From Nitrosospira lacus (GTDB lineage: Bacteria > Pseudomonadota > Gammaproteobacteria > Burkholderiales > Nitrosomonadaceae): a stretch of DNA of 64,000 nt. The notes beneath the pieces are model-generated. The model saw only the letters and a list, made by a program, of their open reading frames with translations, had not been told where the DNA came from and made no database searches. The stretch spans positions 3,009,137 to 3,073,136 of the forward strand of contig NZ_CP021106.3 in assembly GCF_000355765.4 (NCBI RefSeq), in the 5' to 3' direction. Made by a program: the position numbers and the translations under genes. This document shows positions 1 to 64,000 of the stretch, piece by piece; position 1 is the stretch's first letter, and each line of letters starts with the position of its first letter.

Positions 1-1
1 G

Positions 2-2062
2 CCCGCGTTTGCTGATAATGCCGTCAAACTGAGAATACTGGTCATCACGACAGGTGAGGCAACGGAAGATCTGGGATTCGCTTATATCAAGCCCGTCCTT
101 GATGAGATGGGAGTGCCCTATGATGTATTGAATGCCAGGACACAGGATTTAACGCCCGTAACGCTCGCCTCTTCTTCGGCCGGAACCGGCTGCAAAGCCG
201 AGGATGCGGGTTGTGTGGGGAACTATAACGGCATCATCCTGACGGACGCTGACCTGGTTCCAGGCTTCACGCCATCGGAATGGGATACCCTGCACGATTA
301 CCAGAAAAACTTCGGTGTCCGCCAAGCGGTATTGTCAGGGTGGCCCGCCACTTATTCGGACCCGCAGCCTCCTCATGGCGTCTACCTGGATTATGGCCTC
401 GTCTATTCATCCAGCAGAAACGACTATGAGGCCCGTTGGACGGTGCCACCCGCGTACAGCAAGGAAGTCTTCGAGTACGTGAACCAGGCTAATCCATTTC
501 CCATTACAGACTTCGCCTTCGCGGCCAATCCTCGAAATGATGCCGCCCGCCTGCGGGATGGTTCCGAACCCAGTGTGGAGCCGCTTCTGAGAACGCAGAA
601 TGGTGAAGCGCTGGTATCGATTGTTCGATACATGATGCCTTCCCGGACAACCCCGGTACGCGAGGTGATGATCTCGACGATTACCAATGCCTCGTCCCTC
701 ATCCATTCAAAGGTACTGGCCTACGAGTTCATCAACTGGGTGACACAAGGGGTATTCGTTGGAGCGCGCTTTGTCCACATGGCTGCCCATCTGGACGACT
801 TGTTTCGCCGGAACACTTTATGGGACGTCACCCTCCATAAGGATAACCCCGCCACGACCTATCGCCTGAACAGCGCTGATATCAGCAACGCAGTGAGCAA
901 ACAGCTCGCCTTTCGCGCCGCGCATCCGGTAGCCGCCGATTTTAAGCTGGATTTCCCCTTCAATGGTTCCGGAGCGGTGGTCGATCCGGAAGCCATGTCC
1001 CTGACCGCAAACTTGACGGAAGACCTGGTATTCGCAGTAGTCGCCAACAAAACAAATTTCCGCTTCATCAACCACACCTTCGCTCATTCAGACATGGATA
1101 AAGCGCCGGTTCCAGTAGGCACCCCTTGTGATTATGCTACCTTTACCAGCATCGCGGCCATCCAGGCGGAGATAACCAAGAACCGGACTGTCTGGGGACT
1201 TCTGGATCTCCCCGAGAGAGATCAGAACAACCGGGTGCTCGTAACCGGCAGTCACTCTGGTTTGAAAGACCGCAAGTGCACCGATGATCCCGCTTTGCAT
1301 TCAGACATGCTCAACGTCCAGGCTGATGACGTCGCGTTTGATGCGGGCGGCGCCAATCCGCTATTCCTTGAAGCCGCCGCCAAAGCGGGCGTGGACTACC
1401 TTGCCGCCGACTCATCGCAGCGGGATCAGAACGTTGAACAATATATCGATCAGTATGAGGATGGCAGCCAGATGAATCGACTGATGCTGCCACGCTGGCC
1501 AACCAATATTTTTTATAACGTGACGAACCCATCCCAGCTGGAAGATGAATACAACTATATTTACAATCGGAGGTTTGTCAACGCGGGACAAAATCCATGT
1601 GAAATACCGGGGGCTATCTGCTCTCCTCGCAATTACCGGGAAATTCTCATGGTCGAAGCCGATATGGCATTGCGGCATATGCTGACCTTCAGCAAGTGGC
1701 CGCATTTTTTTCATCAGGCGAATCTTGCCAAATATGACGAGAGCGGCAATACGCTCCAGTTTGACTGGCTCAATGCGGTCATCACCCGATACGAGCAGCT
1801 GTTCAAATTACCAGTCAAGAATCTTCCCTATTATCTGATTGGCGACCATACCGCGGAAAGCCTCAACGCCAAATCGGCTGCTATCCAGGCGACATGGAAT
1901 CGCACGACCGATCAGGTTACTTTATCCGCGAACAAAGCCGTACCCCATCTTCGCGTCACGGGTCTTGCGGGCGGAGAACTATACGGCGGCCAACTTATAC
2001 GTGAAATTAACGTGGATACGCACCCCACCGTGTACCCGGTCAATCGGAGCCTGGCTGAGTGA
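2..2062 (+). CDS. Putative exported polysaccharide deacetylase, CE18/Agd3-like (5' end outside window)
   Basis: The frame is open from the window edge, so the N-terminus is missing; the first internal ATG is at 107, but conserved-looking sequence (RILVITTGEATEDLGFAYI) precedes it. The visible part has an N-terminal segment that looks like a glutamine-amidotransferase/Rossmann-like sensor domain, followed by a NodB-like region with the motif NHTFAHSDMD (coding about 1069-1098), which fits the metal-binding H-x(3)-H motif of carbohydrate esterases. The overall layout recalls fungal Agd3 (CE18, deacetylase of galactosaminogalactan) and its bacterial homologues. The substrate cannot be read from the sequence. 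A small exported protein gene follows 51 bp after the stop and may be co-transcribed. Family assignment is from memory of the fold and motif, not a search. Confidence 0.55.
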   Translation, partial: PAFADNAVKLRILVITTGEATEDLGFAYIKPVLDEMGVPYDVLNARTQDLTPVTLASSSAGTGCKAEDAGCVGNYNGIILTDADLVPGFTPSEWDTLHDYQKNFGVRQAVLSGWPATYSDPQPPHGVYLDYGLVYSSSRNDYEARWTVPPAYSKEVFEYVNQANPFPITDFAFAANPRNDAARLRDGSEPSVEPLLRTQNGEALVSIVRYMMPSRTTPVREVMISTITNASSLIHSKVLAYEFINWVTQGVFVGARFVHMAAHLDDLFRRNTLWDVTLHKDNPATTYRLNSADISNAVSKQLAFRAAHPVAADFKLDFPFNGSGAVVDPEAMSLTANLTEDLVFAVVANKTNFRFINHTFAHSDMDKAPVPVGTPCDYATFTSIAAIQAEITKNRTVWGLLDLPERDQNNRVLVTGSHSGLKDRKCTDDPALHSDMLNVQADDVAFDAGGANPLFLEAAAKAGVDYLAADSSQRDQNVEQYIDQYEDGSQMNRLMLPRWPTNIFYNVTNPSQLEDEYNYIYNRRFVNAGQNPCEIPGAICSPRNYREILMVEADMALRHMLTFSKWPHFFHQANLAKYDESGNTLQFDWLNAVITRYEQLFKLPVKNLPYYLIGDHTAESLNAKSAAIQATWNRTTDQVTLSANKAVPHLRVTGLAGGELYGGQLIREINVDTHPTVYPVNRSLAE

Positions 2063-2112
2063 AGATTCCATTTCCAATTTTTTTATCAACCCAATCAAGA
2101 GAAATTCAAATC

Positions 2113-2484
2113 GTGTATTGCATCCACCCGACCAGAACTGTTCCCGCACTGCTGGCAGTTGCCTTCTCCATCTCCCTTGTCGCCGGAGCCCCGCTGCCGG
2201 CATGGGCAGACTCGGGAAAGCCTTACGAAGCAGCCCGGCAAGCCAATGCCAATGACGAGAACACAAAGAAAATATGGAAAGAGAATGACCTTAAGCTGAA
2301 GGTGCGAGAACCATTGTTCCCCAATCAGGCAAAATGGCTGGCAAAGGGTTACAAAGAAACGGCGGAAATCGTCGCGCGGCAAGGCGGCAACCCCAAGCCC
2401 ATTCTTGATGCCGCCGCTTATTTCGAGAGGCAGTCTGAGCTTGTTTCAAGAGCCGGTCCGGATGATAAGCCTCCTGTTCGGTAA
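2113..2484 (+). CDS. Small exported protein of unknown function
   Basis: I place the start at GTG 2113, preceded by an AAGAGA ribosome site about 8 bases upstream; the longer frame from 2059 overlaps the previous gene and has no signal. From 2113 the protein begins with a short basic segment, a hydrophobic core (ALLAVAFSISLVAGAPLP) and a cleavage site after AWA, so it is a Sec-exported protein of about 90 mature residues. The mature part is charged and mainly helical in appearance, with no cysteines. I do not recognise a family. It lies between the deacetylase-like gene and the isoaspartyl peptidase. Confidence 0.6.
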   Translation: MYCIHPTRTVPALLAVAFSISLVAGAPLPAWADSGKPYEAARQANANDENTKKIWKENDLKLKVREPLFPNQAKWLAKGYKETAEIVARQGGNPKPILDAAAYFERQSELVSRAGPDDKPPVR

Positions 2485-2510
2485 GCTCCTGAACGGCGAA
2501 CACGGCTAGG

Positions 2511-3464
2511 ATGAATACCTCACCGATCCGGCTGGTGATTCACGGTGGCGCTGGCACTATCACACGCGGCAAGCTGACAGCGGAACTCGAGCAGGCTTAC
2601 AGGCAGGTGCTTTCGCAATCGCTGACCGCAGGCTATGCAGTGCTTGAAGCGGGCGGCAGCAGCATTGATGCCGTCATTGCGGCAATCGTGGTGATGGAGG
2701 ATTCGCCTTTATTCAATGCCGGGAAGGGTTCGGTGTTTAGTAATGCCGGCCGCAACGAGCTGGACGCATCGATCATGGATGGTTCCACGCGCATGGCAGG
2801 TGCTGTGGCCGCGGTTACGATGATTCGCAACCCGATCCGCGCCGCGCACGCCGTGATGACGCAAAGCGCGCATGTGATGCTGATAGGCCAGGGTGCCGAT
2901 GATTTCGCCGCCGAGAAGCGTCTGGAGATCGTCGATCCGTCCTATTTCCATACGCAATTCCGCTGGGATCAATTGCAAAAAGCAATCGCCGAAGAACGCG
3001 TGCTGCGCGATCACGATGCGGATCCCGATACATCCCGGCGCGACAGGGATGAAAAGCGCGGAACAGTGGGCGCCGTGGCGCTGGATCGTCATGGCAATCT
3101 CGCTGCCGGCACATCGACTGGCGGGCTTACGAACAAGCGCTTCGGGCGTGTAGGGGATTCGCCGGTCATCGGTGCCGGAACCTACGCGGACAATCGTTCG
3201 GTTGCAGTATCCGCGACCGGCACCGGAGAAATATTCATCCGCACTGTCGCTGCATTCAACACGGCGGCACAGGTACGGTTGCAGCATATTACGATTACCG
3301 AGGCGGCGGATAACACCCTGGCGGAAATCGCTGCCATCGGCGGTGATGGCGGTTTGATCGTGCTGGATGCAAAAGGCAATTATGCAATGCGGTTCAACAC
3401 CAGCGGCATGTACCGCGGCACTATCGGCAGCAATGGCATCATGCGGGTAGAAATTTTTTCATAG
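2511..3464 (+). CDS. iaaA: Isoaspartyl peptidase / plant-type L-asparaginase (Ntn hydrolase)
   Basis: This is a 317-residue Ntn-hydrolase that removes isoaspartyl residues from dipeptides and can hydrolyse asparagine. N-terminal RLVIHGGAGTI and NAGKGSVF are typical of the family. The autocleavage/nucleophile threonine is in KRGTVGAVALD (coding near 3056-3090), followed by GTSTGGLTNKR and GDSPVIGAGTYAD, which line the active site of the beta subunit. Length is normal for the precursor, which cleaves itself into alpha and beta chains. The spacing to the exported protein upstream is 26 bp. Function is well supported; the gene name follows E. coli usage. Confidence 0.93.
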   Translation: MNTSPIRLVIHGGAGTITRGKLTAELEQAYRQVLSQSLTAGYAVLEAGGSSIDAVIAAIVVMEDSPLFNAGKGSVFSNAGRNELDASIMDGSTRMAGAVAAVTMIRNPIRAAHAVMTQSAHVMLIGQGADDFAAEKRLEIVDPSYFHTQFRWDQLQKAIAEERVLRDHDADPDTSRRDRDEKRGTVGAVALDRHGNLAAGTSTGGLTNKRFGRVGDSPVIGAGTYADNRSVAVSATGTGEIFIRTVAAFNTAAQVRLQHITITEAADNTLAEIAAIGGDGGLIVLDAKGNYAMRFNTSGMYRGTIGSNGIMRVEIFS

Positions 3465-3532
3465 GCTGGATGAATCGTATGCCCGCCTTTCTTCGCTTCT
3501 TTTTGCGTGCTCAACGGGATCAATGATAGAAA

Positions 3533-3552
3533 AAACCCGCCGCAGCGGGTTT
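3533..3552 (-). terminator. Rho-independent terminator for the csbD-like gene
   Basis: An 8-bp perfect stem (AAACCCGC / GCGGGTTT) with a 4-base loop; on the minus strand it runs into a T-rich stretch (TTTTTTC), so it ends the leftward csbD transcript. It may also stop the convergent iaaA message. Confidence 0.8.
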
Positions 3553-3576
3553 AAAATTACCAATACGGAGCAACTC

Positions 3577-3762
3577 CTATAGCTTGTTGGCTGCATCCTT
3601 AATCGTTTCCTTGGCATCTCCCACACCTTTTTGTATCTTTCCTTCAACCTGCTTGGCGAGACCTTTTGCTTGATCCTCTTTGCTGCCAGTTATTTTACCG
3701 GCCTCTTCCTGAATCTTTCCGCTGATGTCTTTAGCCGTACCCTTGATTTGATCCTTATTCAT
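3577..3762 (-). CDS. CsbD family stress-response protein
   Basis: A 61-residue highly charged protein with the CsbD signature: MNKDQIKGTAKDISGKIQEE, then a second KQVEGKIQKGVGDAKE repeat. These proteins are induced by general stress in many bacteria; their biochemical role is not known. The start is preceded by GGAGA on the minus strand. It is monocistronic, with its own terminator 25 bp downstream. Confidence 0.9.
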   Translation of the reverse strand: MNKDQIKGTAKDISGKIQEEAGKITGSKEDQAKGLAKQVEGKIQKGVGDAKETIKDAANKL

Positions 3763-3911
3763 TTATATTCTCCTGGAAAAAAGTGGAATGTGACCTGCTT
3801 TTAATTTTGATGAACGCAGGAGTATGTATTTTAACAATCGCCCAAGACTCATCCGTTCGGTAATGCACATTGGGTCAGGAAATCAGAAAAAAACACTATA
3901 TTAGTTCGATG

Positions 3912-4070
3912 CTCATCTCAATGACCCAACAACAGTTATTCGTCATTATCTCCCCTGATGACCCATCTCAGGAATGGGAGCTATCGCTGGCTTCAGCTGA
4001 CGCGCGTTATCCGGGAACCGAAGTCATAGAGCTCAATTCAAAAGCAGACGTTGCAATCGATTACCGTTAA
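3912..4070 (+). CDS. Possible small ORF, unknown
   Basis: A 52-residue frame from ATG 3912 (a longer frame starts at 3870). The product (TQQQLFVIISPDDPSQEWEL onward) has a balanced composition and ends in VAIDYR. There is no recognisable family and no clear ribosome site, so it may be chance. Confidence 0.25.
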   Translation, partial: LISMTQQQLFVIISPDDPSQEWELSLASADARYPGTEVIELNSKADVAIDYR

Positions 4071-4084
4071 ATGAAATTCTATTG

Positions 4085-4580
4085 AGAACGAGATGAATAC
4101 GGATTACAAAGCATGCAGTATTGTTGCCGCGGCGAAATAACAGGCATTGAAGAGCTATGGCTCAATCTGAAAAAGAGAGGGGTTCGTAACACCGGGCGGC
4201 GCCACGAACCCCAAATATGGAGGAAAGGAAACCATTAAAACAACTGAGGGAACAAAGTTTACGACAACATACACACACAGTTACAGATACTCTTATTGCA
4301 TCGTAGCGATTTCTCAACTTCGAGAAGAATATCTGCCAGCAGAATAATCGATTTTTACCACCGAAGGAATGTGACAAATTGTCGCGCCACAATTTGAAGA
4401 TGCTTTGGAAGGCAGGCCAACAAGTCGGAGCCTGCCATGAAACTATGGTCAAGACTATTTCGCACTCATGCTGATTGATGGTCTGCGACTCGATACAGGC
4501 ATGCCCGTCAGCTTCCGAAGCATATGGGCATACAACTTGCCGCTTCCGTTCGGGTGATGCGGTTCCGTCGGATGACGAGA
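4085..4580. other. Gene-free stretch, nothing recognised
   Basis: No frame here has a plausible product. A 146-codon minus frame (4162-4602) overlaps the permease gene and gives a low-complexity, Cys- and Ser-rich translation without family features, so I treat it as spurious. Confidence 0.4.
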
Positions 4581-4583
4581 AGC

Positions 4584-5711
4584 TTAGAAGAAAAACAGCC
4601 ATAGATAGACGAGTCCGCTGATCACCAATAAAAACGGCAGGGAGAACGCGTGAAAAGTCAGCCAGGCCCTGCTATCACGAGCCATGCGCAGCGCAATGAT
4701 ATTAGCCAATGACCCCAATATGAAACCAAAGCCGCCGACATTTACTGCATAAGCGATTAATTGCCAATCATTCGAATACTCGGCCAACAAGATCGCAGCC
4801 GGCACATTGCTGATAAGCTGAGAAATAGCAACGCCCGTGAAGTAGAGATGCTGGGGATCGCTCAATTCCAACTGCTCGATAAACGAACGCACCGTTGATT
4901 CCTGCGCAATCAGTCGCATGTCGATGAACATGAGCATGAATACCAGGATCAGCGCCCAATCGACCCTTGCCAGCACCCGCCGATGGGTAATGAGGAAGAT
5001 CGCCAGCACCACAATCGCCGCCGCTTCGGCCTGGTGTGCATCAATAGATACTAGAAACGGAAGATACAAAGCCAGGGACAGATACAACAACCTCTTGTTC
5101 AGGGGAAGCAGATCGGTACCGTCTCTGATGGCGATGCGGTGGCCGGTAAATGCATAAGCGGTAAGCAGAAGAAGCGGAAGAAGAAAAACCAGGACGAGCG
5201 GCAACATCGCACCCACATAATGATAAAACGGGATTTGATGGAACTGTGAGAGAAACAGATTCTGCGGGTTTCCAATCGGCGTAAGGGCCGAACCGGCATT
5301 TACTGCAAATGCTTCGAAGACGACAAGCCGCGTCACGGGTACCGTACTGACCGCACGCAAGCCTACGGTCAGAGGGACGACGATGAATAGTGCGACATCG
5401 TTGGTGAGCAGGGTCGACAGGAGTGCCGCAGTAAGCACAAGAAACATGGCTAAGGCCCGATCTGTGGGCATTCGCAGGATCAGGTGCTTGCCTAGATGAT
5501 GCAGGTAGCCGGATAGCTCCACGCCTTTGGTAAGCACCAGCAGGCCGGTCAGTGCGGCGATGGTCGGCCAATCCACCAGCGTGGGGTAAATGAGGAATTG
5601 CTGGGGTTTCGTTGCGATTAGCCAGACAAGTAGCGCAAGAAGTGCCCAGAAAAAATAGTCCTTGCGAAGCGCTTGCAGCGGGGAAAGGACAGCGAGAGTC
5701 TTATCGTCCAT
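4584..5711 (-). CDS. Anion permease, ArsB/NhaD (YbiR-like) superfamily
   Basis: A 375-residue inner-membrane protein with 10-11 hydrophobic segments. The two inverted half-repeats carry the superfamily's hairpin motifs: NAGSALTPIGNPQNLF in the first half and SQLISNVPAAILLAEY in the second. Family members move arsenite, sodium, citrate or other anions. It is shorter than ArsB (about 430 residues) and resembles the YbiR group, whose substrate is not established. The gene is alone on its strand, so context does not narrow the substrate. Confidence 0.8.
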   Translation of the reverse strand: MDDKTLAVLSPLQALRKDYFFWALLALLVWLIATKPQQFLIYPTLVDWPTIAALTGLLVLTKGVELSGYLHHLGKHLILRMPTDRALAMFLVLTAALLSTLLTNDVALFIVVPLTVGLRAVSTVPVTRLVVFEAFAVNAGSALTPIGNPQNLFLSQFHQIPFYHYVGAMLPLVLVFLLPLLLLTAYAFTGHRIAIRDGTDLLPLNKRLLYLSLALYLPFLVSIDAHQAEAAAIVVLAIFLITHRRVLARVDWALILVFMLMFIDMRLIAQESTVRSFIEQLELSDPQHLYFTGVAISQLISNVPAAILLAEYSNDWQLIAYAVNVGGFGFILGSLANIIALRMARDSRAWLTFHAFSLPFLLVISGLVYLWLFFF

Positions 5712-5951
5712 TTTTATTGTGCTCCGTTAAAAGCAGGCGGGACCCTATATGTATTCGCTCTCTTGGAATCTTGCGGGATCTCGCGTGGCTGGATGATTTC
5801 AGTCAAATCGGATATCCTGATATTCTCTATGGGAATACAATAGAACCTCTGTCCGCGCAATCGGAGCGTTGCCGCACAATAAAAAAATCTCCGGTGCAAG
5901 GACTGATTTGAGCCAATCTTTCCAGCCATGTGAACCACCTAACAGATCATC

Positions 5952-6446
5952 ATGAGATACCTTCTACTCTTGTTAACCTTGGTATGCGGCTCGGCCCATG
6001 CCACCAACATTTGGTATGCCTTGTTTGTCAATGAAGGCGACGCTAAACCCAATTATTTCTACCTTACCAATACGCATAGCGATGTCTGCGAACTTCCCTG
6101 GTTTGTGGCAAAAATGGAATCGAACGAAGGGAAGATATTGAATAAAGAGCCTATTTGCTGGTCCATCGGATGGGAAATCCTTCCCAATATCAAGTTCCCA
6201 AAAAATAACGAAGTCTTTTTAAATGTTTCTGGTTTCACCATCGTTCCAGGAGCCCTAAAAGAATGGAAGCCTATTGTAGATGCTTCACGGGGAGCGTATG
6301 ACAAACTCAATGCGTTAAAAACCCCGGAAGAACGGGAACGAGACTATACGACGAGCCGGAGAACCAGAACCGACTGGTTTCAATTCTCCTCACAAAACCC
6401 GGAAGATGCCAAACGTCTTTCTGGATTGGCTAATCCTCGGCCTTGA
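5952..6446 (+). CDS. Exported protein of unknown function
   Basis: A 164-residue protein with a short signal peptide (MRYLLLLLTLVCGSAHA) and a mature domain rich in aromatic residues. The mature protein has two cysteines (in DVCELPW and EPICWSIGW) that could form a disulphide. I recognise no family. It is the last gene before the mobile-element boundary at about 6.66 kb. Confidence 0.7.
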   Translation: MRYLLLLLTLVCGSAHATNIWYALFVNEGDAKPNYFYLTNTHSDVCELPWFVAKMESNEGKILNKEPICWSIGWEILPNIKFPKNNEVFLNVSGFTIVPGALKEWKPIVDASRGAYDKLNALKTPEERERDYTTSRRTRTDWFQFSSQNPEDAKRLSGLANPRP

Positions 6447-6660
6447 AGGTTGGACGGGAGAATTTCTAGTCTAATTCCTGGCTTGGCGCTGTGATAGCGG
6501 TGTGAAAGTGGCGAAGTGCTCAAGCTAAATATGGAAATAATCAATAACATTAATCACTTGCTTGGGGCAATTTAAAGCAAACCCTCAAACCCGGTTCAAA
6601 GCTCAAAACTGCGCTCGGTAACTTCTGATGATATTGATGTTACCGTTACGTTTACTGTCA

Positions 6661-6742
6661 GATTGCAATAACCATGCTCGGACAACAAAAAACCCGCAAG
6701 CGTTTATCCTTGCGGGCTCTCTGGACTTCTTTGGAATACTTA
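6661..6742. repeat. Left boundary repeat of the older element (att relic)
   Basis: This ~82-bp stretch shares most of its sequence with 12809-12900: GATTGCAATAACCATG, then ACAACAAAAAACCCGCAAG, a terminator hairpin, and CTGGACTTCTTTGGA. The second copy has a ~10-bp insertion. At 12.9 kb the repeat abuts a copy of the tmRNA 3' end, so I infer that both copies derive from the region downstream of ssrA and mark an earlier integration. After 6742 the sequence diverges (AATTGGCGGCG) from the ssrA end. Confidence 0.65.
6693..6716. terminator. Hairpin terminator in left repeat
   Basis: CCCGCAAG / CTTGCGGG stem with an 8-base loop, flanked by an A-run on the left that reads as TTTTTTG on the minus strand. 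It closes the leftward komABC transcript, 224 bp beyond the komC stop, and is homologous to the hairpin at 12847-12878. Confidence 0.65.
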
Positions 6743-6939
6743 TGACATTTAATTGGCGGCGTCAATTGAATAATGCTCTGAAATGCTTATAGATACTAGC
6801 TTATTCTAGTTCGAGTAAATATAGTTACCGTCAAAGTTACCGCCACAGTCAGAAATGTACCAATAGGCTTACCGTCAACATTTGAGTGGGTTGGCTTTTA
6901 CCGGGAGAGTTGACGGGTGTCATCGGCCATCCGCTGAGA

Positions 6940-7737
6940 TCAAGAATTACCAAGTAATTTGGTAAGGAACTCTTCCAACGCTTCAGCTAGGTTATCTTTT
7001 TCCGATGTGATCATCTTTATGCCCCATTCCTTAAAAATCGCCTCCTGTACTACATTCGGCTGGGGATAAAATATGTAAGATCGTGGCCGAACATCTGAAA
7101 GCGAAGTACTTTGCCACATTTTTGACAACTTATAAAAAATAAATCTCAGATTGATATCGGAAAGACTATAGCCAATAAAGAGAACCCCCTTACCAAGCAC
7201 ATCGGATCGTAATTTGATGTCAAGGGGTGTTTCGAACTCTAGCCGTTCAAAATAACTAGTTTGAGTTAAAACGATTGAATTATCGTCATCAAAATCTCCG
7301 TGAAACTTGACAATTTGGGTTTGGTTATCTTTAATTTTAGTTAGGTCGGCAACAGAAGCTATTTTGAGGTAATCTTTTCCATGGCAATCAAAAGCTCGTT
7401 CAAGCCATCTATCATAGTTTGTGGTGTAAATGATAGGAAATTGTAGGGAGCAAATGAGTTGATGAATCTTTGAGTTTTCAATCTTAACGTTGCTAGAATG
7501 CCATTGCTGATCCATCCAACTCCGTAGTGGTCCAACGCTACCTTTTTTGATTCGATAATACTCAGCTAAAGCGTAAAAATCTCCCAATGTTCTGTAAACA
7601 TCAGGATCATAATCAAGTTCTTTTGCAACGTGGTTGATTAAAGTCTCCGAGGATGGAAGGCCTAAGTTCATGGAAACGCCAGCCCCAGCGAACAACATAA
7701 TGTCGCCGTTTTTTATAGCTGCGGCAAGTTTCTCCAT
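6940..7737 (-). CDS. komC: SIR2-like NADase effector, KomC-like
   Basis: A 265-residue SIR2-like protein (SIR2_2 type). Visible motifs are GAGVS (18-22), TTNYD with Asn107, KFHGD with His146, and GYSLSD, the NAD-binding and catalytic set of defence SIR2 proteins. Such proteins hydrolyse NAD+ and stop infected cells. It is the third gene of a leftward operon; its ATG shares one base with the komB stop. There is no deacetylase zinc motif and no extra domain. In the Kongming system KomC pairs with the HAM1-like KomB and is switched on by a deoxynucleotide signal (recalled from the literature). The name is assigned by domain and gene order. Confidence 0.85.
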
Positions 7738-8291
7738 TAAAGACTCCTGAACTTAAGGAATTCAATAAATCCATCAAACGCGATTTTTCGCATGGAAATC
7801 GTATTTTTCCTCTCCCCCATTTCAGCGAACGTTTCCTCAGCGCCTTCAGGGACGAAAACACAATCCCACTGGAAGTCTTGGGATCCTCTCGGTGAGGACG
7901 CGATAGCGCCCTTTATTTCACCTGAAAATAAATAGATTTTTCGACCATCACAGTAGCCAATGACCGTTTTCGCCACCACATCGGTATTGGAGGCATTGCC
8001 AAAAAGTGTTGAAAAGTGAGCTGCCTGCAATTTATCCCAAAAAATTTGCGTTAGACCGCCGGGAAGTCCATTTAATCGGCTTAGATAAAGTCCAGTATGT
8101 TCGACGAAAACAGGTCGTCCAACTAGCAAGAAGGCTTTTAGTAATTTGTCTCGGACAAGCTTATCTACGTTCTCAGTTTGCAGCTCGTCTATCTTATGAT
8201 GAGACCCAATAACTTCGATTCCTGCAGGGGATAGTATTTCCTTAACTTCCTTTACCTTTAACTCATTTCTAGACACAAACCGAACCTTCAT
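7737..8291 (-). CDS. komB: HAM1/ITPA-like nucleotide sensor, KomB-like
   Basis: A 184-residue HAM1-fold protein. [14 protein letters not shown] matches the N-terminal SxNxxK motif; EHTGL (64-68) stands where active enzymes have (E/D)D(T/S)GL; GLPGG and [10 protein letters not shown] match ITPA's GLPG and QDFGWDPCF; and NTISMR replaces NxVSHR. The usual catalytic Asp is therefore His65, and two substrate-pocket residues are changed, which suggests binding rather than hydrolysis of (d)ITP-like nucleotides. The gene overlaps komA by 4 bp (ATGA) and komC by 1 bp. A housekeeping RdgB is unlikely given the operon and the substitutions. Confidence 0.85.
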
Positions 8292-9265
8292 TTTATTAGC
8301 CTCAAGAAGCTGTGTTCTTTTTGCACTGAATACATTGTTTCGAGCAAATCTGGTCTGCCTGATTCTTCAAGAAAAGCTAAGTAGTCTTCACTCATGTTTG
8401 CCTGATGAAGCCCAGGATTGTCTGAGCAGATGACGAAGGGTACATCATGTTGAATGAATTTAACTAAAGGATGGGCTTCGCTAGCGGGAACGGAACCAGT
8501 CATACGGTTGCTAATAGGACAAACCTCAACGCAGATATTGCGATCACGGAGTAGACCCATTGTCTCTTCACTTTTTCCAGCAGCAGTGCCGTGCCCAATT
8601 CTGTCAGCGCCAAACTCTTTTACAGCTCGGTGAATATTTCCTACGTTGCCAGTTTCCCCTGCATGGATAGTTACTCCCAAACCGTGATACTCCTTTGCTC
8701 TCATGAAAAGGCCTGCAAGTTCGGGGGGAGTGTATTCCTCTTCATTTCCGGCTAGGTCTACTCCGATCACCGTCTTAGGCTTTCCCAAGTGCTCGTAGGC
8801 GACTAATAGCGTGCGCAGATTTTCTGCACTGTAATTACCCCGTGACACCGTCATAATTACTCCCGCCCTGATGGAGTATGTCTTAGATGCATTCTCAACT
8901 TCTTCAATAAGCCAACGGAGAGCCTCTGAAACCTTAATTCTATTCAGTAGCGAAATGTAAATTACGCTACTTCTAATTTCTGCAAACGATGTATTTTGGG
9001 CTTGCAACTGGTTGAATGCACTTATTACCATTAATCTAAGACTGTTGCGACTCCTAGGGATCAGGCGTAAAACGTTCCACTCGGCAAGATATTCTTCTAA
9101 ATTAGCGCAAGGAGTATTTCTTCGCAGCGCATTTTCTAGGTCAACAGCGGCTGTTTCCTCAGCCGCCTCTGAGCGCAGCAAATCAATAATGACCGATCTC
9201 TCAACAAGTCCGTTTAGATGAACATGTAGCTCCCCTTTGGGTAGTGTTCGGATTCTGTGAATCAT
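8288..9265 (-). CDS. komA: Adenosine/deoxyadenylate deaminase-like protein, KomA-like
   Basis: A 325-residue amidohydrolase of the adenosine deaminase family. I choose ATG 9265 because a G-run (GGGGGGGG) lies about 7 bases upstream and the family motif ELHVHLNG starts at once; the longer frame to 9352 adds 29 residues that do not look conserved. Zinc/catalytic motifs: HVH (14-16), HAGE (His201), GHGTA and SDNPG (Asp282). Two positions differ from classical ADA: HLHLDG is HVHLNG, and the DD pair before Pro is DN. In Kongming, KomA makes the deaminated purine deoxynucleotide that, after a phage kinase acts, triggers KomBC. First gene of the operon. Confidence 0.85.
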
Positions 9266-9352
9266 TGAAATTCCCCCCCCATGAATCACTATCGATATCA
9301 CAGCTAAAATATCTAGGCATTCCAGATCTCGTAATTTCCTGTTCGGGTCCAT

Positions 9353-9906
9353 ACCGGAGTACCGATCGCTTGAAAGACTTGAATGGCTGGTTTTGAGCTA
9401 TTGTGATAAAACTCTTTTTTAGAGCTTGAAAATCATTGCTTCAAAACGCTCGCCTTATAGGAACAGCTTACAAAACTACCTACGCGTTGAGTTAAATGAA
9501 ATGATTTGACGCACGCATAAATTCTATCTGAAATGATGACGAAAGGGTTTTTTTTTCAACAGCAGAGGTCAAATCGAATAGGTCGAATTGATCCTTCGCG
9601 AATAGCGCAGTTGTATTGCTTTAAGACTTTTGCAACAGGCAGAAATGCGCCAAAACCGGCCCATCAGATCTAAGTTTGAGCCTTAGCCGGCGAGCTAGCC
9701 TGATGCATCGATTAACACTATTTTTAATTATTGCTATGTGTGTTTCTCACCCGTAAATAGCTCTTCGTCATTTTCTATTGATTAGAGCAGCTTGAGCTGT
9801 TAGTGTTCGATTCCATATATCCGTAGCCCCGTGTGATATCAAGGGGGAATCAAATATAGGGCGTTTATGCGTCATTTTTTTGTCTACATTACGTTAGCTT
9901 TAAGAC
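9353..9906. promoter_or_regulatory. Intergenic region between divergent komABC and DUF2971 genes
   Basis: About 550-640 bp, AT-richer than the flanks, with no plausible gene on either strand. It must hold the promoters of both transcription units. I see no clear operator repeat, and no regulator gene lies beside it. Confidence 0.4.
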
Positions 9907-10785
9907 ATGAGCATGCTGTATCACTATACCAGCCAGACCGGTATTATCGGAATTATCCAGAGCCGCAGTATCTGGGCTACTCACGCTATGGCATTAAACG
10001 ATTCAAGTGAGTTCTTTCATAGCTTATCCTTCGCCCGAGAAGTGGCCAACGGCATCTTTGAGGATGATGGCTATCTGAGCGCCTTCGGATGGGCTGTTCA
10101 CCACTCACTAGAGTCGGTTTCCGCTGACGATCTTTACCTGACGTCGTTCAGCGAGAAGCCCGATCTGCTCAGCCAGTGGCGAGGCTACTGCCCTGCAGGT
10201 GCTGGGCTTTGCCTAGGCTTCGATTCCAACGATCTGGAAACTTTCTGTGAGCGTCAAGGTTATAAGCTAGAGAAGTGTATTTACGAACACCAGGATCAGA
10301 TTAAACAGATTCATGACCTTGTTGAGCGCTGCTTGAATAGATTTCCAAAGCCACCCTTGAGCCGCGACGAATACAAAGCCCTCACTTCGAAAGAGCAGGT
10401 CAACTTTGAACTAGACTACCGACTTCGCACCTCGCAAGGCCCTGATAAGCTGGAAGCGGATGCCGCTGTAACATGGCTCTGCGCAGAAATTGCCAAGCTC
10501 GCACCTCAGTTTAAGAACGAGGGATTTCACGAGGAAGCAGAATGGCGAATCATAGCAAAAGAACCGAAGGAACAGGTTAAGTTCCGCGCCAGTTCGTCAT
10601 ATTTAGCGCCGTATGTGGGTTTAGAAATACTCATCAGCGCAGCTAACACCACGCTACGTGAGGTAATCATCGGCCCAAATCCGAACCAGGCCCGCTGTGA
10701 GGCGTCTGTTAAGGCGTTACTGACAACAACTGGTCTCGATGATGTTGAGTTGAGGCGATCATCTCTGCCATACAACAATTGGTGA
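9907..10785 (+). CDS. DUF2971 domain protein
   Basis: A 292-residue protein with the DUF2971 signature: LYHYTS at residues 4-9, SRSIWATHAMALNDSSEF, LTSFSEKPDLLSQWRGYC and LCLGFDSN, and near the end HEEAEWRII. The H-Y-T ... S ... W-R-Y ... E pattern resembles ADP-ribosyltransferase-like folds; I put this forward only as inference, since the family is formally of unknown function. It reads away from komA and is followed 37 bp later by the 5'-nucleotidase gene, so the two likely form one transcript. DUF2971 genes are often cargo of mobile elements. Confidence 0.8.
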   Translation: MSMLYHYTSQTGIIGIIQSRSIWATHAMALNDSSEFFHSLSFAREVANGIFEDDGYLSAFGWAVHHSLESVSADDLYLTSFSEKPDLLSQWRGYCPAGAGLCLGFDSNDLETFCERQGYKLEKCIYEHQDQIKQIHDLVERCLNRFPKPPLSRDEYKALTSKEQVNFELDYRLRTSQGPDKLEADAAVTWLCAEIAKLAPQFKNEGFHEEAEWRIIAKEPKEQVKFRASSSYLAPYVGLEILISAANTTLREVIIGPNPNQARCEASVKALLTTTGLDDVELRRSSLPYNNW

Positions 10786-10822
10786 TCAATCAAGTAAAGC
10801 TGGAACTAACGGTTAAATTTGT

Positions 10823-11779
10823 ATGGCATACCCTATTGAAAGGAAGCTCGTAGTCGGCATTGCGTCAAGTGCACTGTTTGATCTGTCGGAGTCGCATAAG
10901 ATATACGAAACCGAGGGTATTAACGACTACCGCATTCACCAAGAGAAGAACATTGATAACCCATTCCCCAAGGGCGTTGCATTCCCATTTATTCGACGCT
11001 TTCTGAGCATCAACAAGGCGTTTCCAAAACAATCCCCGGTAGAGGTCGTGCTACTCTCGCGAAATTCGCCTGAAACAGGATTAAGGGTGTTTCGATCAAT
11101 TAAGCATTACGGCCTTGATGTGACACGTGCAGCGTTCATGACCGGGCGCTCGCCCCATGAATACCTGCCTGCGTTCAATGCATCTCTATTCTTAAGCGCC
11201 AATGAAGATGATGTTAGAGAAGCCATAGATACAAATTATCCAGCTGGGGTGGTCCTCCCTTCGAAAGTTTACGACGATGAGCTTGATACTGAGTTACGCG
11301 TTGCATTCGACTTTGATGGTGTTATCGCCGACGATGAAGCTGAGTCTGTGTATAAAAAGAACAATGATCTGATCGAATTTCAAGCGCACGAATCCAAAAG
11401 GCAATCCATTCCACATCAGCCAGGACCACTTGCTGATTTGTTTAAAAAGCTATCCTTCATGCAGAAATTAGAAGAAAAACAGCTCGGGGAAGATCCCTCG
11501 TACAAGAAAATAGTACGGATTGCGATCGTAACTGCACGTAATGCTCCGTCCCATGAACGGGTTGTCACTACTTTGAAAACTTGGGGTGTCTCTGCCGATG
11601 AGTCATTCTTTTTGGGGGGGATGGAAAAGTCTCGAATTCTGACTATCCTAAAGCCTCATATGTTTTTTGATGATCAGCGCAGCCATTTGCAGTCTCCTGC
11701 CGGTGACATTCCAATGGTTCATATTCCTTTTGGGATAGCAAACAACAAGCTCACATCTCATTCAACTGCGTCTGAGTGA
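10823..11779 (+). CDS. 5'-nucleotidase, cytosolic cN-I type
   Basis: A 318-residue protein of the bacterial/cN-I 5'-nucleotidase family (Pfam '5'-nucleotidase' type). Motifs: KLVVGIASSALFDL near the N-terminus, LLSRNSPETGLRVF, then AFDFDGVIADDEAE with the HAD nucleophile-type DxDGV, VTARNAP, and LGGMEKSRIL...MFFDDQ. These enzymes remove the 5' phosphate from nucleoside monophosphates including IMP and dNMPs. Immediate neighbours are the DUF2971 gene and, divergently, an operon that would use deaminated deoxynucleotides, so a link through nucleotide pools is possible but unproven. Confidence 0.85.
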   Translation: MAYPIERKLVVGIASSALFDLSESHKIYETEGINDYRIHQEKNIDNPFPKGVAFPFIRRFLSINKAFPKQSPVEVVLLSRNSPETGLRVFRSIKHYGLDVTRAAFMTGRSPHEYLPAFNASLFLSANEDDVREAIDTNYPAGVVLPSKVYDDELDTELRVAFDFDGVIADDEAESVYKKNNDLIEFQAHESKRQSIPHQPGPLADLFKKLSFMQKLEEKQLGEDPSYKKIVRIAIVTARNAPSHERVVTTLKTWGVSADESFFLGGMEKSRILTILKPHMFFDDQRSHLQSPAGDIPMVHIPFGIANNKLTSHSTASE

Positions 11780-11959
11780 ATTGCCGAACAGATTTCTTGA
11801 AACGTTGAATATCGCTTCTGAAGAGCTCAACTATCTGGTGCGCGTCGGGAGCAGACCATCGAGACCGGTAATTGCGGGCAAATATAAGTTTTCTCGGGAT
11901 TTTGCATTTGTTATGTCGTAGGGGCTGGGATCTGACGTCGGACAGCGGGGGGCGCCTAT

Positions 11960-12420
11960 ACTTTAACCGTAACAGCGGTAACAATTCGCATAAGACACGG
12001 GCAACGCCCAATTCATAGGGTATTCCGCGTTACCGCAAAATGGTACCGGTTCGAATATATCGGGTAACGGCGGTAACGGTCTCTGGCTTAAGGCGAGTTA
12101 CTACGCGAAATTGGAGCAAGGGGCGGCTTGTTTAGCGCTGGTACCGGTACGATAATGGAAGCAAGATACATTAAACGCCTCCCTGTAACGGTAACGGTTA
12201 CAGTTACAATTACAGTAACAGCGGCGTGATGCATCCCTGTAACGGTAACAGTGCCGGAATGCGTCAAGATTCTCTGTAACGGTAACAGGAACAGATGCAG
12301 TAGAAATTGCCGTAACGCTATGACGTGTTACCAGCGGGCATAGCGCGGTAACATCGGCGTTACACGAAGAACTAAACCCATATTGAATGTTACCGCGTTA
12401 CCGCTGTTACATCGGTAATC
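11960..12420. repeat. Dense GTAAC/GTTAC motif array, iteron-like
   Basis: I count about 22 GTAAC or GTTAC pentamers in roughly 460 bp, against about one expected by chance. They are often doubled as GGTAACGG or GTAACGGTAAC. CTGTAACGGTAAC recurs at 12183, 12237 and 12274; GTTACCGCGTTACC lies near 12389. The array starts at the 3' end of a primase/helicase remnant, which suggests a relic replication origin with initiator-binding sites. A few similar motifs lie at the other end of this element (6640-6880). No plausible gene overlaps it. Confidence 0.7.
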
Positions 12421-12424
12421 GCGC

Positions 12425-12738
12425 TTACTCTCCCTCATTCCCGTACCGGATAACATAGACTCTGGATGATGAACTTAATCCAGGGAGTCGTGCAACCTGC
12501 GAAGGTTTGCCGTCATTGCCAGGAAGCAGCAATCCCGCTTTTATCAAGACGTTCTTAACATCTTTTCGTCAAACCCTTGGCAGACCTCCTGGCGGAATGT
12601 TTCCGGCAATACCAGAAACTCTCGCCCCTCATTTACCCCATTCCGGTAGAAGCCTGCCCGTTTAAGGATACGCTGGTCGATTGTGGCGCTGATATCTTCA
12701 AAACGACTTGCGCCATGCGTCTCGAAAAAACCCCGCAT
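12425..12738 (-). pseudogene. C-terminal remnant of a P4-type (DUF927-like) primase/helicase, frameshifted
   Basis: On the minus strand 12738 to about 12552 translates as FFETHGASRFEDI...EFLVLPETFRQEVCQGFDEK, the familiar C-terminal part of DUF927-type replication proteins of integrated elements. After a +1 shift near 12560 the reading continues as NVLIKAGLLLPGNDGKP...RVYVIRYGNEGE and a stop at 12425, which completes that domain. The rest of the gene is gone: the 5' side runs directly into the boundary repeat at 12.8 kb. It marks the former replication module of the older element. Confidence 0.65.
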
Positions 12739-12808
12739 GAGGTAGGGGGTCAGGTCTTGCTATTTGCCATAATCCGCCGGTCGGTATCATGACGGTAACT
12801 TATCGTCG

Positions 12809-12900
12809 GATTGCAATAACCATGTTTGGACGTAATTGGACAACAAAAAACCCGCAAGCTTTTATTCATGCGGGTTTTCTGGACTTCTTTGGACTACTTA
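12809..12900. repeat. Right boundary repeat of the older element
   Basis: Partner of 6661-6742, with the same order: GATTGCAATAACCATG, A-run, hairpin, CTGGACTTCTTTGGA. It lies directly next to the partial tmRNA end at 12912, so it probably represents the original sequence downstream of ssrA including its terminator. Confidence 0.65.
12847..12878 (-). terminator. Hairpin terminator, probably the ancestral tmRNA terminator
   Basis: A 10-bp stem AAAACCCGCA / TGCGGGTTTT with a 12-base loop; T-runs lie on both sides, so it can work in either direction. Its place just downstream of the tmRNA-end copy suggests it once terminated ssrA. Confidence 0.7.
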
Positions 12901-12911
12901 GGGCACTTCAT

Positions 12912-12943
12912 TGGTGGAGGCGGCGGGAATCGAACCCGCGTCC
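12912..12943. repeat. att site: 32-bp copy of the tmRNA 3' end
   Basis: Thirty-two bases identical to 32535-32566, the last 32 nt of the ssrA gene including CCA. After 12943 the sequence departs from ssrA. With an integrase gene beside the intact ssrA, this is the distal attachment site of the 19.6 kb element. AATACCCCC at 13001 and 13013 may be arm-type integrase sites. Confidence 0.88.
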
Positions 12944-14002
12944 TACACAACCTTATCGATGCTTGATATTAGACAAATACTATCTGGTTCGATTCCTGTT
13001 AATACCCCCAATAATACCCCCTGCGTGATTGGATGACGTTGGAACTTGAACCGCTCATGAGCAATGAATTTATCCGAGCAGACTTAGAAATGGCGATAGC
13101 AGTTCCTGACTGTGAAGGCCGAAATTGCACGACAGTCTGCAGCTGACCGAGCTTGATACTTTGTTGCCCATCGTCACTGCATCGAGGTCAACGACTGCTA
13201 TCGAGAAACACGAATTTCCTTTCCCGACACAACTGAGACCTTCAGCGCATGCGCTCCGCCAGTTCGTTGTGCGAAAGCGATCGAGGCAGTTGATAAAGGC
13301 TTTGCGCGCTCCCCGATGTGTTTACCAAACCCGCCGCACTACTTTCGAAGAGTTCAACGCGACCATTATTGAATATATCGGCACTGACCAGAACTGATGA
13401 GTAAGTCAAGGATTCCACACGATAATCCTCGGTGCGATGCTGCTGTCTGACTGAGATATTTGTGAGCATTAAGCTGCTCGCATCAAGGCCATGCATCAAG
13501 CAATCTATGAAGGCTTGGACGCTGGAAGCCTGAATCTGACCATGTGTTGAACAAGTGGGAAGGAACTCCGATCAGACCGTCCACATGCGGCCAGTAGGCT
13601 CGTGAGAAGAGTGACGAATAGAATTCTGAGCCTAATATTTATTTCCGTTGCTTACATAGCATTATTTTCCGTTTCAAAATACCTAATAAAAACTCTGTGA
13701 CCATTTGATTTACTGGTTCCGGAGCGAAATCGCAAATAGTGTCAGATAATGGATTCCGGTGGTGTGGATAAAAGTTACTGCAAATGTTGCTGCATTTTCC
13801 GTTCGCTTGTCCTATGAGTGCTTGGACCCGCGAGCAGCTTACCAAACTTTCAGAACTCACCTAAGCCGGTTCTCCCTTCCCGGTCTTCGGGGAGCCCCTC
13901 GGGGCAGCGTCAGCCTAACTCCTGTCCGAAGCACATTGACATTGTGGCCAATAGCGTCAACACGCTAACAGGTTTGGCCAGAGTTGCGAGGTTAAGTCTG
14001 CT
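12944..14002. other. Gene-poor left end of the ssrA element
   Basis: No convincing gene. Short frames (13125-13397 plus, 13639-13860 minus) have no family features. The region probably contains decayed cargo. Confidence 0.4.
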
Positions 14003-14893
14003 TTACTTACCCTGGTTGATGAAATCACTGGCCCGCTTGCCCACAGTGGTCGGCAATAATAACTCGCTTATTCCACAAAGAGTCCCGACGAGAAACGCGA
14101 GCATGGGACTCGTTGAGAAATCCGTTAGCGAATGATTGCCCAAGCTGATCTGAACCACGCCAAGCATGAACATGATTCCGAGAATCATCGTAAGACTCCC
14201 AGCAAACAGTAGCCGAATTACAGGCAGCAGGCGGTCGCTGTCAGTTACGGTCAAGTCCGTAAGCGTAAAAACGGAAGTTCGAATTCCATAAGAAAGCCAA
14301 ACGCCGATAAAACAGCCAACCCACAGCAACATGAAGTTCGCGAAAATAACCCGCTCTATGCCAAACGAGAGGAGAAGATTCGCGAGCCCGTCATTCGGCG
14401 GTGTGATCCGCATTACCAAGTAAAGCAGGATAAACGGGAGAGCAAGAACTATTGCTGTCCCACCTAACCGTACCAAGTGGCCATTCTTGACTCGACTAGC
14501 TTCGTCGTCAATTAGATTTGCCGAAACCGTAGCCAAAGCGCTTTTGGAAATTTCAGGCGACGCGTCGGGCCCTTCCAAGCCCAATTGTGCAAGGCGGAAG
14601 AGGCGCATGTAATAGCTGCGAAATTGCGACTTGCAGCGCTCCACGGAACCTGCGACTGGATGACCGTAGATTAGCTGCACAGTCCGCAAGACTTTTTCTA
14701 TATCCTGCTGTAATTCGAGCTGATCTTTTGGGGGGGGCTGAGGAACGGTATTCACCACACCAAAATAGATATCCGTCGCCTTTTCATCCATTGGATTGGG
14801 CGACTCAACCGGCTGGCCCGTTGGTGGGGTCGGATTTCCCAAGGGTTCACCGGCTGCAGTAGCAGGCCATATTTTGTAGGAGCCCTGTGACAT
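14003..14893 (-). CDS. Membrane protein of unknown function, four TM segments
   Basis: A 296-residue protein. Residues 1-140 are hydrophilic, with a Pro-rich start (NPTPPTGQPVESPNP) and an alpha-helical part; four hydrophobic segments follow (GGTAIVLALPFILLYLVM; the region around FANFMLLWVGCFIGVWL; LLFAGSLTMILGIMFMLGV; MLAFLVGTLCGISELLL). No family recognised. It starts 27 bp after the Lys/Ala-repeat gene on the same strand, so the two likely form an operon. Confidence 0.65.
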   Translation of the reverse strand: MSQGSYKIWPATAAGEPLGNPTPPTGQPVESPNPMDEKATDIYFGVVNTVPQPPPKDQLELQQDIEKVLRTVQLIYGHPVAGSVERCKSQFRSYYMRLFRLAQLGLEGPDASPEISKSALATVSANLIDDEASRVKNGHLVRLGGTAIVLALPFILLYLVMRITPPNDGLANLLLSFGIERVIFANFMLLWVGCFIGVWLSYGIRTSVFTLTDLTVTDSDRLLPVIRLLFAGSLTMILGIMFMLGVVQISLGNHSLTDFSTSPMLAFLVGTLCGISELLLPTTVGKRASDFINQGK

Positions 14894-14920
14894 CGGTTAC
14901 ACCTATGATCCTTGAATGTA

Positions 14921-15241
14921 CTACAACGCGGACCTTGGTGGCCACTTGCCAACAATCTTCACACCACCGTCTTTCCTTGCTGCTGGCTTCTTCGCAGTGT
15001 CTTTTTTTGCTGCTGGCTTCTTCGCAGTGTCTTTTTTTGCTGCTGGCTTCTTCGCAGCGTCTTTTTTTGCTGCTGGCTTCTTCGCAGCGTCTTTTTTTGC
15101 TGCTGGCTTCTTCGCAGTGTCTTTCTTTGCTGCTGGCTTCTTCGCAGTGTCTTTTTTTGCTGCTGGCTTCTTCGCAGTGTCTTTCTTTGCTGCTGGCGTG
15201 GTAGCGGCTTTCTTTACTGCTGGCTTCTTTGATGTTGGCAT
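14921..15241 (-). CDS. Lys/Ala-rich tandem-repeat protein, histone H1-like
   Basis: A 106-residue protein starting MPTSKKPAVKKAATTPA at ATG 15241, preceded by AAGGGGA at about 6 bases. The body consists of seven or eight 10-residue repeats AAKKDTAKKP, with AAKKDAAKKP in two, encoded by 30-bp tandem repeats; the C-terminus is GGVKIVGKWPPRSAL. Such AAKKP arrays are typical of bacterial H1-like or AlgP-like DNA-binding tails. All frames are open through the array because the repeat length is a multiple of three; this frame is chosen by ribosome site and composition. Copy number is likely to vary. Confidence 0.7.
   Translation of the reverse strand: MPTSKKPAVKKAATTPAAKKDTAKKPAAKKDTAKKPAAKKDTAKKPAAKKDAAKKPAAKKDAAKKPAAKKDTAKKPAAKKDTAKKPAARKDGGVKIVGKWPPRSAL
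14972..15200. repeat. 30-bp tandem repeat inside the Lys/Ala-rich gene
   Basis: The unit (for example TTTGCTGCTGGCTTCTTCGC followed by AGTGTCTTTT) is repeated about 7.5 times with point changes that alternate Thr and Ala codons. It is a likely site of slippage. Confidence 0.85.
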
Positions 15242-15463
15242 ACAAGTCCCCTTGGTCAAATGGTTAAGGTGATGTAAAGCCCCAACAGTTTATTGCAGGG
15301 CGCTTGCATCCAGATATTTTTATAGCGCTGCCACGCATGATGCCATTGTGTATTGTTAATGTGCAATCGTTTTATTGCCCGTCATCCTTGCATCATCGCC
15401 AATAATACTGACAGGTGAAAGGCAGCTATTGGCACATTTCTGCCGGATGGAGCCCGTTCCAAT

Positions 15464-16100
15464 TATGCCGAGATAGAAAGGATGGCAATATTGCCACTGT
15501 AAAAAAACATCAAAATACATCCTTCCCCTTGAGAAGCGGGATAAGCCGAAACTTAGCAATATCCCACTCGGCAGATATTGCCTGCAGCGGTTGCATTCAG
15601 CGCGTTCGAGGGACGAACGGATGAGTACAGTTGGTGGAAGCAAGAATCTAATGGGTTTAGCGCTCATGATATTCAGCTGATGTTTACGAATGGCAGTTCT
15701 CCCAAAAAACTCGGAGCCTCTCCCTTACTGTCGACGTATACCCGGGCATGACGTCTGTCTATATGGAAAGAAAGTAAAGAGGTTTCCTACAGCCTTCGAA
15801 CAGGGAAAACCAATGATTCATTCGAAGCCACATCGGTCCGAATCAATGCAGAACGATATGCATATATACCTGTCACTTAAACCAGGGATGTACACGATAT
15901 ATAAAGTATAAGTCATGCGAAATACCAATTATCAACAGCCCAGCTACCCCGCCCATTGGACCGCTATAAATATCGAACGTCACTGTAAAGTAAGATACGT
16001 TTTAGCAGCAACGAAAAACGATGGCGATGCATGAAGTTAAAAAACTAGTTATCCTGGATAAACAAATAAATAGCCATGGGGCAATGGTTTGATAATGACC
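15464..16100. repeat. Imperfect direct repeat, copy 1, flanking the PIN/ASCH/kinase module
   Basis: About 637 bp that align with 19054-19629 over nearly the whole length with scattered substitutions and small indels; one ~50-bp insertion follows the palindrome TGGCAATATTGCCA. Weaker similarity continues to about 16385, where ACGTTTCTGTCTGTAGCGAA matches the tail of the pseudogene near 19989. No intact gene in this copy; the frame that is open in copy 2 is shifted here. Confidence 0.8.
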
Positions 16101-16444
16101 AAATCCGACAATTGGTGGAACGGGCAGTAGTAGCCGGTATTTATACTGAAGTTCGACTTCAAGAGAAATAACCGGCGCAAAGCCCATATTCAAGCCGAAC
16201 CGCAATACCGCTGTAACGGGGGAAAATAGAATGGAACTTAAACAAAATAGCGCTCGTTTTGATAGTGAATGGTTTCGAATCGCGGACTCGAAAGAGCGAT
16301 TGACAAGGAAAGGGAACTTTACACGCGTCAACAGACGATCTGAAGGGCTCCACCCAACACGTTTCTGTCTGTAGCGAAAGCCGCAAATCAATCAACCCTC
16401 AGCAAATATTCGCGATAAGCTTCGCAAGCTGGGAGGACCTCCTC

Positions 16445-16978
16445 CTATATCCATTCGCTTATAATCGCTTGTTTCATCCCATCGGTATCAAAGGCTTGGA
16501 GCACAACCAACGGCACGGAAAGCACAGCAGCGACATGTTTGGCATGGGCGATCTCGGCCTCTTGGTGAGCCTGGAGCAGTCCAACGGATGGTAATACACC
16601 ATCGCGCAGTTGCATTCTTTTTGCGATTTTACTGGGGGCATCTGTGTAAGTTACGATGCCTTCGATACGAAGTTGCCGAAAAATATCAACGGGAACAGCC
16701 TGAATGCCCCCGTCCGATTCGCGCTGAATTGTAAAGTGGCCGTCTAACAGAAAGCGCCCACCTTTGATGAGCTTGGAAACACCTTGGATTAATAGTCGCT
16801 GGTTTTCATCAATGTCCGCGACCAGCTTGGATTGCTCCACAACAGCAGAGGCTTTCTCGCCTTTAATAATTTGGCTAGCAGTGTAATAAGGAATGCCAAG
16901 TTCCTCAGCGACTGCCATACACCCAGTAGTTTTACCGACTCCGTGAATACCGGCCACGAAAATAACTTTCATTCTCAC
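16445..16978 (-). CDS. P-loop NTPase, nucleoside/adenylate-kinase-like
   Basis: A 177-residue protein with the Walker A motif GIHGVGKTT at residues 10-18, a likely Walker B/lid region GGRFLLDGHFTIQ, and an ending like small kinases. Ribosyl- or nucleotide-kinase activity is plausible; no specific substrate is readable. It starts 5 bp after the ASCH gene and is the last of three leftward genes (PIN-GNAT, ASCH, P-loop). The operon sits between two large direct repeats inside a mobile element. Confidence 0.7.
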   Translation of the reverse strand: MRMKVIFVAGIHGVGKTTGCMAVAEELGIPYYTASQIIKGEKASAVVEQSKLVADIDENQRLLIQGVSKLIKGGRFLLDGHFTIQRESDGGIQAVPVDIFRQLRIEGIVTYTDAPSKIAKRMQLRDGVLPSVGLLQAHQEAEIAHAKHVAAVLSVPLVVLQAFDTDGMKQAIISEWI

Positions 16979-16983
16979 CCTTT

Positions 16984-17427
16984 CTAAAGTTTTTCGAGAA
17001 TCTGGCTGTACTCTTTAGCATCAAGGTATCTGAATGACTGGGGCGCACGAAAATCCTTGAACATTTCCTTTGGGTCAATGGCCTGCTGAAACTCTGCGAC
17101 ATCCGAAATCTCTATCGCGAAACCCGTTTTTTTTCCAGTGAAATAGTCACGAATAAGCTGGCGAGGCACTCCGCCGCCCTTCTCCTGAGACAGATTCCAT
17201 AAAGCGGTGGGCGATCCCTCAGTAACGCCCACCACCTTGGCCGTTGCCACAATTCTCTGCACCGGGGAAGACGAATAGATCACCAATACATCAACCGACT
17301 CGGTAGCCCAGCTTCTCCTAAACTCCAGTTTTTTTTCTCGGGACAATATCTTTTCAACAAAACATGGCCGGATAGAAATTAGAGCTACTTTAGGAGGCTT
17401 CGGAAACAAGTCGTTCGAATGCGTCAT
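16984..17427 (-). CDS. ASCH (PUA-like) domain protein
   Basis: About 147 residues from ATG 17427. The longer frame from 17460 would overlap the upstream gene by 71 bp; from 17427 the overlap is 38 bp and no clear ribosome site is seen, so the start is uncertain. ALISIRPCFVEKILSREKKLEFRR is the characteristic first strand-helix of ASCH domains, followed by VDVLVIYSSSPVQRIVATAKVVGV. ASCH/PUA-like domains bind RNA or modified bases. Its neighbour carries a second PUA-like domain. Confidence 0.75.
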   Translation of the reverse strand: MTHSNDLFPKPPKVALISIRPCFVEKILSREKKLEFRRSWATESVDVLVIYSSSPVQRIVATAKVVGVTEGSPTALWNLSQEKGGGVPRQLIRDYFTGKKTGFAIEISDVAEFQQAIDPKEMFKDFRAPQSFRYLDAKEYSQILEKL

Positions 17428-18865
17428 CATCAATTTCACGGATGGTTTGGATATTGCCATTTACTATTCGATTCCTGTTAAGCCACTCACCGGATGGAGG
17501 GCAAGAAAAATGTTTTATGAGACGAAAGAGCATCACCTTTATTGGCTTGGCCGCCATAGCCGTAATCTGATCCATACTGTACACCGTTCTCCGACGTACC
17601 CGATCTACTATCTCATTGACATCCTGAAGAGTGATGTACTCCTCTACGATGCCAAGACTGGTTACTGCGCGCTCATCGGTTGAGCGATAAAAAAGCACTA
17701 CGTCTCCAGGATTCATTTGTCCTAATTGGGCACGGCATAAATAGGCCTGTTTTATCGCATTGCTTGCTGTGTGTGGTGAATCGAATAAAGCCATTTGGGG
17801 TGGTTCGGCTGAAGAGATATAGTCGGAGAATAAAATTCTATGGTATTCAGGCCGGATCGGAATGATAAATTTCCTGATGCTTCTATCATGACAAAAATGT
17901 GGGAAATAATTTCGAAAATACTCAAACGCCGGCAAGTCAGTTAATGAATTATCCGGTGGCGAGATTGGATGCCGCTTCACGTACACCACATCATCATCAT
18001 AGCGGCCAAACTCGGAGAACCCAAAATCAGCCAATAATTCAAAGAGGATGTTCTGTTTGTCCGGATTGCCGTGAATATATATATTCTCAAGTCGATTCTC
18101 GGTTGCATAACGGAATGCTGCCTTCAGAAACAGCTCGCCTATTTTCCTGCCACGGCAGCTGGGCGCCACTTTAAAGGTACACAGCTTCAACAAGGCACCG
18201 AATAAAATATCTCCCTGACCAGTCGCATCATCATTTTCCTTACGAGCATAAATACACAATGCACCCAGTTTATTTGAATCAATCCAATACACCCAAGCTC
18301 TACGATCATTCCTGGCGCAGCTTCGGAACCATGTATCAAATTCCGGATACTCTTCTCGCAAACTATCGAAAAACTCATCATTCAGTAGCCGTGTCAATGA
18401 ATGCAGCGGGACATCTTGAATGTTCGGCAGATGAACCGAAGTCGGCTCATGCAAGCGACGTAAAAAATCTTCTGCCGCTTTAATCGCATAAACCCGATCA
18501 CCCAAACCACGGCTCACGGCATTTTTATGTATCCCCTTGTCTTCCGTAACTAAATAATGTGCCGCATCACAATACAGTGCATAAAGAATGGCATTGTCCG
18601 CAGCGTCATGAGAATCCGTTGCAGATGAATTCCACGGGCAGTCTGGAATGCTGTCGAGGCGAGAATATTGTTCCAACCGTGCTCGCGTTCGTGCGCCACG
18701 ATTAGCATTTTGATCATGAGTGAGGTCATCTTCCGAGGCGGGATGAACAACGAGTGGATGACCATATGCCTGTGCCAAACGCACAAAATTCGCCAGCCCC
18801 TCTGGTAGCGGTACATGCGAATCCTCAAGCGGGATTAAGATGTTGGTATCGAGCAGGAAGCGCAT
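17390..18865 (-). CDS. Three-domain protein: PIN nuclease - GNAT acetyltransferase - PUA-like (ASCH/EVE)
   Basis: A 491-residue protein. Residues 1-140 are a PIN-like domain: MRFLLDTNILIPLED at the start, DAADNAILYAL and LVTEDKGIH supply the acidic metal-binding residues. Residues about 160-300 are a GNAT domain with the acetyl-CoA loop APSCRGRKIGELFLKAA and GNPDKQNILFELLADFGF. Residues about 330-490 look like an ASCH/EVE-type PUA fold (FIIPIRPEYHRILF, MNPGDVVLFYRS). PIN domains cut RNA and GNAT toxins can acetylate aminoacyl-tRNA, so this reads as an RNA-directed effector. First gene of a three-gene operon; its last 38 bp overlap the ASCH gene. Confidence 0.75.
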   Translation of the reverse strand: MRFLLDTNILIPLEDSHVPLPEGLANFVRLAQAYGHPLVVHPASEDDLTHDQNANRGARTRARLEQYSRLDSIPDCPWNSSATDSHDAADNAILYALYCDAAHYLVTEDKGIHKNAVSRGLGDRVYAIKAAEDFLRRLHEPTSVHLPNIQDVPLHSLTRLLNDEFFDSLREEYPEFDTWFRSCARNDRRAWVYWIDSNKLGALCIYARKENDDATGQGDILFGALLKLCTFKVAPSCRGRKIGELFLKAAFRYATENRLENIYIHGNPDKQNILFELLADFGFSEFGRYDDDVVYVKRHPISPPDNSLTDLPAFEYFRNYFPHFCHDRSIRKFIIPIRPEYHRILFSDYISSAEPPQMALFDSPHTASNAIKQAYLCRAQLGQMNPGDVVLFYRSTDERAVTSLGIVEEYITLQDVNEIVDRVRRRTVYSMDQITAMAAKPIKVMLFRLIKHFSCPPSGEWLNRNRIVNGNIQTIREIDDDAFERLVSEAS

Positions 18866-19978
18866 TTAATTCAAGAAAAGAAATGGGGACGGAATCCCAT
18901 TATTGCTATCTACCGCACTTTAGAATCTTTCCTCGGTAGATTTAATTTCTAAGTGCAACTTCCAGTGTGGATACGGGATGGCACATTGGCTATGAGAATA
19001 ATACCTCAAACAACGTTCTGAAGCGAAATACGGAATTTCAGCTTTTGCCCGGGTGTATGCCGAGATGAAAAGGGTGGCAATATTGCCACGCCACTCGGCA
19101 GGTATTGCCTGCAACGGTTGCATTCAGGGCGTTCGAGAGACGAACGGATGAGTACAGTTGGTGGAAGCAAGAATCTAATGGGCTTGGCGCTCATGATATT
19201 CAGCTGAGGTCCACGAATGGCAGTTCTCCCCAAAAAGTTGGAGCCTCCCTTACTGTCGACGTATACGCGGGCATGACGTCTATAAGGAAAGAAAGTAAAG
19301 AGGTTTCCTGCACTCTTCGAGCAGGGAAAACCAATGATTCATTCGAAGCCGCATTGGTCCTTATCCCGAATCAATGCAGAATGTTATGCATATATACCTG
19401 TTACTTAAACCAGGGATGTACACGGTATATAAAGTATAAGTCCTGCGGAATACCAAATATCAACAGCCCAGCTACCCGCACATTGGACCGCCATGAATAT
19501 TTAACGTCACCGTAAAGTACGATACGTTTTAGTAGTGACGAAAAGCGATGGCGGTGCATGAAGTTAAAAAAGCCAGTTATCCCGGATAAACAAATACCTA
19601 GCCGTGAAGCAATGGTTTGATAATGACCCATGCGATAAATGCTGGAACGATAAATAGGAGTTAGTAGTTATAGTGAGAATTGGATATCGAGAAATGGCCG
19701 AGCCAAATCTCATATTCAAGCTGAACCACAATATCGCGTGAACGGGGAATGAACTATAACTGGCGTTAAACTAAAATGGGGCGTTTCATCGAGCTGTGAA
19801 TGGTCCGAATTGAGAACTGGAAAGAGCAAGTGGCAATATTGCCAGTAACGAAAAACACGGACACCTGTCAGTCCACGCCAGAGAGCCGTTGTAAAATTTA
19901 TTGAGTATTTTGGGCTTGATCGGATAGGTATTGTCAGAGCCTCTAATTCCAGAACCAGTCAGGTTCCAGGTCCGATAG
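18866..19978. other. Non-coding stretch with direct repeat copy 2
   Basis: No intact gene of known family. A plus frame 19105-19515 (136 codons; begins with ATVAFRAF, contains DEYSWWKQESNG) spans most of repeat copy 2 and is disrupted in copy 1. It may be an orphan gene fossil. The palindrome TGGCAATATTGCCA occurs near 19073. Confidence 0.4.
19054..19629. repeat. Imperfect direct repeat, copy 2
   Basis: Partner of 15464-16100. Both share long identical runs such as GGTGGAAGCAAGAATCTAAT and AGAAAGTAAAGAGGTTTCCT. Between the copies lie only the three cargo genes and short flanks. Confidence 0.8.
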
Positions 19979-20488
19979 TCAGGTCGCATACGTTTCTGCC
20001 TGTGGCGAAGGTCGCAGAACGACATGCCTCCAGGTCGCGGCAGGATCAAGATCGGCATTCCGCTGGTCCTTGGCGATTTCCTCCGGCGTCGCGGTCGACA
20101 GGTCGAGTAGGTCCGCATGCTCGCCGTACAGGCCACGCTAAAAGGGTGCCGCCGAAGAAATAACCATCTTCGGACAGTTCACAGCGCTTTTCAGTCCCTC
20201 GTTGATCTTCGCCCCTTCAGCCAGCAATACCCGCCGCTTGCGCCAGATGATCGCTACGAGTTCTTCGATCAGATGCCGCTCGATTATGCCTGTAAGCCGG
20301 TGTTCCTCGATCAGCGCCGCCAGCAGGTCGGCAAACTCACGCGCATCCTCATGGGCCAATACTACCAGTCGGTAAAGAATGCCGTGCTTCATGGCGTTGA
20401 AGCGTACGGTTTCATAACCTCCCTGCGGCGCAACTTGGTCATCAGTTGCTGGGAATGGAATCACGGAATTGTTTTCAAGTGTTTGCAT
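19979..20488 (-). pseudogene. Integrated-element protein interrupted by an in-frame amber codon
   Basis: From ATG 20488 (MQTLENNSVIPFPA) the frame runs through RFNAMKHGILYRLVVLAHED and RKRRVLLAEGAKINEGLKSA to SAAPF, then a TAG at 20138-20140. The same frame continues without a shift as RGLYGEHADLLDLSTATPEE and ends at 19979. Proteins of this type in other elements read straight through this position, as far as I recall, so a sense codon has probably become a stop; the C-terminus is also shortened. Function unknown. It overlaps the upstream TubC-like gene by 14 bp. Confidence 0.65.
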
Positions 20489-20855
20489 ATTTACCCCCTG
20501 TATGTTTTTCAATGAGTTCCAGCAGTGCCAAGCCGTCATAATATTTGCGAGGAATTTCCAGCTCGAATGTGGAGATACCCCTTATACCCACGGCGACAAT
20601 AACCGGGTCAATGGATGCGTTGTCAACCAGGATGGAATAATGTCTGTCCGGCGAGGCATTCAGCATGGCAAGTAACTCGGCGCGTTTCCGTTCCCAACGC
20701 AACTTGATCAGGATGCCGGGTTTGTTTTCGCGAATGACCGGAAGCCACTGGGCAATCACGTCGGCATCACCGGAATAGTGCAACTGGCCCTCAGCCGTGA
20801 GGTCAAGGCGAACCCCTTCAAGGACGGCTGATTCGATAATCTCCGCCGCGATCAC
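20475..20855 (-). CDS. Small element-borne protein with TubC-docking-like N-terminus
   Basis: A 126-residue protein. Residues 1-55 (AAEIIESAVLEGVRLDLTAE, then NKPGILIKLRW) resemble the TubC N-terminal docking fold often annotated in replication modules of integrative elements. The remainder has no recognised family. It follows the primase/helicase on the same strand after a 73-bp gap, the usual place for this gene in such elements. Confidence 0.65.
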   Translation of the reverse strand: MIAAEIIESAVLEGVRLDLTAEGQLHYSGDADVIAQWLPVIRENKPGILIKLRWERKRAELLAMLNASPDRHYSILVDNASIDPVIVAVGIRGISTFELEIPRKYYDGLALLELIEKHTGGKYANT

Positions 20856-20928
20856 AGCACGCCTTCCACAATCTTCGTCATGTGTGTGACAGTTTTCGCA
20901 ACGGGGGTGGCGAAAGGCGGTAAAGGTG

Positions 20929-23433
20929 TTAAAGGGGGAGATTCACCGCGACAACTCGCCAAGCTGTTCGCCCATCCGCTTCCGATTTCTGGAATTCAAG
21001 CCCTTTGACGATCCGGTTCGCATGCTTCTTCAAGAGCCAGCCAAGCTTTGAGCGATTGACCTCACCTCTTTCTTCCACAGGAAATTCACGTATTGCATCG
21101 AGAAGATCGGAATTCCCCCGTTGCGCCACCTCTACAACCTTGCGTACCGTAATGGCTGTCGATCCGAATGCAGCGTGCCATTGGGTCATCAGCCCCGCGA
21201 GCGCATCTCCGTCCGGGTCGTGCTTGACTTGTTCAAGGAGCGCCGTAGCGGGATCACAATGCCCAAGCCACATCAGCGGATGCCGGCAATAGTCTGACCA
21301 TGCGCCGCCAAAGGTCACAATGCTTTCAACGGGAGCACGCGGTGAGCCCGCCCTGCGCCATGCCAGAATAATGGTCAGCACAGCAGCTACATATAATCCC
21401 CGTTGTTTGCGTACCCTTTCGACGGGAAAACTTTTATACGTCATCGTGGCGGGTGTTGAACATCGGGGGTCGATGTGAATCGTCACAATGCGCCGCAGAA
21501 GATCACGTACCGGGCCAACGTTATTTCCAGAGCCTAAAAACAGAGTGCGCGTGCTTACTGTCGCCGTCTTACTCACCCCCAAAATCCGGTCAGTGATCTG
21601 CTCAGCCGTCAGCATTCTCTTAATGGTGCCGTGCGGTATCCAGTCGGTGTCCATGTCATCGAACTCAATAACCGCTGGGCTGGTCAGCAGCAACGACAGA
21701 ATAACTTTGGTGGCTTCTTCCGATGTGGTGGGATAACTCACTTTTGCATTTCCGGCAGGCCCGGCAAAAGCGCCAATAAGCTCGCAAAGATAAGTTTTTC
21801 CGCTACCAAAAATCGGTGCTTTGACGTGAAATCCAGGGGCATGAGCCAACGTGGGTCGCACTACAGCGGTGAAGATGGCCGAAAGCGCAGCGGCTTTATC
21901 TGCGGCTCCGACGAAGTGAAACTCGTTAAGCAACTCTTCCAGCAGGGCCAGCGCCGCCCGTGCCGCTTCAACTGTCGGTTCCTCGATGACAAATTGACGC
22001 GAGTCGAAGACACCGAAGCGCTGCGATGTTTTGTCATAACCGGCCTGTGTAATCAACTCCCCGTCTGACTCGCGAAAATACGGTTGTCTCGCGACGCCTT
22101 TTAGGGGTGGCAAGTGACGAAAGTTCTGGGCGTCGTAAAGAATGGCAACGTGCCGCTGGGGGGGATCAGAACGAACCCAATCTTCCGCGCGCCCATCGTA
22201 TTTTTCCCATGTCGCCGCGACCGACAGCTCCCTTGTCAGCGCCGGTGCGCTGGTCGGAATAATCGAAGGATCTCCGGTGGTCGGGTCGGTGGAGACGGAA
22301 ACAATCAAGCCGCCTGCCTGATAATGTCGCCTACGATCCGCCAATTCTTTTTCTGCCGCATCAATTACCCGGTGCAAATCACCGGCGACCACGCGGATGA
22401 CCGGTTTATGCCGTGCCTCGTCATTGCGAATGCCCAGGAATTCGAGCAACTGGCGAATGTGGATCTTCTCCCGGTGCGAGTGCTGGCAGCAGAATCCACC
22501 CAGGGGATATAGCTCGTCGGGTTCAAAATAGGCAGCGCCGGTGTCAAGGCCATCGGTATGCTCGTAGACCCATGGGCAGGTGATGTCGTGCTTGCCTGAG
22601 CCCAATGGCGTTTTGTAAAGTCCTCGTGCCTTGAAGGCAGCCACTACCGGATTTTCCGCAGCCTTGGGCGTCAACACATCATCAGCATCCTTGCCCATGC
22701 TGCGCCGGTTATCCTCAGAGAGTTTAGCTTCCTTCTTTGGCCGCCCAGCCGGTGCGAGTTCCAATTGCAGACGATCCACAATTTCTTGTGGCGTGTAGCG
22801 CTTTTCAGGGCGCCATTCGATTAGGCGGCAGCGAAACGGCTCACCCGCATCGTTGGCATATTTTAGTTTGCCATTGATTGCGACAGGAAGGCGTGCCCAT
22901 CGGCTTAATGGCCCGGTTGCGTTAGGGTCGCAAAGGCCAGCGTCAATCACGGCGGTAAGTAGCCGCACAGCCGCAGCACCATCGGTGATAGGATCAGCGA
23001 GAATGATCCCGCCCTGATGATTGCCCGGGCTCGTCTCGATCAGCCAGGACAATTCAAAACCCGCCAGCCGATCAAACGAAACCTTGGTGCCAAGATCGTC
23101 CAGCATCAGAAAATGGCAGGCGGCGAACCGGTCTTTACGCGCCTTGAATGAGCCGTCATCGCCGGGATAGAAGCTCGAACAACCGACGTAATTGTTATGC
23201 CCGGCAGAAAGATTGTCGACGACTTGTTCAGAGCTGTTTGCTGTCCATCCGCCGTTGCCAGGATCATGGGGCTTGGAACAGACCGCCGTGAACGCAGCTT
23301 CGGGCAATTTCTGAAATATAGCTGCGACAAATTCAGCGTTCGTAATCTTGAAATCACCACCTTTGCCGCCTTTACCGGCTTCGTCCGGCTCGGAAGCTGA
23401 AACTGTCAGCATATTGGTTGTCATGGTCGCCAC
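20929..23433 (-). CDS. Replication primase/helicase-like protein of the integrative element
   Basis: An 834-residue protein. The N-terminal third has a RepB/primase-like domain (HFLMLDDLGTKVSFDRL, SWLIETSPGNHQGGIILADP, PLSRWARLPVAING), a central Zn-like segment (TCPWVYEHTDG, FCCQHSHREK), and the C-terminal half an AAA+/DUF927-like helicase with Walker A APIFGSGKTYL, Walker B PAVIEFDDMD and sensor region TRTLFLGSGNNVGPVRDLLRR. It would initiate and unwind element replication. It starts 4 bp after the alpA stop, so the two are coupled. Full length and intact, unlike the remnant at 12.4 kb. Confidence 0.8.
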   Translation of the reverse strand: MATMTTNMLTVSASEPDEAGKGGKGGDFKITNAEFVAAIFQKLPEAAFTAVCSKPHDPGNGGWTANSSEQVVDNLSAGHNNYVGCSSFYPGDDGSFKARKDRFAACHFLMLDDLGTKVSFDRLAGFELSWLIETSPGNHQGGIILADPITDGAAAVRLLTAVIDAGLCDPNATGPLSRWARLPVAINGKLKYANDAGEPFRCRLIEWRPEKRYTPQEIVDRLQLELAPAGRPKKEAKLSEDNRRSMGKDADDVLTPKAAENPVVAAFKARGLYKTPLGSGKHDITCPWVYEHTDGLDTGAAYFEPDELYPLGGFCCQHSHREKIHIRQLLEFLGIRNDEARHKPVIRVVAGDLHRVIDAAEKELADRRRHYQAGGLIVSVSTDPTTGDPSIIPTSAPALTRELSVAATWEKYDGRAEDWVRSDPPQRHVAILYDAQNFRHLPPLKGVARQPYFRESDGELITQAGYDKTSQRFGVFDSRQFVIEEPTVEAARAALALLEELLNEFHFVGAADKAAALSAIFTAVVRPTLAHAPGFHVKAPIFGSGKTYLCELIGAFAGPAGNAKVSYPTTSEEATKVILSLLLTSPAVIEFDDMDTDWIPHGTIKRMLTAEQITDRILGVSKTATVSTRTLFLGSGNNVGPVRDLLRRIVTIHIDPRCSTPATMTYKSFPVERVRKQRGLYVAAVLTIILAWRRAGSPRAPVESIVTFGGAWSDYCRHPLMWLGHCDPATALLEQVKHDPDGDALAGLMTQWHAAFGSTAITVRKVVEVAQRGNSDLLDAIREFPVEERGEVNRSKLGWLLKKHANRIVKGLEFQKSEADGRTAWRVVAVNLPL

Positions 23434-23437
23434 CCCC

Positions 23438-23680
23438 TCAAACCAAAGCTTTGCGGGCGGCTTCCAGCTTCACCACCAAGGCGCGGATTTCTTCGTCGGT
23501 TTTCCCGGCAATGCGCGCCGTGTTTATCGCCGCCACATCACCGGACGGCCATCCTACTGCCCGTGCACCAAGGCTCACCGGCTTTGTCCATAGCCCTTGA
23601 GCAATGCGAAGATAGATGGTGGAGCGGGAAAGCCCGGATTCAGATTGAACGGCAGGAAGCCGATAGATGGTTTGCAGCAT
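23438..23680 (-). CDS. alpA: AlpA-family excisionase/regulator
   Basis: An 80-residue helix-turn-helix protein (frame extends to 23710; ATG 23680 gives the conserved start MLQTIYRLPAVQSESGLS). SRSTIYLRIAQGLWTKPVSL is the MerR/AlpA-type recognition region, followed by RAVGWPSGDVAAI. AlpA proteins activate integrase expression or act in excision of P4-like elements. Directly upstream of the primase/helicase gene. Confidence 0.88.
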   Translation of the reverse strand: MLQTIYRLPAVQSESGLSRSTIYLRIAQGLWTKPVSLGARAVGWPSGDVAAINTARIAGKTDEEIRALVVKLEAARKALV

Positions 23681-23792
23681 GTTTGCACTCCTTCGAGCGT
23701 TATTGAACATGCCGCCATTGGGAACTAGCTAGGGTACTGTCTCGCAACCTATCTGGTTCATCGCGATGAAAAGCCTTATCAATACTTGGGTT

Positions 23793-24746
23793 TCAACTTT
23801 TCGAGCTAGTCTGTCTTTTTGAAGAGAGTAAGCCCCCCCACGACGAACTATCCGTGGAAACCTCTTCAATAATTTGTTTCAACCTCGATATTGAAATCTT
23901 CTCTTCCAGCGCTACAGTGCGAAGGAATGCTTTGGTTCCTTTTGTTTTCTCTTCCAAAACTCGCTTCTTGAGTCTTTCGCGGCGTTGAGCAGGTGTTTCC
24001 GAGCTTGCCGGTGCGCCTTTTATCGACTGCTCGAATTCCCTCAGTGCTTCAGTTCGGACAACCAACACGCTATCTTCCGGCAAGCCGCTCGCCGGGCAGT
24101 AGTTTTCCGATGCGGACCGCGAGTTCCTCCTTTTGAGAAACTTCGCTCGCTTTTCTTTGTGTTCGTTCAACAGCTTTTCCGCCTCGGATTTTTCTATATT
24201 TTCTCTCGCTATCTTCGCTTTCAGCTGCTCCAGCTCCGCACGCGATCCACGACAAAATTTGTTATCCTCGAAATCAACTTGAAGCTGGCAGACAACCCCG
24301 TATTTCCCTTCAACAAAGGCGCCTTCCAAACCTCCATGGGTTATAGCTGGCCCACCGGTTAGATTCTGGTAGTTATGTTCAATGTCTAGCCGCTCGTTAC
24401 CGATCATGGGTAGGTCAAAAACATCCGCAAGCGTGACGACTTCATCCCAGAGCTCAAGCACGTGGCTCGCCTCCCCGCCAGATAACAAGGTTGGTCCCGC
24501 ATACAATCGAACCGTACCTGTGCCATTAGGCGACGGAATCTCTTCGTATTTCGCCTCTTCAATTGGAACCATATTTCCACACAGGGCTTTCGCGTGATTC
24601 GCGAAATAGACAGACAACCGCAACCGGCCATCAAGCGCGAAGCGCAGTACATGAGCTTCTGTCACTTCCTCATCGAATACGATTGCTAGATGCCGAGCCG
24701 CGTCTGGTACTGTTAACCATTCTTTCAATTTTAAGAGTTTACTCAC
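23793..24746 (-). CDS. Element-associated protein of unknown function
   Basis: A 317-residue protein beginning LKLKEWLTVPDAARHLAIVF, a pattern shared by hypothetical proteins next to AlpA/primase modules. Residues about 170-215 form a highly charged, probably coiled-coil stretch (LEQLKAKIARENIEKSEAEK), and the C-terminus holds a basic helix-turn-helix-like segment (ISRLKQIIEEV). It may bind DNA. It sits upstream of alpA on the same strand with a 112-bp gap. No confident family. Confidence 0.65.
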   Translation of the reverse strand: MSKLLKLKEWLTVPDAARHLAIVFDEEVTEAHVLRFALDGRLRLSVYFANHAKALCGNMVPIEEAKYEEIPSPNGTGTVRLYAGPTLLSGGEASHVLELWDEVVTLADVFDLPMIGNERLDIEHNYQNLTGGPAITHGGLEGAFVEGKYGVVCQLQVDFEDNKFCRGSRAELEQLKAKIARENIEKSEAEKLLNEHKEKRAKFLKRRNSRSASENYCPASGLPEDSVLVVRTEALREFEQSIKGAPASSETPAQRRERLKKRVLEEKTKGTKAFLRTVALEEKISISRLKQIIEEVSTDSSSWGGLLSSKRQTSSKS

Positions 24747-25191
24747 ACTGCGCTCCTTCGCGGTTACCCTATATTGCTATGTGATGACAGTGGAGTAAAA
24801 GTACTCCCACTATCGCTTTATTAAATAATGCGCCATCAATTCAATTGGATTATGAGGGGCTTTACAGTACATTACGGTACTTTGCAGTTCAAGATCACCC
24901 CTGGAAAAAATTAACTGTCCCCACTACCGCCACGATAACCTTTGCATAGAATGGACTTCGCCAGAAGCGGCGTGCCTGACCGATGAACAGAACCACCTCA
25001 GCATCGCCCATCGAGGGGGAGCCTCCATGTAGACGGCAAGTGTTGGACAACCCTTTAAGTAAGAAAAAGGATCAAAACACGAGAATTTGCGCTGAGGCAA
25101 TGAAGTCAGTGCACCTGAACTTTTAGAGGGTCCTTTTAATAATATGCTTGCTATCTTTGAACCCCAAAAAATCGCTACAGGAAGCTGAAAT
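24747..25191. promoter_or_regulatory. Divergent intergenic region upstream of the type III R-M genes
   Basis: No gene seen. It must hold the promoter of mod-res and of the leftward replication module. The AT-rich tract near 24810-24900 is the likeliest place. Confidence 0.4.
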
Positions 25192-27900
25192 ATGAACGAT
25201 GAGGAAACAATAAACTCTTCTGCTTACAAACATTCTCAACAAAGCGTACAGCGGCCTGATGTCGGGGTAGAGGCGCAATTTCAGAACAAAAAGGTCCCAA
25301 AAACCTATCGCTACGATTCCAGCCTTGCGCCAGAATTGTGCTGGGATGAAAACGCCGAACGTTCATTCGCCGAGTGGTTGCTAAATCTAGTAGCCGAAGT
25401 AGCAGAGCAGGGAGAAGGTGTTGTCTTTGCGCAGCCGCAAATGTGGGAAGGAACGCGGGAAAAATTCGCCTCGCTATCCCAATGCGCGGCCCGGCTCAGA
25501 AGCCTAACCAAGCCTTTCCTCAACTGGGCGGGCAAAGCGGAACGGCAACAGATTTCCGTGCCAACTTTGCCGCTTTTCGTACATGAACGGCATTCGACCC
25601 AGGCTATTCTGGAAACCCTCAAGGCGCATAAAGCTACCGGCACCAACCTTGACCTATTTGGCGATGCCGAGCTGGACATTGCCGACAAGCTGGATGCCTA
25701 CCAACACACCGGCCCGTGGACAAATCGCCTTGTCCTTGGCGACTCGCTACAAGTGATGAACTCCCTGCTCGAATACGAAGGCATGGGTGGACAGGTGCAG
25801 ATGATTTATTTCGACCCACCTTATGGAGTCAAGTTTGGCTCGAACTTTCAACCCTTTGTTCGAGATAAAAAAGTTAAAGATAATCACGGCAAAGATGAAT
25901 ACATGATCCGTGAGCCGGAGATGGTGAAGGCATATCGAGACACATGGGAATTGGGACTGCATTCCTATCTGGCCTATCTCCGCGACCGGTTGTTATTAGC
26001 AAAAAATATCCTGACAGAGTCAGGTAGTGTGTTTGTTCAAATCTCAGACGAGAATGTGCATCATGTTCGTCAGGTTCTAGACGAAGTATTTGGTGCAGAA
26101 AACTTCATTTCGCAAATTAGCTTCCAGACAACATCCGGCTTCGATTCAAACACATTGCCGACACTCGGAGATTTTCTGCTTTGGTATGCCAAATCAAAGG
26201 CAATCTTGAAGTGCAACAAGGCATATGAGGCTCAGCCTATCATGCTAGGTGAAGGAAATGCACGTTGGGTTCTGCTCAAAGATGGTTCATACAGAGGGCT
26301 TACCGCAGAAGAAAAGCGTGGTGACGCTTCGATTCCTAGCGAAGCAAAGCTTTACAAACCCGACAACATTCAATCACAGGGCGCATCTAAAGAACCGCAG
26401 CCATTTTCATATCTTGGGAAGACATATTCTCCTGGGGCAAATTCCCACTGGAAAGCGAATTATCCTAAGGGAATGGAACGACTAGCAGAGGCTGGACGTA
26501 TTCATGTGGCCAAAAACAGTATTCAATACATCAGATATGCAGATGATTTCCCATATCAACAGATAGGCAATATTTGGACTGATACGCTGACAGGAAGTTT
26601 TACAGATGAAAAGCTTTATGTCGTTCAAACTGGGTTGAAGGTGGCTGAACGATGTATTTTGATGGCTACCAATCCAGGCGATTTAGTCATGGATATTACT
26701 TGTGGTTCCGGCACAACAGCCGTTGTCGCTGAACAATGGGGCCGCCGTTGGATTACCTGCGACACGTCGCGTGTTCCACTAGCCTTAGCGCGGCAAAGAC
26801 TCCTTACCGCCACATTCCCTTGGTATCGACTCAAAAATCGTTCGCAAGGCCCGTCAGGCGGATTTGTTTACGAACGTAAACAAAATCGCAAGGGTGAAGA
26901 GATCGGCGGTCTAGTGCCACATATCACGCTCAAGTCCATTGCTAACAACGAAGAACCAGAAACGGTAACTCTGGTTAACCGCCCGGAAGTAAACAAAAAA
27001 ATCACCCGCGTCTGCGGGACGTTCACAGTTGAAGCCACCATACATGCTGCCATGACGTTGGCCGAGGAGGACAGCCAAGTTGCCGACGCATCGAAAGTCA
27101 CCACCAGCCCTCGCGCCTATCTCGACCGAATGATCGAAGTGCTGCGGCAAAGCAAAACCCTGCAATTACCTGGAAACTTGCGCCTTGAACTGGAAAATGT
27201 ACGCCCCTTGGCGGATCGGGAGCATCTCCACGCCGAAGCGACTGTGAAGAACGGGGTGGAGAAACGGATTGCGATTGTGTTTGGGCCGGAAGATGGCGCA
27301 ATTGGTTCCGAATATGTGTTCAATGCCCACACGGAAGCCCTACAACAGGGTTTTCAACAACTTTTCCTATTCGGCTTCGCCATTCAGGCCAAAGCCCGCG
27401 AGATGCTGGACAAACTGAAAATCCGCACGACTTATATTGCAGTTACCCCTGATGTGGTCATGTCGGACTTGCTAAAAACCAGCAAGGCCAGCGAGATTTT
27501 CTCGATTACAGGCTTGCCAGATGTGACCTTGGAACCCGTTGGACAAAAGCAAGATGGAATGCCGCTGCATCAAGTCGCGGTCAAAGGTCTTGATATTTTC
27601 CGGCCCGACACGATGGAAACGGATTCCGTCGAAGCCGAAAACCTGCCGTGCTGGATGCTGGACGCCAATTACAACGGCATGGCATTTTGCGCTTCGCAGG
27701 TGTTTTTCCCGAAAACTGGAGCGTGGGACAATCTGCAAAAATCGCTAAAGGGCAATTTCAACGAAAGCGTTTGGGAACATCTGGCCGGAACAGTCAGCGA
27801 ACCCTTCGCGTTGGGCGACAAGCGGCGCATTGCGGTCAAGGTGATTGACGATCGGGGCAACGAGCTTATGGTGGTCAAAAACGCCGAAGGGGCGAAGTGA
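25192..27900 (+). CDS. mod: Type III restriction-modification methyltransferase subunit (Mod)
   Basis: A 902-residue N6-adenine methyltransferase of the beta class: catalytic motif DPPYG at 208-212 precedes the AdoMet motif ITCGSGTTA at about 501-510. The region between them, about 290-480, is the target-recognition segment that sets the recognised sequence, which cannot be deduced here. The protein is longer than typical Mod (about 650) because of an extra C-terminal domain (residues about 620-900, EEDSQVADASK onward) found in the larger type III Mod group. res starts at the stop codon, so the pair is translationally coupled. Confidence 0.93.
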   Translation: MNDEETINSSAYKHSQQSVQRPDVGVEAQFQNKKVPKTYRYDSSLAPELCWDENAERSFAEWLLNLVAEVAEQGEGVVFAQPQMWEGTREKFASLSQCAARLRSLTKPFLNWAGKAERQQISVPTLPLFVHERHSTQAILETLKAHKATGTNLDLFGDAELDIADKLDAYQHTGPWTNRLVLGDSLQVMNSLLEYEGMGGQVQMIYFDPPYGVKFGSNFQPFVRDKKVKDNHGKDEYMIREPEMVKAYRDTWELGLHSYLAYLRDRLLLAKNILTESGSVFVQISDENVHHVRQVLDEVFGAENFISQISFQTTSGFDSNTLPTLGDFLLWYAKSKAILKCNKAYEAQPIMLGEGNARWVLLKDGSYRGLTAEEKRGDASIPSEAKLYKPDNIQSQGASKEPQPFSYLGKTYSPGANSHWKANYPKGMERLAEAGRIHVAKNSIQYIRYADDFPYQQIGNIWTDTLTGSFTDEKLYVVQTGLKVAERCILMATNPGDLVMDITCGSGTTAVVAEQWGRRWITCDTSRVPLALARQRLLTATFPWYRLKNRSQGPSGGFVYERKQNRKGEEIGGLVPHITLKSIANNEEPETVTLVNRPEVNKKITRVCGTFTVEATIHAAMTLAEEDSQVADASKVTTSPRAYLDRMIEVLRQSKTLQLPGNLRLELENVRPLADREHLHAEATVKNGVEKRIAIVFGPEDGAIGSEYVFNAHTEALQQGFQQLFLFGFAIQAKAREMLDKLKIRTTYIAVTPDVVMSDLLKTSKASEIFSITGLPDVTLEPVGQKQDGMPLHQVAVKGLDIFRPDTMETDSVEAENLPCWMLDANYNGMAFCASQVFFPKTGAWDNLQKSLKGNFNESVWEHLAGTVSEPFALGDKRRIAVKVIDDRGNELMVVKNAEGAK

Positions 27901-30900
27901 TGGTGGTCGCGCCCAAGCAGGACAAACAGGAAATGTCACCGCCGACACCGACGGGAGTTGGTGAACCAATTATCAATTCACCTTTTGTTGAGCCGAAACT
28001 CCACTGGCAAATCGAAAGAGGCAAACCGCCCGTTAAAGCGGATGGTCGCCGCCGCGCCAGCTATTTTTACCGAGTCCCGGAACATGCCGGACGGGGCAGG
28101 AAGAACAAAGACACCCAGGATATGTTCGAGGCGGAAAAGGGCGAACAGGTCGAAATTGCCCTCGTCAATGAAACCCGCGCACGGATTAAGACCTGGCGCG
28201 CCGGAACGCATAGCGCCGGTCTTCCGTATGATGGGGCATCAGCGGTCACCAAAGAATTATTGGAACTTTGGCGCAGCGAAGACCGGATGCAGCGTTTATT
28301 CTTCGCGCAAATCGAGGCCGTAGAAACCATCATTTTTTTAACAGAGGCCAGCGAGATTTACGGCAAGGGATTGCCGGTAATCCCGAAAGATGAACCTGGC
28401 CTTAATGCCAAAGATGCGGGCTTTCGCGCCTTCATCCGTTATGCCTGCAAGATGGCAACCGGTTCCGGCAAAACCACTGTCATGGGCATGTTGGCGGCAT
28501 GGTCGATTTTGAACCGGGTTGCCGCGCCGACCGATGACCGGTTTTCCGATACGGTCCTGATTGTTTGCCCGAATGTGACCATCCGTGAAAGGTTGCAGGA
28601 GCTTGATCCTGCGCTGGGCGATTTGAGCCTCTATCGCACCCGCCAGCTTGTGCCGCCGCATCGGATGGAAGAATTGCGCCGAGGTGAGGTGATGATTGCC
28701 AATTGGCATCGGCTGGCGAAAAAGGAAACCAATACCGTCAACGGCGACTCCGCGAAAGTGGTCAAAACTGGCGAGCCGATGGAAATCGTCAAGAACGCGG
28801 GCAAGGAAAATGAAACAAGCGAAGTGAAATATTTCGAGTCCGACGCGGCTTGGTTCAAACGCATCCGGCAGGAACTTGGCTGCGGCAAGGGCCGCAGTCC
28901 GCACTGGCTGATTTTCAACGATGAGGCGCACCATGCCTATCGGCGCGGCGATGTGACGGGCGACGAACAATCCCTCGACGATGACGCGGATCTCGCGAGG
29001 AAAAACGACCGTGAAGCAACCATCTGGATTGAAGGTCTTGACCGCATTAACAAGCTCGCCGGGGGCAGCCGCAAGCGCGGCATCAATCTCTGTGTCGATC
29101 TTTCCGCTACCCCTTTCTATATCCAGGGTTCAGGCAACGAAGTAGGCAAGCCATTCCCGTGGATTGTGTCCGATTTCGGATTATTGGATGCAATTGAGTC
29201 TGGTCTGGTCAAAATTCCGCAATTGCCGTCGCGGGACGTGACGGGGGCCGATGAGGCGGCTTACTTCAATATCTGGCGCTGGGTTCAGGCCAAGGCCGTG
29301 GAAGAAGGCTATAGCTCCAAGCTGACTCCTGAAATCGTAATGAATTTCGCCAGCGCACCGATTACCCTGTTGGCGACGGAGTGGCATCAGCGTTTCTTGG
29401 AATGGGAAACCACGTCGAAGCAAGAGCACAAACACCCCGTGCCGCCGGTATTCATTGTGGTCTGTCGTGATACTGCCGTTGCCAAGGAAGTTTATGCTTG
29501 GGTGGCAAACGGCAATGACAGTTACGGCGTATCACCGCCATATTTTAAAAATCATATGGGACAGGAGGTCACGGTACGGATTGACTCGAAGGTTATCGAA
29601 GACATTGAAGAGGGCGGTACGAAAGATGAAACCCGGCGGTTGCGTTTTATCCTTGATACGGTAGGCAAGGCCGTGTGGCCGGGCGGCAAGATTCCCGAAG
29701 AATGGTCGGAGCTTGTCCGCAAACATAATGAAAAAGTAGCTAGTGAAGACAATGACGGTGCTTTGAAGTGGATTGACGAACGCATTCCGCCGGGCCGTGA
29801 TATTCGCTGCATCGTATCCGTTTCTATGCTGGCCGAAGGTTGGGATGCCCAGACGGTAACCCATATTGTTGGATTGCGCCCGTTTGGTTCGCAATTGCTA
29901 TGCGAACAGGTAATTGGGCGCGCCCTGCGCCGCAAGCATTATGCACTGAACGAAAAGACTCAGATGTTCGCCGAAGAAACCGCCAAGGTTTTTGGCGTAC
30001 CGTTCGAGCTTATTCCGTTTAAGGTTTCCCTGCCCGGCCCGACGACGCCGAAGCCTCAACCGAACCATATTTATTCAGTACCGGAAAAGGCAGAGTACGA
30101 AATCACTTTCCCGATGGTGACCGGGTATCACGAATCCGGGCAATTCGATGTGTGCGTGGATTGGAATCAAGTTTCCAAAGTCACGATTGATCCGATGAAG
30201 ATTCCCCAAACAGTTGAGATGACCCCACTGACAACACCAGATGGTACGTTGGCAGCTTATGGCCCAGGCGAAAAACCAATATTGTCTCTAAAAAAATGGC
30301 GAGCAATGTTCCGTGACCAACAGGTTGCGTTCAAACTGGCCCGTGAAGTTTGCCGCCAGTGGCAAAACGACAATGGCGCGACAGCGGTTCCGGTGCAAGT
30401 GTTGTTTCCGAAAGTTGCTTTCGCGGCAAAACGATTCCTGGCCGAGAGACTCGACAGAAAAGGCGGAAGCCAGCCCTGTGATGTTCTGTTGGTAGGCGAG
30501 TATATGCAAGCGGCGATTGGCTCTTTGCTGGAAGCCCTTAAAAAAGGCGCATCATCTGACAGCGCAGAAGTTGCGGTTATTCCGCAAGGCGCGGCGGGGC
30601 GCGGCAGCACTGTATTTGTGGATTTTCACACTACAAAGCCGATTTATCCAGTGACTAAGTGCCACTTCAACGCAATGGCGGCCGATACTCAAAAATGGGA
30701 GCAAACCGCCGTGTTCCTGCTAGACAGCCATCCGGGAGTGAAGAAATGGGTGAAGAACGAACGCTTGGGGTTCTTCATCCCCTACCGTAAGAAAGGCCTC
30801 CCGGCTCGCTACATGCCGGATTTTATCGTGGTGACAGATAGCGCTCTCAATGTAATTGTGGAAATCAAAGGCCAAGTTACTGATGATGCAGACGTGAAGG

Positions 30901-31076
30901 CCAAGGCGGCACAGCGCTGGGTCAATGCGGTCAACCGGCTAGGCCAGCATGGCACGTGGCATTATCTGCTCGTCACTGACCCGGGAGCGCTCGGGGTCGC
31001 ACTGAATGTCTTCGCAACAGCCAAGTGGGATGAGGGGCAGTTTGACTTGGTCGCGCAGGAAGAAGAATCTATCTGA
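27900..31076 (+). CDS. res: Type III restriction endonuclease subunit (Res)
   Basis: A 1058-residue superfamily-2 helicase-nuclease. Walker A ATGSGKTT begins at residue 186, DEAHH at 341, and a late helicase motif reads QVIGRALRRK. The C-terminus has a PD-(D/E)xK nuclease: PDF with Asp974, then EIKG with Glu988 and Lys990. All key residues are present, so the enzyme should be active together with Mod. The ATG at 27900 overlaps the mod stop (TGATG); a GTG three bases upstream is an alternative. The 3' end lies 43 bp from the convergent integrase gene. Confidence 0.93.
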   Translation: MVVAPKQDKQEMSPPTPTGVGEPIINSPFVEPKLHWQIERGKPPVKADGRRRASYFYRVPEHAGRGRKNKDTQDMFEAEKGEQVEIALVNETRARIKTWRAGTHSAGLPYDGASAVTKELLELWRSEDRMQRLFFAQIEAVETIIFLTEASEIYGKGLPVIPKDEPGLNAKDAGFRAFIRYACKMATGSGKTTVMGMLAAWSILNRVAAPTDDRFSDTVLIVCPNVTIRERLQELDPALGDLSLYRTRQLVPPHRMEELRRGEVMIANWHRLAKKETNTVNGDSAKVVKTGEPMEIVKNAGKENETSEVKYFESDAAWFKRIRQELGCGKGRSPHWLIFNDEAHHAYRRGDVTGDEQSLDDDADLARKNDREATIWIEGLDRINKLAGGSRKRGINLCVDLSATPFYIQGSGNEVGKPFPWIVSDFGLLDAIESGLVKIPQLPSRDVTGADEAAYFNIWRWVQAKAVEEGYSSKLTPEIVMNFASAPITLLATEWHQRFLEWETTSKQEHKHPVPPVFIVVCRDTAVAKEVYAWVANGNDSYGVSPPYFKNHMGQEVTVRIDSKVIEDIEEGGTKDETRRLRFILDTVGKAVWPGGKIPEEWSELVRKHNEKVASEDNDGALKWIDERIPPGRDIRCIVSVSMLAEGWDAQTVTHIVGLRPFGSQLLCEQVIGRALRRKHYALNEKTQMFAEETAKVFGVPFELIPFKVSLPGPTTPKPQPNHIYSVPEKAEYEITFPMVTGYHESGQFDVCVDWNQVSKVTIDPMKIPQTVEMTPLTTPDGTLAAYGPGEKPILSLKKWRAMFRDQQVAFKLAREVCRQWQNDNGATAVPVQVLFPKVAFAAKRFLAERLDRKGGSQPCDVLLVGEYMQAAIGSLLEALKKGASSDSAEVAVIPQGAAGRGSTVFVDFHTTKPIYPVTKCHFNAMAADTQKWEQTAVFLLDSHPGVKKWVKNERLGFFIPYRKKGLPARYMPDFIVVTDSALNVIVEIKGQVTDDADVKAKAAQRWVNAVNRLGQHGTWHYLLVTDPGALGVALNVFATAKWDEGQFDLVAQEEESI

Positions 31077-31119
31077 CTGCCGGCCCATCAAGCCACTTGC
31101 TTGCTTGCGTAGCAAACCA

Positions 31120-32373
31120 TCAAGCCGCTTTGGTTTTTAGTGGAATGACCGTTGCACCTCGTTGGGCACCGGCAAGTTGCGTTCCCCACCATTGGAACAA
31201 TTTGACCCGCTCATCGAATCGCTCCCCACGATCATAGGCTCGCGCGACTTCATTGTCGTGGACATGATCAAGGGCAAGCTCCACCACATCGCGGGCAGTG
31301 CCGTGATCGCGCGCAAGGGTAGAAAATGAGCTGCGCCAGCCGTGGGGGGAATGTTTCCCATCGAGCCGCAAAGTTACACGGTACACCTTTTCGATGGATT
31401 CGCGCCCGATGTGCTTGCCTCCGGCGGGGGACGGGAACAAATAACCTTTGGTGCCAAAAACACCCTTCCATTGGCGCAACTCGGCGGCAATTTCCGCGCT
31501 GAGGGGGATGCGGTGGTCAATGAACCGTGAGGTGACTTTCATTTTGGCGCGCGGAATGCTCCAGACTGGCTGGTCGCTTTCAAGGTCGAACTCTTTCCAT
31601 TCCGCATTGGTGACGTTGCCGATGCGTGCCGCTGTGAATGCGCATAGGCGATGCGCCATGCGCACAGACGGGGAAATTCTGGTCATATCGGCGCGGCGCA
31701 AAATGTCACCCAATGCAGCAAATTCCAGCAGGGCAGGCATACGTCCGCTGTCTTTTTTCCGGGGTAGTATCTCACGGGCAGGAAGGGCGGGATTGTCGCG
31801 GCATAGTCCCTTGGCTTGGGCGTAGCGGAACACGCCGTTTAGATGCTGGAGGATACGAGTAGCGGTTTCAAGCACGTCGCGCTTGTGGATATCCTCAACG
31901 GCTTTCGCTACGATGGCAGGGGTGATGCTGGCAATGGGCAGCTTGCCAATTGCGGGGTAGATGTCGCGCTCGAATGCCCGCGACGATTTGATATAATGGC
32001 CTGCGCTCCATTCCTTCTTTTTCATGGTCAGCCATCCGCCAGCGACGGCTTCAAAGGTATTGTCGCTTGATGCGCTGGTTTCCGCACGGTTGATACGGCG
32101 CTGAGTAACCGGGTCTTTATTTTCCCGGAGAAGCGCTTTGACCTCAGTCAGCTCAACACGCGCCGCTGCCAGGGAAACGGCTGGGTAGGTGCCGACAGAG
32201 TAAATTTTCTCCTTGCCGTCAATCCGGTATTTGATGCGCCAGGTGGCACCCCCCGCAGGAGTGATGAAAAGATGCAGACCACCCCCATCTGGGAGCTTCT
32301 TGCCACGCTCCGTTTTCGCAACAAACGCCTTAACGGCTTTATCTGTAAGCTTTCCGCCGATACCCCCAGACAT
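31120..32373 (-). CDS. int: Tyrosine integrase (DUF4102-type) of the ssrA element
   Basis: A 417-residue P4/CP4-57-type integrase. Residues 1-95 are the DUF4102 arm-binding domain (LTDKAVKAFVAKTERGKKLP, GGLHLFITPAGGATWRIKYR). The catalytic part shows RIGN with the first Arg, HGWRSSFSTLARD with His and Arg, and ALDHVHDNEVARAYDRG with the Tyr nucleophile. Integrases of this group often use tRNA or tmRNA ends. The gene starts 161 bp from the tmRNA end, the standard arrangement of integrase next to attachment site. TACCCCC repeats surround its start. Confidence 0.93.
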   Translation of the reverse strand: MSGGIGGKLTDKAVKAFVAKTERGKKLPDGGGLHLFITPAGGATWRIKYRIDGKEKIYSVGTYPAVSLAAARVELTEVKALLRENKDPVTQRRINRAETSASSDNTFEAVAGGWLTMKKKEWSAGHYIKSSRAFERDIYPAIGKLPIASITPAIVAKAVEDIHKRDVLETATRILQHLNGVFRYAQAKGLCRDNPALPAREILPRKKDSGRMPALLEFAALGDILRRADMTRISPSVRMAHRLCAFTAARIGNVTNAEWKEFDLESDQPVWSIPRAKMKVTSRFIDHRIPLSAEIAAELRQWKGVFGTKGYLFPSPAGGKHIGRESIEKVYRVTLRLDGKHSPHGWRSSFSTLARDHGTARDVVELALDHVHDNEVARAYDRGERFDERVKLFQWWGTQLAGAQRGATVIPLKTKAA

Positions 32374-32490
32374 ACAATATCTCCCGGTTCAATTTGGAGC
32401 GATACCCCCTTCGCTACCCCCATTATGCCCGGATGTTATCAGATTGCGCAAGACGTAAATGGACGATGACTGTCCCTATTTACAAAGAAA

Positions 32491-32513
32491 AACGCCGTCT
32501 CTAGGACGGCGTT
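32491..32513 (-). terminator. Terminator downstream of tmRNA
   Basis: A 9-bp stem AACGCCGTC / GACGGCGTT with a 5-base loop; on the minus strand it is followed by TTTTTC. It lies 22 bp beyond the tmRNA 3' end, on the element side of the attachment core, so it was probably brought in by the element. Confidence 0.8.
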
Positions 32514-32534
32514 GAATCTTACTGGGGGTATTGA

Positions 32535-32566
32535 TGGTGGAGGCGGCGGGAATCGAACCCGCGTCC
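32535..32566. repeat. att site within the tmRNA 3' end
   Basis: Thirty-two bases identical to 12912-12943; comprises the acceptor-stem 3' strand with CCA and the T-arm of tmRNA. Confidence 0.88.
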
Positions 32567-32896
32567 GCAAGTCCTCTACAGACAGTTCTACATACTTAGC
32601 CATGTTATTTAATTTAACCTGGCATCCGCCAACCGGCGGGCTGATGACAGGCGAGTCACCTATTGTTTAACGCTCTGTAAAGTAACCCTGCGGAGCGCGA
32701 TCCTCGTTAATGGCTCCGCTGTCTGTTGCCAGACCCGGCGTTGAGGCCCACCGGTGCGGAGTCCAGCCGGATTTAAGCGGCTAGAGCGTAACGTTCGTCG
32801 TTTGCGACTATACTTTTCCAGATGTATTTACGAGGTAACTGGTCCTCGGTATGCCCTGCGCTGCTTTGCAACCCACGTCGAAGCCAGGTCGCCCCC
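32535..32896 (-). ncRNA. ssrA: tmRNA (one-piece), tag peptide ANDERYALAA
   Basis: The 5' end GGGGGCGACCTGGCTTCGAC at 32896 pairs with CGCCTCC before ACCA at 32535, giving a 7-bp acceptor stem with one G-U. The T-loop GGGTTCGATTCCCGCC is present. The tag reading frame, 32805 to 32773, reads GCA AAC GAC GAA CGT TAC GCT CTA GCC GCT TAA, that is ANDERYALAA. It rescues stalled ribosomes with SmpB. Its 3' end is the insertion site of the element to the left, and the gene remains complete. Confidence 0.95.
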
Positions 32897-33108
32897 GGCA
32901 TTCTGTATCACACTTATTAGATAGTGATGAGACGGAAGAGTTCAATGACGAACTTCGAGTCTTGCTGCCACGCATACTATAACAGAAGCAGGGAGGGCTC
33001 TTCTGATTTTGCCGGCAAATAGGCGTGCAGTCGTTAAAGAATTCTCATACGGGTAATGCGCTTCACTTATTACGCCCTACAATTTATCTGAAAGGTGCTT
33101 AAGGGTAA

Positions 33109-33756
33109 CTAAAGGTAATTAAGCAGTTCCTGGGGATGATCGATAAGATATTTTGCGCCCCAGGATTCAGGGGGGTGTCCATTTCCCAGATAGCCATACT
33201 TGGCGATGATCGGCTCCATCCCGGCAGCCAGGCTTGCCTGCACGTCGCGGTAGTCGTCGCCCAGGTAAACGCATTCGGCGGGTGCAATGGCCATCATGCT
33301 GCTTGCTGTCAGCAGCGGCTCCGGGTGTGGCTTGGAGTGCGTGGTGTCGCCACCGCTGACAATACATGCGGCACGGTTGTTCAAACCCAGCTCCCGCATC
33401 AACGGCAGGGTAAAGCGCGCAGGTTTATTGGTCACGATTCCCCACGGAAGCCCGCGAGCCTCGATCTGGTCAAGCAGCTCGGCTACGCCCGGAAACAAAC
33501 GGGTTTCATCGCACAGGCGTTCAGCATAAAAATCGAGAAACTCATTGCGCATGGCATCATAGCCAGTATCGCCCGGTTTGATATTGAACCCCAACCCAAG
33601 CAGCCCGCGCGCACCGGCCGAGGCTTCGGTACGGATAAGCGCGATCGGCAACGCCGGGAGGCCACGTGCGATGCGCTGCCGGTTGAGGGCATGCCCCAGA
33701 TCGGGTGCGGTGTTGGCAAGAGTGCCGTCGAGATCGAAGAGAACGGCTCTAATCAT
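33109..33756 (-). CDS. HAD phosphatase, Gph/MupP type
   Basis: A 215-residue HAD hydrolase. Motif I is FDLDGTLANTAPDLG at 7-21, motif II VTNKPARFT, motif III/IV SKPHPEPLL and YLGDDYRDV, with a helical cap between. It is usually annotated phosphoglycolate phosphatase. However, it follows ubiG and mtaD near gyrA-serC-pheA-hisC, the same order as in Pseudomonas, where the gene at this place is mupP (N-acetylmuramate 6-phosphate phosphatase of the peptidoglycan-recycling route). Either role fits the sequence. The gene is 145 bp from ubiG with an inverted repeat between. Confidence 0.85.
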   Translation of the reverse strand: MIRAVLFDLDGTLANTAPDLGHALNRQRIARGLPALPIALIRTEASAGARGLLGLGFNIKPGDTGYDAMRNEFLDFYAERLCDETRLFPGVAELLDQIEARGLPWGIVTNKPARFTLPLMRELGLNNRAACIVSGGDTTHSKPHPEPLLTASSMMAIAPAECVYLGDDYRDVQASLAAGMEPIIAKYGYLGNGHPPESWGAKYLIDHPQELLNYL

Positions 33757-33802
33757 GAGTCATGGCTATTTTGGCATCGACGGGAGTGAGGCGTGAAAGG
33801 CA

Positions 33803-33870
33803 TACCCACGTCGTTTGGGCTGGATTCCGGATCAAGTCCGGAATGTCGAAATTTGGGTTACATTTCCCGG
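33803..33870. repeat. REP-like intergenic inverted repeat, copy A
   Basis: Perfect 8-bp arms ATTCCGGA / TCCGGAAT around TCAAG at 33824-33844, within CGTCGTTTGGGCTGGATTCC. Related stretches lie near 42075-42160 and 45515-45595. Confidence 0.6.
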
Positions 33871-33901
33871 TCGATGGCCTTATTTCACCGCACTTACGAT
33901 T

Positions 33902-34618
33902 TCAGGCACGGTACGCCATAATGTAGTTCACGTCGGAATCCGCCTCCAGTGCGTAGACCTTGGTGATGGGATTGTAAGTCATGCCGATGATATCTTCCAC
34001 ATTGAGGCCGGCTTCACGAGCCATGCGGGCGAGCTCGGACGGCTTGATGAATTTTGCATAGTCATGCGTGCCTCGCGGCAGCAGGTTCAATACGTATTCG
34101 GCACCAATAATGGCGAACAGGTATGACTTCGGGTTGCGGTTGATGGTCGAGAAGAAGATCCAACCACCCGGCTTGGCAAGTTCGGCGCAGGCGCGCACGA
34201 TGCTTGCCGGACTGGGCACGTGCTCAAGCATCTCCATGCAGGTAATCACATCGTAATGATGAGGCTGCTCCCGGGCGAGATCTTCCACCGCGATCTTGCG
34301 GTAATTCACTTTTTTGCCGGTTTCCAGCAGATGCAGCTTCGCTACTTTCAGGGGTTTGTCGCCAAGATCGATGCCCGTGACGTGCGCACCGCGCCCCGCC
34401 ATGCTTTCCGACAGAATGCCGCCACCACACCCGACATCCAGCACGGTTTTGCCTGACAGGCCTGCAAACCGGTCGATGTAATCCAGGCGCAGTGGATTAA
34501 TTTCATGCAGCGGCTTGAATTCACTGTTGGGGTCCCACCAGCGATGCGCCAGTTGGCTGAATTTTTCCAGCTCCAGCGGATCAACATTTACGCTCTTTTC
34601 TTCCGTTTCTTTGATCAT
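33902..34618 (-). CDS. ubiG: Ubiquinone biosynthesis O-methyltransferase
   Basis: A 238-residue class I methyltransferase. Start chosen at ATG 34618 ([20 protein letters not shown]), the usual UbiG N-terminus; the longer frame to 34747 adds unrelated residues. [36 protein letters not shown] (AdoMet site) and [13 protein letters not shown] are diagnostic. It carries out both O-methylations in ubiquinone synthesis. Lies between mtaD and the HAD phosphatase on one strand. Confidence 0.96.
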
Positions 34619-34743
34619 CCTAAATCCGGTAATTGTAGCGAACACACCAAAATGATGAAAGTTTAATCCAGATAATCCATCAGGCGGCTCTCCGAGCCTA
34701 CTCCGGTACTGGCCAGTAATGATGTTAAATTCAAGATGAGCGG

Positions 34744-36099
34744 TCAACTGCCGGATTCAGGATCATTAAACTTCATCCCATCCGTGATCTGGTCCCGCCA
34801 GAATTCCGCCCGCAATAATAGCTCCTGCTCATTCAGAGTGGTCAATTCCCCATCCTCCAGCAGCATTTTACCATTTACCCACACATGGCTCACATGTTCG
34901 CGCCCGGCGGCATAGACAAGATGTGAAACGGGGTCATAACAGGGTGCGAGTTCGAGACTGGAAAAATCCACTGCGGTGATGTCGGCCGCTTTGCCCGCGA
35001 TCAGCGAACCGGTGAGCGCACCCAGCCCCAGCGCCTTGGCGCCATTGAGCGTCGCCATTTGCAGTGCCTGCCATGCGGGCAGCGTATCCGCCCTGCCGCT
35101 CCGGCCTTTCGCGAGCAGCGCGGCGAAACGCATTTCCTCGAACATATCGAGGCGATTATTGCTGGCGGCCCCATCTGTGCCCAAGCCAACATTGATACCT
35201 TTATCCAGCAGGGCAGCGATGGGCGCAAGCCCACTGGCAAGCTTCAGATTGGAAGAAGGGCAATGTGCCACGGAGCAGCCTTGTTGCGCCATCAGTCCGA
35301 TTTCATCGCTATTGAGATGGACCATGTGCACGGCGATCAGATTGGGGCCCAGCAAGCCAAGTTTGTGCAGGCGCTCTATCGGACGTACACCGGTGGTTTT
35401 CAGACCATTTGTGATTTCGTCGTCGGTTTCATGCAGATGAATATGGACAGGCAGATCGAGCTGTTCGGCATAGGTCAGGACGCTGGCAAAAACCTTGTCA
35501 CTGACGGTGTAAGGCGCATGCGGCGCGAAGCAGAACGATAGCAGCGGATGATGATTGTATTTGTCGCGCAGCGCCAGGCCCTTGGCCAGATAATCATCGG
35601 CATCGCTGGCGTAGGCGGTGGGGAAGTCGATGATGATCATGCCCATCGCGGCACGCATGCCAGATGCCAGCACCGCCTCGGCCGATGCCTCCGGAAAGAA
35701 GTACATGTCGTTGAAGCAGGTAATTCCGCCCCGCAGCATCTCGGCGCAGGCCAGCCGGGTTCCATCGAAGACAAATCCGGCATCAACATGGCGCGTTTCA
35801 GCGGGCCATATATGGTTGTGAAGCCACTCCATCAACGGCAGATCGTCCGCCATGCCGCGCATCAGCGACATCGCGGCATGAATGTGGAGGTTGACCAGGC
35901 CCGGGATCAACGCGTGATTGCCCAGGACCACCCGTTCGCTGGGGGAAAATCGCGATTGCGCCTCGGCTGCCGGTAAAATTGCCTGAATCAGTCCCTTGTC
36001 GATCGCAATCGCATGATCGCGTAACACCATCCCATTGGGCTCCACCGGAATTATCCAGCGTGCTTCCAGCAATGTATCGATTTTTACGGGATAGGCCAT
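34744..36099 (-). CDS. mtaD: TRZ/ATZ amidohydrolase: 5-methylthioadenosine/S-adenosylhomocysteine deaminase
   Basis: A 451-residue metal-dependent amidohydrolase. [19 protein letters not shown] carries the HxH metal ligands; [23 protein letters not shown] and [12 protein letters not shown] carry the remaining His and Asp. It converts methylthioadenosine or S-adenosylhomocysteine to the inosine form. Upstream of ubiG with 125 bp between; this pairing makes sense because UbiG releases S-adenosylhomocysteine. Substrate is assigned by family and context. Confidence 0.88.
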
Positions 36100-36117
36100 G
36101 TATTGACGAGCTTAGCA

Positions 36118-36147
36118 AAAAAAAACCCTGCACAAGGGCAGGGTTTT
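36118..36147 (-). terminator. Terminator of the ompA-like gene
   Basis: A strong stem AAACCCTGC / GCAGGGTTT followed on the minus strand by nine T's. It separates the OmpA transcript from mtaD. Confidence 0.88.
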
Positions 36148-36171
36148 AATGTTTTTGTGCTTAAGTCTTGA

Positions 36172-36843
36172 TTATTGAACTGTTTCCCGTGTACCGGCGA
36201 CTTCAACTTCAACGCGACGATCGGGTTGCAGGCATTCGATCAATGCTTTGGTTTTCTTGTTGCCTTTGCATGTGTCGCCGGTTACCGGATTGGCTTCGCC
36301 TTTACCATCGGTGAAGATCTTATCGGCGGATATGCCTTTTTCTTTCACCAAGTAGGCCTTGACAGCCTCGGCGCGACGCAGCGAGAGTTTCTTGTTGTAG
36401 TCATCGGAGCCGAGACGGTCAGCATAACCGATGGCAACGATCGTGTCGTATTTGATGCCCCCAAGTTTGCCTACGAGGTCATCCAGAGCTTGCTTGCCCG
36501 CGGGCTTCAGGACAGCCTTATCGAAATCGAATAATTCATCAGCGGACAAGGACACTTTTTCGGGTTCCGTAACAGGAGCGGGAACAGGCGTCGTAGCCAC
36601 GGGAGCAGGCGCTTCAGCTTTTTTCTCGGCTTTTGGCAACAGATCAGGATCGCATTCGTATATCGCCATGGCAGGTGTCCAATACCCCGTACGCCAACAG
36701 TCGCCGGAAGAATCCCGGGCTACCGAACCACGGCCATCACTTGCGTAAGCTTCGGGTTGCTCTTGCGCCATGGCAGTTCCCGAAAACAGCACTGGCAGAA
36801 CAACTGCTCCGAGCAAGAGTTTTTTCGCTACTATATTTTTCAT
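36172..36843 (-). CDS. OmpA-family outer-membrane/peptidoglycan-binding protein
   Basis: A 223-residue protein with a signal peptide (MKNIVAKKLLLGAVVLPVLF, cut after AMA), a short Cys-containing linker domain (SGDCWRTGYWTP, YECDPDLLP), a Pro/Ala hinge, and a C-terminal OmpA domain from residue 100: ELFDFDKAVLKPAGKQALDD, GYADRLGSDDYNKKLSLRRA and CLQPDRRVEVEV. It lacks an N-terminal barrel, so it is periplasmic or lipid-free outer-membrane associated and anchors to peptidoglycan. It has its own terminator, so it is monocistronic. Confidence 0.92.
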   Translation of the reverse strand: MKNIVAKKLLLGAVVLPVLFSGTAMAQEQPEAYASDGRGSVARDSSGDCWRTGYWTPAMAIYECDPDLLPKAEKKAEAPAPVATTPVPAPVTEPEKVSLSADELFDFDKAVLKPAGKQALDDLVGKLGGIKYDTIVAIGYADRLGSDDYNKKLSLRRAEAVKAYLVKEKGISADKIFTDGKGEANPVTGDTCKGNKKTKALIECLQPDRRVEVEVAGTRETVQ

Positions 36844-37163
36844 GCTATCGCCCCTTTTTCAGAAAAACTTCAATTCAAAATCAAATCATCCCTAATTCAT
36901 GCAAATTCCAACAAAGCCCATCCCTGACTCATGCAAATACAAACAAAGCCATCCACTTGACAATGACAGATTATTGCACATTCGCGATTCAATTATCTAG
37001 TTATATATCTGCCCTTGTCAAATCATGTTGTTGCAGACGGCATGAATAGTCGAATACCCCAGTGACTTAAATACGGGGGACATGCTAAAATCATCGGTTT
37101 TATGCAATAGTATCCGAGGCAAAATTCGTATCATAACTCATTGTCTCTGATAGAGAAATAATA
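36844..37163. promoter_or_regulatory. Divergent upstream region of ompA-like gene and gyrA
   Basis: Holds an imperfect ~28-bp direct repeat (TTCATGCAAATTCCAACAAAG at 36895 and CTCATGCAAATACAAACAAAG at 36929, differing at a few bases), likely a regulatory pair for the ompA-like gene. No coding frame of note. Confidence 0.5.
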
Positions 37164-39725
37164 ATGGATCAATTCGCGAAAGAAACCCTGCCAATCAGCC
37201 TCGAAGAGGAGATGCGCCGCTCTTACCTCGATTACGCCATGAGCGTGATCGTGGGGCGGGCATTGCCGGACGTGCGCGATGGCTTGAAACCCGTGCACCG
37301 GCGGGTACTATTCGCCATGCACGAACTCTCCAATGACTGGAACCGCCCATATAAGAAATCCGCGCGTATCGTCGGCGACGTGATCGGCAAGTATCATCCT
37401 CATGGCGATACCGCCGTGTATGACACGATCGTGCGCATGGCGCAGAATTTTTCGCTGCGCTACATGCTGGTCGACGGCCAGGGCAACTTCGGTTCGGTGG
37501 ATGGCGATAACGCGGCAGCCATGCGCTATACCGAAATCCGCATGTCGCGCATCGCCCATGAACTACTGGCGGATCTCGACAAGGAAACAGTGGATTTCGG
37601 TCCGAATTACGACGGCTCGGAAAAAGAGCCACTGATTCTGCCCGCGAAAATTCCCAATCTGCTCATTAACGGCTCTTCCGGCATCGCGGTAGGCATGGCG
37701 ACCAACATTCCGCCACATAATCTGAACGAAGTGGTGGAAGCTTGCCTCGCCCTGCTGAAAAACCCTGAAACCACCATCGAAGAATTGATCGAGATCATAC
37801 CAGCGCCCGATTTTCCAACCGCCGGCATCATCTACGGCGTCGCCGGCGTGAGAGAAGGTTACCAAACGGGGCGCGGCCGGGTCGTGATGCGCGCGCGCAC
37901 TCACTTCGAGGACATGGAAAAGGGCAGCCGCCAGAGCATCATCATTGATGAGTTGCCGTATCAGGTGAACAAGGCCAATTTGCTGATCCGTATCGGCGAA
38001 CTGGTGCGCGACAAGAAAATCGAAGGTATTTCCGATCTGCGTGACGAATCGGATAAATCCGGCATGCGCGTGGTAATCGAGCTCCGTCGCGGAGAAGTGC
38101 CTGAAGTGGTGCTGAACAACCTGTATAAAGAAACACAAATGCAGGACACTTTCGGCATGAACATGGTGGCCTTGCTGGATGGGCAGCCCAGGCTGCTGAA
38201 TCTGAAGCAGATGCTGGATGCGTTCTTGCGCCATCGCCGCGAGGTGGTGACAAGACGCACGGTGTTTGAATTGAAGAAGGCACGTGAACGCGGCCATCTG
38301 CTGGAAGGCCTGGCGGTGGCACTCTCCAACGTGGATGAGGTGATCGCGCTGATCAAGGCTGCCCCGACTCCTGCGGTGGCGAAAGAAGCATTGATGTCGA
38401 AACTTTGGCGTTCCGGATTGGTTGAGGAAATGCTCGCCCGTGCCTCGGTTGACACGAAGGCGTTCCGTCCCGATGGCCTGGCGCCTGAATTCGGCTTATC
38501 CAGGGATGGATATCGCCTCTCCGACGCTCAGGCGCAAGCAATACTGGAGCTGCGCCTGCAACGTCTGACGGGGCTGGAGCAGGACAAGATCGTCAATGAG
38601 TACAAGGAGGTCATGGAGCGGATCGCTGATTTCCTCGACATTCTCTCCAAGCCTGAACGTATCACGGCCATCATCACCGAAGAGCTTGTTGCCATGAAGC
38701 AACAGTTTGGTGACAAGCGCCGCAGTGAAATCGTCATCAATACTCAGGATTTGAGTATGGAAGACCTGATCGCATCGGCGGACGTGGTCGTGACGCTGTC
38801 GCATAGCGGCTACATCAAGTCGCAACCGCTCGATGACTACCGCGCGCAAAAACGCGGGGGGCGTGGAAAACAGGCAACCGGCACCAAAGAAGACGACTTC
38901 ATCGACAATCTGTTCATCGCCAACACTCACGATTATATCCTGTGCTTTTCCAGCCGCGGACGAGTGTACTGGATCAAGGTTTACGCGGTGCCGCAGGGCG
39001 GACGCGCGTCGCGCGGCAAGCCCATCGTCAATCTGGTGCAACTGGAGGAAGGCGAGAAAATCAATGCTATCCTTCCGGTAAAGGAGTTCGACGAGAATCG
39101 CTATATATTCATGGCGACCTCCTTCGGCACGGTGAAGAAAACGCCATTGTCGGAATTCTCCCGTCCTCGCGCCAGCGGCATCATCGCGGTCGGCCTGGAT
39201 GAGGACGATTATCTGATCGGTGTTGCGCTGACTGAAGGCAAGCATGATGTCATGCTGTTTTCAGATGGCGGGAAAGCGGTGCGTTTCGATGAGAATGACG
39301 TGCGCGCAATGGGGCGCGGCGCACGTGGCGTGCGCGGGATGAAACTGGGCAAGGGACAGAAAGTTATCTCCCTGCTGGTCGCCGAAAGTGAAGAGCAGGC
39401 AGTCCTGACCGCAACGGAAAATGGCTATGGCAAACGCACGCCGATAAGCGAATATACCCGCCATGGCCGTGGCAGCCAGGGCATGATTGCGATCAAGACC
39501 AGCCAGCGTAATGGCAAGGTTGTGGCGGCAAGACTGGTAAGGCAGGATGACGAAATCATGCTGATCACCACCGGCGGCGTGCTGATCCGCACGCGCGTCA
39601 AGGAAGTTCGCGAAATGAGCCGTGCCACCCAGGGAGTGACACTGATCAACCTCGATGACGGGGAGAAACTGGCCGGACTGGAGAGGGTGGTTGAGACTGA
39701 TGAGGATAACGGGGTAATCCTATAA
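37164..39725 (+). CDS. gyrA: DNA gyrase subunit A
   Basis: An 853-residue type II topoisomerase subunit. The N-terminus has [20 protein letters not shown], the quinolone-region sequence [17 protein letters not shown] and the catalytic Tyr in [12 protein letters not shown]. The C-terminal half carries six beta-pinwheel blades with the GyrA box [13 protein letters not shown]. Full length. No acidic tail beyond [12 protein letters not shown]. serC follows 10 bp later, an order common in proteobacteria. Confidence 0.98.
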
Positions 39726-39735
39726 AGGAAGTTTG

Positions 39736-40830
39736 ATGGAACATATATTTAACTTCAGCGCGGGCCCTGCGGTATTGCCGGTGGAGGTTCTGCAGCAGGC
39801 GCGTGACGAAATGCTCGATTGGCATGGCAGCGGCATGTCGGTATTGGAGATGAGCCACCGCGGCAAGGAATTCATGTCCATTGCCGCGAAAGTTGAAGCG
39901 GATCTGCGCGAATTGATCGGCATCCCCGGCAACTACAAGGTGCTTTTCCTGTCTGGCGGCGCTTCCAGTCAGTTTGCCATGGTGCCCATGAACCTGCTGC
40001 GCGGCAAAAAAAGCGCCAGTTATGTCAATACCGGCGAATGGTCCAAGAAAGCCATCAAGGAAGCGAAGCGATACTGCATTGTCAATATCGCGGCCTCATC
40101 CGAGGATGCGAATTTCACGTGCGTGCCGCCACAAGACACGTGGAATATCGATCCGGACGCCGCTTATCTGCATTACACGCCCAATGAGACCATCGGCGGA
40201 GTGGAGTTCAACTGGATTCCGGATTTGACGCATCTGAATGCCGAGGTGCCGCTGGTTGCGGATATTTCCTCCACCTTCATGTCGCGCCCGCTGGACATTA
40301 CCCGCTTCGGATTGATTTATGCCGGCGCGCAGAAAAATTTCGGCCCTGCGGGATTGACTGTCGTCATTGTGCGCGAAGATTTGCTGGGTACAACCCTGGC
40401 CGGCACTCCCACCATGTTTGACTACAAGATCCACGCGGATAATGATTCCATGTATAACACCCCACCCACCTACCCCATGTATATTGCCGGGCTGGTGCTG
40501 GAGTGGTTGAAGAAAAAAGGCGGATTGGCGGCAATGGAGCAGATCAACATCGCCAAGGCCAAGCTGCTGTATGACATGCTCGATACCACCGATTTTTATC
40601 ACTGTCCCGTCGCCAGATCCGATCGCTCGCGCATGAACGTACCTTTCACGTTGAAAGATTCCGCGCTGGATGATGCATTTTTGAAACAGGCCAAGTCACG
40701 GGGGCTGATCCAGTTGAAGGGGCATCGCTCTGTGGGGGGAATGCGTGCATCGATATATAACGCCATGCCGCTCGAAGGGGTGGCGGTTCTGGTGGAGTTC
40801 ATGAAGGAATTTGCGAGCAATCATGCCTGA
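39736..40830 (+). CDS. serC: Phosphoserine aminotransferase
   Basis: A 364-residue PLP enzyme from ATG 39736, with AAGGAAG as ribosome site. FNFSAGPAVLPVEVLQQA, SHRGKEFM, the PLP-lysine region FGLIYAGAQKNFGPAGLTVV and HRSVGGMRASIYNAM are diagnostic. It makes phosphoserine from 3-phosphohydroxypyruvate, and can act in pyridoxal phosphate synthesis. It overlaps serA by 8 bp. Confidence 0.97.
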   Translation: MEHIFNFSAGPAVLPVEVLQQARDEMLDWHGSGMSVLEMSHRGKEFMSIAAKVEADLRELIGIPGNYKVLFLSGGASSQFAMVPMNLLRGKKSASYVNTGEWSKKAIKEAKRYCIVNIAASSEDANFTCVPPQDTWNIDPDAAYLHYTPNETIGGVEFNWIPDLTHLNAEVPLVADISSTFMSRPLDITRFGLIYAGAQKNFGPAGLTVVIVREDLLGTTLAGTPTMFDYKIHADNDSMYNTPPTYPMYIAGLVLEWLKKKGGLAAMEQINIAKAKLLYDMLDTTDFYHCPVARSDRSRMNVPFTLKDSALDDAFLKQAKSRGLIQLKGHRSVGGMRASIYNAMPLEGVAVLVEFMKEFASNHA

Positions 40831-42022
40831 ACGCGCACATAAGGTTTTCCAGATACTGACGCTTAACCAGATCTCGCCGCTGGGCCTGAAGCATTTTGCC
40901 GCCAGTCACTACGTGGTGGGTCACGATGCAACCAAACCGGATGCGATCCTGGTACGTTCGCACAACATGCTGCAAATGGATATCCCCTCCAGCGTAAAAG
41001 CCATAGGCCGGGCAGGCGCGGGCACGAATAACGTTCCCGTGAAGGCCATGAATCTGCGTGGCGTGCCGGTGTTCAACGCACCCGGCGCAAACGCCAATGC
41101 GGTAAAGGAACTGGTGCTGGCGGGCCTGCTGATCGCGTCGCGCAATCTGATTCCGGCGATTCACTTTACCGAGAGTTTGCAGGGTGACAACGCTACCCTG
41201 CACAAACTGGCGGAAGACGGCAAGAAGCAATTCGCCGGGATAGAGTTGCCGGGGCGCACGCTGGGCATCATTGGCTTGGGCGCGATAGGACGGCTGGTGG
41301 CCGATGCGGCCCTTGGGCTCGGCATGAAAGTGATGGGCCATGACCCGAATATCACCGTGGATGCCGCCTGGAACCTGTCTTCAGACGTCAAGCGCGCGCA
41401 AAGCATCCAAGACCTCCTGCGCCACAGCGATTTCATAACCTTGCATGTGCCTTTGCTGGATGCGACGCGGGGCCTGATCAGTCAGGAAGTCGTGCAAAGC
41501 ATGAAGAAGGGTACGATTCTGCTCAATTTCTCCCGCGACGGAATCATCGACGAGGATGCGGTGCTCACTGGAATCGAGTCCGGCAAAATCAAATATTATG
41601 TTTGCGACTTTCCCAGCGAAAGATTTCAGGGTCATCCGGGCGTCATTACGCTGCCGCATCTGGGCGCTTCCACGCTGGAAGCGGAGGAGAATTGCGCGGT
41701 GATGGTCGTGAAACAGACGATGGATTACCTGGAAAACGGCAACATCACCAACGCGGTCAATTTCCCCAATATCACAATGGAGCGCGGATCTCCTTACAGG
41801 CTGGCCGTGGCCAATTCCAACGTGCCCAATATGGTGGGGCAGATCTCCACCAGCATGGCCCGGGCCGGTCTCAATATTCACAACATGGGCAATAAATCAC
41901 GCGGTGAAATGGCCTATACCCTGGTTGATGTGGATAGCCCGGTACCGCAAAAAACCATAGATGAGATTGCGGCAATCCAGGGTGTGTTAATGGTGCGCTA
42001 TTTGCCGGTATTGGCCGAATAG
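40823..42022 (+). CDS. serA: D-3-phosphoglycerate dehydrogenase (ACT-domain type)
   Basis: A 399-residue D-2-hydroxyacid dehydrogenase starting at ATG 40823 inside the serC end. NAD site GIIGLGAIGRLVADAALGLG, substrate Arg in NFSRDGIIDEDAV and catalytic His in LPHLGASTLEAEENCA; the last ~75 residues form an ACT domain (ANSNVPNMVGQISTSMARAG) for serine control. It supplies the SerC substrate, and the overlap indicates coupling. Confidence 0.93.
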   Translation: MPERAHKVFQILTLNQISPLGLKHFAASHYVVGHDATKPDAILVRSHNMLQMDIPSSVKAIGRAGAGTNNVPVKAMNLRGVPVFNAPGANANAVKELVLAGLLIASRNLIPAIHFTESLQGDNATLHKLAEDGKKQFAGIELPGRTLGIIGLGAIGRLVADAALGLGMKVMGHDPNITVDAAWNLSSDVKRAQSIQDLLRHSDFITLHVPLLDATRGLISQEVVQSMKKGTILLNFSRDGIIDEDAVLTGIESGKIKYYVCDFPSERFQGHPGVITLPHLGASTLEAEENCAVMVVKQTMDYLENGNITNAVNFPNITMERGSPYRLAVANSNVPNMVGQISTSMARAGLNIHNMGNKSRGEMAYTLVDVDSPVPQKTIDEIAAIQGVLMVRYLPVLAE

Positions 42023-42059
42023 CAGGATGAAAACACGGAATTTATTGATCCGGCGGGCA

Positions 42060-42165
42060 AATGGTTCAAGCGTCATGTCAGCGAAAGCCCGTATCCAACG
42101 GGGCCCAAAGTGTTTCGGCTGGATTGCGGGTGGAGCCCGAAATGGCGAAAATTCATAATATCTCC
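42060..42165. repeat. REP-like intergenic repeat, copy C
   Basis: GTCATGTCAGCGAAAGCC, CCAACGGGGCCCAAAGTGTT and CGGCTGGATTGCGGGTGGAG resemble the repeat class at 33.8 and 45.5 kb but are more diverged. It separates serA from pheA. Confidence 0.45.
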
Positions 42166-42184
42166 TCGCTGGATAAATAGATTG

Positions 42185-43252
42185 ATGACCGGCCAACTCA
42201 AACAGCTGCGCGACAGGATTGATGCGATTGACAGCGAGCTGCTCAAATTGATGAACGCGCGCGCCGGGCTTGCGCGGGAAATCGGGCAAATCAAGAATGG
42301 CATGGCATATCGCCCCGAGCGCGAAGCCCAGGTGTTGACACGGCTGTGCGCATTGAATCCGGGACCGCTGGCGAATGAGCATATTGTGCGATTGTTCACT
42401 GAGATCATGTCGCTATGCCGGTCCCTGGAAGAACCCATGACTATTGCATACCTCGGCCCGCAGGGGACTTTTTCTGAAGAAGCGGCGTTGAAGCGCTTCG
42501 GCGGTGTGGTAACGACGCTGGCATGCAATTCGATAGATGACGTATTCCGCAAGGTGGAGGCGGGAACGGCAGGGTATGGGGTTGTGCCGGTGGAAAATTC
42601 CACCGAAGGCGCGGTGGGCAGATCGCTGGACCTGCTGCTGCATACCCCATTAAAAGTGTGTGGTGAGGTAAAACTGCCGATACATCAGCATCTGCTCGCG
42701 CTGCAAACCGATCTCACGCGCGTAAAAAAGATTTACTCGCACCCCCAGTCATTCTCTCAATGTCATGAATGGCTTAACGCCAATCTGCCCCATTTGCCGG
42801 AAACGGCGCGGATCAATGCCGCAAGCAACGCGGACGCGGCAAGACTCGCCGCCGAGGATGAAACCGCCGCGGCGGTAGCAGGCAAAAAAGCCGGGGAAGT
42901 GTTCGGATTAACCATCTGTGCTGAAAACATCGAGGACGATCCCAACAACACGACACGCTTTCTGGTAATCGGCACCCAGGAAGTCGCCGCCTCCGGCAAG
43001 GATAAAACATCGCTGGTCATGTCGGTCAAAAACCGTCCCGGCGCAATACACGAATTGCTGGCTCCATTGGCCATGCATGGCGTCAGCATGAGCCGCCTGG
43101 AATCCCGGCCTTCCCGCGCCAGTTTATGGGAGTACGTATTCTTTGTGGATATTGAAGGCCACCAGCAAGACGCAACAATCGCAAAAGCGTTGCAAGAGCT
43201 CCGGGAGAGGGCCGCATTCCTGAAAATACTCGGCTCGTACCCTGCGGGGTGA
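42185..43252 (+). CDS. pheA: Bifunctional chorismate mutase / prephenate dehydratase
   Basis: A 355-residue P-protein. I choose ATG 42185; the frame extends 25 codons upstream but those lie in the repeat. Residues 1-90 are an AroQ chorismate mutase (LRDRIDAIDSELLKLMNARA), 93-270 the dehydratase (IAYLGPQGTFSEEAALKRFG, ENSTEGAVGRSLDLLL, NTTRFLVIG), and the end is an ACT domain (SLVMSVKNRPGAIHELLAPL, SRLESRPS) for phenylalanine feedback. Confidence 0.96.
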   Translation: MTGQLKQLRDRIDAIDSELLKLMNARAGLAREIGQIKNGMAYRPEREAQVLTRLCALNPGPLANEHIVRLFTEIMSLCRSLEEPMTIAYLGPQGTFSEEAALKRFGGVVTTLACNSIDDVFRKVEAGTAGYGVVPVENSTEGAVGRSLDLLLHTPLKVCGEVKLPIHQHLLALQTDLTRVKKIYSHPQSFSQCHEWLNANLPHLPETARINAASNADAARLAAEDETAAAVAGKKAGEVFGLTICAENIEDDPNNTTRFLVIGTQEVAASGKDKTSLVMSVKNRPGAIHELLAPLAMHGVSMSRLESRPSRASLWEYVFFVDIEGHQQDATIAKALQELRERAAFLKILGSYPAG

Positions 43253-43361
43253 TCGCGTGTTTCAAATATTGCTCTTTATCCGGGCAGGAATCCGATAGCG
43301 GTTCCATCTCAAATTATCTTAAATTTTTTGCATGTACTTCTGCAATTCACGGATCTGACTT

Positions 43362-44474
43362 ATGAATCTCAGCGATCTTGCTCCGGAATATATCCGCGCC
43401 ATCAGCCCCTATCAACCGGGTAAGCCAATTTCTGAGTTGGCGCGGGAAATGGGCATGGATGAACGCACAATCATCAAGCTTGCGTCCAATGAAAACCCCC
43501 TGGGAACTAGTCCCCTGGCTCTGGAGGCAATGACCAGGGCGCTGAATGAGGTGGCGCTTTATCCGGATGGCAGCGGTTTCGAATTGAAAGCGGCGCTCTC
43601 AAAACGTTATGGGGTGACCAGCAGTCAGATTGTGCTGGGGAACGGCTCCAATGATGTTCTGGAGCTGGCGGCCCGGGTATTCCTGAAACCGGGGGCATCC
43701 GCGGTTTATTCGCAACATGCCTTTGCGGTCTATCCGCTGGTGACGCAGGCGGTCGGTGCAAGCGGCATAGCGGTTCGCGCCATAAAATACGGTCATGACC
43801 TCGACGCCATGCTGGATGCGGTCACGCCCGAGACACGCATCGTGTTTATCGCCAATCCTAATAATCCCACCGGTACGTTACTGGCCGCTTCAGCGCTATT
43901 GCGTTTTCTGGAACGGGTATCGTCAGACGTGCTGGTAGTGCTGGATGAAGCCTACAACGAATATTTGCCCGGCACCATCAAGGCTGATAGCATTGCGTGG
44001 CTGAAACGCTTCCCCAATCTGCTCATTACCCGCACTTTCTCCAAGGCATATGGCATGGCGGGCATACGCGTGGGTTTCGGACTGGCTCATCCGGATGTGA
44101 GCGGCTTGATGAATCGCGTGCGCCAGCCATTCAACGTCAACAGCGTTGCCCTGGCAGGCGCGGTGGCCGCGCTGGAAGACGTGGAGTTTGTGAAACGCAC
44201 TTATGCGCTCAACCAGGCGGGGATGCTGCAAATCACGACCGGACTGCGGCAACTCGGCATCGAGTACATTCCATCCTACGGAAATTTTCTGAGCTTCCGG
44301 CTGTCGCAGCATGATGTCCGGGCAATAAACGAAAGCCTTCTGAGACAGGGTGTCATTGTGCGTCCCATCGGTATCTACGAAATGCCGGAGCACCTTCGAG
44401 TCACCGTGGGCCTCGAATCGGAAAACCAGAAATTCCTGAAATCACTTGAGATAGCAATCGGAGAATCAGCTTGA
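43362..44474 (+). CDS. hisC: Histidinol-phosphate aminotransferase
   Basis: A 370-residue class I PLP aminotransferase; [43 protein letters not shown] and the PLP lysine in [20 protein letters not shown] are visible. Being inside the aromatic cluster it corresponds to the HisC2 type, which often also transaminates prephenate/phenylpyruvate. The aroF start overlaps its stop. Confidence 0.95.
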
Positions 44475-45487
44475 TCATCATTATGAACAGTGGCGCCACC
44501 GACGAACAAATCGATTCGGTGGTCAATAAAATTCGAAGCTTCGGTCTTGATGCGAACGTTTCGCGTGGTACCGAACGCACCGTGATCGGCGCAATCGGCG
44601 ACGAGCGCAAACTCGATCCGGAAATGTTCGATTCCTTGAGCGGGGTCGAATATTCCATGCACATCGTCAAGCAGTACAAGATCGTGTCGCGCGAATCGCA
44701 CAAGCACGACTCGGTAATCGATGTAGGTGGGATACCCATTGGTGGCAATAAGGTGCAGGTCATCGGCGGCCCGTGCTCGGTTGAAACGCAAGAGCAAATG
44801 GACGCATCGGCGGAACACGTCTATACGGCGGGCTGCCAGCTGATGCGTGGCGGCGCCTTCAAGCCGCGCACCAGCCCGTACACCTTTCAGGGTAATGGCG
44901 AAGAAGGGCTGAAAATGTTCCGTAATGCGGCGGATAAATACAATCTGCGCATCGTCACCGAACTGATGGATGCGCGTATGCTCGATACTTTTCTCAAGTA
45001 CGATGTGGACGTGATCCAGATCGGCACCCGCAGCATGCAGAACTTCGAACTGCTGAAGGAAGTGGGGCGCATCAACAAGCCGGTGATACTCAAGCGCGGC
45101 ATGTCGGCGACGATTTCCGAGTGGCTCATGGCGGCGGAATACATTGCCGCGGGCGGCAATCACAACATCATTTTCTGCGAACGCGGCATCCGCACCTTCG
45201 AAACGGCCTACCGTAACGTCCTGGATGTGACTTGCATCCCGGTGCTGAAAAAGGAAACCCATTTACCGGTTATCATTGATCCTTCCCATGCCGGAGGCAA
45301 GGCCTGGATGGTTCCCGCACTGGCGCGCGCGGCAATTGCCGCCGGTGCCGATGGCCTGTTGGTGGAAATGCATCCAAACCCATGCGATGCCTGGTGCGAC
45401 GCCGACCAGGCATTGAATCCGCAAGAATTCGAATCTCTCATGGGGTCACTGAGAGGAATCGCAGGTGTCATTGGACGTAGCCTGTAG
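44471..45487 (+). CDS. aroF: 3-deoxy-7-phosphoheptulonate synthase, type I with N-terminal regulatory domain
   Basis: A 338-residue DAHP synthase. The TTG at 44471 gives the expected family start (M)[13 protein letters not shown] and has GGAG about 9 bases upstream; the ATG at 44483 would cut the first strand of the regulatory ferredoxin-like domain (residues 1-70, ending [10 protein letters not shown]). Catalytic barrel motifs: [60 protein letters not shown]. First step of the shikimate pathway. It overlaps hisC by 4 bp. Confidence 0.95.
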
Positions 45488-45509
45488 TAATAAGCAGGGA
45501 GATACCATG

Positions 45510-45595
45510 AATTTCGTCATCCCGGGCTTGAGCCGGAATCCGGCCCAAACATTTTGAGTACCGTTGGGAACCGGCTTCCACCGGTATGACGCGGG
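45510..45595. repeat. REP-like intergenic repeat, copy B
   Basis: GTCATCCCGGGCTTGAGCC, GGAATCCGGCCCAAAC and an inverted ACCGGCTTCCACCGGTATGAC. The same class as the stretch near 33.8 kb. Confidence 0.55.
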
Positions 45596-45668
45596 TGCTA
45601 TTTGTTAACCGGATCTAGAGAAGAGAAATTCCTTGGCAGTCAATCGCGGAGAATAATCGGCCCCCATT

Positions 45669-46571
45669 ATGCCGAACGTCATGATCAATAAGCTGGTGAT
45701 TATCGGCGTCGGCCTGATCGGTGGCTCATTTGCGCTGGCGCTACGCAAGGCGGGCAAGGTTAAGCATATCGTCGGTGTGGGCCGCAGCCGGGAAAATATG
45801 CAACGCGCTCTCAAGCGGGGGGCGATCGACGAAATCAGCGCTGACCTTCCATCAGCGTTGAAACATGCGGATGTAGTGCTGCTCGCCACGCCGGTTGGAC
45901 AGCTCGGCGGCATTATGGCGCAAATTTCCCCATACCTTGAACCCGGCACCATCGTGACCGACGCAGGCAGCACCAAGCAGGATGTCGTCACTGCGGCACG
46001 CTCTCATCTGGCTGGGCATCTGAAAAATTTCGTGCCCGCCCACCCGGTCGCGGGAGCTGAACTGAGTGGAGCGAGTGCAGCCGATGCCGGTTTGTACCAA
46101 GGCAAGAATCTGGTGTTGACTCCGCTGGATGAAACCAGCGCCGAAGCGGTGAAACGGGTGACGGAATTATGGCAGGCTTGCGGCGCACATGTTTCGCAAA
46201 TGAGTGCTGCCCGGCACGATAAAATCCTCGCCGCCGTTAGCCATCTTCCCCATGTGCTGGCATTCCTGTTAATGAACCATGTTTCATCCAGCACCGGGCA
46301 TGATTCGAGCGAGCCGCTGGGCCCGGACGATCCACTTCATTTCGCTGGCAGCGGGTTCCGTGATTTTACCCGCATTGCCGGTAGTTCCCCGGAAATGTGG
46401 CGCGACATATGCCTTGCCAACCGCGAAGCGCTATCCAGGCAAATCGATGCCTATCAGAAGCAGCTGACGGCTTTGCGTGAGATGCTGGCGCGCGACGATA
46501 GCAAAGCGCTGGAACGCGTTTTTGCCAGCGCGCGCGAAGCGCGGCAACGATGGCTTGAGAACAGATCCTGA
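45669..46571 (+). CDS. tyrA: Prephenate dehydrogenase
   Basis: A 300-residue enzyme; ATG 45681 (MINKLVIIGVGLIGGSFALA) is an alternative start because the family begins there. The NAD-binding loop GVGLIGGS is at the N-terminus; HPVAGAELSGASAADAGLYQ and the helical C-terminal half with SHLPHVLAFLLM fit TyrA. It oxidises prephenate to 4-hydroxyphenylpyruvate. In related genomes aroA follows; here it does not, and no fused EPSP synthase domain is present. Confidence 0.93.
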   Translation: MPNVMINKLVIIGVGLIGGSFALALRKAGKVKHIVGVGRSRENMQRALKRGAIDEISADLPSALKHADVVLLATPVGQLGGIMAQISPYLEPGTIVTDAGSTKQDVVTAARSHLAGHLKNFVPAHPVAGAELSGASAADAGLYQGKNLVLTPLDETSAEAVKRVTELWQACGAHVSQMSAARHDKILAAVSHLPHVLAFLLMNHVSSSTGHDSSEPLGPDDPLHFAGSGFRDFTRIAGSSPEMWRDICLANREALSRQIDAYQKQLTALREMLARDDSKALERVFASAREARQRWLENRS

Positions 46572-46619
46572 ACTCGAATCCGGCAACCGTCTAACCGCAC
46601 AAGTGGAAATCACCGGATT

Positions 46620-46883
46620 TCAGGTTGAATAAACGGCCTGTTCTTCTGGCTCGACGCTTAATACCCGGCCTTTATTCATTGGCACGATTTTCGACTTGAT
46701 GGCCTTGTTATGTGCGTCTGCCAGCTTCTTCACGGCAAGATTATAGTCTGCCCATAACGTATCAAGCTCCTGCGCGTGACGCTCAAGCATGAAAGTATAA
46801 TCATCCTGATGCTGGTCGCGCAGGGCGTTTTTGGCACGAAGATAGGCTTTATGGCGTCGTTGGGTTTCGGTATTCTTTTTCAT
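46620..46883 (-). CDS. Small charged protein, unknown
   Basis: An 87-residue, Lys/Arg/Glu-rich, alpha-helical protein (RRHKAYLRAKNALRDQHQDD, LWADYNLAVKKLADAHNKA) with a coiled-coil look. No family recognised. The 3' end lies 48 bp from tyrA, convergent. Confidence 0.55.
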   Translation of the reverse strand: MKKNTETQRRHKAYLRAKNALRDQHQDDYTFMLERHAQELDTLWADYNLAVKKLADAHNKAIKSKIVPMNKGRVLSVEPEEQAVYST

Positions 46884-47168
46884 GGCTCACAATAAATAGC
46901 GATTCGACAATCAGCGCAAACACCCGTGGAATAGAAACTTCTAATCATCTTGCATTGGGTCATGTTGGTATCGTATCAACCTGGACAATGAAAACAATTG
47001 GACTTTAGTACATCCACTGTCATGAACTATCCATTAACGGGCGCATAACGGGTACAAAATTCACGGGACAAGCTATCATTACCATCCATGGGCGACCCGT
47101 TGTCATGGGTTGGCCCATGGCTCATCAGGTCAGGCGCAAATCACAATCCAATCAGGAAGGAGGAAACC
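46884..47168. other. Intergenic, nothing recognised
   Basis: About 285 bp with no gene on either strand beyond the frame extending upstream of the SnoaL-like gene. Confidence 0.35.
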
Positions 47169-47519
47169 ATGAATTTGAAAGAGAAGCTGGATGACTTGAA
47201 CGACATGATTCTGAAGGGCGAAATCCTGGAATCCATGGACAAGTACTACCATCCAGATTGCGTGGTAATGGAAAAGAATGATGTGGTGGCGACAGGGCTT
47301 CAAAAAGCCAAAGAGCGGGAGTCGGAGATTTTTAAAGGGGTTGAAGCATGGCTCAAGTCAGAGATCAAGGCCACCGCGGTGGGCGATGACGTCACGATGA
47401 CCGAGTGGCATTATGAATACAAACATAAGGACTTCGGGCACAAAAAATTTGACCAGGTAGCTGTTCAGCACTGGAAAGATGGAAAGATCATCAGTGACCG
47501 GTTCTACGCAATGTATTGA
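47169..47519 (+). CDS. SnoaL-like (NTF2-fold) protein
   Basis: A 116-residue protein from ATG 47169, preceded by AAGGAGGAAACC, an almost perfect ribosome site. Residues MDKYYHPDCVVMEKNDVVAT and the ending QHWKDGKIISDRFYAMY match the NTF2-like fold. Such proteins act as small hydrolases/isomerases or binding proteins; the exact role is not readable. Likely well expressed given the ribosome site. Confidence 0.8.
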   Translation: MNLKEKLDDLNDMILKGEILESMDKYYHPDCVVMEKNDVVATGLQKAKERESEIFKGVEAWLKSEIKATAVGDDVTMTEWHYEYKHKDFGHKKFDQVAVQHWKDGKIISDRFYAMY

Positions 47520-47586
47520 GCCTCGGGGGATGGCTCGTTACTTATAGAGCCATCGGGCTCGCATGGGTGAACCCGATCAGCAACGC

Positions 47587-47874
47587 CTACTTATGCGTGA
47601 TGGGTTTGTCGGTGAACAGGAAGTTTTTCAATTGAGTGGAAAAGACAGAATCCCTCCGTCGAATCCACTCCAGCACCATGGAAGCATGTTCCTTCTCCTC
47701 ATCTCGATTGTGCGCAAGGATTGCTTTGAGTTCCTCATCCTTGCACGCATCCACACGCTGATTGTACCAATCCACAGCTTCCAGTTCTTCCATCAACGAA
47801 ACGATTGCCCTGTGCATGTCCCTTGTTTCATCGGACAGCTCCTCAATGGGTTCGTGGTATCCGACACTTGACAT
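47587..47874 (-). CDS. Encapsulated ferritin-like protein (EncFtn family), without targeting peptide
   Basis: A 95-residue protein, close in pattern to EncFtn: HEPIEELSDETRDMHRAIVS, MEELEAVDWYNQRVDAC and HNRDEEKEHASMVLEWIRRR supply the Glu and His ferroxidase residues. EncFtn forms ring decamers in encapsulin shells, oxidising Fe(II). This copy ends at FTDKPITHK with no shell-targeting tail, and no encapsulin shell gene is near on either strand. Ribosome site AAGGAG precedes the ATG. Function as a free ferroxidase, or partnering with a shell encoded elsewhere, is possible. Confidence 0.88.
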   Translation of the reverse strand: MSSVGYHEPIEELSDETRDMHRAIVSLMEELEAVDWYNQRVDACKDEELKAILAHNRDEEKEHASMVLEWIRRRDSVFSTQLKNFLFTDKPITHK

Positions 47875-48311
47875 TGATTGCTCCTTCTTCGTCAGTTAAT
47901 AAATACGATGATGAATTTTTTTGATCGCGCAAGCAAACAAGTTATTAAACCAGCTTGAAGCCGGCTTCATCGATGTAAATGTAATACAGCATCCCGCAAA
48001 ATACAAAGTCAGGAAATCTTGATTTATTCCCTCCATATACTATTTTTCATAATTGGGAGCTATTGATGATTCTTCGGCCCGGATGACTAAGTCCATGAGA
48101 TTATCAATCTAAATCCGGCAGTGGGACGGGATGGAGCGCACGGTTTGCTGGATGCAGGACAAGGCCAACGAATGGAATGGTGCGACCGCATAGAAGTTCA
48201 ATAGGCCTGGACGTGGTTATTGTTCTATTCCTATATGATACTTGAGAATTCATCAGGAGGAGCAAACCGTGAATCGACACTATGTAAGTAACTTATGCAA
48301 GGAGCTTTGCC
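47875..48311. other. Intergenic, nothing recognised
   Basis: About 436 bp, AT-rich in its first half. A ribosome-site-like CAGGAGGAGC at 48254 precedes a short frame starting GTGAATCGACACTATGTAAG that stops soon after. Confidence 0.35.
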
Positions 48312-48785
48312 ATGCCGGACAATAACGATGTGCAGTTACAGCCGACGAAGGCCGTTCGTCTCATCTTTGAATATGAGGGTGAAGTAGTCCGGCTGATCAG
48401 TCAACAGCCTGTGGAAATGGCCGTCGCTGATTCAGATATATCGGGGCTCGATCCATCAGCCCATTATATCGATACACGCGATGCGACCGGTAAGACTCTT
48501 GCACGCGTAAAAGCACGCGGGGCGTTTAGCACAAGCGCAGAGGTATTCCCCGAGCGAGCCGGAGAACCGATCACGCGCGTGGATATCCCCACGCCCAAGG
48601 GCGCATTCACCGTTGTCCTCCCAATCGCCGATAACGCCGATCACTTTACTCTGGTCAAGGTCGCGCCCAGTGCGCAGGCACCCGGTGCCAGAGATTTGCG
48701 CGCACCGCAGCCGGTGGCAACGGACATGGCAGACTTTCCGCTTGCCGCGAGAATCCAACCAGGGAATGATGGAGGTGTGCGATGA
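48312..48785 (+). CDS. Protein of unknown function coupled to the M64-type peptidase
   Basis: A 157-residue protein with beta-rich look (AVRLIFEYEGEVVRLISQQP, HYIDTRDATGKTLARVKAR). It ends 4 bp into the next gene (ATGA overlap), so the two are translationally coupled. No signal peptide. It may bind or chaperone the peptidase; this is inferred from the overlap only. Confidence 0.75.
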   Translation: MPDNNDVQLQPTKAVRLIFEYEGEVVRLISQQPVEMAVADSDISGLDPSAHYIDTRDATGKTLARVKARGAFSTSAEVFPERAGEPITRVDIPTPKGAFTVVLPIADNADHFTLVKVAPSAQAPGARDLRAPQPVATDMADFPLAARIQPGNDGGVR

Positions 48786-50689
48786 GTACTTCCGACGGCT
48801 CCGTATTGGGTAACACCCAACTCTTTGGATCAGCTCCGCGCAGCCGGGCCTTCAATGTGGTAATGCTGGCGGATGGTTTTACCGGAACACAGCAAAACGA
48901 CTTCAACAACGCCTGTTCCGCCTTCGTTACCGCCTTTACGTCCACGCCACCGTTCGACAAGCTGAAGCCGGCCATCAACATATTCCGCATTAACGTCTCA
49001 TCCACTGATTCAGGTGCGGATGACCCGGCCAGCGCGGGCGGCACCGGCGCTACCGCGCGAACATACTTCGATAGTACGTTCGGCACGAGTGGCATACGCC
49101 GGCTTCTCACCTGCAACAACACGACAGTGCTGCAAGTCGCCGCGGCGCAGATTCCAGAATTCACGGTGGCGATCGTGGTGGTGAACTCTACCGTGTATGG
49201 CGGAAGCGGCGGATCGGTCGGCACATATTCACTTGCTGGGGGTGCAACCGAGATCGCTATTCATGAGATGGGGCACACCGCTTTTGGCTTGGCTGATGAA
49301 TATCCCTATTGGGCAGGTGGCAGCGAAACCGGGCACGATCACCATCCAGCGGGCGAACCCGGAGAACCCAACGTTACCACCAACAACAACCGCGCCACGC
49401 TGAAATGGAACTGGGCGGTCGCAGCCACCACCGCGATCCCGACGATGTCGAACCCGGACTGCGCGACGGTGGATAGCCGCCCCAGTCCGGTGCCGGCAGG
49501 TACGGTCGGCCTGTTTGAGGGCGCCCACTATTATCACTGCGGCGGCTATCGGCCGGAATTCGATTGCAAGATGCGCAATCTCGGCGTGCCATTTTGTCGC
49601 ATTTGCCGTCAGGTGATCTGGAACAGGATCAGCCCGCTCGCCACGCTGCCTGCACGCAATCGAACACCGATCAATGTGGTCGCGAGGTTTCCGGAGCATC
49701 TGGATGTATTCGGCGTCGCATCCGACGGCCGCACCATGAGTAACTGGTGGGATGCCTCCAGCGGTTGGGCGGGCTGGTTCCAGGTCAGCGGTGGCATCGC
49801 ATCGCCCGGTGGCACGGGGTCTCCAGTTACCGCCATTGCCCGTTATGCAGGCCATCTCGATTTATTCACCGTCGGCACCGATAACCGCGTCTATAGTTGC
49901 TGGTGGGATCAGGCGAGCGGCTGGTCGGGCTGGTTCACCATCGGCAGCCTGGTTTGCCGGTCTGGCTCGACAGTCAATGTCGTATCGCGCTATAGCGATC
50001 ATCTCGACATCTTTACCACGGCATCTGATGGAAGAACCATGTCGACATGGTGGGATGCCCGGTCCGGCTGGGGCTCCTGGTTCCAGATTTCAGGCGGCGT
50101 GGCGGCCGCGGGTGCGACCGTGACGGCAATCGCGCGTTATCCATTCCACCTTGACGTATTCACTATTGGAACCGATAACCGTGTCTACAGTTGCTGGTGG
50201 GATGAGCGCTCCGGCTGGTCCAGCTGGTTTTTGGTGGGCAATCAAACCTGCCGGCCGGATTCAACGGTCAATGTTGTGGCCCGCTTTCCTGATCAGCTCG
50301 ATCTTTTCACTACGGCGTCAGATGGCAGGATCGTGTCTACCTGGTGGAACGCCCGCACCGGCTGGGGTTCATGGTTCCAGGTTTCAGGGGGGGTCGCCTC
50401 GGCGGGATCGCCGGTGACCGCGATCGCCCGTTATTCGAATCATCTCGATTTGTTCGTGATCGGAACCGATAATCGCATCTACAGCACCTGGTGGCATGAC
50501 ACAACCGGCTGGGCGTCATGGTTCAATGTTTCGGGCGGCGTGGGCAAACCCGGCGGGCAAGTCGCCGCAATCTCGCGTGTGACCGAGCACATTGATCTTT
50601 TCACAGTTGGAAGCGATGGCATTGTCTATTCAACTTGGTGGGATGCCTCAAGCGGTTGGGCGGGATGGTTTGCGCTCGGCGTTACATAG
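48782..50689 (+). CDS. M64-type metallopeptidase with C-terminal seven-repeat (PLL-like) propeller
   Basis: A 635-residue protein. Residues 1-280 resemble IgA-peptidase M64: NVVMLADGFTGTQQNDFNNA, zinc site HEMGH at 161-165 followed by FGLADEY. Residues about 295-635 contain seven ~45-residue repeats with the pattern ARxxxHLDxFxxGxDxRxxSxWWDxxSGWxxWF, alternating in type, which fits a seven-bladed lectin-like propeller (PLL family). No signal peptide is visible, so export would need another route. It likely binds glycans through the propeller and cuts proteins. Confidence 0.85.
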   Translation: MSTSDGSVLGNTQLFGSAPRSRAFNVVMLADGFTGTQQNDFNNACSAFVTAFTSTPPFDKLKPAINIFRINVSSTDSGADDPASAGGTGATARTYFDSTFGTSGIRRLLTCNNTTVLQVAAAQIPEFTVAIVVVNSTVYGGSGGSVGTYSLAGGATEIAIHEMGHTAFGLADEYPYWAGGSETGHDHHPAGEPGEPNVTTNNNRATLKWNWAVAATTAIPTMSNPDCATVDSRPSPVPAGTVGLFEGAHYYHCGGYRPEFDCKMRNLGVPFCRICRQVIWNRISPLATLPARNRTPINVVARFPEHLDVFGVASDGRTMSNWWDASSGWAGWFQVSGGIASPGGTGSPVTAIARYAGHLDLFTVGTDNRVYSCWWDQASGWSGWFTIGSLVCRSGSTVNVVSRYSDHLDIFTTASDGRTMSTWWDARSGWGSWFQISGGVAAAGATVTAIARYPFHLDVFTIGTDNRVYSCWWDERSGWSSWFLVGNQTCRPDSTVNVVARFPDQLDLFTTASDGRIVSTWWNARTGWGSWFQVSGGVASAGSPVTAIARYSNHLDLFVIGTDNRIYSTWWHDTTGWASWFNVSGGVGKPGGQVAAISRVTEHIDLFTVGSDGIVYSTWWDASSGWAGWFALGVT

Positions 50690-50715
50690 CTGTCACTGAA
50701 TGGACCTTTTAACCA

Positions 50716-50740
50716 GCAGCCATCGATCAATGATGGCTGC
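50716..50740 (+). terminator. Hairpin after the M64-type gene
   Basis: A 9-bp stem GCAGCCATC / GATGGCTGC with a 7-base loop, followed by GGTTTGTATCTT. T-run is weak, so efficiency is uncertain. Confidence 0.5.
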
Positions 50741-50814
50741 GGTTTGTATCTTGGCGCTGTGCGAAGGATGATGGCGTTGCAGGACTCAAACCCGGAAAAT
50801 TGCCAAGGAGCGGC

Positions 50815-51942
50815 TCAACCGTAGGAATCTTCCTGGAAACGATCCCGGATCTCTTCCAACTGCGCCCGGTTCTTGATGAGCGCCTCGACGCAATCCGCAT
50901 CGAGCTTACTGCCGGCGAGCTTCCGCAATTCCTGGAAAGCATCGTCGATGCTCCATGCCTCCTTATAGGGACGGTGGCTGGTAAGCGCATCGAATACATC
51001 GGCCACCGCAACGATGCGCGATTCCATGGGAATCTCATCGCCACGCAGACCATAGGGATAACCGCTGCCATCCAGGGTTTCGTGGTGGTATTCAGCAATG
51101 TTGCGCAGAATATTGAGATATTCGAATGATTCCAGCCCGAAATCCAGCAGCATGGTGTCAATGATCTGGCGGCCCTTTTGAGGATGCGTTCTCATGATCT
51201 CCCGCTCGCTCGTGTCAAGCAAGCCGGTCTTGAGCAGGACGCTGTCGGGGATGCCGATTTTCCCGATATCATGCAGAGGCGAGAATAAGAACACATGCTC
51301 GACATATTCGTCATCGAATCCATATTTTGGCGCCAGTTCTTTCGCCACAATTCTGGCATAGCGGGACATGCGGTCAAGGTGCGCGCCGGTTTCCGTATCG
51401 CGGAGGTTGGCGAAATCGCGTGCGGTATGGACGGTGGAAATCAAGGTGCGTATCGAAGTGAATTCGCCAATCACGACCAGCGAAACCAGATGGGCAAAAA
51501 CGTCGAGGAAGTGCAGCGCTTCTTCGTCAAAAACATTCTTGCGATATGAATTGAAAAACACAAACCCGAAGAATTCGCCATTGAGGTACATGGGCATGGT
51601 ATAGCTCGCACCATAGCCTTGCTCTGCGATACGCCGGGTATGTTCATGCAAGCCTTCAGCAAATATAGCCAGGTCATTCACGATACGCGGTTTGCCGCTT
51701 TTCAGTATCTCCTGCAGCGAGCCGGCTTCGCTCAGTTTGGCCTGATATTGAACGAGGGGATGGTCTCCGCCGCTGCTGTGGATGAAGGTCTTGAGTTCGT
51801 CCGTCTTGGGATCATAGATCGCCACCGACACACGGTCGATGAAATCGAAGCGCCTGCTCAGCGCGTCATGCAAGCTCTTCAGTTTTTCCGAAAGCGGCGC
51901 GTAACGATTGAGAGCATCCAGGGTATCGTGATCATTGGGCAT
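50815..51942 (-). CDS. GAF / HD-GYP cyclic-di-GMP phosphodiesterase-like protein
   Basis: A 375-residue cytosolic protein from ATG 51942 (the frame extends to GTG 51984). Residues 1-155 form a GAF-like sensor (FDFIDRVSVAIYDPKTDELK, GASYTMPMYLNGEFFGFVFF). Residues 180-370 form an HD-GYP domain: FLFSPLHDIGKIGIPDSVLL, EIMRTHPQKGRQI, HHETLDGSGYPYGLRGDEIP. The GYP motif is present as SGYP and metal His/Asp residues are intact. It would degrade c-di-GMP in response to an unknown ligand. Confidence 0.9.
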   Translation of the reverse strand: MPNDHDTLDALNRYAPLSEKLKSLHDALSRRFDFIDRVSVAIYDPKTDELKTFIHSSGGDHPLVQYQAKLSEAGSLQEILKSGKPRIVNDLAIFAEGLHEHTRRIAEQGYGASYTMPMYLNGEFFGFVFFNSYRKNVFDEEALHFLDVFAHLVSLVVIGEFTSIRTLISTVHTARDFANLRDTETGAHLDRMSRYARIVAKELAPKYGFDDEYVEHVFLFSPLHDIGKIGIPDSVLLKTGLLDTSEREIMRTHPQKGRQIIDTMLLDFGLESFEYLNILRNIAEYHHETLDGSGYPYGLRGDEIPMESRIVAVADVFDALTSHRPYKEAWSIDDAFQELRKLAGSKLDADCVEALIKNRAQLEEIRDRFQEDSYG

Positions 51943-52124
51943 GGCGTATGCGTTCAGGTTCGTTATCAAGTAATCGTAGCACACAACGGATATCGTGCAG
52001 GGAACAATGAAGCGCTTTTCGCGCCCTTGGGCATCCCATTGCGCATGCTATCCGGACTAAGCAGCCCCAGGTGCTGATTTGCCGGGCAGGAGGTGGCCCA
52101 GACCGTTCGCATGTCTCCGGAGGA

Positions 52125-52868
52125 TTAGCTTGACGGCATAATCCCATCCAATAGCGTGCGCATCCGCCGCCAGTGCGAACCTTCCCAGAATACGCGCTGG
52201 CAGACATCGCAGGTACTGAAATGATCAAAGCGGTCACGTACCGCGGGCGGAAGGCGCATCAGCACTTCCGCCTTGGCAATGGCGCGCAATGGTGCGTTGC
52301 ATGCCAGGCATAATGTAAATGGCCGCGCGCTGCGCGCCAGATCCAGCCGATCAAATATTTCATATAGTTGCTGTGCCGATTTCAATGCACGTATATAACA
52401 GCCGCGCTTGATTGAACGGCGCTTGAGCAATTCCCTGTCGCGCGTGAGCAAGATGCGCTCGTCACGCTCAACGATGACCTCGATCTCGCCATCCTGAAAG
52501 TTATTGTCATAAAGTGTGTCGAAACCGGCCATGCGCAGCAGGTGAGCAAGCCCACCCAGATGCGCATCGGCGAGAAAACGCGTGATCCGCAAAGGTCGAT
52601 CGCGCACACGAAGCAGAGGGGCAACGTCGAGCATCTCGAATCTGGGAAAGACAGCTACGCGATCACCATCATTCAACAGCCGGTCGAAGCCCGCAGAATC
52701 GCCATTGACAAGCACCAATTCGACCTCCGTATGAGGCACGCCCAGCGCCTCGATCATATGCTTGGTGGTCGCTGACTCTGAACAAGGGCAAGCAAACTCC
52801 TGCCTGCGTCGTTCGGGCGCAAGGAAATCGTTCAGTTCTTCATAGAACCGGAATGTAGCGGTAACCAT
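52125..52868 (-). CDS. Mut7-C RNase domain protein with N-terminal ubiquitin-like (MoaD-like) domain
   Basis: A 247-residue protein from ATG 52868 (frame open to 52922). Residues 1-75: ATFRFYEELNDFLAPERRRQ to FPRFEMLDV, a MoaD/ThiS-like fold. Residues 90-165: ITRFLADAHLGGLAHLLRMA, ILLTRDRELLKRR, a PIN-like Mut7-C nuclease. Residues 185-235 hold a zinc ribbon, CLAC ... CDVC. Members of this family are probable RNases; the function in bacteria is not established. Confidence 0.88.
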   Translation of the reverse strand: MVTATFRFYEELNDFLAPERRRQEFACPCSESATTKHMIEALGVPHTEVELVLVNGDSAGFDRLLNDGDRVAVFPRFEMLDVAPLLRVRDRPLRITRFLADAHLGGLAHLLRMAGFDTLYDNNFQDGEIEVIVERDERILLTRDRELLKRRSIKRGCYIRALKSAQQLYEIFDRLDLARSARPFTLCLACNAPLRAIAKAEVLMRLPPAVRDRFDHFSTCDVCQRVFWEGSHWRRMRTLLDGIMPSS

Positions 52869-52922
52869 TGACCCAAATCCGGCGGTTAATTGCTCATATT
52901 CAATTTTAATACCATGATTCAA

Positions 52923-53228
52923 AAATATTTATTTTCTCCTCTGGACCTTTATCCTTTAATGAGTTCGCTACAGGATGGATTGAAAAAGTATTGCATATTT
53001 CGAAGCAAAAGGCGCATGCTGCAACCGTCCAGCGAGCATTCATTCGGGGAAATACGGGCATCTTTCTCGAATGGCTGCATGAACCTCTTGCCGCTGGGTA
53101 CAACAGTTTCGAAAATATATTGATATCTTGGAACTATACCCTTCTTGGATCAGCTCTAATATGGCGTCGGGCGAACCATCGAAAATCGGCTCGCCCTCCG
53201 GTTATTCAAACACTAAAAAGGAATCATC
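52923..53228. other. Intergenic, nothing recognised
   Basis: No gene supported; a plus frame 52890-53123 starts inside the Mut7-C gene region and has no family features. Confidence 0.35.
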
Positions 53229-53561
53229 ATGAAAATAAAGTGGTTTTCACTTATGTTTTTCGTTGCCTTTTCAAGCTCCGGTATGGCTGCTGAAAAGAAT
53301 TACAAAATATGCACGGCAGGTGGCTACTTCGCCGGGGCCGATGATAAGTTTCTAAGCGGGCTGGCGATGCATATCGCGCAAAAAAGAAGTATCTGGAACG
53401 ATCCCATATGTGGCGCCCTATGGAGAAACGCACACAAGATTGGAGCCATCGTCTCTAAAACGGGAAAGATTCACGATGAGGCGGAAGGAAATGTTGTTCA
53501 CGACGCCACCGAATTTAGCGGCAAGGTATATGAGGTAGTCGGCTCCAATATCAATTTCTAA
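53229..53561 (+). CDS. Small exported protein, unknown
   Basis: A 110-residue protein with a signal peptide (MKIKWFSLMFFVAFSSSGMA) and AAGGAAT ribosome site. The mature ~90 residues contain two Cys (ICTAGGYF, DPICGALW). No family recognised. It stands alone, convergent with the porin gene. Confidence 0.7.
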   Translation: MKIKWFSLMFFVAFSSSGMAAEKNYKICTAGGYFAGADDKFLSGLAMHIAQKRSIWNDPICGALWRNAHKIGAIVSKTGKIHDEAEGNVVHDATEFSGKVYEVVGSNINF

Positions 53562-53639
53562 ACGTCAGCAATTTTATATTTTTGCGCTATCAACCGGCCG
53601 TGTAGCTAATTATGGGTAGCAAGTCAGTATACCCCCCAG

Positions 53640-54971
53640 TTAGAACGCGATTTGAAGCCGTGAAAACAGAACTTTTTCATCGGGACGATCGGCACCGTCC
53701 GCTGCCCCGTGTTCGAAAGTGGTGTGATGATAATTTAATTGTAGCTTGATGTGACGGTTCAAATGCCAATTAATACCCACTCCGATATCCTTTGCCTTCC
53801 TGGCAGAAGTACTGGGATTAAAAAAACCAGCGGTAAAGGCATCGTGATCGATATTCAATTCCGCGTAACGTGCCACCAGTTCCACTGCGCCCCAAGTTTT
53901 GGCAGACCAATTGAACGGGTTTCTTGGGGTCATTCTGCGAAAAGTAGCGTTATCGTTGGTCACGAACCATGATGACTGAATCTGAAAAGCATCGTTGTTA
54001 ACCTTGTGGGTAGCGGTACCAAGAGTGATCTCCTGCCGGGAGAGTACGTATTCGCCGATAACACCTAGACGGCCATTGTAATAATGGAACTGCGGGGAGA
54101 TCCGTTCACGAACTCCATTCGCAAAAGCCCCCCCAACGTATGACGCGAAAATGTGCTGTCCAGGAGTGTGAAAGGCTGGCAAGTTAGCGTTGCCAGCAGT
54201 TTCGTTGCTCTCCTGCAGGCCTTGACTATATGCCACACCCAATCCAAAATCCTTAAGTATGTCCAGGCCGCCGTTTCTGAATGGATGAGAAAAAATACGT
54301 CCAACAAAATCTATCCCATTGTTATTGATATCGAAACCGCCATGACGTAACGCCGCGTCATTATCGACCGCGCCGTTAAACGCGCCGATTTGATATTCAG
54401 TTGCACCGCCTGACATGTTGCCGAAGATCTGTATGCCGATGTCACGGTTTGGCACCAGATCGGATGGAAATGCGCGGCCATTAAAGGCTAAGGCCGTAGC
54501 GGACTGTATCCGTTCCAGACCGAATGGAACCTTTAATTTACCTAAACTTACTTTGAAAAACTCTGTAAAATTTGCATTAACATAGGCATCTAAGATCCCG
54601 ACAGTGTTAGCAAAACTCGGTGCGATGCGGAAACCGTAAACCTTTCCGAATTTTCCGTCGATCGTCAACAACGCCCGATGTTGGGCATCAGTCTCCACTG
54701 TGGAATCTTGCCTACTGCCGCCTTGTGATTTCCATCCCGTCTGTGCAAATCCACCAATACGAACTTCATTTATCCCGTCATCCGATCTCAGACCAAAACC
54801 TGATTTTTCAAAGAAGAAACCAGTCTTTTTTTTTGGTTTCAGGGAAGTCTTTTTTTTACCGCTTCTCGGTGGTTCCTCTGGAAGATCTTCCTGCGCATAG
54901 GCTGAGGGTGATATCGCATACAGAGTGCAAGCCAGTACACTGGCCATCATCGGTAGCTGGAATGCTTTCAT
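53640..54971 (-). CDS. Phosphate-selective porin, OprO/OprP family
   Basis: A 443-residue outer-membrane protein: signal peptide to SAYAQ, a Lys-rich linker (PRSGKKKTSLKPKKKTG), then a 16-strand-type barrel starting GFGLRSDDGINEVRIGGFAQ and ending with the C-terminal aromatic strand KVLFSRLQIAF. FKVSLGKLKVPFGLERIQSA matches the family. OprP-type porins take up phosphate or polyphosphate. No pho-box-like motif was found by eye. Confidence 0.9.
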   Translation of the reverse strand: MKAFQLPMMASVLACTLYAISPSAYAQEDLPEEPPRSGKKKTSLKPKKKTGFFFEKSGFGLRSDDGINEVRIGGFAQTGWKSQGGSRQDSTVETDAQHRALLTIDGKFGKVYGFRIAPSFANTVGILDAYVNANFTEFFKVSLGKLKVPFGLERIQSATALAFNGRAFPSDLVPNRDIGIQIFGNMSGGATEYQIGAFNGAVDNDAALRHGGFDINNNGIDFVGRIFSHPFRNGGLDILKDFGLGVAYSQGLQESNETAGNANLPAFHTPGQHIFASYVGGAFANGVRERISPQFHYYNGRLGVIGEYVLSRQEITLGTATHKVNNDAFQIQSSWFVTNDNATFRRMTPRNPFNWSAKTWGAVELVARYAELNIDHDAFTAGFFNPSTSARKAKDIGVGINWHLNRHIKLQLNYHHTTFEHGAADGADRPDEKVLFSRLQIAF

Positions 54972-55062
54972 CGCAAAACTCTAAAAATATTGTATTGCCT
55001 CCCAATAGCTGGACAGTTTGGTGGGTTTTCTTCGTCGTCCCTCGATTCCTGATCAAAGGAGT

Positions 55063-55959
55063 TCATGAAGCATCCGGATTACCATCATTGATGAACAAAA
55101 AATCGAATGTCTTCTCCCCCATTTCGCCACGCTGCATACTGAGGGTGAAAGAGTGGGGTGAGTGGGGCAAAGTCCGGAAGACATAAGATGTTATCAATCC
55201 AAAAGCGTGGGCTTGACGTTTCATCGCGTCCACCCAACGACGGCCCCGCTCCAGACGTGTTTTACCCTGCAGTAAATCGATTTGCGGCGATTTGTTGAGT
55301 TCAGCGTCACGCCGGTTATCCCGCTCACCGACGAGAACACACACAGGAATGGCCAAGAAATCCGCCGGACTGAATTGCATCCGCGGGAGACTGCGCGATC
55401 TTTGTATTCCGTGGGGGTATTTCAGATTCGTATCGGGAAAGGTGTACCAGCCTGGCGCACCCAATACGACCTTTGCAACCCGCTCTGGATAGCCCAACAT
55501 ATACCGATGCACAAATTGTGCCCCACCGGAGTAGCCAAATAGATAAAGCCGATGAGCATTTGCTCCAGTAAGATTGGCGACCTCCGCCACGACTTTATTC
55601 AATGCAACATCGGCACGTTCTCCTTTGCCTTCACGTCCCAGGCGCTGGTAGTCGGGAAAGCGGTCGGTGGGAAAGTAGGGCGCGATCATTATTACTTTAT
55701 ATTTTTCGGCAAAGGGCGCGAATTTCTGCGCATGCTCTTTGGCATTGCGCGAAATGCCATGTACTGTCACAAAGATCTTCGCATCGTTTCCACTACCATG
55801 TGGCACATAAAGAAAATATTCCTGGCGCGAATCGTTTGCCAATGCGCGGTGTAATACGACACCTTGCTTCAGTGCGGCATGATGCGTAACAGAATCGTTT
55901 TCCATGGCACAAGCAACCTGGGTCAGCATGAGCATGACTCCTATAAAAATTTGTTTCAC
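55063..55959 (-). CDS. Exported alpha/beta hydrolase
   Basis: A 298-residue protein with a signal peptide (MKQIFIGVMLMLTQVACA; the Cys is at the end of the hydrophobic core and could be a lipobox). Nucleophile Ser in LYLFGYSGGAQF, Asp in VLVGERDNRRD, His in LPHSPHSF: a full catalytic triad, esterase/feruloyl-esterase-like. It overlaps the ABC transporter gene by 4 bp and is the last gene of a three-gene leftward operon. Confidence 0.85.
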   Translation of the reverse strand: MKQIFIGVMLMLTQVACAMENDSVTHHAALKQGVVLHRALANDSRQEYFLYVPHGSGNDAKIFVTVHGISRNAKEHAQKFAPFAEKYKVIMIAPYFPTDRFPDYQRLGREGKGERADVALNKVVAEVANLTGANAHRLYLFGYSGGAQFVHRYMLGYPERVAKVVLGAPGWYTFPDTNLKYPHGIQRSRSLPRMQFSPADFLAIPVCVLVGERDNRRDAELNKSPQIDLLQGKTRLERGRRWVDAMKRQAHAFGLITSYVFRTLPHSPHSFTLSMQRGEMGEKTFDFLFINDGNPDAS

Positions 55960-57710
55960 CTGACCATTACCTTCTCGTTGCCGAAAAAATGGGCTATCGG
56001 CCCGGTTCCAGCCAGCACTTTGTCAGGCGGGCCCATCTCCACTAAATGGCCGCCTTCCAGATACCAGATAACATCCGCCGCGGCGATGTGTTTAAGATGA
56101 TGTGTTACCAACAAAACAGTACCGCGGTGTTCGGCTAACACACGGTCAATCACGGTGCTCGCCCGCGGATCAAGATTCGTATCAACTTCATCCAACAATA
56201 ACAATGTGGGGTCCCCCAACAATGCGCGTGCCAGGGCGATACGCTGGCGTTGGCCTGCCGATAGGCCCATGCCGCCTTCCGCTATCCGGGTTTTGTCACC
56301 TTGAGGCAATTGCGCCAATACTTCATCGACACCGCATAAGGATCGTACGCGGGCGATTTCTTCGACTGGGGCATCACGCCAGCGATAACGCAGATTCCTG
56401 TCAACGGTCCCTCGCAATAGGGGCAAATCAGGCCCCGCCATGCCGATGGCACGACGTACCGAATCCAGTCTATGGCTGGCCAAGTCTTGCCCATCGAGCA
56501 ATATCGTGCCCTCATCCGGATCGATAAGCCGCGCCGCCACTGACAGCAGGGTTGATTTTCCTGCACCATTAGGTCCTACCAGCACCACCACGGAACCGGG
56601 TTCAACAACGGCACTCACTCTGTCCAGGCTGCCAGCAACGCTAATCGAGTTAAACTCCAGACGGCCTGCACCCGGCTTGAGATCAGGGGCATTTGCCGCT
56701 TGTGTGACCAACGACGGTGTATCAAGAAATTCCTTGAGTTTTTCGCGCGCCACGAAGGCTCCGTGCCAATATTCGTGGATGCGCCCCAAATCACGCAATG
56801 GCGGCATAAGGATGCCGACGATAGTCATGGCGGCGATGACTGTGCCGGTACCGCCCTGATTCGCCGCCACAATGAAAACACCTGTCACCAATGCCGTTGC
56901 CGAAGTTATGGCCGCCGAAAACTCGGTGATACCCAGGATCTGGCCGGCTACCCGTGCCCGCACAATCATGGAGTCATGCAAATGCTGCCCCTGACGAATA
57001 ATATGTGCACGTTCACGGTCGATCTGGCCAAAGACCTGCACGACGGCAATACTGGTAACCTTCTCATTCACATTTGCCGCCAAATTGGATAGACGGCGCC
57101 GTGATTCGCGAGATGTGGCGCGTAAGCGCTTACCGAACGCATAGGCAACGCCTGTACCCAGTGACAATCCTGCCGCCACTACCACGGCTAACTGCCAGTT
57201 CATAATCGCCAAAGCCAGTAACGCCATGACTGTTGAAATGCCTGCCACCGTCACACGCGCCAATCCCAAGCTTACCCAGCGCCGCAACGAAGTCATGTCA
57301 CCGACGAACCGCAGTGACACGCCTCCGCGGCTACGCTTCTGTAACACATGTGGTGCAAGGGAACTGAGGCAGTCATACAGCACGATGCGGACCTCCGAAG
57401 CATAGCTCTGTCCCATACGTTCGGCATCGATACGCTCCATCATGCGTAACCCGCCAATACAGGCTGCCGTGGCTACTAATCCCGTCGCCAGCCATGTCAT
57501 GTCCGTATTCAGGATTGGATGCTCCGGCGTGAGAAAACGGTCGAATATTTCTTTTACTAGCCATGCGGTGCCTACCGCCACCACAGCTTGAGCGAATCCA
57601 TTGGCTATCAGCCGGACAAACAGGGTACGGCGGTAACCATTCAGGATTGCGGGAATCTCCAGCGAATTTCTCGCTGGCAGCACAGGTTTGTTGCCAAAGG
57701 GTGTGCTCAT
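55956..57710 (-). CDS. ABC exporter, fused permease-ATPase
   Basis: A 584-residue half-transporter. Residues 30-320 hold six TM segments; the ATPase has Walker A VGPNGAGKST, signature LSAGQRQRIALARALLG, Walker B LLLLDEVDTNLD and switch VTHH. The Walker B end is DEVD rather than the usual DEPT/DEAT, with the catalytic Glu kept. It is preceded by a P-loop gene with a one-base TAATG overlap and followed by a hydrolase. Substrate unknown; a small lipid- or peptide-like product is plausible. Confidence 0.9.
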   Translation of the reverse strand: MSTPFGNKPVLPARNSLEIPAILNGYRRTLFVRLIANGFAQAVVAVGTAWLVKEIFDRFLTPEHPILNTDMTWLATGLVATAACIGGLRMMERIDAERMGQSYASEVRIVLYDCLSSLAPHVLQKRSRGGVSLRFVGDMTSLRRWVSLGLARVTVAGISTVMALLALAIMNWQLAVVVAAGLSLGTGVAYAFGKRLRATSRESRRRLSNLAANVNEKVTSIAVVQVFGQIDRERAHIIRQGQHLHDSMIVRARVAGQILGITEFSAAITSATALVTGVFIVAANQGGTGTVIAAMTIVGILMPPLRDLGRIHEYWHGAFVAREKLKEFLDTPSLVTQAANAPDLKPGAGRLEFNSISVAGSLDRVSAVVEPGSVVVLVGPNGAGKSTLLSVAARLIDPDEGTILLDGQDLASHRLDSVRRAIGMAGPDLPLLRGTVDRNLRYRWRDAPVEEIARVRSLCGVDEVLAQLPQGDKTRIAEGGMGLSAGQRQRIALARALLGDPTLLLLDEVDTNLDPRASTVIDRVLAEHRGTVLLVTHHLKHIAAADVIWYLEGGHLVEMGPPDKVLAGTGPIAHFFGNEKVMVR

Positions 57711-58816
57711 TACTGGAGACCGCCACAGTTTCCTGTCGCGGCGCGCAACGACGGCACCCTGAAAGGTATGCTCAGCATATTTACAATGGATGAGGAACGC
57801 AGTTCCTTTTTATCCGGTACAGGCAAACCCGTCGCTTTGGCCGCTTCGATGATTGCCAAAGGGGAGGCTGTCAACAGGCCACTAACCGCGATGACCGGCA
57901 ATTTCTTCCGGCGCAACCATTCCACGCCTGCCGTGGCGCCCATCGCATCCCCTGCCGCGAAGATCACACTATCCACCATGTTGGCAAATACTGGAGAATC
58001 AAGTAGCGCGGCGGTTTCGTTCTGGAATAATCCATCCGCGATTTCTATTACGATTGCATCCGTTCCAGCCTTGGCCAAATGTGCGGTAAGGGTTTCCAGG
58101 ATCCCGTCTACCTCAGTTGGCTTGGCCAGGTAGGTGGAAGGGAAACCAGCGTGGGTAAAATCCAGAGTTAACTTTGATCCGGCGTCTGTCATGAGCCAAG
58201 TATCCCGTCCCGAACCGGTACCGGTTACCTTGGCGGCTCCCACCACGCGGCCTGCATTGACCAGACCGCGAATCAGTGCGGCCGCTGTGGTGGTCTTGCC
58301 AGCGTTCATGGCCGTACCCACTACGGCCACTGTATAAGGACGACTGCATAATCCGGTGATCTTGGGAAGGGCCGCATCCACCAGATTGATACGCTGACCC
58401 CTGGAGTTTGCCAACAGGCCAATGGGTGTGATGCTGGTAGGGATTTTCATATTGGCATGGCATGATCTGGCACGCGATGCGATCCCGCCCGACGCCACCA
58501 GATCACAACGCCCCAAATCTTCAGGTACTTCCGCCTCAAACTGGTCCGGCGCATAACGATTTCCGTAACACACTACGATTTCATCGCCTACAAACAGGCT
58601 GGCGCGACGGCCATGTGCCAGTTCGAGCCCACTGTGCTGGCCGATCTTTTCCACTCGTGCCAATACCAGATCACCGGCGCCAGGAATAACATCATTCCCG
58701 GTCAACAGGGTGTCCGCCAATTCCAGGTTTGCATTGCGTGGCGTGTAGGCAACCTTTGCATTCAGCAGGCGCTCTCGGGGAAGGGATAGCAGCTGGGAAA
58801 TGGATAACACATTCAT
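57710..58816 (-). CDS. P-loop NTPase of unknown function (first gene of ABC operon)
   Basis: A 368-residue protein. Residues 1-110 form a beta-rich domain (GDLVLARVEKIGQHSGLEL, ASLFVGDEIVVCYGNRYAPD), then a conserved-looking bridge LVASGGIASRARSCHANMKI, and a P-loop domain from 165: VVGTAMNAGKTTTAAALIRG, followed by TGTGSGRDTWLMTDAGSK and VIEIADGLFQNE. The P-loop half resembles dethiobiotin-synthetase/DUF1611-C-type ligases; that is an inference. Ribosome site GGAGAT precedes the ATG. The tight coupling to an exporter suggests it makes or modifies the exported compound. Confidence 0.75.
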   Translation of the reverse strand: MNVLSISQLLSLPRERLLNAKVAYTPRNANLELADTLLTGNDVIPGAGDLVLARVEKIGQHSGLELAHGRRASLFVGDEIVVCYGNRYAPDQFEAEVPEDLGRCDLVASGGIASRARSCHANMKIPTSITPIGLLANSRGQRINLVDAALPKITGLCSRPYTVAVVGTAMNAGKTTTAAALIRGLVNAGRVVGAAKVTGTGSGRDTWLMTDAGSKLTLDFTHAGFPSTYLAKPTEVDGILETLTAHLAKAGTDAIVIEIADGLFQNETAALLDSPVFANMVDSVIFAAGDAMGATAGVEWLRRKKLPVIAVSGLLTASPLAIIEAAKATGLPVPDKKELRSSSIVNMLSIPFRVPSLRAATGNCGGLQ

Positions 58817-59065
58817 TTGTATCTCCTATTTATCTGTAAAAACCACTTTACCAATGCGCTTTCAGATTGGTAGGAATCAATCGATAAGATTTTCTTCCAG
58901 GCTTCCGGATTAAATTCGAGGGAAATCTCAAGTTTTAACGATCACCGAACGCACGGCTTGATTCGCTCCGGGGCAGAAGAAGTTTCTTGCCTTCGGTATC
59001 AGCAGGATCATTAGCATCATAATCATGACGGTAACATACCCTGCTGATAGTTCTGAAGTACCCGG

Positions 59066-59362
59066 CTAGGGCACGGTAAAGTCATTCGCGCCATGGCCGC
59101 CCGGAATGTGACCAGGAACATCATCCGCACCATGGCCGCCGCGGACATGACCGGGTGCGTCATCCCCTCCACGTCCTTGACGCACATGGCCGATTGGATT
59201 ATCCGCACCGCGTCCTTGACGCACATGCCCGGCCGCATCATCTGCGCCGCGGCCATGCCGTACATGACCGGCCGCATCATTTTCGTCTTGACGTGCCATA
59301 ACAGGTGCTGTGAATACACTGGCACCTATAACGAAAGCAGCAATCGTTAAAAGCTTATTCAT
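59066..59362 (-). CDS. Secreted His/Gly/Asp repeat protein
   Basis: A 98-residue protein: signal peptide MNKLLTIAAFVIGASVFTAP to VMA, then six 13-residue repeats of the type GADDAAGHVRQGR, with single changes (GGDDAPGHVRGGH). At DNA level these are 39-bp repeats. The regular D-D...H spacing could bind metal ions. It is divergent from the DUF6502 gene across a palindrome-rich region, and its own ribosome site is GGAGA. Confidence 0.7.
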   Translation of the reverse strand: MNKLLTIAAFVIGASVFTAPVMARQDENDAAGHVRHGRGADDAAGHVRQGRGADNPIGHVRQGRGGDDAPGHVRGGHGADDVPGHIPGGHGANDFTVP

Positions 59363-59399
59363 GGTTCATCTCCTTAAGTGAGTTAAAAACGTGCCCTGT

Positions 59400-59490
59400 T
59401 CGCATATGTGTGAATATTTCCCACACATATGCGAACTGTACGTGGGAAATTTTCCCATGTCAAGAATTATGTGTGAATATTTCCCACGAA
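59400..59490. promoter_or_regulatory. Cluster of operator-like palindromes between divergent genes
   Basis: TATGTGTGAATATTTCCCAC occurs at 59405 and again at 59468. The first copy forms an extended inverted repeat: TCGCATATGTGTG / CACACATATGCGA (59400-59433). Between them, CGTGGGAAATTTTCCCA (59441-59457) is a variant in which GTGGGAAA faces TTTCCCA. Three related sites in 90 bp upstream of two divergent genes point to a dedicated regulator. Confidence 0.7.
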
Positions 59491-59546
59491 ATGGTAGTAT
59501 TGGCTTAATGAACTGCTTCATAAGCAAATATAAAAGACTCTAAAAT

Positions 59547-60443
59547 ATGCAGAACTCAGAAAGTAACTCACCCCCCTCCTCCTTGTTCTCGCCGGCGCTA
59601 ATCATGGCAATACGTTGCGTATTGCGTCCGTTAGTCAAGTTGATGTTGGCACGGGGCGTCACTTACATCTATTTGGCGGATCTACTTAAAGGACTGTTCG
59701 TCGAAGTGGCGGATAAGGAATTCAGAAGCGGCAACAAACCGTCCACCGACAGTCACATCAGTCTGGTTTCCGGCGTCCATCGTAAGGATGTCAAGCGGTT
59801 ACGGCGAGGGGTGCATTCAAATATGGAAACCATTCCGGCAGTGGTATCGCTCGGTACCCGGCTCGTGAGCTTATGGGCAAATTCGCCCCGATATCAGGAT
59901 GAGAACAGTCGCCCAAAACCATTGCCACGTTTTATAAGCGAAGGTGGAGATATATCTTTTGAAGGATTGGTTGCGACCGTGAGCAGCGACATCCGTTCAC
60001 GTGCCGTTCTCGATGAATGGTTACGACTGGGTGTGGTTCATTTTGATGACCAACGTCGTGTATGCCTGAATGTTGAAGCCTTTATTCCGGCGAAAGGCTT
60101 TGACGAAAAAGCATTTTACCTCGGGCATAATCTGCACGATCACGCCGCTGCTGCCGTATACAACCTGCTGGAGGGCACTCGGCCGTTCCTTGAGCGCAGC
60201 GTCCATTATGATGCATTAAGCATTGATTCCATCACTGCGCTAGCTGACCAATCCGAGAAACTTGGCATGCAAGCACTGCTCGCAATTAATAAAAATGCCA
60301 TGGAGCTTGAAAAACGCGACGCAGCAGGTGAAAAACCGACACAACGGATGACTTTTGGCATTTATTTTTTTTCTGGACCAGCGCAAGATCTCGAACCCAA
60401 GACCGATGCGATCAAAGGGCCCGGCAGCACGGCCATGAAGTGA
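59547..60443 (+). CDS. DUF6502 family protein, putative regulator
   Basis: A 298-residue protein. The N-terminal half has LRPLVKLMLARGVTYIYLAD and SLVSGVHRKDVKRLRR, a winged-helix-like segment typical of DUF6502; the C-terminal half is helical. The family is of unknown function but looks like a DNA-binding regulator. It lies next to the palindromic sites and heads a plus-strand operon with a DUF5666 gene and an outer-membrane barrel gene; the next gene starts at GTG 60440 overlapping its stop. Confidence 0.75.
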   Translation: MQNSESNSPPSSLFSPALIMAIRCVLRPLVKLMLARGVTYIYLADLLKGLFVEVADKEFRSGNKPSTDSHISLVSGVHRKDVKRLRRGVHSNMETIPAVVSLGTRLVSLWANSPRYQDENSRPKPLPRFISEGGDISFEGLVATVSSDIRSRAVLDEWLRLGVVHFDDQRRVCLNVEAFIPAKGFDEKAFYLGHNLHDHAAAAVYNLLEGTRPFLERSVHYDALSIDSITALADQSEKLGMQALLAINKNAMELEKRDAAGEKPTQRMTFGIYFFSGPAQDLEPKTDAIKGPGSTAMK

Positions 60444-61918
60444 GTCATGAAACAGATATGAACAGGCTTGCCCATACATTCGTCCAGCACGCAAGTATCT
60501 GCGCAAGCGGTATTGCAGTCTTGACAATGATGTATTCTGGTCAGGCGAATGCAACAAACATGTGCAACGCTGGCGGCTCGCCGGTTAATCCCGTGGTGGT
60601 TGCCAAAACTGGCAAAAAGGATGCGGGCCCACCAGTTGCCACATCCGGTATAGGTGGGAGGGGTGCCTTGGCAAAATCCGGCGTCGGCGGCACGGGTGCT
60701 GTCACCGATCGCTCCGGGATGGGAGGCACTGGAATCAAGGAAGGAGGTATTGGCGGTACCGGGCAAATGGTAAACGACGGTGGTATTGGGGGCACGGGTA
60801 TTATCGGCGTCATTACAGGATTTGCGAGTGTCTGCGTAAATGGGGTCGAGATTCAATATGACGCCACTACCCCGGTATCTGTGGATGGCCGGCCATCGAC
60901 AGCACACGATCTTGCAGTCGGGCAAGTCATTGTAGTACGGGCCCATGGCGTAGGTACGGAAGTTACGGCACGTAATATTGCGGTAGTCCATGCAGTCGTC
61001 GGCCCAATCAGCAGCGTGAATGCCGCGTCTGGAGAACTGCATGTGCTCGGCCAGACGGTACATGCAAAAGAGCATGGCAATCTTGCGAACTTTAAAACAG
61101 GTGATTGGGTGCGGGTAAGCGGGCACCGGCTCGCCAATGGTGACGTGACCGCCTCACGTATCGAACCGAGCCAGCAGCTTGCAGAAGCCCGGATAAATGG
61201 CCATGTCACTCAAGTTGATGCCAACGGATTTGTTGTCGACGGAGCCCGGGTCAATCTTGATAAGCAATCATTGCCAACCAGCATAGCCCGCGGCGCAGAA
61301 GTGTCGGTTAGCGGTCATTGGGATGGGACGAGTCTGCGAGCACACCATGTACAGGTTGAACCCTCACGCGATAGCATGGGCCGCGTCGAACATATCGTGA
61401 TCGAGGGATATGTACATGCATCGCACGGGCGCGAGCTTGATCTGGGCATTAGGAAGGTGACCCTCGATTCAAATTTGCAGATTCTGGGTGGCAGCGCGGA
61501 TGACTTAAAGCCTAATCAGCATATACAAGTGAGTGGGCGTGTTGGGGAGGATCAACGCGTGACCGTGGATCGTGTCGAAGTCAGGCATGAACGGCCGGAC
61601 CAAGGCGAGGAGCGGAGAGATAGAAGCCTCCGTAGCAGCAATGACGGAAGAGTGAGAGATGACTCGAAGAAGGAATCGGAAAGAGAGTCAGGCAGAGACC
61701 GTTCATCCGATTCCGATTCACGTTCATCAGGCTCATCGGGTTCATCTAGACACGAATCAGAGCAGCGATCGGGGACTGAACAGAGATCAGAACGTTCGGA
61801 TTCTTCCGGGTCTCAAGGGTCGTCAGGACGTGAACCGATAGAACGGCCGAGCGATTTCCAACCTTCGGGGGGTTCACGCGACCACGACGGACATCATGGC
61901 GGACACCTTGATAGATAA
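60440..61918 (+). CDS. Exported DUF5666 repeat protein
   Basis: A 492-residue protein; start GTG 60440 overlaps the previous stop (ATG 60458 is an alternative). A signal segment ends QANA. Residues 35-120 contain Gly-rich repeats with GGTG/GGRG (GIGGTG, GMGGTG), 125-390 hold four to five DUF5666 beta-barrel repeats (VGPISSVNAASGELHVLGQT, VRVSGHRLANGDVTASRIE), and the last 100 residues are a Ser/Arg/Glu low-complexity tail ending in HHGG. Role unknown; probably extracytoplasmic. Confidence 0.82.
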   Translation: MSHETDMNRLAHTFVQHASICASGIAVLTMMYSGQANATNMCNAGGSPVNPVVVAKTGKKDAGPPVATSGIGGRGALAKSGVGGTGAVTDRSGMGGTGIKEGGIGGTGQMVNDGGIGGTGIIGVITGFASVCVNGVEIQYDATTPVSVDGRPSTAHDLAVGQVIVVRAHGVGTEVTARNIAVVHAVVGPISSVNAASGELHVLGQTVHAKEHGNLANFKTGDWVRVSGHRLANGDVTASRIEPSQQLAEARINGHVTQVDANGFVVDGARVNLDKQSLPTSIARGAEVSVSGHWDGTSLRAHHVQVEPSRDSMGRVEHIVIEGYVHASHGRELDLGIRKVTLDSNLQILGGSADDLKPNQHIQVSGRVGEDQRVTVDRVEVRHERPDQGEERRDRSLRSSNDGRVRDDSKKESERESGRDRSSDSDSRSSGSSGSSRHESEQRSGTEQRSERSDSSGSQGSSGREPIERPSDFQPSGGSRDHDGHHGGHLDR

Positions 61919-62057
61919 CCGGTATAAGTGTGAAGTGGGAATCTCGGATTCGTAAAGCTCCCGTAATCCAGTTTAATGTGGATAGGTAAAGTAATTACAA
62001 ACAGCGAAATATGACATAGGCGCTGTATGGTTTATTGGCAAGAAAGAAAAAATAAAT

Positions 62058-62966
62058 ATGGATAGAGTGACAATAAAAAAGGGTTGCTGGATTGCAGTTA
62101 CATTATTTTTCTGGATCCACAGTGCGATAGCCGCAGACGGTTTCACCATAAGCGCGGGAACCGATTTTTCTACCGGCAAATATGGCGGTACAGCCTCAAC
62201 AGACATATGGTATGTACCCTTCGTTGGCCGTTATGACCGTGGTCCAGCATCGTTCAGATTGACAGTTCCTTACCTTAACATCACCGGCCCGGGCAATATA
62301 CTTGGACCCGGTATTGGCGGTATCGATGGTGCCGGCGGGATTGGCGGTGGTGGAGGAGGTGGCGGCGGGGTTTTTGCCTGTGGTGAAGACAGGCGCAGAG
62401 GAGCAGACAAACCTGAGGACGATGGCACTTGCACAGATACCGGCGCAGGGGGCACGCCAGCCACAAATGCGGTCACCCGGCGGACAGAGTCAGGTTTAGG
62501 TGATCTTGTTGCCGGATTTACCTATAATTTATTGGATCACAAGCCCTCCGGACTCGTGTTTGATATCACAGGCAGAATAAAGATCCCGACAGCCAGTGCC
62601 GCTCGCGGTCTAGGCAGCGGCAAACTGGATTATGCAGTGCAGGGCGATCTCATCAAGAGCATATCCCAGTTCAGCGTTTTCACTTCTTTCGGCTACAGGA
62701 TACTTGGCGATCCGTCAGGCGTTATTTTCCACAACGTTTTTTATGGCGCGGCGGGTCTAGGATACAAACTATCGTCAACATCATTGCTCGGCACCAGTTT
62801 CAACATTGGCCAATCCCCACTCCGACTGCAAGACTCAAGAGATCTGTCTGTCTATTTTACGCATAGAGTCGGTGAGAATTTTCGGTTCAACGTTTATGGA
62901 TTAAAGGGGTTTTCGGAGCGCAGTCCCGATTGGGGTTCCGGTGTTACCTTACGCTACGTATTTTAA
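62058..62966 (+). CDS. Outer-membrane beta-barrel protein (transporter-like)
   Basis: A 302-residue protein: signal peptide to SAIAA, then alternating beta strands (GFTISAGTDFSTGKYGGTAS, IWYVPFVGRYDRG, ASFRLTVPYLNITGPG), a Gly-rich loop (IDGAGGIGGGGGGGGG), and a terminal barrel strand ending GVTLRYVF. It fits the 'phenol MetA pathway' outer-membrane family in shape. Third gene of the DUF6502-DUF5666 operon, so the two exported proteins may form one envelope assembly. Confidence 0.8.
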   Translation: MDRVTIKKGCWIAVTLFFWIHSAIAADGFTISAGTDFSTGKYGGTASTDIWYVPFVGRYDRGPASFRLTVPYLNITGPGNILGPGIGGIDGAGGIGGGGGGGGGVFACGEDRRRGADKPEDDGTCTDTGAGGTPATNAVTRRTESGLGDLVAGFTYNLLDHKPSGLVFDITGRIKIPTASAARGLGSGKLDYAVQGDLIKSISQFSVFTSFGYRILGDPSGVIFHNVFYGAAGLGYKLSSTSLLGTSFNIGQSPLRLQDSRDLSVYFTHRVGENFRFNVYGLKGFSERSPDWGSGVTLRYVF

Positions 62967-63171
62967 TGCGATCATCATTGCCGGTTTTTCGGTTGATGGG
63001 GTTGCGGCTTGCTAAAGATTTGGGTTCACTTGCAAGATGGATTTTTCACGTTAGATTTTGACATGGAGGAACATGAAGAGGCGATTTGTCGCCTATCCGT
63101 TTCCGTGAGCATGAAGAATTACAGGTGTGGGGTGTCCTAGTTGGAGCGGTGTCGCGCTTTACTGTGTAATC

Positions 63172-63290
63172 ATGCTTACACCTCGTGCAATCGCCAGCCA
63201 GCAGATTTTCGCGCTGGATGTGAATAACCTTTATGTCAGCTGCGAGCGAGTCTTTAATCCGCACCTTGAAAGTCAGCCTGTGGTCGTTCC
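63172..63290 (+). pseudogene. umuC (Y-family polymerase) N-terminal stub
   Basis: From ATG 63172, QIFALDVNNLYVSCERVFNP matches the start of UmuC/DinB-type polymerases (metal-binding Asp in ALDVNNLY). The frame breaks off at about residue 40 where it meets an IS481-type transposase stub (63273 on). The rest of the gene is absent from the window. Confidence 0.75.
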
Positions 63291-63482
63291 CGTCAGAACC
63301 GTCGAATGAATCTTCTTTGGTCCCATACGGGCACCTGTCACATACATGCGTTTGCGCCACTTCGCCACCGTCTTCGGATTGATTCCATACCGGCCAGCCA
63401 ACACCATCAGGCTCTCTTGACTATGTTGTATCGCTCGACGCATCGTCTCTGTCGTGGTGGCGCCTATAATGGTCGGACGCAA
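63273..63482 (-). mobile_element. IS481-type transposase N-terminal fragment
   Basis: Minus-strand frame: ETMRRAIQHSQESLMVLAGR, YGINPKTVAKWRKR and MGPKKIHSTVL, the typical helix-turn-helix start of IS481-family transposases. Only about 65 residues remain before umuC sequence; the catalytic part is lost. Confidence 0.75.
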
Positions 63483-64000
63483 TGGGATGTTATCTCATCA
63501 CTTTGGACTATGAGATTACGCTATCATGGCGTTTTTACTTGATCTTCTGGACACTACTGAACAAGTTAGGATGTTATATTGGCGGGGCGGTGTCCTCCAC
63601 ATTTAAGCTCAGAACCTATACCGTTATTAAATTATGTGAGTCATGTGCTACTCTGTTACCACAATTGTTACCACAGTTGGTGCGTTGGTACTCTTCCACC
63701 ACCCCACGGTTACTAAGTGCTGCCACAGCTTATTAAAAGGTGGCGCTATTGCCCCTCATATAGGGGCAGTGTACACAGCTGCAAAACCGCAACGTAATTT
63801 TGGGTTACCAAGAAGCAATCTAGGTGTTAAATATACTTACGCTTCTAACGCAAAATTAGCTTCGATTGAAGCAGTTTACTCATATCCAGATCACAACGGG
63901 CACAGGAATTCGTGGCTATGAATTATTGGTCACAGTGCTCTCTGAAGGCATGATTTGCCTCGTTCTTGAGCCGCGAGCATAATAGTATCCTCATATCCGG
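63483..64000. other. Decayed region, no gene supported
   Basis: Several short open frames (for example 63643-63921) without family features. AT-rich DNA and fragmentary frames suggest pseudogene remains. Confidence 0.35.

Follow-up and report, generated by a model that had tools for sequence, protein, structure and literature searches.

The window analysed here, a stretch of 64,000 nucleotides from Nitrosospira lacus (NCBI RefSeq assembly GCF_000355765.4, contig NZ_CP021106.3, positions 3,009,137 to 3,073,136), contains an intact Kongming (kom) operon and, close to it, the gene of a cN-I type 5'-nucleotidase whose relatives recur directly beside komB and komC in other lineages. This pairing of cN-I with komBC, seen at few loci, is suggestive. 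The second gene next to the operon encodes a DUF2971 protein and is absent from the other kom loci that we compared. Because adjacency to komBC lies above chance for cN-I and DUF2971 is missing there, a role in tuning the Kom signal is left to cN-I alone, which may have such a role.

The kom operon and its divergent neighbours

The features of the window that are used below are the following.

6661-6759, no strand: left repeat of the ssrA 3' end and terminator, segment border
6940-7737, minus strand: komC, SIR2-type NADase (PF13289; PDB KomC 8zsf at 3.3e-118; His146 kept)
7737-8291, minus strand: komB, HAM1-like (PF01725; PDB KomB 8zsg at 2.6e-79)
8288-9352, minus strand: komA, adenosine-deaminase-like (PF00962, 163.6 bits; LHVHLN, HAGE, GHGT and SDNP kept)
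9907-10785, plus strand: DUF2971 gene, 292 aa (PF11185, 51.4 bits; predicted DarT/Tpt1-like ADP-ribosyltransferase fold)
10823-11779, plus strand: cN-I type 5'-nucleotidase gene, 318 aa (PF06189, 424.5 bits; HAD motif stretches)
11929-12735, no strand: stretch common to the ssrA-proximal island of G749, a genome of the same genus; element backbone remnant
12792-12943, no strand: right repeat, ssrA 3' end with downstream flank, segment border
31120-32373: integrase ORF beside ssrA, in the neighbouring island
32535-32896, minus strand: intact tmRNA gene ssrA, integration site (ARAGORN)

The genes komA, komB and komC are adjacent on one strand, stand in the order usual for Kongming and have kept their catalytic motifs. 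The true start of komA may lie further downstream than the start of its ORF. The encoded KomA is related to the KomA proteins of an E. coli-type locus (L100) and of a Vibrio locus (L103), and KomC of the window has His146, the catalytic residue named in the PDB entry 9xvc 'KomC(H146N)'. Compared with Kongming as described, the window differs by two extra divergent genes, of which cN-I is found again beside komBC elsewhere.

The original prediction of a two-gene set of DUF2971 and cN-I diverging from komA is borne out by the ORFs and their Pfam matches. Both genes lie on the same strand with a gap of 37 bp and, judged from this spacing, would form one transcript; the distance from the komA ORF start at 9352 (minus strand) to the start of the DUF2971 gene is 554 bp, in divergent orientation. 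A promoter and terminator scan returned fewer promoter-like sites than shuffled sequences did, none of them usefully placed. The G+C content is 0.39 for komC, 0.43 for komB, 0.45 for komA, 0.46 for cN-I and 0.50 for the DUF2971 gene.

It had also been proposed that the five genes belong to the same small element, and indeed all of them lie within 6 kb of DNA that has a copy of the ssrA end on either side. The left repeat matches the right one over 63 bp at 90% (12838-12900) and over 16 bp at 100% (12809-12824), and its part 6680-6759 is 80% identical to the downstream flank of ssrA in G749. Most of the ssrA part of the left repeat has been lost, and it looks older than the copy at 12912-12943, whose 32 bases repeat the 3' end of the intact ssrA without a mismatch. 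The whole right repeat matches positions 7265-7416 of G749, directly at the ssrA gene of that genome, at 87%. Since repeats of the ssrA 3' end stand at both borders, we regard kom, DUF2971 and cN-I as a segment of their own that was integrated at ssrA. The stretch 11929-12735 aligns with positions 2786-3544 of the G749 island (locus L137) at 87% over 156 columns and at 77% over 622 columns. Positions 12944-32534 constitute one further island, because ssrA and the integrase gene are found at one end and the 32-base copy of the ssrA 3' end at the other. No integrase was found among the ORFs listed in 6760-12791, G749 has neither a KomC nor a PF06189 match, and the CitMHS transporter, taken as synteny anchor, had no match in four relatives.

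The cN-I nucleotidase and its distribution

The cN-I protein carries the stretches DFDGV at residue 163, TARNAP at 237, GGMEKSR at 265 and FFDDQ at 281, which we take to be HAD motifs. It belongs to PF06189, with a match over residues 1-307 that far exceeds the Pfam cut-off of 28.2 bits, and it matches the PADLOC candidate PDC-S08 over nearly its full length (461 bits). A solved homologue of PF06189 was not found by phmmer, and AlphaFold, run on one sequence, reached a pLDDT of 33.7, which gives no fold reading. The gene is the sole PF06189 gene of its genome.

Of 200 Pseudomonadota genomes, 48 carry a member of this family, in most cases with no kom genes. We collected 92 cN-I loci, 80 from genome contigs and 12 from plasmids. 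Many of them have a housekeeping gene as neighbour; a conserved housekeeping locus was considered and rejected, for the neighbours differ across the 80 genome loci and local synteny is confined to Duganella, Marinobacter and some Pseudomonas. In Massilia (L008), genes for a dCTP-deaminase-like protein (PF22769, 56 bits), a MazG-like protein (below cut-off) and an FMN-oxidoreductase-like protein precede cN-I on one strand, and at two further loci (L007 and L056) cN-I follows a type I hsdS gene. The scan of viral contigs kept no cN-I; three phage records match it.

cN-I beside komB and komC

KomC-like proteins are rare: at E <= 1e-20 they occur in 12 of 398 genomes of the phylum and 6 of 399 genomes of the order, and at E <= 1e-50 in 1 of 369 genomes of the class, our own genome being counted in each set. 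komB adjoins komC in 7 of the 16 KomC genomes other than the window's, in one case weakly (G217). A PF06189 gene is present in only one of these seven (G494, right beside komC), against the 48 of 200 genomes that serve as background.

For the comparison of neighbourhoods we used 16 other kom loci, made up of genome loci, plasmid and viral matches and the Alcanivorax locus L068. They are partly dependent on each other: L100-L102 are copies, L104, L108 and L109 are syntenic, and L220 consists of fragments. Profile searches were run on stretches of about 4 to 21 kb per locus. They revealed cN-I at three of the 16 loci and none in the stretch examined at the other 13. In Alcanivorax (L068) the order is cN-I, komB, komC; on the Zymomonas plasmid pZMOB01 (L084) cN-I adjoins komC-komB, with komA present; and in G494 (L125) komB, komC and cN-I lie on one strand. 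Seen from the other side, 2 of the 92 cN-I loci, L068 and L084, have komB and komC. None of the nine SIR2-only loci, which encode a KomC-like protein and no KomB, carries cN-I. A Paenarthrobacter locus (L227) with cN-I, a 192-aa protein and a SIR2 protein was rejected as Kom-like, having no KomB or KomC profile match and a SIR2 protein that matched PF13289 only. A KomA homologue is missing from 10 of the 16 loci, including those of G494 and Alcanivorax.

L068 was left out of the test by lineage because it came from the cN-I search. Among the 11 lineages reached from the KomB and KomC searches, two (L084 and L125) have cN-I. With a PF06189 prevalence of 24% and an assumed genome of 4.2 Mb, about 0.007 would be expected at random (P 2e-5) and 0.07 under a ten-fold enrichment in islands (P 2e-3); if cN-I clustered fifty-fold in defence islands, two of 11 would be unremarkable (P 0.05). 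Apart from the kom genes, two families were met repeatedly, at unrelated sites, in the 5 kb around 14 komBC loci, the window included: cN-I at four loci and a chemotaxis-receptor family also at four, three of these being syntenic. The expectation that both neighbours of kom co-occur with it beyond chance thus holds for cN-I by adjacency (3/16, and 2/11 against 0.007), fails for cN-I when whole genomes are counted (1/7 against 48/200), and fails for DUF2971 (0/16).

The four kom-linked cN-I genes do not form one clade. Their distribution takes three changes on the tree, and none of 200 bootstrap trees allows a single change; shuffled labels gave as few as three changes in 21 of 500 cases. Three changes could in principle also represent one gain followed by two losses. 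The cN-I proteins of Zymomonas and G494 are sisters (100/97), and the cN-I of the window groups with Methylococcales at 88% identity. In the family of G494, KomC occurs in 1 of 10 genomes and full-length PF06189 likewise in 1 of 10, which is G494 itself, with a 68-residue fragment in G413; therefore, komBC and cN-I seem to have been acquired jointly in this case. At two of the four loci that pair cN-I with komBC, one partner is damaged: in Zymomonas cN-I has an in-frame stop and the kom genes are open, and in Alcanivorax komB is distributed over two reading frames and cN-I is open.

The DUF2971 protein

The match of the DUF2971 protein to PF11185 covers residues 90-215 and lies above the Pfam cut-off of 22 bits, which places it in this family; PADLOC PDC-S31 is matched partially at 31.4 bits. 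Conservation in an alignment of 49 sequences is highest at H6-Y7-T8, N31-D32, E35, Q90-W91-R92, Y94, Y126, K203, E210, E212 and R214. The protein of the window has the family-conserved H6, N31, D32, E35, Q90-W91-R92, Y126, K203, E210, E212 and R214.

The AlphaFold model has a mean pLDDT of 93.7. VIA-align gave a Z of 9.9 to DarT (7yk3_A; 3.5 A over 146 residues) and of 9.3 to Tpt1 (7yw4). Ranks 1-19 are DarT or Tpt1/KptA entries throughout, with Z falling from 9.9 at the top to 6.9. The titles of ranks 20-25 name toxins, an effector, a PltAB entry and PARP16, all of them ART-fold proteins. Foldseek gave nothing at E <= 0.001, the best hit being DarT at 6e-3, and a search of BFVD gave nothing at E <= 0.001 either. 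The model together with the VIA ranking thus points to the ART fold, for which Foldseek by itself is weak. Profile alignment to four DarT proteins paired 15 N-terminal columns, with an H-x-T-type stretch, at probability 62; beyond these there is no sequence match to DarT, and in contrast to DarT the protein has its own motifs NDxxE, SQWRxY and ExEWR. Membership in the DarT family (PF14487) was rejected, since hmmscan at E <= 0.01 returned PF11185 alone; PF14487 itself had no match in the own genome.

We read DUF2971 as a family with an ADP-ribosyltransferase fold, whose activity would follow from the modelled structure. E212 is presumably the catalytic glutamate, and, going by the fold, the protein probably uses NAD+ to modify nucleic acid or protein. 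For this domain family of unknown function, which phages commonly carry as cargo, the reading would offer an activity that can be tested.

Using a six-sequence alignment as query, 80 relatives of DUF2971 were kept from viral contigs, the best at 46-48% identity; the single sequence as query found none. Within the order of the window, 2 of 299 other genomes have DUF2971 at E <= 1e-15. Profile searches detected DUF2971 in none of the 16 other kom loci, the nine SIR2-only loci or the 92 cN-I loci, and conversely cN-I, KomA, KomB and KomC in none of the 80 viral DUF2971 loci. A role of DUF2971 as a further component of Kongming is therefore unsupported by these loci, and its place beside the other genes looks incidental on present evidence, given its absence from the other kom and cN-I loci. 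Because the model matches DarT and Tpt1/KptA, we read it as an independent cargo gene of ADP-ribosyltransferase type, which may act as a single-gene module. A more distant DUF2971 gene on enterobacterial plasmids adjoins a gene annotated as 'abortive infection family protein'. Among the papers covered, the term DUF2971 occurs in one, a Halomonas reannotation, and has no occurrence in PMC9503650 and PMC13092281.

A possible brake on Kom

According to passages of PMC12948488, KomA together with a phage dNMP kinase and the host NDK converts phage-derived dAMP to dITP. The binding of dITP to KomB activates KomC (passages of PMC12948488, with which those of PMC12774641 agree). Kom acts by loss of NAD+, and a phage pathway that rebuilds NAD+, NARP1, protects cells from KomABC (PMC12774641, in part). 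Phages escape from Kom by means of Dmp enzymes that deplete dAMP (PMC12948488, in part).

As the best explanation, we tentatively propose, as something possible if short of probable, that cN-I removes dAMP or dIMP, the precursors of the dITP signal of Kom, and so brakes Kom in the way of the phage Dmp. The gene identities, the borders of the segment, the fold match and the repeated adjacency of cN-I and komBC are results of this analysis; the substrate of cN-I, the direction and timing of its action and any effect on Kom are what we infer. The enzyme would hydrolyse dAMP and/or dIMP in the nucleotide pool that is read by Kom; little dITP would form before a phage kinase raises the flux, and cN-I would restrain Kom toxicity or set a threshold for it. 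If cN-I acts on dAMP or dIMP, the signal would therefore be weaker, as with Dmp. The likeness to Dmp is an analogy that lies in the proposed removal of dAMP, from which dITP is made (passages of PMC12948488), whereas Dmp is encoded by phages and cN-I by a host element beside kom. Human cN-IA prefers AMP and has a low Km for pyrimidine deoxynucleotides, IMP being a substrate of cN-II (PMC10383617, in part), and other bacterial nucleotidases accept dAMP and IMP (PMC8475336, in part). The passages of PMC12948488 and PMC12774641 that we covered do not mention a nucleotidase partner of Kongming. Since G494 and Alcanivorax L068 have no KomA homologue, a brake on the output of KomA is not the whole story there. 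It is conceivable, though we think it unlikely, that cN-I is instead an alternative Kongming component and KomBC a general sensor-effector core with exchangeable nucleotide enzymes. At loci such as that of G494, with no KomA homologue within the 20 kb examined, cN-I would then shape the signal in place of KomA. It might, for example, make deoxyadenosine, from which the host's own deaminase and a kinase would produce dIMP and dITP, or it might determine the non-canonical nucleotide that reaches KomB. Where KomA is present, as in the window, cN-I would set the firing threshold.

The main and strongest rival to a brake on Kom is that cN-I is an independent defence gene acting by nucleotide depletion, or a hitchhiking metabolic gene, and that its adjacency to kom reflects clustering in islands. 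We regard this as a serious possibility, although not a probable one. Nucleotide depletion is known as a defence from dCTP deaminase and dGTPase. Like these, cN-I would be a nucleotide-destroying enzyme carried as cargo, acting by family on monophosphates: it would strip phosphate from (d)NMPs and leave the phage short of DNA precursors. Both families of the gene pair were PADLOC phage-defence candidates before this analysis, cN-I as PDC-S08 and DUF2971 as PDC-S31, each as a separate single-gene candidate that is not tied to Kom. The solo candidacy of cN-I speaks for independence from Kom, as do its many genomes without kom and its position behind a dCTP-deaminase-like gene in Massilia and behind hsdS at L007 and L056. 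However, cN-I adjoins komBC in unrelated lineages more often than random placement would give, it is missing from the nine SIR2-only and 80 viral DUF2971 loci, and in the one paper found to name PDC-S08, a panel of 100 P. aeruginosa strains, this candidate was split evenly, 50/50, between resistant and susceptible strains (PMC10855318, in part). A further idea starts from the loss of NAD+ in Kom and the protection that NARP1 affords (PMC12774641, in part): cN-I could destroy NMN or another NAD+ precursor, would thereby block the rebuilding of NAD+ after KomC, strengthen Kom and oppose NAD+ reconstitution by the phage. Many cN-I loci have no NADase nearby, and we consider this idea improbable. 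Some 5'-nucleotidases do hydrolyse NMN, which counts in its favour.

Two other explanations give DUF2971 a part. It could be the ADP-ribosyltransferase toxin of a toxin-antitoxin-like pair in which the nucleotidase neutralises it, and ART-type toxins usually have a partner, as in DarTG; the 37 bp spacing on one strand would suit such a pair. Yet cN-I belongs to a phosphatase family rather than to the macrodomain or NADAR proteins, and profile searches, as earlier phmmer searches, did not find the pair again (0 of 92 cN-I loci, 0 of 80 viral DUF2971 loci), on which a recurrent pair was rejected; we judge it very unlikely. Least likely of all is a single integrated system of five genes in which DUF2971 aids or counters the Kom response. 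The enclosure of all five genes by ssrA-end repeats would agree with it, and so would the fact that all of them act, by family or fold, on NAD+ or purine nucleotides. Against it stand the uneven G+C along the segment, from komC to DUF2971, and the absence of DUF2971 from all 16 other kom loci, on which DUF2971 was rejected as part of such a system. A DUF2971-cN-I pair or a five-gene system is therefore unsupported.

If cN-I is indeed an accessory of Kom, an immune pathway that signals by a damaged nucleotide would carry its own phosphatase brake. Its reaction would be the one by which phages overcome Kom, and the brake would explain how self-toxicity is avoided. The komBC loci without KomA, 10 of the 16 examined, would then be directly testable.

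Gene neighbourhoods of the kom components, cN-I and DUF2971

Pairs of komB and komC that lack a KomA homologue are common, being found at 10 of the 16 kom loci outside the window: L068 of Alcanivorax, L125 of genome G494, and L104, L106-L110, L116 and L220. At L125 the pair is accompanied by a cN-I 5'-nucleotidase gene, and no KomA homologue was found in the 20 kb around these three genes.

Features of the compared loci
L125 8480-10929, all on the same strand: komB, komC and cN-I
L125 11516-12492: two small uncharacterised ORFs adjoining these genes
L227 (Paenarthrobacter plasmid) 5001-7872: cN-I, an overlapping gene for a 192-aa protein, and a convergent SIR2-type gene
L008 (Massilia sp. CFBP 13721) 7874-10921, one strand, tight run: dCTP-deaminase-like (PF22769), MazG-like, FMN-oxidoreductase-like and cN-I genes
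L130 and L131 (enterobacterial plasmids) 3686-6559: a distant DUF2971 gene with two uncharacterised genes on one side and, on the other, one for an "abortive infection family protein"

The SIR2-type gene of L227 is not komC, its locus having given no KomC profile match; the 192-aa protein has no Pfam match. The four-gene run of L008, whose MazG-like member matched under the cut-off, is preceded by a pair resembling the phage-defence candidates PDC-M62A/B and has the appearance of a nucleotide-directed defence operon.

Element backbone and neighbouring ssrA island

Features of the ssrA island adjoining the kom segment
16445-18865: candidate pair PDC-M11A/B, with scores of 462 and 179 bits, accompanied by an AAA-type kinase-like ORF
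25192-31076: two long ORFs, putative type III modification and restriction subunits

The assignment of the two long ORFs is by resemblance, as read from the sequence. GGTAAC/GTTACC-like repeats are dense at 12020-12420, within the backbone stretch common to the same-genus genome G749, and recur near 6640 and 6830; they could be the iterons of a P4-like element.

Follow-up and report, generated by a model that had tools for sequence, protein, structure and literature searches.

A GTAAC pentamer array behind a DUF927 gene remnant is a probable relic replication origin of an integrative element at the tmRNA gene of Nitrosospira lacus

Introduction

The closest described systems are found on the SaPI and SCC islands of staphylococci. 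The C-terminal domain of SaPI Rep recognizes an origin whose short repeats lie immediately downstream of the rep gene, and the C-terminal domain of the SCC protein Cch2 binds its putative origin, whose pentamer iteron, AAGTG, is needed for Cch2 helicase activity (PMC7581432). The role of DUF927 in mobilizable islands has been described as puzzling or elusive (PMC7449626).

Here we describe a pentamer array from Nitrosospira lacus, identified in a 64,000-nucleotide stretch of the genome (the window), that lies beside what is left of a DUF927 gene. The element to which it belongs resembles that of SaPIbov1 in its DUF927/Cch-type initiator helicase, in the repeats downstream of the helicase gene, and in being an integrated mobile island. 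It differs in that it is proteobacterial, is a tyrosine-integrase element located at the tmRNA gene, and carries ∼20 pentamers that fit G-N-N-A-C-A and occur in mixed orientation; the two proteins share 14% identity over the fold alignment. Phage P4 offers a looser parallel, in that its alpha protein is an initiator that reads short repeats and the satellite is integrated by a related type of integrase, but alpha is a primase-helicase from a different family, its repeats are longer, and ori and crr are separate sites. Cch of SCCmec has a DUF927 domain and is the best fold match (PDB 5dgk), but SCCmec has few repeats and uses serine recombinases. Cch2, although a member of another helicase family, also has a pentamer iteron beside its gene that is required for specific binding and unwinding (PMC7581432).

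Results

A dense pentamer array lies beside a DUF927 gene remnant

The array (11969 to 12410) consists of GTAAC/GTTAC pentamers, present in both orientations and frequently arranged as 6-bp-spaced pairs (GTAACGGTAAC); orientation as such is ambiguous because GTAAC and GTTAC both match GNNAC. A preliminary description of this DNA had reported about 22 copies in 460 bp and three occurrences of CTGTAACGGTAAC, and both counts proved correct, with 22 copies between 11960 and 12420. Sequences of 461 bp resampled with a first-order model contained 2.4 pentamers on average and at most 9 (2,000 trials), no more than 6 fell within any 461 bp of 60 resampled 64-kb windows, and the second-densest 460 bp of the window, at ∼6.4 to 6.9 kb, contains 5. 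Some copies have the appearance of close tandem duplications. As had also been claimed, the array is not explained by any gene: no plausible gene covers it among the open reading frames of the window, and Rfam gave no match there, its only match in the window being the tmRNA gene (32535 to 32896, minus strand).

SaPI origins contain an AT-rich region. In a 60-bp GC scan, no AT-rich melting region stood out in or beside the window array, where GC fractions were 0.40 to 0.58 (mostly 0.45 to 0.55 within the array), so that the array differs from a SaPI-type origin in this trait. For the homologous array of an intact element (locus L114, see below), the values were mostly 0.43 to 0.55, with a single stretch of 0.33 located ∼100 bp past the array.

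A gap of 15 bp separates the array from the stop codon of a frameshifted remnant of a DUF927 initiator-helicase gene on the minus strand (12425 to 12735), which matches DUF927 residues 493 to 554 with 84% identity (E = 3e-30). The earlier designation of this sequence as a primase/helicase remnant therefore holds insofar as a DUF927 gene once stood here, but the upstream part is gone, the DUF927 domain itself is missing, and the C-terminal winged helix is the sole part left. Next to the remnant is a deletion scar (12736 to 12791) at which ∼3.7 kb was lost, comprising the rest of the DUF927 gene, a gene for a 206-aa protein, and most of the integrase gene; positions 12746 to 12777 within the scar are still similar to integrase-proximal sequence of a relative. 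Despite the loss of the DUF927 gene, all 22 pentamer sites were retained. A search of the whole genome recovered no intact DUF927 gene, which makes the array an orphan, expected to be inactive in the absence of a matching protein from elsewhere.

The array belongs to an older element inserted at the tmRNA 3′ end

Beyond the scar lies the integrase-upstream flank of the element (12792 to 12912, with one GTAAC at 12795), followed by an att copy (12913 to 12943), all 31 bp of which recur at the tmRNA 3′ end (32536 to 32566). Together, these sequences (12792 to 12943) show 82 to 91% identity to other copies of the element. The locus thus has the duplicated tmRNA 3′ end of an integrative element, and the tyrosine integrase, lost in the window, is intact in L114. 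Between the att copy and the tmRNA gene (12.9 to 32.5 kb) is a complete younger island, with its own integrase gene (31120 to 32373), restriction-modification-like genes, and a gene for a RepB-type primase (20929 to 23433). We assigned the array to the older element, which lies beyond the second copy of the tmRNA 3′ end. The RepB-primase gene was considered as a partner of the array and rejected, as it belongs to the later island and is not accompanied by an array; it became a negative control. We also observed in this island region a histone-H1-like gene (14921 to 15259, minus strand) in which about nine tandem repeats of 30 bp encode KKDTAKKPAA.

The preliminary description had noted further pentamers near 6640 to 6880. 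These are present (6618, 6639, 6645, 6824, and 6836) but represent two different things, both of them element ends, and we dropped the idea that they form a second origin. The three GTAAC copies at 6618, 6639, and 6645 precede, as the integrase-upstream flank of a still older element, the decayed flank and att of that copy at the same site (6680 to 6759). The GTTAC pair (6824 to 6840) marks the distal, or cargo, end of the relic element, and 6748 to 6847 resembles the distal-end stretch in relatives. Three insertion layers can thus be seen at one tmRNA 3′ end (6600 to 32566): a decayed att at ∼6760, the relic element up to 12943, and the younger island. The cargo of the relic element (6940 to 11779), with SIR2-like, Ham1-like, adenosine deaminase, DUF2971, and 5′-nucleotidase-family genes, resembles nucleotide-targeting defense; the SIR2-like protein is close to ThsA models, the adenosine deaminase to a CARF-ADA model, and the 5′-nucleotidase to candidate PDC-S08, with the Ham1-like and DUF2971 proteins encoded alongside.

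Sister genomes keep the array behind intact DUF927 genes

We searched 60 related genomes at the DNA level for homologs of the array. Homologous arrays, with ∼10 to 23 copies each, were found in seven other genomes (G003, G005, G006, G007, G011, G014, and G017) and shorter pieces in G020 and G021, all confined to the same genus. The adjoining DUF927 gene is broken in G007 and G017 and intact in G003, G006, G011, and G014 (Pfam DUF927, E = 1.8e-103). The preliminary description had staked its proposal on intact elements carrying such an array beside the same gene; in these four genomes, arrays of ∼20 copies lie 14 to 24 bp behind the DUF927 stop codon, which, like the 15 bp in the window, places the repeats directly downstream of the helicase gene as in SaPI/SCC-type origins. 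The element order in relatives is tmRNA-end att, integrase, 206-aa gene, DUF927, array, and cargo, and it is fully intact in G014 (L114), where the array of 21 copies begins 24 bp after a DUF927 gene of 595 codons and is followed by unrelated cargo. Cargo varies between intact copies while the array stays, and a few GTAAC copies are also present in the integrase leader. In an alignment with six relatives, identity to the window was 93% for the pentamers, 70% for the spacers, and 82% for the adjoining coding remnant.

The protein encoded by intact relatives, of which the window keeps the C-terminal remnant only, is predicted to be a helicase of the Cch/SaPIbov1 Rep fold. The predicted model (pLDDT 89) comprises a helicase core and a C-terminal winged helix (residues 484 to 592) with helices at 537 to 544 and 550 to 559, the latter being the predicted recognition helix, and a hairpin at 573 to 589. 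Its best PDB matches by both sequence and fold were 5dgk (SCCmec Cch) and 8tch (SaPIbov1 Rep; fold match, E = 1.7e-21).

DUF927 genes beyond the genus are followed by clade-specific arrays

We further collected 82 DUF927 genes within the same order and class and scanned the 600 bp behind each for repeated 6-mers. At 51 of the 82 loci, the downstream array beat all 60 dinucleotide shuffles, and at 42 it outdid every other window of its own locus. The repeats differ by clade and include, besides GTAAC, GGGACA, GTGACA, GGAACA, GGCACA, GAAACA, GGTACA, and others. In a nonredundant subset of 54 loci, GNNACA ranked first among 1,944 six-letter templates with two free positions (score, 206; mean, 23; runner-up, 145), a rank that is partly fitted, the template having been picked from these very downstream sequences. 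Fairer controls come from the regions upstream of and inside the gene and from RepB-primase genes: GNNACA arrays were found downstream at 23 of 54 loci, upstream at 0 of 45, inside the gene at 0 of 54, and behind RepB-primase genes at 0 of 76 (Fisher, 5e-11). Independently of the template, arrays of any motif lay behind 26 of 54 DUF927 genes versus 4 of 76 RepB-primase genes. The arrays in this DUF927 subset started a median of 38 bp after the stop codon. Most often, then, the arrays behind DUF927 relatives are built on one six-letter template, GNNACA, with clade-specific middle bases. About half of the DUF927 loci had no significant array by this exact-match method; these may have degenerate motifs, an origin elsewhere, or none.

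Across 35 sequences, with phylogeny not removed, winged-helix residues were no more strongly associated with the two variable repeat bases than was the rest of the protein. At one pair of loci, L182 (GAAAC) and L183 (GGCAC), the DUF927 winged helices are similar but the repeats behind the genes differ; the two winged helices diverge notably in the recognition helix and wing, which amounts to a natural experiment on specificity.

DUF927 relatives are also present on small plasmids and phages. On the circular, 14.6-kb plasmid III of Legionella fallonii, a DUF927 gene (57% identity) is the only recognizable replication initiator gene, and nine TGGGACA repeats, the strongest array of the record, lie 7 to 141 bp behind it. 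The strongest array likewise lies just behind DUF927 in a 16-kb Klebsiella circle, Skermanella pSR-7, and phage phiAH14b, as well as in a 7-kb Salmonella record, in which it is made of GTAACA itself. In two weaker cases, an Escherichia coli circle and Methylobacterium nodulans pMNOD05, the array behind DUF927 is real but is not the strongest of the record. The exceptions were a plasmid with its own repM gene, which lacks an array behind DUF927, and one with a candidate array ∼660 bp downstream.

GTAAC repeats also occur in prophage gpA genes

GTAAC/GTTAC clusters, mostly 6 to 12 per 300 bp, were also observed inside P2-gpA-like prophage replication genes, or relics of them, in this genus: in the same genome at L250:9222-9334, L251:7315-7489, L252:7181-7499, and L253:7941-8065, and elsewhere at L254 to L268 and L273. 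They encode a VTVTG linker that precedes the catalytic domain. In the V-T pairs of this linker, 54 of 55 valine codons were GTA or GTT, against 106 of 173 in the remainder of the genes (P = 5e-9). This bias hints at DNA-level selection but could also have arisen by duplication of a linker unit. Since the same pentamer is clustered in unrelated gpA genes, there is room for another GTAAC reader.

Discussion

Taken together, the conservation of the array behind intact DUF927 genes, the predicted fold of the protein, the arrays on free replicons, and the SaPI and Cch2 literature suggest, as the simplest reading, an origin in which GTAAC serves as the iteron for DUF927. The array is thus very probably the iteron replication origin of a small integrative element at the tmRNA 3′ end, left behind after a deletion. 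Its earlier description as a relic origin gains support, on grounds of homology and position, from its place behind DUF927, the free replicons, and the initiator-helicase match, and the finding that intact elements carry the array extends to clade-specific arrays behind DUF927 genes throughout the order and class, as well as to free circular replicons. From the staphylococcal systems, we infer how the element would have replicated. The DUF927 protein would be an AAA+ initiator helicase of the SaPIbov1-Rep/SCC-Cch kind, whose C-terminal winged helix would bind the repeated GTAAC sites; it would assemble on the excised circle and melt the DNA, and replication would then start with the host primase and polymerase. 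The deletion in the window removed the 206-aa gene and most of the integrase and DUF927 genes, with the array staying in place.

In known replicons, iteron arrays double as control sites, and the array might instead serve in copy control, incompatibility, or partition, as a cis-acting site to which the DUF927 protein binds (as with P4 crr or a centromere), with replication starting elsewhere in the element. The extra GTAAC copies near the integrase and at the distal end fit such a role, as does the failure to see an AT-rich melting region. We nevertheless consider it unlikely, since this is the only dense array of the element, its counterpart is the strongest array in most free DUF927 replicons examined, and its place and form are exactly as in SaPI origins (PMC7581432).

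Still less likely is a cluster of operators, bound by an element repressor, for cargo or integrase transcription. The array does lie between DUF927 and the cargo, and a few copies occur in the integrase leader, but the array is kept while the cargo changes, it stands behind the DUF927 gene and not before it, and across orders such arrays track DUF927 and not the unrelated island helicase. Some copies do resemble close tandem duplications, as a neutral local repeat expansion without function would produce; the far higher conservation of pentamers than of spacers, the presence of both orientations, and the recurrence of arrays of other sequence at this position in distant clades make this explanation highly improbable.

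If the array is read as an origin, a broader scheme can be entertained, albeit speculatively. Gram-negative DUF927 initiators might share a G-N-N-A-C-A origin grammar behind the gene, in which the two clade-varying middle bases set replication compatibility or incompatibility; as P2-like prophages of the genus carry the same GTAAC repeats in gpA coding sequence, element and phage might share, or compete for, one initiator. We think this possible but doubtful.

We found no description of the origins of proteobacterial DUF927 elements in the open-access literature; as most subscription papers lay outside the search, the novelty is provisional. DUF927 still carries the label of a domain of unknown function, and a readable origin behind it would provide a direct test of whether such islands replicate after excision. 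Loci with near-identical winged helices and different repeats, such as the L182/L183 pair, are natural pairs for working out specificity, and the origins of DUF927 elements would become predictable from sequence.
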